A stretch of 31,664 bases of DNA. Origin: a virus. Below, in pieces: positions 1 through 31,664 of the stretch. The notes under the pieces were generated by a model. The model was not told the origin of the DNA. It saw only the letters and a list, made by a program, of their open reading frames with translations, and ran no database searches. A program made the position numbers and the translations under genes. Positions within the stretch are counted from its first letter, which is position 1, and each line of letters starts with the position of its first letter. The stretch is taken from positions 1-31,664 of the IMG/VR virus record IMGVR_UViG_3300020442_003840; one strand, given 5' to 3'.

Positions 1-71
1 GACGAACTCGTCTCTACGATGCTACTCTCAACATCAAGTGCCTTGTCAATAGATTCATAATTATCAGACAT
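1..71 (-). CDS. 16: Terminase small subunit gp16, N-terminal fragment
   Basis: Only the first 23 codons lie in the window, reading MSDNYESIDKALDVE and onward off the left edge. The ATG is at 69-71, three bases after the gp15 stop codon. In T4-like phages gene 16 directly follows gene 15 and encodes the small terminase that binds phage DNA and regulates the large terminase gp17 during packaging. The short acidic N-terminus fits what I remember of cyanophage gp16, but too little is present to show a domain. The call rests mainly on gene order. No clear Shine-Dalgarno sequence precedes it, so translation may be coupled to gp15. Confidence 0.7.
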   Translation of the reverse strand, partial: MSDNYESIDKALDVESSIVETSS

Positions 72-74
72 AAA

Positions 75-878
75 TTAAATATCTTGTTTTCTAGTTGGGC
101 TATAAGTCTTAGCATCATCAAAGTCAGTCCAAGAATCACTAAATCCAAAATCATCGCCTGGTTCAGCGTCAATTGGATCTGGTACTGCAGTATATCTAAC
201 CTCACGCTTAGCAGTTTGAGTATTAGTATCGCTGTAAAGATCTGCCTGAACCTTACGAATAAGACCATCAGAACTTTCAGCAACAGGACCGAACAGGTAT
301 GTTTTTGCTGTAAATTGTAAAGTATATATTAAAGCTCTTCTAGTAGAAAAATCTCCTTCATAATCATCTTGGAAGGAAACACTATCTAAAACAACTGGAA
401 TATCCCTCTTCTCACCAATAGAATCAACTAAATCAACAGTAATATTGAATGATGGTTGGAAATATGGCAAAATCTGCTCTACAATCTGCAAAGCATCATC
501 ATTTAACTTACAAAATGCATTTAATTCAAAATTAATATTATATGGAACTGGCATATAGACTTTTTTGACTTTCTGGTCACTCTCACTTACTGCCTTAAAT
601 GTTTGTGTAACACCTGTCTTTCTAGTTGGATCATATGAAAGACCTGTCATTTCAAATGAAAGTCTTGGTAATGTAATTTGAACTGGTTTATTCAAATTTC
701 TTTGTTGTTCAATTCTTGCCAAAAACTTTTGAGATGGACCATAACTTAATGGAACCTGCATTTCACTATATGCATTACCATTTTCATCATCATGTTTAAT
801 AACAATCTGATTAAACAGTGTACCAAAACCAATAATGGTTTTTCTTATAATTTCGTGGTAATAGTAAGTTCCTAACAT
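75..878 (-). CDS. 15: Tail sheath stabilizer and completion protein gp15
   Basis: This 267-aa protein has nearly the length of T4 gp15 (about 272 aa). It keeps recognisable landmarks: an aromatic N-terminus (MLGTYYYHEIIRKT), the segment LPRLSFEMTGLSYD, and IVEQILPYFQPSFN near residues 130-145, which nearly matches the T4 IVEQILPYFQPHFN. T4 gp15 forms a hexameric ring that caps the finished tail and sheath and joins the tail to the neck. The ATG overlaps the gp14 stop codon by one base (TAATG), so the two are probably translationally coupled. The last 50 or so residues are acidic (DAEPGDDFGFSDSWTDFDD) and look like an added flexible tail. Confidence is high from sequence and position. Confidence 0.95.
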   Translation of the reverse strand: MLGTYYYHEIIRKTIIGFGTLFNQIVIKHDDENGNAYSEMQVPLSYGPSQKFLARIEQQRNLNKPVQITLPRLSFEMTGLSYDPTRKTGVTQTFKAVSESDQKVKKVYMPVPYNINFELNAFCKLNDDALQIVEQILPYFQPSFNITVDLVDSIGEKRDIPVVLDSVSFQDDYEGDFSTRRALIYTLQFTAKTYLFGPVAESSDGLIRKVQADLYSDTNTQTAKREVRYTAVPDPIDAEPGDDFGFSDSWTDFDDAKTYSPTRKQDI

Positions 879-2305
879 TAGAATGTACCAAATGGATTAT
901 CTTCACTGAAATCAAGTATATCGATTCCTTCGTTTTCAAATTCATCATTCTTGGCGAATGGGGAATTTAAATCATATTCTTGATAAGATTGTGCATTGTA
1001 TCTTGCTCCAGATTCCTGACCAACAATATCTTCTCCTGGTAAGAAATCTCCTGTAGCAATACCAACCTTCAACTTCATAGTATTTATGTCCCAATCCTTA
1101 ACTCTCGCCTTAGTCGAGGAAGCGGCACCAATAACAATTTCATTGAATTGATAAGTTCCAACTCCCACTTGGGATCCATTAGCAGAGATTGGACCTTCAA
1201 CTGTAAAAGTAGGTAATGTAGTATATCCAGCACCAGCGTCTCTAAGTGCCGTAACAGTGACAATACCAGCAGTAATAAAGGTAACAACATTTACATCTGA
1301 TGTTCCCGCTCCAGTAGCAGAAACATTAGGTGCTTGATTGTATCCTTTACCTGGATAATCTGCATTTATTATAACCTCCCCAATACCATCAGACCCTATT
1401 CCAAGAACTGCAGTTGCAGCTGCACCAGCACCTCCTCCACCAACTATGGTTACAGTGGGAGGTTCAATATAACCCCATCCAGGACGGGTTAATAACAACT
1501 CTAATACACTGTAAACTCCACCTGAAGATGTTGTTATAGCAATTGCCTCTGCATTTGCAGTTGCTATACCTACAGGTGAAGTTGATATTGATACAATGGG
1601 TGGATAAATGTATCCTCCACCATCATCATTTAACGATAGTTTTTGAACATATCCACTATCAAGTGTTTTCATTGGATATAGTTTTGTCACCTGAACTTCA
1701 TCTGCAGTTCTCAAAGTCAGGGTTGTAATATATCCTTCGTCTGCAAGGTCTTCGTCAATTTCATAGATCGAAGTATCAATAATTTCATCTTCATATTCAA
1801 AGAGTTCACATTGAAGTTCATACACATATAACTTTCCTAACTGATAGAAAGGTTTTTCGTGCTCAACAAATTTAACTTCAAATAATCTTTCACCAAGTGG
1901 AAAGTATATTAAATCCCCTTCTCTTGGGCGAGTTACCAATACTTCATCTGCAGGATTATGTTCCAATAAAACATCATGGATTGCTGCCATAATTGGAGCA
2001 ATAAATTCTTCAAATCTTTCCTTTGAAATTATTAAATTTACCTCATCTTTCAAGGAAACACCAAACTTAGTCATGATATCGCCTTGTCCGGTATATCCCT
2101 CATAACTATTGACATATGCCTCAATAATAAAGTTATCATCAAACTTTGATGATTGAACTTCATTTAAAATGTTGTCAGTTTGCAACATTTTTCTTGGAAT
2201 ATAATAAACGTCCAACCCATACATACGGAGTTGTTCGTTTATTAAATCCTGCACTAAATTTTGTTCACTTGATGAACCATTGAGAAAAAACGGATTTAAT
2301 GCCAT
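878..2305 (-). CDS. 14: Neck protein gp14, enlarged by a glycine-rich repeat insert
   Basis: This 475-aa protein lies between gp13 and gp15, the T4 gene 14 position. T4 gp14 is about 256 aa. With gp13 it forms the neck (head completion) structure that accepts the tail. The first 200 residues look like cyanophage gp14: MALNPFFLNGSSSEQNLVQ, then YGLDVYYIPRKM, then an acidic stretch near residues 165-195. Residues about 227-371 are an insert with four glycine-tyrosine-proline repeats (GGGYIYPPIVSI, GWGYIEPPTVTI, GKGYNQAPNVSA, GAGYTTLPTFTV). A 'GE.I.GQESGA' segment and an acidic end (SPFAKNDEFENEGIDILDF) follow. A TAGGA ribosome-binding site sits a few bases before the ATG, nine bases beyond the gp13 stop. 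The insert explains most of the extra length. Confidence 0.93.
   Translation of the reverse strand: MALNPFFLNGSSSEQNLVQDLINEQLRMYGLDVYYIPRKMLQTDNILNEVQSSKFDDNFIIEAYVNSYEGYTGQGDIMTKFGVSLKDEVNLIISKERFEEFIAPIMAAIHDVLLEHNPADEVLVTRPREGDLIYFPLGERLFEVKFVEHEKPFYQLGKLYVYELQCELFEYEDEIIDTSIYEIDEDLADEGYITTLTLRTADEVQVTKLYPMKTLDSGYVQKLSLNDDGGGYIYPPIVSISTSPVGIATANAEAIAITTSSGGVYSVLELLLTRPGWGYIEPPTVTIVGGGGAGAAATAVLGIGSDGIGEVIINADYPGKGYNQAPNVSATGAGTSDVNVVTFITAGIVTVTALRDAGAGYTTLPTFTVEGPISANGSQVGVGTYQFNEIVIGAASSTKARVKDWDINTMKLKVGIATGDFLPGEDIVGQESGARYNAQSYQEYDLNSPFAKNDEFENEGIDILDFSEDNPFGTF
1191..1625 (-). repeat. Four-copy G-x-GY-x-x-PP repeat block inside gp14
   Basis: Residues about 227-371 of gp14 contain four imperfect copies of a module of roughly 35-45 residues. 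Each is built on G.GY..(P/A)P.V.I and followed by a glycine-, alanine- and valine-rich strand. Similar units occur in gp7, gp8 and the large fibre/connector protein of this window. Beta structure is inferred from the alternation of small and beta-branched residues. No function is established from sequence. Confidence 0.7.
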
Positions 2306-2314
2306 GATATTTTC

Positions 2315-3160
2315 CTATCCTATGAAATCAAGAGGAGGCATTTCGTAAGATGCTTTCATCTCTTGGCGAATTTCATCTAAATCTTTTTGGGCATCATCAT
2401 ATAATTCTCTACCATTTAATTCAATTCCACCTGGAAGTTTAGTTCCTCTAAATTTAATTAAATTCTGTCCCCATTGCTTCTTGATCAGTGCTGTCAAATA
2501 TCTCTTTAAGAAAGAATCATTATAAACTCTACTATAAGAAGTTGGATCCATTGCTCTATGGCAATCAATAACTATATAATCTCCAACTGTTTGCTCACCC
2601 CAATCAATATCCAAATATAATCTTCCTTGTCTCTTGTTAAATCTTATTTGCTTATCTGTAGTTAGTAAATGATCAATATCTTCCAAATAAGATTTGGTCA
2701 TTGAATATCCAAGCAAGTCAACAGAACTAAAATAGTAAAGATCATTTAAAAATAACTGATATTTAATACTAAACATTCCACCAGAAATACTGTTGGAATC
2801 GAATTTGAAAATCTTTTCAATACCAATTACAGATTCTGGTATCTGCAAATAATTTGAATCTTCTTCAAAAGAAAATTGAGTTGTTACCCCAACAGCAGAC
2901 GATGGAGTTTCTGTTGTAGTGACAATTCCAGAAAGAGTAGATGCTCCTCTTCCCTGACCTCTATCAATATCATCTTGCGTGATTTGATATTTTAAATATG
3001 TTCTTTCTACACCATCAAAATGTCTTTCTTGGAAAAACTGAAGGGCATCATCAAATAGATCCTCTAGTTGCTCATCTGCTACGTTGATTTCTAAAACAGG
3101 AGCTCCTAATTGTCTCTTACAATAGTCTAAAAGCTCTGCTTGTGTGGTTGGTTTTGCCAT
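2315..3160 (-). CDS. 13: Neck protein gp13
   Basis: This 281-aa protein lies directly before gp14, as in T4, where gp13 is about 309 aa. Gp13 and gp14 act together at the head-tail neck after DNA packaging. The N-terminus MAKPTTQAELLDYCKRQLG, then LEDLFDDALQFFQERHFDG and the middle segment DHLLTTDKQIRFNKRQGRLYLDIDW are the kind seen in cyanophage gp13. The C-terminus (LIKKQWGQNLIKF then a helix ending MPPLDFIG) also fits. GGAGG lies about ten bases before the ATG, and the ATG shares one base with the stop of the 137-aa gene (TGATG). No unusual features were seen. Confidence 0.93.
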   Translation of the reverse strand: MAKPTTQAELLDYCKRQLGAPVLEINVADEQLEDLFDDALQFFQERHFDGVERTYLKYQITQDDIDRGQGRGASTLSGIVTTTETPSSAVGVTTQFSFEEDSNYLQIPESVIGIEKIFKFDSNSISGGMFSIKYQLFLNDLYYFSSVDLLGYSMTKSYLEDIDHLLTTDKQIRFNKRQGRLYLDIDWGEQTVGDYIVIDCHRAMDPTSYSRVYNDSFLKRYLTALIKKQWGQNLIKFRGTKLPGGIELNGRELYDDAQKDLDEIRQEMKASYEMPPLDFIG

Positions 3161-3573
3161 CAGTAGGTTCCTCCATCAATAGTTCCAGTCCAAACTGGAA
3201 CATTTGACTCATTTGTGGTTAAAAATAAATTACTAGTCTGTATACCTACAGATGGTGAGTCTGTTGCTTCCAACGTCCCACCAGAACCAAAATATGGTAT
3301 TCCATTTTCTTTACCAAGACCAATTACATATGTTGTAATACCAGCAACATAGAGATTTTGTAAAAATGCAATCTCTTGTACATGGATATTTTCAGTAAAA
3401 GTTGCAAAACCAACAAACTTGGATTCACCATTAACTTGCAAACTACTTGCTGTAGCAGCTCCACCAACAAGATTTGTTGCATTGAGTGCAAGGACTGGTA
3501 TATCCCTACCACCAAAAGCTGTTAAAACCTTTACTCTATTTTCTTGTCCGATTCTTACTGGAATTCTTGGCAT
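3160..3573 (-). CDS. Small probable virion protein, 137 aa, fibre-like repeats
   Basis: I do not recognise a named T4 homologue. The protein is basic at the N-terminus (MPRIPVRIGQENRVKVL) and then becomes a chain of short beta-type segments rich in A, V, T, G and N, such as ATASSLQVNGESKFVGFATFT and NLYVAGITTYVIGLG. This 'sets of strand, turn, strand' pattern resembles stretches of cyanophage tail-fibre proteins. Its place between the fibre/connector genes and gp13, in a run of virion genes, suggests a small structural or fibre-associated protein (inference). It abuts the 113-aa gene exactly, with no spacer, and overlaps the gp13 start by one base, so the three are probably coupled. Confidence 0.8.
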   Translation of the reverse strand: MPRIPVRIGQENRVKVLTAFGGRDIPVLALNATNLVGGAATASSLQVNGESKFVGFATFTENIHVQEIAFLQNLYVAGITTYVIGLGKENGIPYFGSGGTLEATDSPSVGIQTSNLFLTTNESNVPVWTGTIDGGTY

Positions 3574-3915
3574 TTAGACAACTCCTTTTCTAACAAATGC
3601 CATCCCTTCAACGACTCTTGTTTTTCTAGAACCATCATCTAAAACCACATCATAAACGTACCTACCTTCATTTAAAGTGGCAGTTTGTTCATCTGTTAAT
3701 CTTATAGAAATAATACCATCATTTGGAACAACAAAACTAACAGCAAAGGCAACTTTATTTGCTTCAGCAGCCCCAGAATGTTTTGCTAATTTTGCTTCAC
3801 CAGTATATCCATTCAAATCCAAAGCACTATTACCAGAACTACTTGCAAGAGTAAAAACTTGCTCAAAGTCTGTTCCGGTATTAATTGTCAGATTATTTAC
3901 ATATACGGCAGACAT
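3574..3915 (-). CDS. Small probable virion protein, 113 aa
   Basis: Unrecognised by name. The pattern is a compact beta domain: NNLTINTGTDFEQVFTL, LNGYTGEAKLAKH, an acidic turn, then ISIRLTDEQTATLNEGRYVYDVVL and a final strand. The layout 'G.Y.a.a....f....G.i.i.lt.e.T..L..G.Y.YDV.l.d' is familiar from small baseplate or upper-fibre attachment domains, somewhat like BppU N-terminal domains, but I cannot prove this. It is the first gene after a late-promoter-like sequence (3964-3971), with a leader of roughly 40 bases, and begins the run leading to gp13, gp14 and gp15. No Shine-Dalgarno sequence is evident before its ATG. Confidence 0.8.
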   Translation of the reverse strand: MSAVYVNNLTINTGTDFEQVFTLASSSGNSALDLNGYTGEAKLAKHSGAAEANKVAFAVSFVVPNDGIISIRLTDEQTATLNEGRYVYDVVLDDGSRKTRVVEGMAFVRKGVV

Positions 3916-3940
3916 TTAGTATTTTATTTTATATTTCAAC

Positions 3941-3948
3941 TATTTATC
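3941..3948 (-). promoter_or_regulatory. Second late-promoter-like octamer (GATAAATA)
   Basis: On the minus strand this octamer differs in one base from the T4 late promoter element TATAAATA. It lies 15 bases downstream of the exact match at 3964-3971 and 25 bases before the 113-aa gene. It could be a second start site or a chance match in A+T-rich DNA. Confidence 0.35.
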
Positions 3949-3963
3949 TATAAAATGACTCGC

Positions 3964-3971
3964 TATTTATA
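3964..3971 (-). promoter_or_regulatory. Late promoter TATAAATA before the gp13-gp14-gp15 run
   Basis: The minus strand reads CTCTATAAATAGCG, an exact copy of the T4-type late promoter octamer recognised by the gp55 late sigma factor with gp33 and the sliding clamp. It lies 48 bases upstream of the 113-aa gene in the only intergenic gap of this area and overlaps the TAA stop of the 57-aa gene. It probably starts late transcription of the small virion genes, gp13, gp14, gp15 and gp16. Confidence 0.75.
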
Positions 3972-4140
3972 GAGCAGGTAAAGCTTGTAAAACTTCTTGC
4001 TGTTTGAAATACAATTTTGCATAGGACTTGCAAATATTTTTCAATTCATCAAGGTCTCTACATTCATCAATTAACCGTGCTTGTCGCTCATATTCGAACG
4101 ACTTGGACATAGATTCAAGTGTGATTTCGTCTGGATTCAT
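3967..4140 (-). CDS. Small helical protein, 57 aa
   Basis: This ORF encodes MNPDEITLESMSKSFEYERQ followed by a mostly helical chain ending LYFKQQEVLQALPAL. A textbook AGGAG at 4148-4152 with a seven-base spacer decides the start. Small proteins of this pattern are common between fibre and neck genes in cyanophages, but I know no established function. The pattern of charged and hydrophobic residues suggests an amphipathic helix pair. The start lies inside the upstream 71-aa gene (26-base overlap), so translation is likely coupled. Its TAA stop is embedded in a late promoter motif. Confidence 0.8.
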   Translation of the reverse strand: MNPDEITLESMSKSFEYERQARLIDECRDLDELKNICKSYAKLYFKQQEVLQALPAL

Positions 4141-4330
4141 TTAAAATCTCCTGTAAAATAGACTTGATTTCACCGACATCTTTTTTCAATTCATCAATTT
4201 CTTTTCTTTGCGAATCTTTTTTATTCTTCGCAATCATATATTGAGAATATGAGGTGCTATCACAATTTATAATAGCACCTGTCTGATCGTCACGATATAA
4301 ATTTGGATACCCTTTTACTGGTATTTTCAT
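4115..4330 (-). CDS. Small protein with C-terminal coiled coil, 71 aa
   Basis: The N-terminal half (MKIPVKGYPNLYRDDQTGAI, then a short acidic and polar stretch) is a compact motif I associate with small conserved cyanophage proteins. The C-terminal half, from about residue 36, is a heptad-like coiled coil (KEIDELKKDVGEIKSILQEI). It starts one base after the stop of the 2,410-aa gene and overlaps the next small gene by 26 bases. Function is unknown. The coiled coil suggests oligomerisation or docking to a larger partner, possibly a virion assembly partner or chaperone for the fibre protein next to it (inference only). Confidence 0.85.
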   Translation of the reverse strand: MKIPVKGYPNLYRDDQTGAIINCDSTSYSQYMIAKNKKDSQRKEIDELKKDVGEIKSILQEILNESRRNHT

Positions 4331-4331
4331 A

Positions 4332-7300
4332 TTATGCTAAGGCAATTACTCTAAGATCTTTGAATATTGGTGTATATGCTTGATTGGTTCCGGACATCAC
4401 AATCTTAATTTGGAATCCATTGAAAGAATCAAGGTTATTTACACTAAATTCATACTCTTTAAATTGACCTTCCAAACTTCCAGAAACAAATCTGTCAGGA
4501 AGACCACTATTCATTGCTTCATCAACTACATCTGGGAAACCATCAAAATTGTTATCAATTGTCAAATTATCATATCCAGGGAACAATTCAAATGATTGCT
4601 CAACTTCGCTAGAATCTGCTCTATTGATTGAATAGAGAACTCTAAAATCAGATGATTCATGTCTGTATGCACTTACAAGAACCTTCAGTGAAGTTGCTGG
4701 TTGTTCCAGATTAACTGGAGTTGAAACATAATATGCAGCATGTGGATCATCAATAATTTCATTTACTCTGTTGCTAGTTACATAGTTAGGAATTGGGGAA
4801 TTAATTCTATTAGAATTAAATTGTACAAAACCTTCTTTCCAGAAAAGGAGAGGAGATACATATGAATTTGTTGATCCCAGGTCAAGCTTCAAGGTAAATG
4901 ATTTATTTCTGAGCATGTCAGACAAGTGTGTCTGCTCATTAATATTGGAACAAACTAATCTAGGAGTATCTAAGTAGTTTAATGCTCCAAGTTCAACAGC
5001 TTCATATTGCTGATCAACAAATGGCGCTTCATTGCCACTTACACTAGTTCCACTCACAGATCTAATCTGTCCAGTAATACTAGTTGCAGAACTTGGTTTG
5101 TTGCCAACGATCACTGGAATTACGGAGGTGTAGATAACATTCTGTGATCCTTGTGCATTATTACCACCTGCAGATTCTTCATTATTAAATGATAGTAATG
5201 GGGAATTTGCTGGAGTTCCACCACCACCTTGATCGATAGATCTGTTAGTGGCATTAGAATCAAAAGCAGTTCTATCAATTTCAACATAGTAACTATCAAT
5301 ATCAATTCCAAAATTACTGATATTGTGAGTTCTGTTAACTCTCCTTAAAGAAACCCCATTCAGTTCATATTTACGAATCTCAGTTCCAACGCTGTAATCG
5401 GAAGCAATGGTAGAATCAATAGATCTTGTAATACCATCTAAATTACCTGAGGTTATAGATGTGTATTTGATAATCTCATTTCCAACAATTGCAAATCCTG
5501 GATTACTGGAAGAAACTGGTAACCCTTCAAATGTAGTGAAAGTGGATGTGGAAGCAACACTAACGACAGTATCTGATACTGTAAGTGTATTTGATAATGA
5601 TGTTGGAACAATGTCAGACTCAACATCAAACAAAGTAACTTTATTTGAAACTTCATACATTCCATGATTGTAATGCATAACCTTCAAATAATTGCCATCA
5701 TAAACTCCACCTTCAGGTGTTGATGTTCTAATATCAATAGTATCTAAAGATTGCCTTACTCCAGAATTGTCAAAATAGACTAACTGATCTGTAGTATCAA
5801 AAGATGTTCCTTGAACATTAGAAAGATAGAGTGTATCAAGACCTGTAATGCCAGTAATTGTAATTGTCGCATCCCGTCCACCAACTGGTGAGACAGTTGA
5901 TGTCTTAATACCAACAACATCACCTACTGCATATCCATTACCTGGTTCATCAATAGCAGCGCCTGTTATAACGCCACCAGAAGCGGTTATATCGAGTGTT
6001 AACCCAGTTCCAGACCCAGTAATATTAAACGTCTCACAGGCGCTTGTAGTGGTGTAATTTGAACCACCGGTGGTTACCTCTTCAGAAGCAACTTTACTTC
6101 CAGTTCCAACAATGAATCCATAATTATTAGTGGTAATACCTGTAGTCGAAACCTTTCTACCAACAGAAAGATTATTCATTATTCCAGCATCACTGGTTGT
6201 GGTAATACCAACAGTTAGTTGTCTTGGGTGAGTTACAACTGGATTTGGTTGTAAAGTTGGGATGTAACTGTTACTCTGATTTAAAGCAGGATTGTGGAAT
6301 AACACACTACCAGCAGTTTCTGTAAAATTAGCTCTATAGAGAGTAAATTTCAGATCCTCATATTGATTTGGTGTCCAAATAGAACCATTCTGTGATCTAA
6401 ACAAACTACCAACACCAAATTGTTGAGAGTGTCTTATAGCTTGTGAATCTGGTAATGCTTTGGTTTCAATAGTCTTTTCTCCCATTTCTGCCAACCAGAC
6501 TTCATATTGATCTGATTGTGCTGCCATGATAACGAGGGCATATTCCTCATCATTTTCAAGATATATTGGATATGGGAATTTGATATTGGTAGCAACACTT
6601 GCATCTCTAGAAGTTGTAATTTGCTCTGGTTGAACATTTACAGCTGCTCCAACACGATTTAATGTTGGAAGTCCAAGTTCAACCGTTCTCAATTCTACCG
6701 TTACTGGTAATGTTTCATCCTTATGTGCAAAGAACAGATCAACTGCAGTTATATACACACCATTAGCTTCTGCAGGAGCAACATCAAATGAGAAAGGATC
6801 ATATCCTACAGCAAATGTCTGAGCAAGAGGGTCTCCTCTGCGTGGTGGTGGTGGCGGTGGAGGTGGTGGCGGTGGTCTAAACCATACTGTGGTAATAGTT
6901 CTTGTATTTGTTATGACTCTTCTCCAAGTCTGATTAATACCTTCAGACCTGTATTGAACTTCACCTGCACTGATAAGTTTACTACCAGGTAATGGAATAT
7001 GGTTAGTTGAACTAGAAGTAAGTCTATATGTTTTTGTACCTGTACCAATTCTAACAGCAGGTGCTGGTGTAGTATATGGATTTCTTAAGAAGAAAGATCC
7101 TGCGAGGAAACCATTTATATCAGTAATCAATCTAAGATCTTTTACAAATGCTACTGCACCACTCGTTTGACCAACTAATCTCATCCCAGAAGTTAAATAT
7201 CCATAATATAATCCTTGTGCTTCTTCACACAAAGAATTGATGTCAACATTTAAAGTTTTGGATGAAGAACTATAAGATGCTGGAATGTTCTCTGAACTAA

Positions 7301-10300
7301 CATATGGATTTTTACTATATGTTATACTTGGATTATTATATGTTCCAATTTTATGATTAGATTGTGCAACTCTAAATCTAATAAGAACTTGCCCATTTAC
7401 AGTTCCAACAACAGTTTCACCAACACTGAATGCTCCATTTGATCCATAATCTTGAAGACTAGAATCAGTTGCAATTTCAATAAGTTTCGGAATGAAATCT
7501 ACATTTCCATTCCCATCTAAGAATTGATAAATTCTAGTAAGTGGTTTCAGGTTTACAGACTCAAATCCAGTATTTCTGGATCTCATGTATATTTCTGCCG
7601 CCTGAGCAATCATTTCATTGGTGATTCTTTGCGTAGTTCTTGATGAACTACGTGATCCCCAACCCCATCCACCATAAACAGAACGGTGTCTGGTACGATT
7701 TACAATACGATCTGGTGCAGTAATTCTTCTAACCCAACTATCTGCAGATGGATTCAATACAACTGATCCATTGTAAGAAACAACATGGTAAGGATTAACA
7801 TTTTCAACTTTTGTTGCATATCCTTGCTTCAACCATTCAACAGTTTCATATTTCAGAGTAATAGCATCTCCAGTCTTCTGTACGTTAGAATCATATAATG
7901 GTAAATCTTCACTTAAATCTAAAAGAGTATCGGCAATATTTTCTTGTGTAACTGGTTTTAATCTCATTGAGTCTTTACCAGATTCTGCCTGAATCTGATT
8001 CAGATCTGTAATTACATCAACTTTAGATCCAGCTTGAACAAAATCTGCTGTCTTAAAATCATCTACAAAGAACCCACTCTTAAACCTATTCAAACCATCA
8101 GCATCTTGTACTTGGAAAGTCTGTGTATTAATTTCCAACAAAGATAGTGATGTAGTAACTTCAAGAGTTTCAAGTCTTTCTTCAAGATCTCCAATATCTC
8201 TCATCGTATATCTACGATTATCTTTGAGAGTAATTGTAATGTCCCTTGGATTATACAAATATGGAGGTAATGTTATTGTTGCCAACTCCATAACATTATC
8301 TGGAGAATCAGGTTCTTTTAAATTAACTGATGGAACACCTTTAACCAGTGTAAATTGTCCTGATGAACTTATGAAGAGTTTATCTACTCTTCCCAAGTAG
8401 AATCTATAATCAATCAAAGAACTCTCATTTGGAGCCATGATTAGTTTTGGTCCTTCAGGTGTATCACCAAAACTACCTCTTGATGTAAAATCAAATGGAG
8501 ATGATGTTGTAGAATTAAATACAGATACTCTTGGTCTAAAGTCTAATGTATCTGAAGCTCTAACTTCATCTTCTCCAATTGATGGAACAAACTTACCAAA
8601 TGTTGCCTCAGGATAACTATTAACTGTAAATAAATCTCCAGTATCACTTGAAGGGACAGTGAAGTGGTCAAATACAATCTTAAGTCTTCTAGATGGTGCG
8701 CTCTCACCTCTTCTTCTTACCAATCTGGAATAATCATAGAATTGTTCTTTCTGACCTTTATCTAAATCAAATTTTGAAGTAACATCTTTATACTTACCTA
8801 AAGTAATATTTGTAATATTAGTTTCAAGAGTAGATTCTTCAAATTTAACTCTTTCCCCACTAGAGAATCTAATGGTGTTTAAATAAACAATACCAAGTGT
8901 ATTTGCTGATGGTTTTGTAACTACCCTACCAACAGCACCTCCTGTACCAACAATATTCTCACCAATAATTGCGTTATTGGATACATCTACAATAGAATTA
9001 AATGTAATAGCGTCAAGAACTGGTTCAGCATTATCTAAAGATTCATAAACTGCCAATACCTCTGCAACATCTGGATAATTTAAAGAAATCTCTTCATCTT
9101 GTACTCTCAGACCATAATAATCATTAAATGTCAATCCATCATTTACAGACGAATTTGCATTACTTCCAGATTGGCTATCTCTTGATAATGAAATATTAAG
9201 AACAGTCGATCTATCGTACCTTTTAACTCTACTTTGAATAAAGTTCTTGACAAATGTTGCATTAATAACATCAATTGCTTTATTCTCAACATTGGAGAAA
9301 GTTACCTGATTTCCATCATTAGAAACTGTAACTTTATCTGCTGTAAGATCTTCAATAGTACCATCATTATAGAAAATAGCATATCTTTCTTCATCGAATG
9401 CTTCAAATCTTGCTGTAGCTGAGCTAATACCAAGATTAAATGCTCCGGTATCTACAGTTATGGTTCCACTTGATGGTGTAACCGATGTTGTTGATTGTGC
9501 TGTAAAGGATACAGTAGAACCACTCAAATCTACTGTAGAAACATTTTCATCAGCAAGTTTCGCGTATAGATAACCCTTTTCCTGCTCTAAGACCTCTAAG
9601 GAACCTATAGAATACTTTCCATTATAATTGGAACCTGGGAATGAACCCTCACATACACCAGCAACACCAGGAATTTCTGCAAGAGTTAAAGTTGTTAAAT
9701 CTGAAGAAACTGCTGAAACTCTATTATAAGATTCTGTAGTAGCTCCTGAAACACTATATCTAATAATACTATTAGTAGTAACACCACTAAATGTATTTGG
9801 AATATCAATCGTTGCAGAACCACCAGTTGTGATGGTAATCTGACCAGTTTTTAGTTCCTTTGCAAGTTTTGCATCAGCAGTAAATGTGTTAGTAAGACCA
9901 GAAACAGATGGTTGGTGTACAGATAAAATATCTTTAGATCCATAAACCTTTATGGACTTAATTGTTCTAGGAAGCGTCTCTACACCATTAACTATAATTG
10001 GTTCATTCTCAACAAATGATCCTGATGTCTGATGTAGTGTAATTTGTTCTGTACCATTTCCTGCATATACTGCATATCCTGTAGCACCGCTATACTTACC
10101 CTTAACATATGAAGTTGCTGGGACTTGGGATGCAGATACAACATTATTCAAAATAATTTCAGTATATGTCTGTATGTCATACAGATAAAGATCCCAATTT
10201 GATGCTGCATTAGCATAAGCAGCATCAGTCAAATTAAAGTTGTATACTCTAGCAGCACCAATGGTGGTTCCAGTACCAGCAGAAGTACCATCTTTTCTCT

Positions 10301-11564
10301 GATTTTGTAAGAAAACAACATGCTTCTGTGCAGGAGCACCAGTAGCATTGTTGACTCTCATCAAATTACCCATTTCAAATGGGACATTAGAACTTAGAAC
10401 TTCTCTAGTTGTTCTTGGTTTTTCAACATCAATGATTGTTGAACCAGTTTTATTAATATCATAACCACGAACATATGCTATTCCATCGCCAATTTTTAAA
10501 CATGCCAAATCATCCGATGGTGTATTTCCTGAGGGTGTTAATTGATCAGAGAAAAAGATACCATCACTACCTATTCTATCATTTAGAGAATCTTGAAGTA
10601 AAAGATCAAATGGTTGGACTACATAATCTCCAGATTCATCATAAGTTCTCTTAGCAAGATAATCTCTTATAATGTTGTACTGAGTTTTTTGTTGAGCAAC
10701 TTTAACTTGCCCATCTTCAATTACCAGTAACTCTATGAAATCAGTATTTTTATCATCATTAAGTAGTTTTTTAGTTAAGATTGCATTAATTTTAAATCTA
10801 TCAGCACCAGGTGCTGCATAGTTAGTGAATCCTTTAGCATTATCATATAAAGTAGCATCATCTCTAGATGTTACAATTTCTTCACTAATTTTAAGACCAA
10901 CTTTGTACGAAGGTGAATTGGTATAATAATCTAGGATTATTGTTTGTTGTGCAACTTTTACAAAATAACCTCTGACAAAATAGATACCATCACTAATAGA
11001 AACAGCAGATCCAGTAGAGGATGCTTCAACTTCAACTGTTGTAGCTACTGCAGTTCCAGCATTAATTGTCGTATTTCCGTAAACAATATTCTCTGTGCAA
11101 GTAATTTCTTCATTATTTTCAAATCCTGCTACTTCGTAGTTTGCATTTGAATCTGAATATTTTACATACAGTGTTGGATAATCAACAGAAGCATTTGTCT
11201 TTACAACCATTTTTACGGTTGCAGTAACCTCAGAATTTGCTCCAACAATTGTTTTACCAACTAATTGATCAAAATACGAGGTAACATCAATACCAAATTG
11301 TTTTGGTTTTAATTTTACTGCTTCAAATTGATTATCATAAGAAACTCCTCCAGGAACAATCATGGAGCCTTCTTTAAACATGTGGCGAGCGAAGGACTCT
11401 GATTGATTCTGAAGAAGTGATTGTATATTATTTAACTCTCTTGCCTGGACGGGTCTTCCAGGATTAAACAGTAGTTTATAATAGTTTTTATCTTTCCCAC
11501 CTTCACTCGGCTCATAAAAATCATCAAAATATGGGCTTATGTTTAAATTTGTCTTTTGAGCCAT
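4332..11564 (-). CDS. Large fibre/connector virion protein with DUF4815-type region, 2410 aa
   Basis: The N-terminus, with NYYKLLFNPGRPVQARELNN near residues 27-46, is the hallmark of DUF4815 phage virion proteins. Near residues 1315-1360 there is EIYMRSRNTGFESVNLKPLTR, and after an 11-proline tract (residues 1564-1574) comes RRGDPLAQTF with GVYITAVDLFFAHKDETLPV. These form the C-terminal core typical of the family. A G.GY unit is near residue 1873, and an EIIKYTSI module is near residues 2000-2075. The protein sits where T4 has genes 9-12 and wac, between gp8 and gp13, so a role joining fibres to the baseplate is likely (inference). The start is four bases past gp8. Its length and modularity are unusual beside T4 proteins. 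Exact role in adsorption is not shown by sequence. Confidence 0.88.
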   Translation of the reverse strand: MAQKTNLNISPYFDDFYEPSEGGKDKNYYKLLFNPGRPVQARELNNIQSLLQNQSESFARHMFKEGSMIVPGGVSYDNQFEAVKLKPKQFGIDVTSYFDQLVGKTIVGANSEVTATVKMVVKTNASVDYPTLYVKYSDSNANYEVAGFENNEEITCTENIVYGNTTINAGTAVATTVEVEASSTGSAVSISDGIYFVRGYFVKVAQQTIILDYYTNSPSYKVGLKISEEIVTSRDDATLYDNAKGFTNYAAPGADRFKINAILTKKLLNDDKNTDFIELLVIEDGQVKVAQQKTQYNIIRDYLAKRTYDESGDYVVQPFDLLLQDSLNDRIGSDGIFFSDQLTPSGNTPSDDLACLKIGDGIAYVRGYDINKTGSTIIDVEKPRTTREVLSSNVPFEMGNLMRVNNATGAPAQKHVVFLQNQRKDGTSAGTGTTIGAARVYNFNLTDAAYANAASNWDLYLYDIQTYTEIILNNVVSASQVPATSYVKGKYSGATGYAVYAGNGTEQITLHQTSGSFVENEPIIVNGVETLPRTIKSIKVYGSKDILSVHQPSVSGLTNTFTADAKLAKELKTGQITITTGGSATIDIPNTFSGVTTNSIIRYSVSGATTESYNRVSAVSSDLTTLTLAEIPGVAGVCEGSFPGSNYNGKYSIGSLEVLEQEKGYLYAKLADENVSTVDLSGSTVSFTAQSTTSVTPSSGTITVDTGAFNLGISSATARFEAFDEERYAIFYNDGTIEDLTADKVTVSNDGNQVTFSNVENKAIDVINATFVKNFIQSRVKRYDRSTVLNISLSRDSQSGSNANSSVNDGLTFNDYYGLRVQDEEISLNYPDVAEVLAVYESLDNAEPVLDAITFNSIVDVSNNAIIGENIVGTGGAVGRVVTKPSANTLGIVYLNTIRFSSGERVKFEESTLETNITNITLGKYKDVTSKFDLDKGQKEQFYDYSRLVRRRGESAPSRRLKIVFDHFTVPSSDTGDLFTVNSYPEATFGKFVPSIGEDEVRASDTLDFRPRVSVFNSTTSSPFDFTSRGSFGDTPEGPKLIMAPNESSLIDYRFYLGRVDKLFISSSGQFTLVKGVPSVNLKEPDSPDNVMELATITLPPYLYNPRDITITLKDNRRYTMRDIGDLEERLETLEVTTSLSLLEINTQTFQVQDADGLNRFKSGFFVDDFKTADFVQAGSKVDVITDLNQIQAESGKDSMRLKPVTQENIADTLLDLSEDLPLYDSNVQKTGDAITLKYETVEWLKQGYATKVENVNPYHVVSYNGSVVLNPSADSWVRRITAPDRIVNRTRHRSVYGGWGWGSRSSSRTTQRITNEMIAQAAEIYMRSRNTGFESVNLKPLTRIYQFLDGNGNVDFIPKLIEIATDSSLQDYGSNGAFSVGETVVGTVNGQVLIRFRVAQSNHKIGTYNNPSITYSKNPYVSSENIPASYSSSSKTLNVDINSLCEEAQGLYYGYLTSGMRLVGQTSGAVAFVKDLRLITDINGFLAGSFFLRNPYTTPAPAVRIGTGTKTYRLTSSSTNHIPLPGSKLISAGEVQYRSEGINQTWRRVITNTRTITTVWFRPPPPPPPPPPPRRGDPLAQTFAVGYDPFSFDVAPAEANGVYITAVDLFFAHKDETLPVTVELRTVELGLPTLNRVGAAVNVQPEQITTSRDASVATNIKFPYPIYLENDEEYALVIMAAQSDQYEVWLAEMGEKTIETKALPDSQAIRHSQQFGVGSLFRSQNGSIWTPNQYEDLKFTLYRANFTETAGSVLFHNPALNQSNSYIPTLQPNPVVTHPRQLTVGITTTSDAGIMNNLSVGRKVSTTGITTNNYGFIVGTGSKVASEEVTTGGSNYTTTSACETFNITGSGTGLTLDITASGGVITGAAIDEPGNGYAVGDVVGIKTSTVSPVGGRDATITITGITGLDTLYLSNVQGTSFDTTDQLVYFDNSGVRQSLDTIDIRTSTPEGGVYDGNYLKVMHYNHGMYEVSNKVTLFDVESDIVPTSLSNTLTVSDTVVSVASTSTFTTFEGLPVSSSNPGFAIVGNEIIKYTSITSGNLDGITRSIDSTIASDYSVGTEIRKYELNGVSLRRVNRTHNISNFGIDIDSYYVEIDRTAFDSNATNRSIDQGGGGTPANSPLLSFNNEESAGGNNAQGSQNVIYTSVIPVIVGNKPSSATSITGQIRSVSGTSVSGNEAPFVDQQYEAVELGALNYLDTPRLVCSNINEQTHLSDMLRNKSFTLKLDLGSTNSYVSPLLFWKEGFVQFNSNRINSPIPNYVTSNRVNEIIDDPHAAYYVSTPVNLEQPATSLKVLVSAYRHESSDFRVLYSINRADSSEVEQSFELFPGYDNLTIDNNFDGFPDVVDEAMNSGLPDRFVSGSLEGQFKEYEFSVNNLDSFNGFQIKIVMSGTNQAYTPIFKDLRVIALA
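6843..6875 (-). repeat. CCN triplet tract encoding 11 prolines
   Basis: Eleven consecutive proline codons (CCA, CCG and CCT mixed) encode residues 1564-1574 of the 2,410-aa protein, between TTVWFR and RRGDPLAQTF. A rigid polyproline II spacer or hinge is the probable role. The codons are mixed, so slippage is slowed but copy-number change is possible. Confidence 0.9.
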
Positions 11565-11567
11565 TTT

Positions 11568-13139
11568 TTAAAATTCCAGAATAATTTTGATGTCTTCTTT
11601 TTGTCTTAAGTTTCTAATAACAGCAGGTCTATTATCCACATAAACTATGTCACCTGTTGTATTATTTATCTCAGGACTAGAAAGTCCAGATGTAAATTCT
11701 ACACCAAGATTTATAACTTTATTTGAAACTACTGTAGTAATTCCAGAAAAATTAGAGTCGATACTAGCACTAAATCCACCAGCAGACTTTGAAATAACAT
11801 TAGTAGAATTGAATTGCAAAATATCTCCAGTAGTAGAGTCAAAGAATGATGATACACCAATAAAATCTGTATGGTTTACACCATTACCGCCATTGTAGTA
11901 CAGTGACCTATCTTGATAATATTTTAAAACTTTAGTTTCAGTATCATATGAAACAACATACCCATAAGCATATCCACTACCAACTTGTTGCTCAATCCTA
12001 TCTCCAATCTCTACTGTTCCAGCAACAGAATTAAGTTTTGCTCCAAACACTGCAGAAAATGTATCACCTTCATAATTTTCTGTTGTAATACCTGTAGTAT
12101 CATAAATTTTAGGATTTTTTACAATACCAATTTGTGCAAATTCTGTATCTATTGGGAAATTTCTAGTAGAGTCATCAAATCTTGCATAGATTAAAATTTT
12201 ATCTGCTCCCAATTCAGTGTAAATATCATAACCATGTCCTTTTGATGGTGGAATAATTGGGATAAGTTGAGCAAAAACTCCAGGAACTGTAGTTGCTGTT
12301 GTACCCAAATCAATCAAGGCAAAAGTATAATTTTTACCACCCGCAGTAACAATTACATTATTAATTCTTCCACTAGTATCAACCTCTAAAGAAACTCTGC
12401 CTCCACTACCATCACCAACTATGTTAGCACTAGTTCCATTGGGTATTGTATATCCAGAACCTTTATTTTCAACATAAACTTTCTTTATCTGATTCTCGTT
12501 TGTAAAAGAATCTCCATTTTCCCTAACAGATACTATGGCAGCATCTGTGGAAGTATCCCAATCATTTGGTAATGTAATGTATTCTGTAGAATCAAATTTA
12601 ATTAGATCACTGGGTGATATAGTAAACAAATACTTCCAAGTATATCCATCACTAAGTTTAGTTGGTTCTAAGTCTGTAAATGTAGGTTCTACCTGTGAGG
12701 CATTACCAGATGTTTTAATTCCAGTAGCACCATTATCAATACAAATGTATACTCTATAATCTGAATTAATTACATAATAATCTGCATCATATAATCTCAT
12801 GGCTCCTGTAGTTGGAGATGGATTAACTACTGAATAGTCTGGTCTATACATTTCATATTGTCTACCAGATTGCCATTCAATCTTTCTGACAACTCTTTTT
12901 ATATTACCAGCTGTTATCTTCTTACCATACATAATGGTTGAACCATAATGATGAAGATAGTCAGTATTATCAATTGGATTTGGAGTATTATCATTCCAAT
13001 TTGCAACTCGTCCAAATCCAGATGTTGATGGATTTGATAATCCTACAAAAACGTAAAACGAATTTGATTCGTCATTGACAGAGTTTACAAAACTATTGGC
13101 ATTTAATATCCTTAATTTGTCTGTAACAATTGCGGGCAT
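11568..13139 (-). CDS. 8: Baseplate wedge protein gp8
   Basis: This 523-aa protein has the gp8 N-terminus: MPAIVTDKLRILNANSFVN, SFYVFVGLSNPS, a YGKKITAGNIKRVVRKIEW segment and DGYTWKYLFTISPSDLIKF. T4 gp8 is about 334 aa and forms a dimer in each baseplate wedge, between gp10/gp7 and gp6. This one is enlarged by a middle and C-terminal part that includes a KGSGYTIPNGTSANIVGDGS repeat unit (residues about 230-260) like those in gp14 and gp7. It starts in a 53-base gap after gp7 that holds a late promoter motif, so it can be transcribed separately from gp7. Its stop is three bases before the next gene. Confidence 0.93.
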   Translation of the reverse strand: MPAIVTDKLRILNANSFVNSVNDESNSFYVFVGLSNPSTSGFGRVANWNDNTPNPIDNTDYLHHYGSTIMYGKKITAGNIKRVVRKIEWQSGRQYEMYRPDYSVVNPSPTTGAMRLYDADYYVINSDYRVYICIDNGATGIKTSGNASQVEPTFTDLEPTKLSDGYTWKYLFTISPSDLIKFDSTEYITLPNDWDTSTDAAIVSVRENGDSFTNENQIKKVYVENKGSGYTIPNGTSANIVGDGSGGRVSLEVDTSGRINNVIVTAGGKNYTFALIDLGTTATTVPGVFAQLIPIIPPSKGHGYDIYTELGADKILIYARFDDSTRNFPIDTEFAQIGIVKNPKIYDTTGITTENYEGDTFSAVFGAKLNSVAGTVEIGDRIEQQVGSGYAYGYVVSYDTETKVLKYYQDRSLYYNGGNGVNHTDFIGVSSFFDSTTGDILQFNSTNVISKSAGGFSASIDSNFSGITTVVSNKVINLGVEFTSGLSSPEINNTTGDIVYVDNRPAVIRNLRQKEDIKIILEF

Positions 13140-13158
13140 CTTATTATGGTTTTTTCTA

Positions 13159-13166
13159 TATTTATA
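13159..13166 (-). promoter_or_regulatory. Late promoter TATAAATA before gp8
   Basis: The minus strand reads CATTATAAATATAG, an exact TATAAATA octamer, 19 bases upstream of the gp8 ATG in a short non-coding gap. This is the T4 late promoter element read by the gp55-type sigma factor. It would start transcription just after the very long gp7 gene and so uncouple the supply of gp8 and the downstream genes from gp7 mRNA. Confidence 0.75.
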
Positions 13167-13179
13167 ATGAGTTAATCAG

Positions 13180-13199
13180 TCTCTAGAAATTTCTAGAGA
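13180..13199. terminator. 20-bp perfect palindrome over the gp7 stop codon
   Basis: The sequence TCTCTAGAAATTTCTAGAGA is a perfect inverted repeat covering the gp7 TAG stop (13193-13195). In RNA it could form a hairpin of about eight A/U-rich pairs with a tetraloop. No U-tract follows, so a classical intrinsic terminator is doubtful. Alternatives are an mRNA 3'-end protecting hairpin or a protein-binding site placed before the gp8 late promoter. The 'terminator' label is tentative. Confidence 0.4.
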
Positions 13200-16100
13200 A
13201 GTTGTTTAGCAAGAGCTCCTGAACCTCTAAGTCCAGCACCCCTTCTCTGTAATGTTGGGAATGTAGATAATCCAGCACTAACATCATATGCAGACACTCC
13301 AATTGAAACTGGTGTGGAAGATCTGGTAAATCCAGATAATCTACCCCAAGAGAATTTAGCAACACCAGCACCTATTACGCCGGTTGTGGCAATACCAACA
13401 TGATTAAATCCAGAATGGACATTACATATAATTTTACCGGTTGCAGGTTTGAAGTCTGAGATGTTATATACATTATCAATACAAGTTGTTCCTACTCCAA
13501 CAACTTCTGAATCACTACCTAAGATGGAAGTTACCCCATCACCAACATGAGTATCAAAGATATAAATTCTAAAGTCGGTAGATAATCCTGCATATGGACT
13601 TAAAGTTCCATCTAATTCAAATTCAATTGCTAATGGAACTCCAATACCTGCAGTTGTTCCAATTCCAATTATATCACCATCAAATCCTTCTACATTAGTT
13701 ACTCCAGAAATGCCGTCTGTTATAGCAGTTGGTGGAGCAACCAATACTGGAGGAACCTTAGATTGGTCATAACCAGATCCAGGATTAGTAATAACTGGTG
13801 ATGTAATTGAACCATTAACAATAGAAACAGTCGCTGTAGCAGTTGTTCCTACCCCAACACCAAGAATTGGTGGTGGTGCAATACTAATATCAAGAGAAGA
13901 ACCACTATATCCACTTCCAGCTTCATATATGGTTAAACCAGAAATGGTTCCAGCAACAGAAACAACAGCACTAATACCAGCAGCAACTGGATCTATATTT
14001 GGATAATTGATAATTATTCCATCAAAAGAAATATCAGCAGGATCTTCATAATTAAAGAATTGTGCATTATCAACAAAGAGCTCAGTATCTGTTATATCAA
14101 AATAATCTATGATTTTTGCTGTTGGATAAACTTGAGTCTCAATAGAATCTCTAGCTTTGGAAACAATTTCTCCTTCCAAAATCATATCAGTCTTCTGCTT
14201 AATCCATTTGAATGGTTTGTAGTTATCATCATCAATTCCAGGACCACCATATAGAGGTGTCCTAGCAAGGTCAAATCCAGCAATTGCAGTAACAACTCTA
14301 GGATCTTGAGCAGTTGTAACTCCCAGATTTGTATTATTTCTTAGGAGTTCTACTTCATCACCAACTTTTATAGATTCATTTGAAAGAACTACTGAACTAT
14401 CTGCAGCACTTCCTCTGTAGAAGAACATTGCCACCTTATCATTTGCCTTTGGTGGAGTGGTGAATTCCATTACAGTTCCACCCTCAAATGTGTAAGCCTC
14501 ATATGGTTTTTGCAGAATACCATTGACAAATATAATCAATAATGGTGCAAACTCAATTAGTTGAGAATCTGGGTCTCTTCTGTTCTTTTCAAAACTAAGC
14601 AATTCAGTTTGATATCTTAATTCAAACTTTGTAGTAACTCCATCCTGTAAAGATGAAATATCATCAATATAATCAACTTGACCAAATTGCCATGCGGAGA
14701 AAGAATCGGAGAAGACCTCAAGAACATCAAGTTCAAAATGCTTTATTGGTTCTGCTAATCCAATTGCCGTTACAAGACCAACTGCTCTTGCTATATCACC
14801 TTTCTTGAATCCATAACCCTTTCTTGCGGTAAAGAAATCTTCAACAACATATTGTCCACCAGGAGCAACTGTTCTCTTAGGAGTAGTTCCATTTTCTACT
14901 GCAGTAGTAACAATACCAACTAAGGTACTAATTGCAGAAGCAACAGTGGCACATTTTGGTGAACCAGAATCTACAGTAATTGTATTATCAAATACTTGAG
15001 TTCTTGTGGTATGACCACCAACAGTAATTGTCTCATTTCTCATGGCTTGGATTGCCATATCTCTTGCTTCTAAGAATGCATAAACTGTTTCTGCCTCTTC
15101 ACCAGCAACATGAGCTCCTGTGATATACAACATAGCAGCATCAACAGTTAAATCATTTCCACCAAACTTAAGGTTATAAAGCATTGCTTGAAGCAAATCT
15201 GCAATGTCATCCTTACAATCTTGAGGATTTGCTGTTGGAATTACAAATGATGGATATGCTGCAAGCATTCTTCCATATGCAATATCTGCAATAAAGTCTT
15301 TGTTTGCACCTATTAAATCAGCAGCATCGAAGAAAATGTCGCCGTTAGTATTCAAATCTGAATTTCCAACTCTTAGATTGAGTAGGGTTCCAAGTCCAGT
15401 ATCAGTTGTTGTACCAATTCCAAGTCTTGATTGACCAATAACTCCCAAGTTTGAATATGTTGGTGGTTCAATACCAAGTTGTGGAGTCACATATCCAGAT
15501 CCACCATCAACAATGTTGAACTTCAATCTTCCGCCAGTCTCATATAGAGATGCGCCAACATTGACTGTAAGTGTAGTAGATGATGGAGTTGTAAGAACAT
15601 CAAGGTTTGCTCCAGAAGCTGGATCATGTGAACGTGGATAGAGGTGTTGTGTTCTATGGAAATCTTGATTACAAGTAAATGTCAGTGATTGATCTGCAAT
15701 GGTAATAGTATTTGCATCTGTTAATCCGTGTGCTCCAGTGAAGGTTAATGTGAGAACACCAGTTAACTGTGCATAATGTGCTGTGCTAATACTTAAAGTA
15801 CCACCAATGCTTCTAGTGACACAGTTTGTAGTTGCAGATACAAATTTATGATCATTACGATCCACTTCTACTGTAATATTTGCAGCAGATCCTGTATGAT
15901 TTGCATCTGTTAGTGCAATAGAAACAGGTTCTCTATAAGCAGATCCAAAATTCAAGTCCCTGTAGTATGGATATACACTTCCCATTCCAACATAAGTATG
16001 GGCAAAGGAAGAGATGCCAATGTTGACTAACACGGTATTAGAACCAGTGATATCAGCAATACCAAATACATTTCCACCTGGTTGTGTTCCATCTGGGAAA

Positions 16101-19100
16101 ATAGTTGTGGTGACACCAGATTTGACTGTTCCACCACTTACATATGTGTGAGGAATTGTAGTAATTCCAACGTCTACAGTAAATTGTGTGGAATTTAGAA
16201 CTGAAAGGACACCAAAGACATCATATGCCTTATAAGAATTCTTAGTACCACCATTTGGATATGGGAATATAGTACTAGTAACACCTGAATGTGGAGCTGC
16301 ACATGAAAACTCAATATCAGCGAAACGTACTGACTTACCAGCAGTTGCATAACTATCTGAAGAGGTAGTAACAGTTGCAATTCCTGTTAAATGATCATAT
16401 ACGAAGTTTGAAATACCAACAACTGGACCGTCATAGTATTCATCACAAGAGAACTCTAAGTTTTCTAACCAAACATCTGGTGAATTTAGATTATGATCTC
16501 CAACTGTTGTAATTTCTAAGAATCCACTTTCATTATTATAAGATACTGTATCGATTCCAAGAGCAGTACCATAAGTTGGAATTCCAACAACATCAATAAT
16601 AGTTCCACCATAACCAACTATTGGTAAAACACTTGCACCTTGTAATGGTGCATATCCTAGTCCTGGCGTCGATCCAAATGATATAATGACTCCACCTCTT
16701 GGAAGTTGATTTTGGTTAACATCAGATTCAGAAATTACAATAGAACCATTTGAAGAAGTAATTCCAGAGAAAACTGCTGTTGTAATTCCAGCAGAAAGAT
16801 CCTCTTGAATTGAGAAATTATTAGACTGATTATTACTAGTGGTGGGAGCTTGATATATTCCATTAATAAGAATAATTCCAGCACCACCACTAGTTCCCAG
16901 ACCAACAGTATTGGCACCACCAACAGTTAATCTATAATCCTGATCTAATCCAGTAAATTCCTCTGAAATATTATCAAAAATTTGATTACTTTCATAACTC
17001 GATCTCAAGAAGACTCTACCGAAGAATTGAGATCTTGCCTCTGGTAAATTATCAATATCTTCGAAAAGTTGATCTTCTAAAATACCTCCAGGAGCATCAG
17101 TGAAGTGAACTTTATTTTCTGTGATTGTGTAAGAACCTCTGTATACATCAAACGTAGAGAATCCAACGTGTGTTGTTGCTATAGTTCCTGCTACACCCCT
17201 TTCAACATTTAATAGTGCAAAAGTTCCACCAAAAGAAATAGGTCCTGCTGCAAGAGTTCCAAAACCAACATTTAGAACCTTAACATATTCATCTTCAACC
17301 TTCATCAAATCGCCAAGTACGACGGATGTAATACCACTCATGTGCAGCATACTATCAGCAACACTAACATTTCCACCAACATTCTCAAATGATAAGAGGG
17401 AATATGATATAGGTGCTTGTATCAAATTATCAACAGTAATAAGAGTCTTGGAAAGTTTTTCAACCATTTCAAACTCATGAGCATTACCAGAACCGATAGA
17501 TGTAAATGTAACTGCAATTCCAAGTTCAGCATTTGCTTTTGTAGTTGCTACTCTCATCTTGCCACTATTATCTTTTATTGCAAATACTGTAGATGGTAGA
17601 AGTGTGGTATTAATACCATTATGATCAGGAGTCTCAACAATCTGCATAGGAGCAGATTCTATTGAAATAAAAGATGATTTTGGTCTATAGACTAACTCTT
17701 CACCAGTGCTAAAGAAATGCTCAGTGATATTTAAAGTTGATGTATCTGAAGAAAGATTTATTACATCCTCATCAGTTGGATCAAATGCTTTTACAAAGAT
17801 TGGAGTTCCATCATGAGTTAAATCGAAAGTTGTCTTAAATAAATCATCATCATTTGCAGCGATGAACTTAGAAAGTTTCATCGACTCTGTAATATTGCCA
17901 TATTGCAGATCTTCAGGAGGATTTGGAACATCATAATCATGATGGAAGTTTTCATTAAATGCAGATATCTGAATATCACCACCACCCTGATATTGTGGAT
18001 CTGGATAGAACTTAAATGCTCCAGTATATCCATCCATTTCCATACCAAAAGTACCAATACCACTAGTGCTACCGATTGATAAGAATGGATACTGCATTGT
18101 ATATGCATTCTTTCTAACATCAAAGGTATCAGTAATAACCATCAGTTGATGTAAGGCACTCGTTTCACCAATACTGACTCTTACAGTTGACTTCATTGAT
18201 GTTTGTTGACCAATATCAAATGATTTGATGGTCGTAGATGCAATAGAAGTATTAACAAAGCTAGAATCAAATGTTACTGTTCTTTCATCTCCATCTGGTT
18301 GACCAGCTTTTTTGAATCTATAAGTTCCAATACCAGCAGCAACTGTTCCAAAACCAACATTTCTAGTTCTTACAAAAACTGGATGACCAGTGTCATTGTT
18401 ATAAACTATATTTACATTTCCATCCTCTATGGTAGCGTCAAAAGTTCCGATAGATTCGGTAGTAATATCAGCCTCATCACTATTGAAGTAGAACTCTGCA
18501 ATATTTGTATTTTGACCATCGTGATCTACATACAATTCAACATAATTCATCTCTCTCGTAGTATCATCTAAAACATGAATATACGAATGAATTGCTTCCA
18601 TTCTATTAGTCGGTGAAGACATTATTACTTGAGTACTACCAACTCCAACTGCACTTGTAATACCAATGACATCAACAAATCCTACAGATATGGATGATAC
18701 ACCAACAACAAAATTAGTAAATCCAGTATCTAAATGCTTAACATTATAAGATGTATTATAAATCTCAAGTGGAACATATTGTAAGAATATTTCACCCTGA
18801 TTATTTGTGCTGGCGGTAATTTCAGCAAAATCATCAGACATATTGGTGATTGCACCCTTTTGCATCGTATAAGAATCGCCTTGATTGTTATTAAGAACGA
18901 TTACTTCAGTAAACATCACTTGAGAATAATCAACGCTAGTAGCTTGAACTAAGAACTTACTGCATTGTCTGTTTGCTGTGATTTCTGTTAAGTTTAATTC
19001 AGGATCAAGTACTAAGTTATTGTTAGAGAATTGTGGACTAATATCATCCATTTCCAAAACTCTATTACTCTTGACTTCAACATAATCTGAAAGTTTTGTA

Positions 19101-22100
19101 GTTTTGAGTTCAACAAACTTAGAGATATCATTGGCAACATCAACCTCAGCATCTCTAGCTTCATCGAAGTTGTTAATAGTATCAACTCTCTCTTCACTTA
19201 AGAAGTCGATAGCAAGATCTGTGTTTTCTTTTGGAACTATAGCAATAGTTCCAGAATGTTGAAGAATCTCTGTATCAACAAAATTCTTCAATCCAGATGG
19301 GTGAACTAAATTATTGACAGGACTAACAACTTCCTCCCAAGTTTTTTTAGTCTGAATTGAATATGAAAGATTCTGATAGTAATCGTTATCTGGAATTACT
19401 TGAGTATCATCATTTAACTTTCCAGTATCATCTTGCCATCCAAAATTCTTAACAACAGAATAAGATATCTCAAATAGACCTTCAGATATATTAACTTCCT
19501 CTAATGTTGCTATAGATCCAGATTGTGTACCTCTGATAACATCACCAACTTCAAAGGGATAAATTCCTGATACTTTAACAGTATTCCCTTCATAAGTTAA
19601 AACTGTAGATTTAGTTCTTGTGAAAACGCCGTTAACTTGAACTTCAATATCTTCATTATTCTGGAATGAAGAAAACTCCGTATGTACCTCAAACCTTGGA
19701 TATACATTAGCATTAATAACAGTTCCATAGACATTTCCTGTCATTCCAATACCAGGACCGATGTCAGTCAATTCTGAAAGATTATATTCAAGTCTTCTAG
19801 GTATATCAGTACCACCAAATGTGTATGATTGAACAGTAAAGAATCCATATCCATAATCCTCGGAATTAAATCCATCACCTTCAGTTCCATACTTAGTAAG
19901 ACCTTCAACAAATATTTGATCACCAACTTCGAAAGGTTCTACAGCAAATCCATTAAGTGGTGTAACCAATGTACATGTTACGACACCAGAACCAACGGAA
20001 CCTTCATATGCTTGAATTGCAACACCATTTGTATTATTAATCGTTTTAACCTCAAGGTATGCATCACCCATAAGACCTTTTGGAGGACTTTCAACATTCA
20101 CTTTTATGATGCTAGCTCCAGCCATTTCTGCATCTAAGTGTCCAGAATCAATTTTTTCTTTTGTGAGAGTATTGTATAATACTAATCTTGGTGGTGTTAA
20201 ATACTGAGATCCTCCATCTAATACATCAACTGATGCAACAGCTTCCGAATTCTTTGTAATTAATTGAGATGGAACCTGAGCAATAGGTCTTAGAGTTTTA
20301 TCAGAAGAATAATCAAAACCTTCATTTAGAATTTCGATTTGATTTACATTACCTACAGCAGCAGACTTGGTGAGGAGATTTGCACCATCACCCAAAACTG
20401 AATTTGAACCAGTAAATTCAGGTAAAACTTTATATCCATCTCCAGGAGAAGTTATTGTAATACCACTAATTCCACCCAAAGCGGATTTAGAAGTTGTAGT
20501 GTATTTCAATACATCACATTCAGATTGTACATATGATGTTTTTTCTGGAGGTCTTGAATGTGATAATACAAATGTTGTAGCAGCAATTCCAGAAACCAAA
20601 TATTTTCCAGTAAAGAAACTATTCTCATATGTTATTTCTGAATAATTACTTACATTTTGATTATCTGCAGTGCTAATATATCCAGATTTTTCCAGAGCAT
20701 AATATAATGGTGATGGGACATTAGCATCATAAGTTATTGCTACATATGCACTGGTAAATCCAACAGTATTGAAACCAACAACAGAGAATGTAGTTGTAGA
20801 TCCTGTAGAAACAAACTCATCTTTGAATTCCTGATCATAGAAGAATTTGAAGTTATATCCAAGTAAAGAAGTATCACTTACATCAAATTTGACATCATTA
20901 TTTTTTAAAATCTTAAGTGGTGGATTAATTTGACTTATTTCATGTGTGGCAGCAGGAGCAGTGGTTATACCAACAACTATTGGTGGATCTGCCAAATAAT
21001 CTGGTACAGTTTCACAAAGTTGAATATGATCATCATCAACTCTATAAACAAAGTAAATTCCAGACGATAAACCAACAGGAGGATTATCTGAATTATAAAC
21101 TACCTTTTCACCATTAGCAAAAGGATGACCTACTATTTGTATTTGATTAGTATTTGTATTGAATCCTACTGATGAGAATTCAATGGGATTTATCAATAAC
21201 TTTTCATTGAATATATCATACTTAACTCTTATAGCAGTTGAAGTTCCAATACCAACAGAAAGATTTGGTTTTACGTCCAAATTAATAAAATCACCATTAG
21301 TCAAATTATGTGAAGTTGATACCGAAACAACAGTATTAATTCTCTGAACATTTGCAAGTGTTTGGAAATAGTCAGACTTTATGTTATAAGATCCAATATC
21401 TGTCCCCTGTCCACGGAAGAATAATCCATCAGTTGTAGTTGTTAATCCAATTTGAGTTACAATTCCAATATGATCATGAGATTTTCTTATGACATATACA
21501 GTTTGCTCATTACCAGCAGGTAAATCAAATACAGCACTACCTGCAGTATTTGCAACTCCAATTGAAGAAATGCCAGAGTTCTTTGATAGGATTACTCTTT
21601 GATTGGTTTTAAATGGATGATTGGGTAGATATATTGATTGTGATGGTATAGAAACTGTATGATTAGTTTGAAGACCGATGTTATAGGTTACGGCAAGTCC
21701 TACACCAGCAGTTAAACCAATACCTAAAGAATTATGTGGATTAAAATATACAGAATCATTATATGAAGATTCAAAAGAATCAATTTCCTTACTGAAAGTG
21801 AACTTATCAGGATAGAAGTAAACCGGTGATGTTGCAGTATGTGCAATTGAAGTATATTCTCTAGAAACTCTCAGAACATTGAGATCATTGTAAATGTTCT
21901 GAAGGGTGAATATTTCTGTTCCAATTCCAATACTATTACCAATTGAAATTCCTTCAGGTATTCTAGGTAATGTAATATCAACATCAACTGCACTGCCAGA
22001 AGAAATTTCAGTTAACAAGGATGATGTAATGGAATTAACTCCAATCTGGTAAAATCCAGCTAACTTAGTGGCGATTGTGGATAATCCGGAGACATTAATA

Positions 22101-25100
22101 TAATCTAAATTCTTTAAATCATGGTAAGGTGCTATCTTTACTTCTACTGTTTGATCATCTTTCTTAGTAAATATTGCATTCTCATATAAAAGAGTAGATG
22201 TTTCTAAAGAAACTATATCTTTACCTTCCAGTTCAGATACAAATGCAAATAGTCCACTTCCACCATCATCTCCGTCAGCAAAATCCAATTGATCTTCAAC
22301 TTTATAATTTACACCTGCACTCAATATTTCAATTTCTTCAATAGAACCTTTTGTAATAGACTCTATTCGAGTTGATTGTACAAATTCTTCATTAGATTCA
22401 GTAATAAAATCATTCTCAGCATTTTCTTCGGAAACCGAATATGGGAATGTATTTCTAAGTAAGGATGAGTTATTAAAATCAAAATCCTGATTTAACTCAA
22501 CATTTTCCTCAAGTAGAGGAGATCTGTATCTATCTCCAATAAAGTATGGGAAAACTCCAGCATTGTTGTTATTACCATCTACTATTGATGGTGCAAAATA
22601 TGCGTAAGTTCCTGTAGGAAACTCTGGTGTTAAACAATATCTGCCATTATATTGATCAAGATCTCCAGAATCATCGAAAACATAATCATCTACAAAGAAT
22701 CCTAATGGTAGATTGGGTGGTCTATCAGAAACATTTGCAGAACTTTTTGTATAACCAGACTCCAATCGTTTGATATCTGAGTTAATGTCTTGTGGGTCAG
22801 AATATCCAAATGATCCATAAATTGGATTTCCATCGTAAGCCCATCCAATTATTGGTGAATGTGCAACTCCTTCGTCATTATACTTATTGAAAATAGCATC
22901 AGAATATGCACAATGTGCATATTGCAAATTATTATCTGGTGTCGAAATAATTAAATCAGTTGCTTCTTCTACTGAAGTTGCAGCATCTTTAAACAATACA
23001 TTATTATTAACAGAAAGTGATCTTACCTTAGATTGCAAAACAGCATTTCTACCAGCACTTTCTACCGTAAGTACCGTACCTGAAGTTGAATATCCTATAC
23101 CCGTGTTTATAACAATAACTTCAGTAAGTTTACCATTATTAATTACGGGTCTAAACTGAGCACCAGTTCCCTCACCATGAACAACAATAGATGGTGTGGA
23201 GAAATATTCTTCACCACCACCACTTACAATTACCTCAGTAATCTGCCCATTAATGTTAACTATTGGGGAAATACTGGCATTTTTTCCATTCTTTACAACA
23301 ATATTTGGATTATCTTCATAATTTAAAACTTCAGATCCAATACTCGTTCCACTATCATAAATGTATGCGTCTATAATTTCACCGCGAATTACTGGAGTCG
23401 CAACAATTGATGCTGAAACTGTTGTACTGCCAACTCCAACTGAAGTATAATTGATATTAAGTGAAAAATCTGGATACTTGAACATTTGATATCCAGAACC
23501 AGCAGATGTCAAGTTTACTGGTTTTCTTCTATCAAAATTGGTTCTATCTGCAGCAAGACTAAACTGATTATCAGTAGTCTTGAGAACATAATATTGACTT
23601 GTCGATGACAGTCCTGTTATTGCACTAGTTTCATACTCATAGTTAATAAGATCTCCATCATTAAATCCATGATTAGTAAAATTAATAGTATTGGTGTTTA
23701 TAGAGACACCAGATGGTGAAACTCTAAGTAACCTATTAGTATACCCACTACCACCATTTAAAACTTGCAAACCAATTAACTGTCGGTTTGGTTTAGTTAA
23801 GAAGTTATGTACACCAACTGTCCCAACTGTTGTAAATCCAACAGTGTTGATACCAGCATTATAATCACCAATCTTTTCATACAAGAATACTGTTTTATCA
23901 CTCAATACAGAAACATAATACTCAGCATCTTTAACTAAAGTTCTTCCAGTATCTTCATTTCCACCAAGATAAGTCCCTATACCCAGAGGTTCATACACTC
24001 CTGGATCGTAAATAAGTGGTTGACCATCAGCAAGGTTATGTGGAGTGGGAAATGTTATAGAGTCGGTGTTTATATCGACACCACCACCTTCAGTTAACTG
24101 TTTAGCGTTAAATGGTAATGATCTTCTCCTATTTTCAATAATAGGTTCAAATGCTGCTCCATCTCCATTTCCACCACTAAAACCAATAGAAGCAATTGTA
24201 TTAATCTCAAAATCTATTGGATCTACAAAAGCATCTACAACAGTACCAGATATAACTGCTTGAATCTTTGCACCACCAACAGAAGATTCGATAGCTGGTG
24301 GACTGAATACATCATAACCAGTTCCACCATTCAATACATTAACCTCAGTTAATGGTCCATAATAAATTTTATCATCACATTTATAACTGTATATTTCAAC
24401 ACCATCTAAAAGCATTCCAATTGCACCTGGTGATGTCGCATCAGATTGACCATCACCAATATTTGGATGTAATGGAAATTTCTTAAGTATTTTTTGTGGG
24501 GATATAACTTTTTCTTTCTGTGCTAATACAGTAAAGTTATGAACTCCTTCTGGAATAAATTGGAAGGTTAGATAATTAGGACTACCAATAGAACTATTCG
24601 ATGCATACAATCTAATTGTATTATCTCCTGTTACATCCGCATAATATGTACCTGGAAATAGACCATCAATAGGTTCTCCAGATGCAGTGTATACAACTTC
24701 ACCACCATCAAAAAAGGATAACTTTACACCAGGATTAAATTTTATTGTCGAATACTTACCAGTCGTTACAACATAATCTGTCAATTCTGCAACATCATAT
24801 GAGTATAATGATTTTGTTATCTCATCTGATGGAAGTGAATTTGATGCAACATACATGTATTGATCATCTTCATTATATACATTTTGTACATCTGAGACAA
24901 TCTGGTCAAATTCTGTAGCAACGTTTGTGACGTTTGCAAAATTAATTTTTCTTCTAAGATCGTAATTAAAGGAAGGGTTTAAAGTAAAACTATCTGTAGT
25001 TCCTACCTGATTGTTAAAAATCGAATTTACTACGAGATTTGCTGCTATTACAGTCTGAGAATCTCTAGTAACTATCTCAACTATATCACCAACCTTCAAA

Positions 25101-26521
25101 ACCGATCTATCGGGTGCATATGCTAATGATACTTGAGATGTAGATCCTGTAGCAAAAGAATCGATTTCAATTCTGGATGAAGTATTATAAGTCCAACTAT
25201 TAGCAAAAATTTGCTTTTTGGTTCTATCAAAAGCGGGATTTGTAATTTTTTCACCAATAGTCTTAACACTAATTTCTTCTCCGGGAGAAATTGGTGAATT
25301 TCTAGTTGTAACTTTATAATCAGAAATGATACCAGTAATTCTAAATTCAACCTTATTGGTTAAATCACCATGACCATATCCATAATAAGTCTCACTTGAT
25401 GTAATAGTAGATGCTACACCAACTTCTTCAGTTATACCAGAACAATTGAAAAACTCATTAATACTTTTATCTGTATAAGAAATAGTATTACTTCCTACTT
25501 TTAATACACCACTCTTAGGGAATCCAATGGTTGTATCAACAGCAATGCTTTTAGCACCAACTGGTGCAGCTGCTGTATTTTTAGTATTTCCAGTAATTAC
25601 AAAATCACCAAATACTGGTGGGAAAGAATCATCATAACCAAAGAAAAGAAATACTTTATAGTAAGTTTTAGAACTTCTCTGAAATACATCAACTTCAGAT
25701 ATTGTTGCATAAGTTCCTAAATCTGTACTCTTATAGATTGTCTGTCCCTCTAATGAGGTAAGATCACCACTTATGGATTCACACATTACAACTTCTCTTC
25801 TCAGATTAGTTGCAGAAGAGGGTTTAATAGTCCTTTGTTCTAAGTCAAATACTCTTGGTTTCTCTCCATATAGAACGCCAAATAAAATTCTAAATGATTC
25901 TTCTGTTCCTTTAGATCCATAAAAAGTTTTTGCTTCTTTGATAAAATTAGAGATATCAATCCCTGGAGCAAAATCAACACCCTCTAAACCGGGAGTTAAA
26001 GCATACTTAATTTTTTTATAGAATTGTTGTAAGAATACAGAGCTTAAATTATTTAAAGTTGTGGAGGCAGTATGAGATGCTGCTGATGACTCACTGAAAA
26101 TTAACTCACCTTTGTTATATCCATAATCATACCCAGTTACACCAGAAAATCCACGAACACAACCATGGAATTCGGTTGGAGTTTTACTGGTATATGTGAT
26201 GATTTCATCATCAATTTTAAATAATCCGTAAGATTCTGGATATCCTTTAGTGCTTGATACTTGAATAGTTGTAGTAGAACTACCAATATCTGAAGACAGT
26301 GTTGCACTATCAACAATAGTTTCTGCAATTAATGAATCAATATTCAAATATTGATCCAAATTATCAGAAAGATCTACTGGACCTCCCTGATATTCTTGTG
26401 AAATATAGTATTGTTTTAAAAATTCTGCGAATTTTGGATTATCACTTACAATAAATTCAGGTAATTGACTATCAACAATATCTTGAATTTGTACCCTGGG
26501 AGAGAAACCAGTTTCTATCAT
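13193..26521 (-). CDS. 7: Giant baseplate wedge initiator gp7, 4442 aa
   Basis: This intact 4,442-aa reading frame lies between gp6 and gp8, the gene 7 position. T4 gp7 is about 1,032 aa and starts wedge assembly by binding gp10 and then gp8 and gp6. The N-terminus (MIETGFSPRVQIQDIVDSQL, then FLKQYYISQEYQGGPVDL and SFRILFGVLYGEKPRVFDL near residue 210) and the C-terminus (FSWGRLSGFTRSSTP, then GLSTFPTLQRRGAGLR) look like cyanophage gp7. Between them are repeated beta modules: EII.YT units near 100-145, 355, 1540 and 3095; 'H.F..G..V.Y' units near 584, 812, 937, 1624 and 1785; G.GY units; a YHYH-like domain near 1215-1310; a CxxxH-like repeat region near 3355-3650; and a helical module near 3727-3874. 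An AGAGG overlaps the end of gp6 and decides the start, two bases after its stop. No frameshift or stop interrupts it. Positions are estimates. Confidence 0.92.
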   Translation of the reverse strand: MIETGFSPRVQIQDIVDSQLPEFIVSDNPKFAEFLKQYYISQEYQGGPVDLSDNLDQYLNIDSLIAETIVDSATLSSDIGSSTTTIQVSSTKGYPESYGLFKIDDEIITYTSKTPTEFHGCVRGFSGVTGYDYGYNKGELIFSESSAASHTASTTLNNLSSVFLQQFYKKIKYALTPGLEGVDFAPGIDISNFIKEAKTFYGSKGTEESFRILFGVLYGEKPRVFDLEQRTIKPSSATNLRREVVMCESISGDLTSLEGQTIYKSTDLGTYATISEVDVFQRSSKTYYKVFLFFGYDDSFPPVFGDFVITGNTKNTAAAPVGAKSIAVDTTIGFPKSGVLKVGSNTISYTDKSINEFFNCSGITEEVGVASTITSSETYYGYGHGDLTNKVEFRITGIISDYKVTTRNSPISPGEEISVKTIGEKITNPAFDRTKKQIFANSWTYNTSSRIEIDSFATGSTSQVSLAYAPDRSVLKVGDIVEIVTRDSQTVIAANLVVNSIFNNQVGTTDSFTLNPSFNYDLRRKINFANVTNVATEFDQIVSDVQNVYNEDDQYMYVASNSLPSDEITKSLYSYDVAELTDYVVTTGKYSTIKFNPGVKLSFFDGGEVVYTASGEPIDGLFPGTYYADVTGDNTIRLYASNSSIGSPNYLTFQFIPEGVHNFTVLAQKEKVISPQKILKKFPLHPNIGDGQSDATSPGAIGMLLDGVEIYSYKCDDKIYYGPLTEVNVLNGGTGYDVFSPPAIESSVGGAKIQAVISGTVVDAFVDPIDFEINTIASIGFSGGNGDGAAFEPIIENRRRSLPFNAKQLTEGGGVDINTDSITFPTPHNLADGQPLIYDPGVYEPLGIGTYLGGNEDTGRTLVKDAEYYVSVLSDKTVFLYEKIGDYNAGINTVGFTTVGTVGVHNFLTKPNRQLIGLQVLNGGSGYTNRLLRVSPSGVSINTNTINFTNHGFNDGDLINYEYETSAITGLSSTSQYYVLKTTDNQFSLAADRTNFDRRKPVNLTSAGSGYQMFKYPDFSLNINYTSVGVGSTTVSASIVATPVIRGEIIDAYIYDSGTSIGSEVLNYEDNPNIVVKNGKNASISPIVNINGQITEVIVSGGGEEYFSTPSIVVHGEGTGAQFRPVINNGKLTEVIVINTGIGYSTSGTVLTVESAGRNAVLQSKVRSLSVNNNVLFKDAATSVEEATDLIISTPDNNLQYAHCAYSDAIFNKYNDEGVAHSPIIGWAYDGNPIYGSFGYSDPQDINSDIKRLESGYTKSSANVSDRPPNLPLGFFVDDYVFDDSGDLDQYNGRYCLTPEFPTGTYAYFAPSIVDGNNNNAGVFPYFIGDRYRSPLLEENVELNQDFDFNNSSLLRNTFPYSVSEENAENDFITESNEEFVQSTRIESITKGSIEEIEILSAGVNYKVEDQLDFADGDDGGSGLFAFVSELEGKDIVSLETSTLLYENAIFTKKDDQTVEVKIAPYHDLKNLDYINVSGLSTIATKLAGFYQIGVNSITSSLLTEISSGSAVDVDITLPRIPEGISIGNSIGIGTEIFTLQNIYNDLNVLRVSREYTSIAHTATSPVYFYPDKFTFSKEIDSFESSYNDSVYFNPHNSLGIGLTAGVGLAVTYNIGLQTNHTVSIPSQSIYLPNHPFKTNQRVILSKNSGISSIGVANTAGSAVFDLPAGNEQTVYVIRKSHDHIGIVTQIGLTTTTDGLFFRGQGTDIGSYNIKSDYFQTLANVQRINTVVSVSTSHNLTNGDFINLDVKPNLSVGIGTSTAIRVKYDIFNEKLLINPIEFSSVGFNTNTNQIQIVGHPFANGEKVVYNSDNPPVGLSSGIYFVYRVDDDHIQLCETVPDYLADPPIVVGITTAPAATHEISQINPPLKILKNNDVKFDVSDTSLLGYNFKFFYDQEFKDEFVSTGSTTTFSVVGFNTVGFTSAYVAITYDANVPSPLYYALEKSGYISTADNQNVSNYSEITYENSFFTGKYLVSGIAATTFVLSHSRPPEKTSYVQSECDVLKYTTTSKSALGGISGITITSPGDGYKVLPEFTGSNSVLGDGANLLTKSAAVGNVNQIEILNEGFDYSSDKTLRPIAQVPSQLITKNSEAVASVDVLDGGSQYLTPPRLVLYNTLTKEKIDSGHLDAEMAGASIIKVNVESPPKGLMGDAYLEVKTINNTNGVAIQAYEGSVGSGVVTCTLVTPLNGFAVEPFEVGDQIFVEGLTKYGTEGDGFNSEDYGYGFFTVQSYTFGGTDIPRRLEYNLSELTDIGPGIGMTGNVYGTVINANVYPRFEVHTEFSSFQNNEDIEVQVNGVFTRTKSTVLTYEGNTVKVSGIYPFEVGDVIRGTQSGSIATLEEVNISEGLFEISYSVVKNFGWQDDTGKLNDDTQVIPDNDYYQNLSYSIQTKKTWEEVVSPVNNLVHPSGLKNFVDTEILQHSGTIAIVPKENTDLAIDFLSEERVDTINNFDEARDAEVDVANDISKFVELKTTKLSDYVEVKSNRVLEMDDISPQFSNNNLVLDPELNLTEITANRQCSKFLVQATSVDYSQVMFTEVIVLNNNQGDSYTMQKGAITNMSDDFAEITASTNNQGEIFLQYVPLEIYNTSYNVKHLDTGFTNFVVGVSSISVGFVDVIGITSAVGVGSTQVIMSSPTNRMEAIHSYIHVLDDTTREMNYVELYVDHDGQNTNIAEFYFNSDEADITTESIGTFDATIEDGNVNIVYNNDTGHPVFVRTRNVGFGTVAAGIGTYRFKKAGQPDGDERTVTFDSSFVNTSIASTTIKSFDIGQQTSMKSTVRVSIGETSALHQLMVITDTFDVRKNAYTMQYPFLSIGSTSGIGTFGMEMDGYTGAFKFYPDPQYQGGGDIQISAFNENFHHDYDVPNPPEDLQYGNITESMKLSKFIAANDDDLFKTTFDLTHDGTPIFVKAFDPTDEDVINLSSDTSTLNITEHFFSTGEELVYRPKSSFISIESAPMQIVETPDHNGINTTLLPSTVFAIKDNSGKMRVATTKANAELGIAVTFTSIGSGNAHEFEMVEKLSKTLITVDNLIQAPISYSLLSFENVGGNVSVADSMLHMSGITSVVLGDLMKVEDEYVKVLNVGFGTLAAGPISFGGTFALLNVERGVAGTIATTHVGFSTFDVYRGSYTITENKVHFTDAPGGILEDQLFEDIDNLPEARSQFFGRVFLRSSYESNQIFDNISEEFTGLDQDYRLTVGGANTVGLGTSGGAGIILINGIYQAPTTSNNQSNNFSIQEDLSAGITTAVFSGITSSNGSIVISESDVNQNQLPRGGVIISFGSTPGLGYAPLQGASVLPIVGYGGTIIDVVGIPTYGTALGIDTVSYNNESGFLEITTVGDHNLNSPDVWLENLEFSCDEYYDGPVVGISNFVYDHLTGIATVTTSSDSYATAGKSVRFADIEFSCAAPHSGVTSTIFPYPNGGTKNSYKAYDVFGVLSVLNSTQFTVDVGITTIPHTYVSGGTVKSGVTTTIFPDGTQPGGNVFGIADITGSNTVLVNIGISSFAHTYVGMGSVYPYYRDLNFGSAYREPVSIALTDANHTGSAANITVEVDRNDHKFVSATTNCVTRSIGGTLSISTAHYAQLTGVLTLTFTGAHGLTDANTITIADQSLTFTCNQDFHRTQHLYPRSHDPASGANLDVLTTPSSTTLTVNVGASLYETGGRLKFNIVDGGSGYVTPQLGIEPPTYSNLGVIGQSRLGIGTTTDTGLGTLLNLRVGNSDLNTNGDIFFDAADLIGANKDFIADIAYGRMLAAYPSFVIPTANPQDCKDDIADLLQAMLYNLKFGGNDLTVDAAMLYITGAHVAGEEAETVYAFLEARDMAIQAMRNETITVGGHTTRTQVFDNTITVDSGSPKCATVASAISTLVGIVTTAVENGTTPKRTVAPGGQYVVEDFFTARKGYGFKKGDIARAVGLVTAIGLAEPIKHFELDVLEVFSDSFSAWQFGQVDYIDDISSLQDGVTTKFELRYQTELLSFEKNRRDPDSQLIEFAPLLIIFVNGILQKPYEAYTFEGGTVMEFTTPPKANDKVAMFFYRGSAADSSVVLSNESIKVGDEVELLRNNTNLGVTTAQDPRVVTAIAGFDLARTPLYGGPGIDDDNYKPFKWIKQKTDMILEGEIVSKARDSIETQVYPTAKIIDYFDITDTELFVDNAQFFNYEDPADISFDGIIINYPNIDPVAAGISAVVSVAGTISGLTIYEAGSGYSGSSLDISIAPPPILGVGVGTTATATVSIVNGSITSPVITNPGSGYDQSKVPPVLVAPPTAITDGISGVTNVEGFDGDIIGIGTTAGIGVPLAIEFELDGTLSPYAGLSTDFRIYIFDTHVGDGVTSILGSDSEVVGVGTTCIDNVYNISDFKPATGKIICNVHSGFNHVGIATTGVIGAGVAKFSWGRLSGFTRSSTPVSIGVSAYDVSAGLSTFPTLQRRGAGLRGSGALAKQLL
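15530..16460 (-). repeat. Sub-repeat region of gp7 (FSC/FTC modules)
   Basis: Residues about 3355-3660 of gp7 carry at least three related units. Each begins with FSCDEYY, FSCAAPHSG or FTCNQDFHR and then has a strand-rich block ending near FTVDVGI or LTVNVGA. The similarity is in the protein, not in near-identical DNA, so the copies are old. Their role is unknown; they look like tandem beta domains in a fibrous part of the protein. Confidence 0.6.
22590..22880 (-). other. YHYH-like domain coding segment within gp7
   Basis: Residues about 1215-1310 of gp7 read SPIIGWAYDGNPIYGSFGYS, then a linker with ESGYTKSS and FFVDDYVFDDSGDLDQYNGR, then CLTPEFPTGTYAYFAP. The order 'GWAYDG.PIYG ... DLD..NGR....PE.P.GTY.Y' is the signature of the YHYH domain family (Pfam YHYH). 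The namesake YHYH residues read YAYF here, so any metal-site histidines of the family may be lost. This is recognition by eye, without a search. Confidence 0.65.
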
Positions 26522-26522
26522 A

Positions 26523-28445
26523 TTACAACCTCTTTATTTCTCCGTTTGAATAGCTAGATCTATAATAATTTTCGGATGTGAAGACTACACCAGACGTATC
26601 ATCTCCAGATGCAATAACATCTTTAACGATATTTATCTCACTTTTGTCAATGCTAAATGTCAGATACAAATCTTTCAATCCAATGACATCATTAGACTCT
26701 GGAATTGCCTGAATTTCAATAATATCTCTTGGTCTGGAAGTTTCTGTAATAACGATAGTATTTAATAGAATTTCACCTCTTTCATAGTCTACAGTTCCTG
26801 CATCTTGAACTACAATAATTGTTGAACGGTTACCATCTGCATCAATACCTTCATCTCTAACAATTGCAATAGTTCCTTTTCTATATTCGCCATCTTCATC
26901 TTGAATTGGCACATCAGTAATATAAACGTCTTGAGTTTCACCTAAAACTTTAAATCCTGTTGATTTGATATTTTTACCATCAGGATGTACATGGAATCTA
27001 TTTCCATAGCATATTTCATATTGAGTTTGAGCATTAATTAATACTTTCAAATCTCGTCTGATTTTAACTTTAGTAATATTTGAAGTAATACCTTCATCAG
27101 TATTATCAATTACCTGTTGAATTTTACTATATTTGAACCTTCCACCAAAAGAATTTAAGTCAGTAGAATTTGAATACGTTGTTAAAGCATTCAATACTTT
27201 AGTTTTCAAATCTCCAGCACTTGCTACTTTAGAATTATTAAAATATACTGCCGAATCGATCTCAACATATAGTACTTTGAGGTCAATTATCTGAGGATCA
27301 ATACCAGTAATAGAGTATAATTTCAGTTTACTTTTAATTTCCTGCTTATCAAAATCGGAAATGAATGTACCATTCTTAGGTTTAATACTAATATAAACCT
27401 TACCAAATTCTGGTGGACTTAATTCTTCACCACCAACAACAGAAGCAGACTCTGTTTGTGGGAAAATCTTTGATTTGAGAATGGTTTCATAATCGTTTGC
27501 TGTAACCGCTCTGTATTGTGAAGAATAGAGGCGTGGAGCATAGTTTCTTATGGAATCTATACTCTCTATGTCAGCACCATTTTGAGCGGCATTAACGGTC
27601 GTTATAACGCTATTTGAGGCAATTATTGGATTAGTACTATCATTGAGGAATGATCCTGCAAAAGCAAAATTTGTTGCTCCATTACCATCAGCACCATTAC
27701 TAACAATATAAGTGACGGTAATTACATCTCCCTCGGTTAATCCCCTTCCAAAAGTTCCATCACCAAAAAGAATTTCATACTTTTCGTCTTTTACTTCTTG
27801 GAGTAAGAAAATTTCAGATCCACCATCAACATCAAAAATATTATCAACCATGTTGAGTGATCTTCCCAAACCAGTAGCATTGGTTGGTCTAACATAAACC
27901 TTTATGGTAGATGTATCAATGAATGAGTTGTTTAAGATAAACTTCTGATTGATAGAACCATCAAAAGTAAACTGCTTTTTAAGGAAAGTTCCCTCTACTA
28001 TTTTAAGATTATTGAACGTTGCAACTCCATCAATAACAGAAGCACTTACATCTTCTGGTATGGAGAATACGTATGATGACTCAGAGACCGTCCCAGTACA
28101 CACCAGACCCGCTGGTATGGTCAGTGTGGAGGTGTTTGCATCAGTTTGGGCAGTGAACGATACATGGGCAGTAGCGGACGTTCTGGAGCGTGGTACGTAC
28201 CCGATGTTTCTTGCCAAAGAAACTACATTTTCCCTTAAAGTTGCCGATTCTAAGAAAGATTCATTGACAACTAAGTTGGAATTGAAAGCACTTATATATG
28301 TGTTATATGCTAAAGTATCAATTAAGACCGAAAAATTAGATCCTTCAAAATCAAAATCACTAAAAGATGAGTTTGATCGAAGATAATCTTTAATCGATGC
28401 TTTTATTTGATCGAAATCTAGGTTAGTATACTTTGTAAAAGGCAT
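26523..28445 (-). CDS. 6: Baseplate wedge protein gp6
   Basis: This 640-aa protein is close to T4 gp6 (about 660 aa). The N-terminal block matches T4 in pattern: DYLRSNSSFSDFDFEGSNFS, VLIDTLAYNTYISAFNSNL, ESFLESATLRENVV and ARNIGYVPRS. Later FGDGTFGRGLTEGDVITVTY and YIVSNGADGNGATNF resemble the T4 'FGEGE...EYISTNGADANGAVGF'. RAVTANDYETIL also parallels T4 'CVTATDYDTF'. Gp6 is a baseplate J-like protein that forms the inner ring of the baseplate and joins neighbouring wedges. It starts three bases after gp25 and ends one base before gp7, so it belongs to the same transcript. No anomaly was seen. Confidence 0.96.
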   Translation of the reverse strand: MPFTKYTNLDFDQIKASIKDYLRSNSSFSDFDFEGSNFSVLIDTLAYNTYISAFNSNLVVNESFLESATLRENVVSLARNIGYVPRSRTSATAHVSFTAQTDANTSTLTIPAGLVCTGTVSESSYVFSIPEDVSASVIDGVATFNNLKIVEGTFLKKQFTFDGSINQKFILNNSFIDTSTIKVYVRPTNATGLGRSLNMVDNIFDVDGGSEIFLLQEVKDEKYEILFGDGTFGRGLTEGDVITVTYIVSNGADGNGATNFAFAGSFLNDSTNPIIASNSVITTVNAAQNGADIESIDSIRNYAPRLYSSQYRAVTANDYETILKSKIFPQTESASVVGGEELSPPEFGKVYISIKPKNGTFISDFDKQEIKSKLKLYSITGIDPQIIDLKVLYVEIDSAVYFNNSKVASAGDLKTKVLNALTTYSNSTDLNSFGGRFKYSKIQQVIDNTDEGITSNITKVKIRRDLKVLINAQTQYEICYGNRFHVHPDGKNIKSTGFKVLGETQDVYITDVPIQDEDGEYRKGTIAIVRDEGIDADGNRSTIIVVQDAGTVDYERGEILLNTIVITETSRPRDIIEIQAIPESNDVIGLKDLYLTFSIDKSEINIVKDVIASGDDTSGVVFTSENYYRSSYSNGEIKRL

Positions 28446-28448
28446 TTT

Positions 28449-28850
28449 TTATCTCGTTGCCTCTAGGATGAATGAAAACTCTTGTGTTGGAAGTTCTTGT
28501 CCAATAATATTAAAGGATACAAGTACTTCAAATTCATTAATATCTGGTCTTGGGAAGACATCTACCTCAACATTATTAACTCTTGGTTCATAATTTTGAA
28601 TTACATTCTTAATTTGATCACGAATTACTGATGCCGTACCAATATCAACGAATTCAAATAAACTAGAACGTACATCTGATCCCAAATCAGGTGAAAAAAA
28701 CCTTTCATTGGGCATGGTTTCGACTAAATTTCGAATTGCACGTATAATTGCACTCTCATTCTTAAGAATGGTGAGATCCTTTGTTACTGGATGGGCATCA
28801 AAGGATAAACTTATGTCTTTAAATGACCTGGATACCCTTCGTACTGCCAT
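28449..28850 (-). CDS. 25: Baseplate wedge protein gp25
   Basis: This protein is 133 aa and T4 gp25 is 132 aa. It has the GPW/gp25 fold sequence: a run IIRAIRNLVETMPNERFF, SPDLGSDVRSSLFEF, then VIQNYEPRVNNVEVDV, matching the T4 NYEPRI segment with its conserved E-P-R. Gp25 sits at the inner wedge, binds gp6 and helps to set off sheath assembly. It opens the gp25-gp6-gp7 run of wedge genes, preceded by a near-match late promoter at 28883-28890. The ATG is chosen because the MAVRRVSRSFKDISL start gives the family length. The Shine-Dalgarno sequence is weak. Confidence 0.96.
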   Translation of the reverse strand: MAVRRVSRSFKDISLSFDAHPVTKDLTILKNESAIIRAIRNLVETMPNERFFSPDLGSDVRSSLFEFVDIGTASVIRDQIKNVIQNYEPRVNNVEVDVFPRPDINEFEVLVSFNIIGQELPTQEFSFILEATR

Positions 28851-28882
28851 TTTTGGTCAAATATAAATGAAGATTGTTCAAT

Positions 28883-28890
28883 TATTTATG
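28883..28890 (-). promoter_or_regulatory. Probable late promoter (CATAAATA) before gp25
   Basis: On the minus strand CTCATAAATAATTG has one mismatch to TATAAATA at the first base, a position that varies in cyanophage late promoters as I remember them. It is 32 bases before the gp25 ATG in the 50-base gap that separates the baseplate genes from the upstream cassette. Confidence 0.55.
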
Positions 28891-28900
28891 AGCTTATCTT

Positions 28901-29563
28901 TTATTTTATCCAAAAACCTTTTCTGAGGTAGTCTGAATCTTCAACATACTGATAATTTTCCATATTTCCCACTTCTTGGTCATTCCAAACAGGAATTGCA
29001 ACCGAATTTCCATATCTAAAGTCAGGATTTCTTCTAAAATGCACCTCAATTAACTTATCACCAATGAATTCGCAGTTTATCCAACCGTAACGATACAATC
29101 CAATGGTCGTTAAAATATTAGGATATGGTATTTCTTTATCTATTTTCTCCCATTTAGTAAATCTATAGAGATTATTCTCATCTTTATGCCCTTTAACAAT
29201 AAGTCTTTGTCTTTTTACATGATAATCGACGGAATGTTCCTGCATCCATTGGGGATAACATCCAGTCCTATCTTCATGATACTCATAATCGACTGAATAA
29301 TGGTCTCCTTCAAACACCTCACACCAAAATTCACCAGGATGTAGGTGTTCAGTATCCTTTTCTATATGTTCAATACGTGCATAACGTCCCATACCCATGA
29401 AATTCATACATGGGCGCACAATATAAAAACCAGGTTTAGGAACTTCCAATCCCGCAGGACCACAAGTATAACCTAAACGCTGGCTTAAAAACAGTTTGTT
29501 GTATATCCATAAATGCTGCGGAAGGATGCGGTTCCACTCTTCCGCAACAGTTTGGGCGTACAC
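28901..29563 (-). CDS. Conserved-looking protein of unknown function, 220 aa
   Basis: I do not recognise this family. The GTG start shares a base with the TAG stop of the 47-aa gene (TAGTG) and has AAGGA eight bases upstream, which supports GTG over later ATG codons. Notable segments are GFYIVRPCMNFMGMGRYARI at residues 45-64, then HLHPGEFWCEVFEGDHYSVD, and LYRYGWINCEFIGDKLIEVH near the end. It is rich in Y, W, H and acidic residues and has no signal peptide or membrane segment, so it is probably a soluble enzyme or binding protein. The GFYIVRP segment loosely recalls ATP-grasp-type strands, but I cannot support that fold. It ends the cassette directly before the gp25 late promoter. Confidence 0.85.
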   Translation of the reverse strand: MYAQTVAEEWNRILPQHLWIYNKLFLSQRLGYTCGPAGLEVPKPGFYIVRPCMNFMGMGRYARIEHIEKDTEHLHPGEFWCEVFEGDHYSVDYEYHEDRTGCYPQWMQEHSVDYHVKRQRLIVKGHKDENNLYRFTKWEKIDKEIPYPNILTTIGLYRYGWINCEFIGDKLIEVHFRRNPDFRYGNSVAIPVWNDQEVGNMENYQYVEDSDYLRKGFWIK

Positions 29564-29706
29564 TACTTTCCTTGACCCCTCAGGCGCTTACGAGCACCAT
29601 TACGAGACGACGCGGCGTACTTCGTATGTTGCCCGCTTCCTTGACGAGTTTTTTTGGGGGTAGATTCAATTTTATTTCCACCCGAGAGACTTTTGCGTGT
29701 TGCCAT
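29563..29706 (-). CDS. Very basic small protein, 47 aa
   Basis: The ORF reads MATRKSLSGGNKIESTPKKT and ends with KYAASSRNGARKRLRGQGK. It is dominated by K, R, S and G and has no hydrophobic core. A strong AGGAG lies nine bases before the ATG. The ATG overlaps the preceding stop (TGATG) and its own TAG overlaps the next GTG start. Such a chain may bind nucleic acid or an acidic virion surface (inference). I remember similar short, basic ORFs in cyanophage genomes with no function assigned. The DNA is richer in G+C than the wedge genes. Confidence 0.85.
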   Translation of the reverse strand: MATRKSLSGGNKIESTPKKTRQGSGQHTKYAASSRNGARKRLRGQGK

Positions 29707-29873
29707 CAGTTTTTACTCCTAATAATTTCAGTTCTTAAGTCGTCAGATAAAGGAGACCCAGTGTTATAAAATTCGTCAGCCAGGTCTTGCATTACATCAA
29801 AATACTCATCTTGCGAAAGGTTCTCATGAATGAGTTTATCTTTGCGGTAGATGTTGTATGTTTCTGTTACCAT
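29706..29873 (-). CDS. Small acidic protein, 55 aa
   Basis: The protein is MVTETYNIYRKDKLIHENLS followed by an acidic helical chain (QDEYFDVMQDLADEFYN) and a polar end. The ATG at 29871-29873 is one base after the stop of the glycosyltransferase gene. An in-frame upstream extension runs through that gene and is not real. The start MVTETYN.Y...K...E.LS..E.F with an acidic amphipathic helix is a pattern I associate with small cyanophage proteins. Function is unknown. It overlaps the 47-aa gene by one base, so translation is coupled. Confidence 0.8.
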   Translation of the reverse strand: MVTETYNIYRKDKLIHENLSQDEYFDVMQDLADEFYNTGSPLSDDLRTEIIRSKN

Positions 29874-29874
29874 T

Positions 29875-30639
29875 TCAAATAACTCTTGTCTTCTCGTGCC
29901 CAACGCGAATGCGAGGATCACACCAGATTTCAAAACCTGCTTCCTTTGCATCCAAACAGAATGATACATCTTCTCCGCACATATCCTGAACCTCTCCAGA
30001 TTCAAAGACTTGCATCTTAGGAGCAAACCAAGGATAAGGCATACCCTTGTCCTCAAAGACACCGTGCTTGATCAACAACCATCCAAAACCAGTGTAGTCC
30101 ACAGTAAAGGGTTTACGACGCTTTTGAATCGTCTCAACGGTTTCATGGTTCATTACACCACCATTGTTACGGAAGTCATCTTCTTCCAACCAGTGAGCAA
30201 CAGAGGTCGTTACACCATCTTCAGTTGCATACCAACCACCAGCAATATCTTTGTCCATCAGAATTAACTGCCAGAACTTTTCAGTATTAAAAACAATATC
30301 TGAGTCAATCCATAATTGATAATCATACTTCAGTCTTCCATCCCAGGGAATCTGATCGGGTCCACGCAAGACGTTAGCGCCTAAGCACTTACAACGTGCA
30401 AAGTTTACCATCGAAGAATAATCTTGCGAAATTTGGATACTGGCGCCAGCCTGTACCAAGTCGAAGCAAAGTTGTACGAAGCTCTTTAAATATGCATAAG
30501 AAACTCCTCTACCTGGTAAGCAGAATACGACGGACTTTCCCCGCACCATCTCCTTTGCTTTATCATAGTCCCATTCTTGCTGTTTTTGTGGTGCTGCAGC
30601 AGTTGGGGATTTTGCTTTTACTGTAAATCCTTTAGCCAT
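29875..30639 (-). CDS. Predicted GT-A glycosyltransferase, 254 aa
   Basis: After a charged, flexible first 30 residues comes SVVFCLPGRGVSYAYLKSFV, a Rossmann-like nucleotide-sugar region. YQLWIDSDIVF carries a DxD-type metal motif (D-S-D, residues 112-114). Later come DIAGGWYATEDG, TGFGWLLIKHGVF and GEDVSFCLDAKEAGFEIWCD with a histidine at 248 (VGHEK). This order, DxD then a GED...C loop and a terminal histidine, is typical of small GT-A transferases (GT2 or Mnn9-like). The protein probably transfers a sugar to a phage or host surface acceptor; the acceptor cannot be read from sequence. It heads the tight cassette. No signal peptide is present, so it acts in the cytoplasm. Confidence 0.75.
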   Translation of the reverse strand: MAKGFTVKAKSPTAAAPQKQQEWDYDKAKEMVRGKSVVFCLPGRGVSYAYLKSFVQLCFDLVQAGASIQISQDYSSMVNFARCKCLGANVLRGPDQIPWDGRLKYDYQLWIDSDIVFNTEKFWQLILMDKDIAGGWYATEDGVTTSVAHWLEEDDFRNNGGVMNHETVETIQKRRKPFTVDYTGFGWLLIKHGVFEDKGMPYPWFAPKMQVFESGEVQDMCGEDVSFCLDAKEAGFEIWCDPRIRVGHEKTRVI

Positions 30640-30673
30640 AGTTGAAATCGTTTACATCACTATCATACGACAC

Positions 30674-30681
30674 TATCTATA
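30674..30681 (-). promoter_or_regulatory. Weak late-promoter-like octamer (TATAGATA)
   Basis: The minus-strand octamer has one mismatch to TATAAATA and lies 34 bases before the glycosyltransferase ATG, in the 47-base gap after the AbrB-like gene. A direct repeat of GATAGTG overlaps its 3' end. It is a candidate only. Confidence 0.3.
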
Positions 30682-30686
30682 AGATG

Positions 30687-30863
30687 TCAAGAAATCTCTT
30701 TCTGCTCTGTGAGTATTACATCACCACCATCAATCTCTAACCGCAACTTCGTACCTTCGTACCATGCAAGGTCATTCACAACCCATTCAGGCAACTGCAG
30801 AGTATACTCATCAGTTACAGGATCGACCTCTACGGTTAAAATATCTCCGGAATTTTTTTGCAT
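30687..30863 (-). CDS. AbrB/SpoVT-like small DNA-binding protein, 58 aa
   Basis: This 58-aa protein starts MQKNSGDILTVEVD and has LQLPEWVVNDLAWYEGTKLR and then LEIDGGDVILTEQK. 'LP..v...lgw.eGt.l.l...dg.v.L' is the swapped-hairpin AbrB/SpoVT/MazE pattern. Such proteins form dimers and bind DNA as transition-state regulators or antitoxins. A toxin partner is not seen next to it. A palindrome (30868-30879) lies four bases before the ATG, in the region that would bind an autoregulator. GAAAG provides a modest ribosome-binding site. The protein is short for AbrB (usually 80-95 aa), so only the DNA-binding half would be present. This gene is expressed from its own 222-base upstream region. Confidence 0.7.
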   Translation of the reverse strand: MQKNSGDILTVEVDPVTDEYTLQLPEWVVNDLAWYEGTKLRLEIDGGDVILTEQKEIS

Positions 30864-30867
30864 CTTT

Positions 30868-30879
30868 CAAGAATTCTTG
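30868..30879. promoter_or_regulatory. 12-bp palindrome, candidate operator
   Basis: CAAGAATTCTTG is a perfect palindrome four bases upstream of the AbrB-like start codon and about ten bases downstream of a possible -10 element. Its position would allow a bound dimer to block transcription or translation start. It is an inference from position; a chance palindrome of this length is possible in A+T-rich DNA. Confidence 0.4.
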
Positions 30880-30888
30880 TCTTGTTTT

Positions 30889-30917
30889 TATATAGCAAAT
30901 ATAAAATTCTAAATGAA
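30889..30917 (-). promoter_or_regulatory. Possible early (sigma-70-like) promoter of the AbrB-like gene
   Basis: On the minus strand, TTCATT (30912-30917) and TATATA (30889-30894) are separated by 17 bases. Both are partial matches to -35 and -10 consensus sequences. A start six or seven bases downstream would fall at the edge of the palindrome 30868-30879. The region is very A+T-rich, so confidence is low. Confidence 0.35.
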
Positions 30918-31042
30918 CCTTTTGATACATTTTTTTGCGCGAAAAAAATTTTGTACCCCCTGTGTAAATCAAAGGCGTTTTATATTACTCTCGCGATCTG
31001 GGTCGTTTATAGCTTATAGGGACCCATCGCTTTTTAACATCA

Positions 31043-31059
31043 GGGCGCGGAAAACGCCC
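31043..31059 (-). terminator. G+C-rich hairpin after the 'WANWETW' gene
   Basis: On the minus strand GGGCG TTTTCCG CGCCC forms a five-pair stem with a seven-base loop, about 27 bases beyond the stop at 31086. The following bases, TGATGTTAAAAAG, are not a proper U-tract, so termination would be weak. It separates the G+C-rich gene from the AbrB-like unit. Confidence 0.4.
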
Positions 31060-31085
31060 CGACTGTGTTAACGAACGAATGGCGC

Positions 31086-31301
31086 TCAGAGTTCGCTGAG
31101 CATCTCATCCATTTCGTCGCGGTCGATCGCTGGATCATCCCACCGCAGACCGTCGCCGTTGGTTTCGCCGAATGCCTGCAGGTAGGGAACCAGGGCATCA
31201 TATCCGCTGTGCCCATAGACGCGGGCGGTGCGGTAGAGATGTTCCTCATTACCGATCCAGAGGGAAGCGCACCAGGTCTCCCAGTTTGCCCATCCGTTCA
31301 T
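31086..31301 (-). CDS. Small phage protein of the 'WANWETW' type, 71 aa
   Basis: The protein is MNGWANWETWCASLWIGNEE with further acidic and aromatic residues, ending DEMDEMLSEL. 'NG.ANWETW...LWI.NdE.LY' is a pattern I know from many phage proteins, mostly of unknown function (I believe a DUF, possibly DUF7249). AGGAG at 31309-31313, seven bases before the ATG, gives a strong start. The coding DNA is clearly richer in G+C than the structural genes, suggesting recent transfer or a different compositional history. Function is unknown. It is followed by a hairpin (31043-31059). Confidence 0.8.
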   Translation of the reverse strand: MNGWANWETWCASLWIGNEEHLYRTARVYGHSGYDALVPYLQAFGETNGDGLRWDDPAIDRDEMDEMLSEL

Positions 31302-31376
31302 CGTGTCGCTCCTGTGTGGTTGACTTCCATATGATACAGCCGCCAGGGCACGAACCCAACGAACCGGACCACCTGC

Positions 31377-31664
31377 TCAGGCGGCACATGCTGATGTGAA
31401 CTTAGTGTTGTTGAAGTTAGCAACACTGAAGCGCTGACGATTGACCAACTTAAATGTTCCCAACCGTGTGCCCATTACATAACCCTCTCCGCTGATCATT
31501 TCACCGTTGAGGTATGCTTCAGGTCCGTTCAGTTGACGACACTGTGAGAGCAGTTCTTCCTTCAAATAAATCACCAAACCGTAGAGGTGCATTAGTGATT
31601 CTTTGCCAAGGAAATCGTCGTTTGTGAGTGGATAACCCTCACGCAGGGAACGGTTCACATTCTT
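31377..31664 (-). CDS. Small unknown protein, 5' end probably outside window
   Basis: An open frame runs from the right edge to a TGA at 31377-31379. A GTG at 31656-31658 (giving VNRSLREGYPLTNDD and onward, 93 aa) could be the start. The frame stays open to the last base, so an upstream start is equally possible. The sequence is soluble in character (YGLVIYLKEELLSQCRQLNG, then EGYVMGTRLGTFKLVNRQRF) and ends SACAA. I do not recognise it. It lies 75 bases before the next gene. The frame is kept because codon composition looks coherent over its length. Confidence 0.6.
   Translation of the reverse strand, partial: KNVNRSLREGYPLTNDDFLGKESLMHLYGLVIYLKEELLSQCRQLNGPEAYLNGEMISGEGYVMGTRLGTFKLVNRQRFSVANFNNTKFTSACAA

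Follow-up and report, generated by a model that had tools for sequence, protein, structure and literature searches.

What is a baseplate protein of 4,442 residues made of, and does its size call for a special explanation? The gene that raises this question lies in a complete 31,664-base IMG/VR record, the whole of which is called the window here, and to judge from its sequence it is the gp7 gene of a T4-like cyanomyovirus. As discussed below, the length of the protein is ordinary. The unexpected part is a phycobiliprotein-like module, which went unnoticed in the first, sequence-only reading of this DNA.

An open reading frame scan and profile searches confirm the basic description given in that reading, a single unbroken frame, 13,329 bases long, flanked by gp6 and gp8. 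The frame starts with ATG and has no internal stops, and the record is free of N. The family phrog_2885, "baseplate wedge subunit" (profile length 4,179), matches residues 2-3724 with an E-value of 0, and the last 550 residues correspond to the end of the same profile. With phrog_2885 found at both ends, the earlier statement that this is a cyanophage gp7 whose two ends both look like gp7 also stands. Downstream of gp7 come gp8, a 2,410-aa DUF4815 protein, and then head-tail genes. The DUF4815 protein (4332-11564, minus strand; phrog_358) is VrlC/VriC-like, as annotated in relatives; it contains an 11-proline run and a GGWGWGSRSSSR stretch, and is another giant structural protein. Upstream of gp25 lie small minus-strand genes at 28901-29563 (220 aa) and 29875-30639 (254 aa), the latter encoding a protein that looks glycosyltransferase-like by eye.

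Table 1. Positions in the window of the gp7 gene, its neighbours, and the segments recognized within the gp7 protein.
Feature	Position	Strand	Residues	Basis or remark
gp25	28449-28850			upstream of gp6
gp6 baseplate wedge	26523..28445	-		phrog_219, E 1e-199; upstream of gp7
gp7 homologue, baseplate wedge subunit	13193..26521	-	4,442 aa	phrog_2885, E=0
N-terminal conserved core	25532..26494	-	aa 10-330	core profile, phrog_2885
YHYH domain	22592..22972	-	aa 1184-1310	PF14240, E 5e-26, 92 bits (cut-off 25)
Second core segment, 'DNDYYQNLSYSI...LVHPSG'	19232..19411	-	aa 2371-2430	motif in 11 homologues
gp7-specific middle region	16574..19231	-	aa 2431-3316	phrog_2885, 1.7e-190; no other family
Cassette module v1	15953..16573	-	aa 3317-3523	phrog_3442; phrog_17885 tail fiber protein, 3e-35
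Cassette module v2	15527..15904	-	aa 3540-3665	phrog_1276, 2e-17; phrog_5342 tail fiber protein, 8e-10
Phycobiliprotein-like (globin-fold) module	14846..15349	-	aa 3725-3892	profile searches, predicted fold
Cys3769 (module C45) of C-x-D-D	15215..15217	-		aligned with phycobiliprotein C-x-R-D
Cys3857 (module C133)	14951..14953	-		aligned with second beta-subunit attachment site, GDC
C-terminal gp7-specific domain	13196..14845	-	aa 3893-4442	phrog_2885, 3.5e-132
gp8 baseplate wedge	11568..13139	-		Pfam Phage-Gp8 (PF09215), 3e-12; phrog_438, 2e-152; downstream of gp7

The length of gp7 varies greatly among annotated relatives, where it was taken as the product of the gene after gp6. It runs from 874 aa in Pelagibacter phage Mosig through HTVC008M (1,016), T4 (1,032), S-H34 (1,942), S-CAM1 (3,032), S-PM2 (3,048), S-SRM01 (3,895), Bellamy (4,067), ACG-2014f (4,225), S-CAM7 (4,314), P-HM2 (4,454), S-T4 (4,749), S-SCSM2R (5,172), P-SSM2 (5,195), S-CREM1 (5,422), Syn9 (6,076), S-SM1 (6,180) and S-RIM8 (6,395) to 7,312 aa in P-SSM3, and open gp7 frames in viral contigs belonging to the same clade measure 3,583-4,727 aa where the extent of the contig permits. 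The 4,442 residues seen here are mid-range and ordinary for a cyanophage gp7, and need no special explanation. The early claim that the protein is over four times as long as T4 gp7 of about 1,032 aa is correct (4.3 times), and this ratio is what might suggest an unusual or record length peculiar to the window phage; set against the 4,454-7,312 aa proteins common in isolates and the frames of the same-clade contigs, however, the idea is scarcely credible, and with it falls the impression that the length is noteworthy. Large homologues do reach the virion. The product of S-SM1 T4-GC969, which is the 6,180-aa gp7 gene, is among the proteins detected by mass spectrometry in purified virions (PMC3037559), and the gp7 homologue ORF122 of S-CREM2 gave 91 unique peptides in such an analysis (PMC10665884), results that detect the protein and do not imply a full-length chain.

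A long frame might also arise from an assembly or sequencing artefact that fuses two genes, and some gp7 genes in the databases are in fact broken up, such as that of S-SKS1. Full-length colinear homologues argue strongly against this. The gp7 of S-SRM01 is colinear with residues 1-3436 of the window protein (47% identity) and that of P-SSM2 is 38% identical over residues 5-3658, with the last ~550 residues matching separately in both. The closest contig found, IMGVR_UViG_3300020442_004443 (G045/L103), encodes a 4,654-aa homologue in a single frame with the same order of blocks, 68.6% identical over 4,429 aligned residues. Differences between the two genes at the three codon positions are 0.24, 0.16 and 0.41, with third positions the most divergent, as expected for a protein that would be under purifying selection. 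Given this pattern, the single-frame homologue on a separate contig, and the colinear relatives, a chimeric join inside gp7 seems very unlikely, and a fused frame as the source of the gene was rejected as hardly worth entertaining. In the S-SKS1 record (L003), the region 16001-22997 has no CDS annotated over the start of gp7 and only shorter pieces further on, so that either the gene is broken there or the sequence probably contains errors. Likewise, in the 236 kb contig G002 (L026) the gp7 frame ends at 2,791 aa, compared with ~3,970 aa in its closest relatives, and a frameshift or split gene is possible there.

How much of T4 gp7 is left in this protein? Residues 160-300 correspond to the helical domain and the start of domain V of T4 gp7. 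A core profile built from cyanophage and pelagiphage proteins (window residues ~160-330) matches T4 gp7 at 731-759 with an E-value of 4e-8 in a search that included 2,000 shuffled sequences, and T4 gp7 matches phrog_2885 at 196-224 (1e-4), the same place as the core-profile match. Remote homology between the helical core and T4 gp7 is found, in other words, at the level of profiles. Profiles are indeed required, as direct BLAST of T4 gp7 against the window protein gives no match, and the Pfam families Gp7_helical, Gp7_5th and Gp7_6th match T4 gp7 and not the window protein. The N-terminal core profile matched nothing among PDB sequences. A structure model of this core (pLDDT 67) has a T4 baseplate chain, 5iv5_BJ, as its top Foldseek match (E 2.7e-3, TM 0.10), and was rejected as proof of a T4 fold on account of its poor quality.

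The profile of the second core segment matches T4 gp7 at about 865-902, ranking second among T4 and 2,000 shuffled sequences, which is suggestive of a counterpart of that part of T4 gp7. The motif that marks it, 'YYQ..SY.I...HP.G', follows the first motif after 417 residues in Mosig, 569 in HTVC008M, 1,659 in S-H34, 2,178 in the window protein, and about 2,760-2,855 in S-SM1, S-RIM8 and P-SSM3. Whereas the two core segments of T4 gp7 lie ~130 residues apart, those of the window protein are separated by ~2,180, and some 2,000 inserted residues apparently divide the T4 gp7 core in the cyanophage proteins. The YHYH domain sits within this insertion, and ~2,000 further residues follow the second core segment. 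A search with residues 1834-2833 as a single protein found no relative among viral contigs, and alignments were required to find them. The earlier comparison with T4 gave the size ratio correctly; what it overlooked is that no counterpart of the first ~640 residues of T4 gp7 can be detected in the window protein, and that the core is apparently split.

Further towards the C-terminus the protein takes on the character of a cassette. Differences of at least 25 aa between the window gp7 and 19 full-length relatives lie mostly within residues 3317-3892, where three modules match PHROG tail-fibre families. In the closest homologue, that of G045, the only such differences from the window protein are two insertions at 3403-3418, one of 97 aa and one of 121 aa. 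This comparison shows what look like gains and losses of tail-fibre modules at one permissive place, residues 3317-3892. The earlier suggestion that the protein grew by gaining modules, and not by fusing with its neighbours, is borne out by the cassette, and by gp6 and gp8, which remain separate genes. Comparison of the protein with itself found no internal repeat, so simple internal duplication does not seem to account for the growth of the window protein. The C-terminal domain beyond the cassette occurs in 99 phage records, at one place per record.

Several observations concern repeats and annotations of this group of proteins. The extra sequence at 3403-3418 in the G045/L103 protein consists of additional copies of v1, an expansion at the permissive site. 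In the gp14-like head-closure protein (phrog_460; 878-2305, minus strand), residues ~217-370 match GGxGY-type repeat segments, and such repeats are common to this protein, to the giant gp7, and to the tail-fibre profiles phrog_701, phrog_5342 and phrog_708. The sharing of these repeats with gp14 probably accounts for the annotation 'head closure Hc2' given to the gp7 of HTVC008M. PHROG families 701, 4406, 19630 and 18802, relatives of giant gp7 and tail proteins, are filed under 'head and packaging', which is probably a category error.

The last module of the cassette, which none of the 19 full-length relatives in the comparison has in its gp7, is of a different kind. Its own relatives occupy about 1,056 places in 350 phage records, all of them cyanophages except one unclassified marine virus. 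They are found in many cyanophage tail proteins as well as in gp7, including the gp7 of other phages such as P-HM2, with up to 8 copies per ORF at the loci examined. Searched against the PDB, a profile of 42 viral-contig copies matches phycobiliproteins only down to an E-value of 0.01 (best 6.7e-4), and 35 of its 36 matches to E 1 are phycobiliproteins. Pfam PF00502 (Phycobilisome) matches 31 of these 42 copies scanned singly, the best at 1e-6; two tail ORFs that hold several copies in tandem score 79.6 and 75.9 bits, and the module in a 4,173-aa gp7 (G056) scores 26.0 bits, where the curated cut-off is 22.2. The relationship holds in the other direction as well. A host profile built from 134 phycoerythrin-type subunits of bacterial genomes can be aligned to that of the module in hhalign across 135 columns (P 1.9e-7). 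Of the 2,736 phage ORFs searched with it, 27 score E<1e-3, every one of which carries the module; it finds nothing among reversed or shuffled ORFs. A template-free AlphaFold2 model of the module (pLDDT 88.9) points the same way, the top 50 Foldseek matches in the PDB all being phycoerythrins or phycocyanins (probability 1.00, TM 0.59-0.69, best E 1.1e-3). The window copy scanned alone gives no PF00502 match above the cut-off, scoring 8.9 bits with 1 of 5,000 shuffles higher, and is assigned to the module family on its 45-79% identity to homologous copies, the 79% being with the copy in L103. Alignments begin at about residue 35-38 of the phycobiliproteins, part-way through helix A, and the X-Y helices that serve alpha-beta pairing are absent from them.

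Residues 3725-3892 could instead be an unrelated helical domain that resembles phycobiliproteins by chance or convergence. The low score of the window copy by itself would fit this, helical bundles are prone to fold-search matches and the Foldseek E-value is modest, AlphaFold may lean on remembered phycobiliproteins, and the PDB holds so many related phycobiliproteins that the match count is not independent. The sequence profiles, however, agree in both directions independently of fold, the reversed and shuffled controls are empty, tail ORFs score several-fold over the curated Pfam cut-off, both cysteine sites fall into register in a colinear alignment, and the module is confined to cyanophages and one unclassified marine virus. 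A chance resemblance is accordingly judged quite improbable, and from profiles and predicted fold the module is very probably a phycobiliprotein-like domain that starts part-way through helix A.

Does such a domain bind pigment? The two cysteines are highly conserved: the first (C45) is Cys in 96% of 199 aligned copies, with Asp three positions on in 98%, and the second (C133) is Cys in 94% of 161. In many phycobiliproteins C-x-R-D is the motif for covalent bilin attachment (PMC10151467). The module departs from it in having Asp for Arg, the window copy reading CKDD. The cysteine pair would fit bilin binding or a disulfide alike, and decides neither.

Genome context offers a lead. The sample comprised 36 large genomes and contigs, of which 19 combine the module with a gene of the CpeT bilin lyase family (PF06206); 8 carry the module without CpeT, 9 have neither of them, and CpeT never occurs without the module. 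This association has a Fisher probability of 2.6e-4, or 2.7e-3 within the cyanophages when T4 and two pelagiphages are left aside, in a sample of related rather than independent genomes that is limited in size by the small number of gp6-selected contigs above 90 kb; it is similar when five contigs fetched for carrying the module are removed, the isolates S-CREM1 and S-WAM2 also having been picked for it. The distance from cpeT to a gene carrying the module is under 4.5 kb in 8 of the 19 genomes, against 2.1 expected (p 7e-4); in S-WAM2, cpeT precedes by ~1.3 kb the gene for a 4,759-aa tail protein that contains many of the phycobiliprotein-like modules. In the S-WAM2 record (L266) the cpeT gene, annotated 'chromophore lyase', occupies 3191-3715 and the tail gene 5002-18001, and spacing of the two genes is similar in S-PM2, S-CAM1, S-CAM3 and S-RIM32. 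The proximity may have another source, a hot spot for gaining genes in which cpeT might sit, and the link between module and CpeT would be a lead rather than proof. No association with bilin reductase (PF05996) was found, the gene being present in 2 of the 20 records with the module and in 3 of the 8 without it.

Two accounts of the cysteines can be weighed on this evidence. In the first, they form a disulfide or aid folding and the module binds no pigment. The near-equal conservation of the two residues, the replacement of the CxRD arginine by Asp, and phage bilin reductase genes that do not co-occur with the module all speak for it, and this account is somewhat favoured. On the other side, the two positions are separate bilin sites in phycobiliproteins, not a disulfide pair, and all 19 of the 19 CpeT-bearing genomes carry the module. 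In the second account, cyanophages would chromophorylate their own virions, the phage T-type lyase CpeT attaching bilin to modules in tail fibres and gp7. This is offered as a bold proposal and an unlikely one, though if it were true the phage bilin genes would gain a phage-made substrate. In P-HM2, which infects Prochlorococcus MED4, cpeT and a bilin reductase gene accompany a gp7 that contains the module. Prochlorococcus lacks standard phycobilisomes, and a review calls the benefit of bilin genes to its phages unclear (PMC2984593).

All told, the window gp7 is likely to be a T4-like gp7 with a split core that has grown by cassette and acquired a phycobiliprotein-like virion module. By homology, the T4-like core would most likely hold gp6 in each baseplate wedge as it does in T4, with the ~2,000 residues between the core segments and the ~2,000 appended after the second forming outward-facing bulk outside the baseplate. 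Tail-fibre modules would enter and leave at residues 3317-3892, just before the gp7-specific C-terminal domain. A cyanobacterial host is the probable source of the phycobiliprotein-like module, which would then have spread and been tandemly duplicated among cyanophage tail proteins; today it most likely serves the virion as a compact helical unit exposed at the surface.

The open-access papers searched contain no description of the module, and none of them brings PF00502 together with phage; InterPro may already list the Pfam match. The module joins two things that have been studied separately, the giant unexplained tail proteins of cyanophages and the phage bilin genes cpeT, pebS, ho1 and pcyA, a puzzle that is greatest in the phages of Prochlorococcus. 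Even with no bilin attached, the recruitment of an antenna fold from the host as a recurring structural unit of the virion would be an unexpected case of domestication.

Among known systems, T4 gp7 has the same position between gp6 and gp8, the helical segment with 'YSTKG...FKVLY', and probably the 'VHPxG' segment. Closer at hand are P-SSM2 gp7 and the S-SRM01 baseplate wedge initiator (phrog_2885), with the same gene order gp25-gp6-gp7-gp8, colinear sequence, a scale of thousands of residues, the YHYH domain and the C-terminal gp7 domain; to a gp7 of this type the window protein adds v1, v2 and the phycobiliprotein-like module at 3317-3892. With phycobiliproteins, that is the beta subunits of phycoerythrin and phycocyanin (PF00502), the module shares the predicted fold, the order of helices from helix A on, and both cysteine positions of the bilin sites, and most copies have 'GN' ahead of the first Cys. 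It differs in having no X-Y helices and CxDD in place of CxRD, and in being part of structural proteins where a phycobiliprotein is a free antenna subunit. The bilin biosynthesis-associated globins are likewise phycobiliprotein homologues that are not light-harvesting antennae, and some of them bind biliverdin even though they lack CxRD (PMC10151467); unlike the phage module, they are free-standing cellular proteins encoded near bilin genes.

Follow-up and report, generated by a model that had tools for sequence, protein, structure and literature searches.

The 31,664-nt stretch of DNA analysed here (the window) covers part of the genome of a T4-like phage that infects marine cyanobacteria (a cyanophage). 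Four genes follow each other closely on its minus strand. The first (29875..30639) codes for a 254-aa protein of predicted GT-A glycosyltransferase fold (hereafter GT), which belongs to phrog_1574 (E 1.3e-122) and T4-GC 102. It is followed by genes for a 55-aa protein (29706..29873; phrog_3252, E 5.3e-18), a 47-aa basic protein (29563..29706; phrog_516, E 3.4e-23; T4-GC 394) and a 220-aa protein of predicted ATP-grasp fold (p220; 28901..29563; phrog_3577, E 2.8e-50). Since each protein matches a phage protein family, the four ORFs are real genes rather than chance ones. The P-SSM2 match of the 55-aa protein falls in PSSM2_107, assigned to T4-GC 103. The 55-aa gene starts 1 nt past the GT stop (TGA-A-ATG), while the 55-aa/47-aa (TGATG) and 47-aa/220-aa (TAGTG) junctions are 1-nt overlaps. 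The run of four genes (254, 55, 47 and 220 codons) with near-zero gaps is thus as given in a preliminary description of this DNA. The interval 29563-30639 under which the run was then filed does not contain the 220-aa gene.

Upstream of the GT lies a gene for a 58-aa small protein (30687..30863, minus strand; phrog_661), whose relatives at the same place are annotated as DNA-binding in phage S-SRM01 and as AbrB/MazE-type in Syn33. Downstream of the run, and on the same strand, lie the genes for the baseplate wedge subunits gp25 (28449..28850) and gp6 (26523..28445), which appear to form a separate, late unit.

Gene order in related phages

The order GT, 47-aa gene, gp25 was common across relatives, and the tight spacing recurred. 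With start codons picked by profile position, an overlap or a gap of at most 5 nt was found between the GT and 55-aa genes in 125 of 140 loci, between the 55-aa and 47-aa genes in 84 of 137, and between the 47-aa and 220-aa genes in 60 of 96. Gene order was counted where the sequence continued for 3.2 kb or more beyond the GT, a limit that removes four of the 22 named-record GT loci (L021, L022, L023 and L025); among the 54 GT-selected loci of this kind the GT preceded gp25 in 53, and the 220-aa gene was present in 14. The 47-aa gene was a single copy in 16 of the 17 cyanophage records searched. Phages Syn33, S-RSM4 and P-SSM4 carry it, and their whole records contain no match to phrog_1574. 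Phage records with a match numbered 398 for the 47-aa gene (E 0.01) and 105 for the GT (E 1e-5); these counts, like two others of 50 and 21, include near-duplicate records and were made at differing E limits, and two of the loci (L027 and L123) are the same contig. In phage S-CAM7 the GT, at 182 kb, is far from the 47-aa gene, at 67 kb, so that the neighbourhood is dispensable. No gp25 was found within 4 kb either side of the GT in S-CAM7 or S-TIM5. The conserved four-gene order proposed earlier therefore stands only in part: the genes co-occur in relatives in a tightly spaced order, but the 220-aa gene is optional cargo that can occupy the slot ahead of gp25, the 47-aa gene occurs also without the GT, and the four genes are no obligate set.

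Promoters before the GT and gp25 genes

A sigma70-type promoter (30662..30690, minus strand; TTGACA-17 nt-TATGAT), whose spacer contains a TAnATA element, precedes the GT, its -35 box overlapping the stop codon of the 58-aa gene. It has 11 of the 12 consensus bases, and is the sole match in the window at up to two mismatches (0.19 expected). The late-promoter box NATAAATA is absent before the window's GT. A box of that type, CATAAATA, is found 32 nt before the gp25 start (28883..28890, minus strand). The same distribution was seen in relatives when only unique upstream sequences of at least 100 nt, themselves related to one another, were counted. The strict form TTGACN-17-TATRAT was present in 92 of 131 GT upstreams (dinucleotide-shuffle mean 0.05, maximum 1) and in none of 138 gp25 upstreams. 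The late box was present before gp25 in 128 of 138 (dinucleotide-shuffle mean 10.6) and before the GT in 7 of 131, the level expected by chance (shuffle 6.8).

In the reverse direction, searching contigs with the promoter motif alone gave 120 sites, of which 118 had a GT next (80/80 in a smaller first set); the motif itself came from the upstream sequences of the GT, and a large part of the contigs had been retrieved via the GT. Two sites had no recognised GT after them, one of which (L386) has 900 nt of downstream sequence. The promoter is not universal among GT-bearing phages. Of 11 whole records that contain the GT, seven have the strict form ahead of it (by coordinates) and five the form that includes the spacer element, at no more than one mismatch; in 31 divergent representatives the strict form was found in 14 and a relaxed form in 21, the latter count having no shuffle control.

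According to the accessible text of a review (PMC2984593), sigma70-like motifs mark cyanomyovirus early genes in S-PM2 and Syn9 but were not found in S-RSM4, the late promoter is NATAAATA, and genes of the middle phase may be transcribed from early and late promoters that overlap. The GT thus has upstream the promoter type that marks early genes of T4-like cyanophages and lacks the one that marks late genes. With a sigma70-type promoter before the GT and a late box before gp25, the two thus seem to belong to distinct transcription units with different timing. The preliminary description had placed the run next to the baseplate genes and suggested joint production; co-production with these genes is not implied, since late boxes before the GT are at chance level and gp25 has its own. 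The contrast between the two promoters is new here: neither the GT cassette nor its promoter and cargo-slot context was found described in the literature searched, which took in few subscription papers. A sigma70-type promoter may stay active late in infection, and read-through is possible.

Predicted fold and conservation of the GT and 220-aa proteins

The predicted GT model (pLDDT 87.3) had its best Foldseek match in the PDB with Mnn9 (E 7e-8); there were 56 matches at E ≤ 0.001, and the best 50 of the 56 were glycosyltransferases or multidomain LH3. In structural alignment (VIA), 560 of 997 aligned chains reached Z ≥ 8, including archaeal-virus STIV A197 (Z 18.0, 2.5 Å over 164 residues) and Mnn9 (Z 16.5 over 199 residues). 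The T4 DNA glucosyltransferases have a GT-B fold; the VIA matches listed are of GT-A type, and no GT-B or other fold is among them, which excludes nothing. Residues D112 and D114 (DxD), E223, D224 and H248 were invariant in all 33 aligned GT sequences and in 9/9 of a more diverse set. The C-terminal ED and GH motifs are GT-A hallmarks. The alignment (A2) comprised the window protein and the 32 sequences that remained of 138 collected once redundancy had been removed; it does not include L268, which has in-frame stops, or L260-L263, L271 and L272. The GT-A-like assignment of the preliminary description is accordingly upheld by the predicted fold and by a DxD motif lacking in none of the 33.

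No Pfam or NCBIfam GT model matched the window protein, Pfam gave weak matches only, all below cut-offs, on the 33 members, and a GT profile (A1) had no significant match to the sequences of solved structures. One relative with 36% identity (L024), from a 735-kb phage, passes Pfam Glycos_transf_2 (PF00535; 24.0 bits, cut-off 23.3). For Pfam Anp1 (PF03452) the window protein gave no match and the distant relative L270 scored 21.8 bits, below the 28.8 cut-off; the GT is not filed as GT62. The family (phrog_1574, T4-GC 102) has no assigned function in PHROGs and is named glycosyltransferase in the Sf-CH5, S-SCSM2R, RN05-S and DSL-LC03 records; in P-SSM2 the GT is PSSM2_106.

The GT was more conserved than gp25 and gp6 in 98/98 loci (12+46+40), and than gp25 in 153/153 pairs of named-record loci. 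Its median identity to the window protein was 82-88% in three sets of loci. The initial figures included loci chosen by GT similarity; when the comparison was split by origin of the loci, including 40 chosen by p220, the outcome was the same. Third codon positions in the GT/baseplate comparison were about equally diverged (52.8 versus 50.0% identical), so the conservation of the GT reflects constraint at the protein level.

The 220-aa protein has an ATP-grasp fold according to its predicted model, which aligned to PurK over 198 of 220 residues (VIA; Z 12.5, 3.6 Å) and matched PylC (Foldseek E 3.5e-6). None of the 33 family members gave a Pfam ATP-grasp match, their only Pfam matches being weak and below cut-offs, and the family profile (A3) had no significant match to the sequences of solved structures. 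In ATP-grasp enzymes, strand 2 of the RAGNYA domain carries a conserved Lys, and the last motif is ExN (PMC4431377, in the text accessible). When residues were mapped by eye, the apparent counterpart of this Lys was R50 (33/33) and that of ExN was E173-x-H/Q (30 H, 3 Q); E165 and E173 were invariant. The parts of the cyanophage ATP-grasp literature within reach were not found to name this family. In the GT-selected set, speD accompanied p220 in 13 of 17 p220 loci versus 14 of 51 others (Fisher p 5e-4, kinship ignored); as the two occurred together in just 3 of 70 loci of the p220-selected set, a polyamine-ligase role is not claimed.

Proposed role and comparison with known systems

The reading we prefer, to which we give an even chance, is that the GT cassette is an early or early/middle unit directly before the late baseplate operon, and that its putative enzyme modifies a host target, not the virion. 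Host RNA polymerase would read a promoter of sigma70 type, strong and conserved, in the 47 nt between the 58-aa gene and the GT. Stop-start coupling would carry ribosomes on into the 55-aa gene, the 47-aa gene and then the cargo gene, here that of the ATP-grasp-fold protein, and late gp25-gp6 transcription would begin anew at the NATAAATA box. As a compact enzyme of GT-A type, the GT would most likely transfer the sugar of a nucleotide-sugar to a host target during takeover; by exclusion, we infer this target to be either a protein or some conserved component of the cell envelope.

An early enzyme would also fit a change of LPS or O-antigen that blocks superinfection, the role proposed in the accessible text of studies of cyanophage LPS gene clusters (PMC7824862, PMC2984593). 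We nonetheless consider it unlikely that the GT has this role. No nucleotide-sugar enzyme is named within 2.5-4 kb each side in annotated GT regions (one, L016, cut by its record end), where most genes are unnamed; the GTs of LPS clusters are described, in the parts accessible, as sporadic and polymorphic, against a median identity of 82-88% here; and the predicted structure suggests a GT without a separate membrane part.

It is doubtful, too, that the GT decorates baseplate or tail proteins of the adjacent operon with the help of its small partners, the virion sugar modification raised earlier. Its place before gp25 in nearly all GT-selected loci speaks for this, as does its closest solved structure, a viral GT proposed, in the accessible text, to glycosylate coat protein (PMC4187194). 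The promoter contrast lowers this reading and favours an early host-directed enzyme, and the sequence analysis gave no evidence of glycans on the virion. The 47-aa gene is retained in phages without the GT, and the GT in S-CAM7 and S-TIM5 lacks gp25 nearby. The S-SCSM1 record labels gp25 and a neighbour, not the GT, as virion proteins, which is weak evidence; the accessible part of the S-SCSM1 paper reports virion mass spectrometry. A GT made early could still modify virion proteins later.

That the protein is a non-catalytic binding or structural GT-A-fold module is improbable: LH3, among the best structural matches, aligned on residues 277-521, presumably its accessory domain, but all 33 aligned sequences keep the DxD, ED and H residues unchanged and the GT is under very strong constraint. 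LH3, ColGalT1 and mimivirus R699 matches, nearby 2OG oxygenases and a collagen-repeat gene near the S-CAM7 GT also suggested a collagen-type hydroxylase plus GT, kept as a mere idea because the LH3 matches fall on that domain. DNA-base glycosylation, as with the T4 glucosyltransferases, is very improbable even in a T4-like phage with 2OG-Fe(II) oxygenase genes beside or near the GT in P-SSM2, S-SCSM2R and S-8S55, given the difference in predicted fold and that the review, where accessible, finds no evidence of DNA glycosylation or hydroxymethylcytosine in cyanomyoviruses (PMC2984593).

Tentatively, the preferred host-directed reading may be extended to T4-like cyanophages at large. They would have in common a single, highly conserved GT effector, expressed early, which attaches sugar to one conserved molecule of the host; a dedicated promoter in three parts (-35, TAnATA element of the spacer, -10) would be almost confined to the GT, and the operon would be a loading dock for swapping auxiliary enzymes before the late baseplate operon. 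T4-like cyanophages are widespread in the sea, and a large number of their genes lack an assigned function; the GT, which is more conserved than the adjoining baseplate proteins and has a promoter of host type, makes a good candidate for a host-takeover step that these phages share. It also advises caution in deducing function from neighbourhood, since it ends about 1 kb from gp25 yet seems to be of another expression class. The slot before gp25 marks a site of auxiliary-gene exchange among these phages, and a predicted fold can now be assigned to the 220-aa family.

Over its whole chain the 220-aa protein resembles the ATP-grasp enzymes PurK and PylC, differing in an Arg at the apparent strand-2 Lys and in ExH/Q for ExN. 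The GT has a structural likeness to the Mnn9/Anp1 (GT62) mannosyltransferases, though not the Pfam Anp1 match. Its best VIA match, STIV A197 (PDB 2c0n), shares the compact viral GT-A fold with DxD at 22% identity in that alignment (sequence profile just E 0.21); unlike the reading favoured for the GT, A197 has been proposed, in the text accessible, for coat-protein glycosylation (PMC4187194). The GTs of cyanophage LPS clusters, as far as the accessible descriptions go, are likewise phage-encoded and from the same virus group; compared with them, the present GT has no named sugar genes beside it, a mostly fixed place, high conservation and a sigma70-type promoter of its own.

Gene order and cargo of the cassette

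The four closely spaced genes of the preliminary description, adjoining those for the baseplate, were confirmed together with their junctions. All lie on the minus strand: the gene for a predicted GT-A glycosyltransferase of 254 aa (GT; 30639-29875, phrog_1574), a 55-aa gene (29873-29706, phrog_3252), a 47-aa gene (29706-29563, phrog_516) and a 220-aa gene (29563-28901, phrog_3577), joined in turn by TGA-A-ATG, TGATG and TAGTG. Since each of the four ORFs matched a PHROG family, they were taken to be genes. The baseplate wedge subunits gp25 and gp6 are encoded on the same strand, and two very long minus-strand ORFs (13193-26521 and 4332-11564; 4,442 and 2,410 codons) adjoin the baseplate genes. 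The window, a virus record of 31,664 bases from IMG/VR, is probably a fragment; the phage-collection records related to it in DNA sequence (168) were Synechococcus, Prochlorococcus and marine phages.

In tblastn searches of phage records at an E limit of 1e-5, 105 records matched the GT and 50 the 220-aa protein; at a limit of 0.01, 398 matched the 47-aa protein and 21 the 55-aa protein. These counts include many near-duplicate records and underestimate the short, diverging 55-aa protein. Profiles were then scanned over regions of 26 phage records and 160 IMG/VR loci, half of which were retrieved with the GT as query and half with the 220-aa protein (80 each; at least one contig was common to both). 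Gene order was counted in GT loci whose sequence continued for at least 3.2 kb beyond the GT. Of the named-record loci, 14 of 18 had the order GT, 47-aa gene, gp25, as did 53 of 54 loci selected by the GT and all 51 selected by the 220-aa protein, bearing out the proposed conservation of gene order. The exceptions were S-SSM7, in which the scan of the GT region detected gp25 and no 47-aa match, S-CAM7 (GT at 182 kb, 47-aa gene at 67 kb), S-TIM5, LR756501 (735 kb) and one further locus, L098. The displaced GT of S-CAM7 (L007, KU686212.1, locus 1-387) lies ∼3.6 kb downstream of a collagen-repeat protein gene, an arrangement that brings to mind collagen hydroxylysine glycosylation.

The full set, including the 55-aa and 220-aa genes, was found in 3/18, 14/54 and 33/51 of these loci, respectively, the last group having been picked by presence of the 220-aa gene. 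The 220-aa gene is therefore one of several cargo genes, outside a core that consists of the GT and the 47-aa gene, as a rule with the 55-aa gene as well. Other cargo between the 47-aa gene and gp25 included S-adenosylmethionine decarboxylase (speD), 2OG-Fe(II) oxygenases, a 2Fe-2S ferredoxin, a SET-domain protein, CP12 and several unknowns; auxiliary genes are repeatedly exchanged in this interval (e.g. L016:1969-2340, L064, L080, L013 and L014). In S-SCSM1 (L021) a tryptophan halogenase gene lies one gene before the usual slot, between the 55-aa-like and 47-aa genes. In S-SRM01 (L001, record 94631-95204) and one contig (L027/L123), the sequence coding for the 220-aa homologue is divided between two reading frames, which may reflect a broken gene or a sequencing error.

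The 47-aa protein (29563-29706) is basic and carries the conserved motif RQG..TKYA..SRN...YRGQG. One copy of its gene was present in 16 of the 17 cyanophage records searched, including P-SSM4, Syn33 and S-RSM4, the whole records of which gave no match to phrog_1574; it is therefore not an exclusive helper of the GT.

Promoters of the GT gene and gp25

A putative sigma70-type promoter, TTGACA-17-TATGAT, lies upstream of the GT (30690-30662, minus strand). It was the best of 10 scan sites (9.0 expected by chance, all grades together) and the sole strict site (TTGACN-17-TATRAT) within the window. The strict form was present in 92 of 131 unique GT upstream sequences (0.05 in dinucleotide shuffles), and the late box NATAAATA in 7 of them (6.8 in shuffles). 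Upstream of gp25 the strict form was absent (0/138) and the late box was detected in 128 of 138 sequences (10.6 in shuffles), the commonest distance to the downstream ATG being 20-24 nt. No late box was found upstream of the 47-aa (0/137) or 220-aa (0/73) genes, as expected if both rely on transcription from upstream. When GT relatives were thinned to 31, 14 matched the strict pattern and 21 a relaxed one (the latter without a shuffle baseline); the promoter is not universal among GT loci.

Across 14 phage records, 11 of which carry the GT, strict sites numbered 135, some of them within genes, against 16 for a reversed control pattern. By coordinates, a strict site preceded the GT in seven of the 11 GT-bearing whole records. 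Four of five strict sites in a 26-kb stretch of P-SSM2, and four of nine in a 41-kb stretch of S-SRM01, had an annotated gene starting 21-36 nt downstream; the genes following were the GT, endonuclease V and two small hypotheticals in P-SSM2, and hypotheticals, one of which lies two genes ahead of DNA polymerase, in S-SRM01.

The sequence TAnATA, a third conserved element of the GT promoter in the window (30662-30690) and other loci, occupied a fixed spacer position in 69 of 83 unique strict promoters (0.37 with spacers shuffled). It may serve as an operator, affect DNA shape or belong to an overlapping early/late promoter. In the 14 records the form including this element was matched exactly at four places, each just ahead of a GT; eight others carried a single mismatch, and of these one preceded a GT. 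Allowing up to one mismatch, the form thus lay before the GT in 5/11 GT-bearing whole records. A tighter motif alone recovered at least 120 stretches in IMG/VR and, among the matches listed, a GT followed in 118 of 120. One of the other two had only 82 nt of downstream sequence; the second (L386, site 8122, minus strand) is the sole listed site followed by 900 nt without a recognised GT.

A review (PMC2984593) describes sigma70-like motifs at early genes in S-PM2 and Syn9, not in S-RSM4, and NATAAATA as the late promoter. Together with the promoter patterns, this suggests early or early/middle expression of the GT unit and a separate late unit starting at gp25.

Constraint on the GT and its possible targets

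Identity to the window was higher for the GT than for gp25 and gp6 in 12/12 named-record, 46/46 GT-selected and 40/40 loci selected by the 220-aa protein. Between named-record loci, the GT exceeded gp25 in 153 of 153 pairs (medians 79.8% and 45.9%). At codon positions 1, 2 and 3, identity was 86.5, 92.4 and 52.8% for the GT and 68.4, 82.0 and 50.0% for gp25 (138 loci each). The synonymous sites of the two genes are thus about equally diverged, so that the difference is explained by selection on the protein rather than by recent exchange. The GT is also encoded, at 71-89% identity, on GTDB MAG contigs (L260-L268) whose assignments span several groups of bacteria and archaea; these are probably mis-binned cyanophage contigs.

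Modification of the virion, proposed from the baseplate neighbours, is weakened by the promoter test, although early synthesis is still compatible with virion targets. The reading with the best support is that the GT would be an early, host-directed enzyme with a conserved acceptor. A change to LPS is possible, but no named sugar genes adjoin the GT and, whereas the window GT is highly conserved, the GTs of LPS clusters are described in a jumbo-phage survey (PMC7824862) as sporadic and polymorphic. DNA glycosylation is unlikely, since the review cited above (PMC2984593) reports no evidence of it in cyanomyoviruses.

Predicted folds and known enzymes

The 220-aa model (pLDDT 87.1) matched ATP-grasp enzymes along its full length (PurK, Z 12.5, 198/220 residues), as well as PylC in Foldseek (E 3.5e-6), and the protein is predicted to have an ATP-grasp fold. 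Residues E82, E165, E173 and R177 were invariant in 33/33 family members. Mapped by eye onto the strand-2 lysine and ExN motif described in PMC4431377, it differs from those enzymes in an Arg at the apparent lysine position and a final ExH/Q in place of ExN. The jumbo-phage survey (PMC7824862) suggests that phage R2K-family ATP-grasp ligases modify host proteins.

The window GT protein reached no Pfam or NCBIfam model; its LR756501 relative passes Glycos_transf_2 (24.0 vs 23.3 bits), and several GenBank records already name the gene a glycosyltransferase. A WID-x-D block and a C-terminal EDV-FC ... GHEK block are common to nine diverse members, and D112, D114, E223, D224 and H248 are invariant in 33 aligned members. 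With D112/D114 conserved in 33/33 and a predicted GT-A fold (AlphaFold2, pLDDT 87.3, pTM 0.83), the original glycosyltransferase call is supported. The best Foldseek match in the PDB was Mnn9 (E 7e-8). In VIA-align 2 the closest fold was STIV A197 (Z 18.0, 2.5 Å, 164 residues), followed by LH3 (17.4), Mnn9 and mimivirus R699 (16.5 each) and human ColGalT1 (14.5), all of them folds of the GT-A type.
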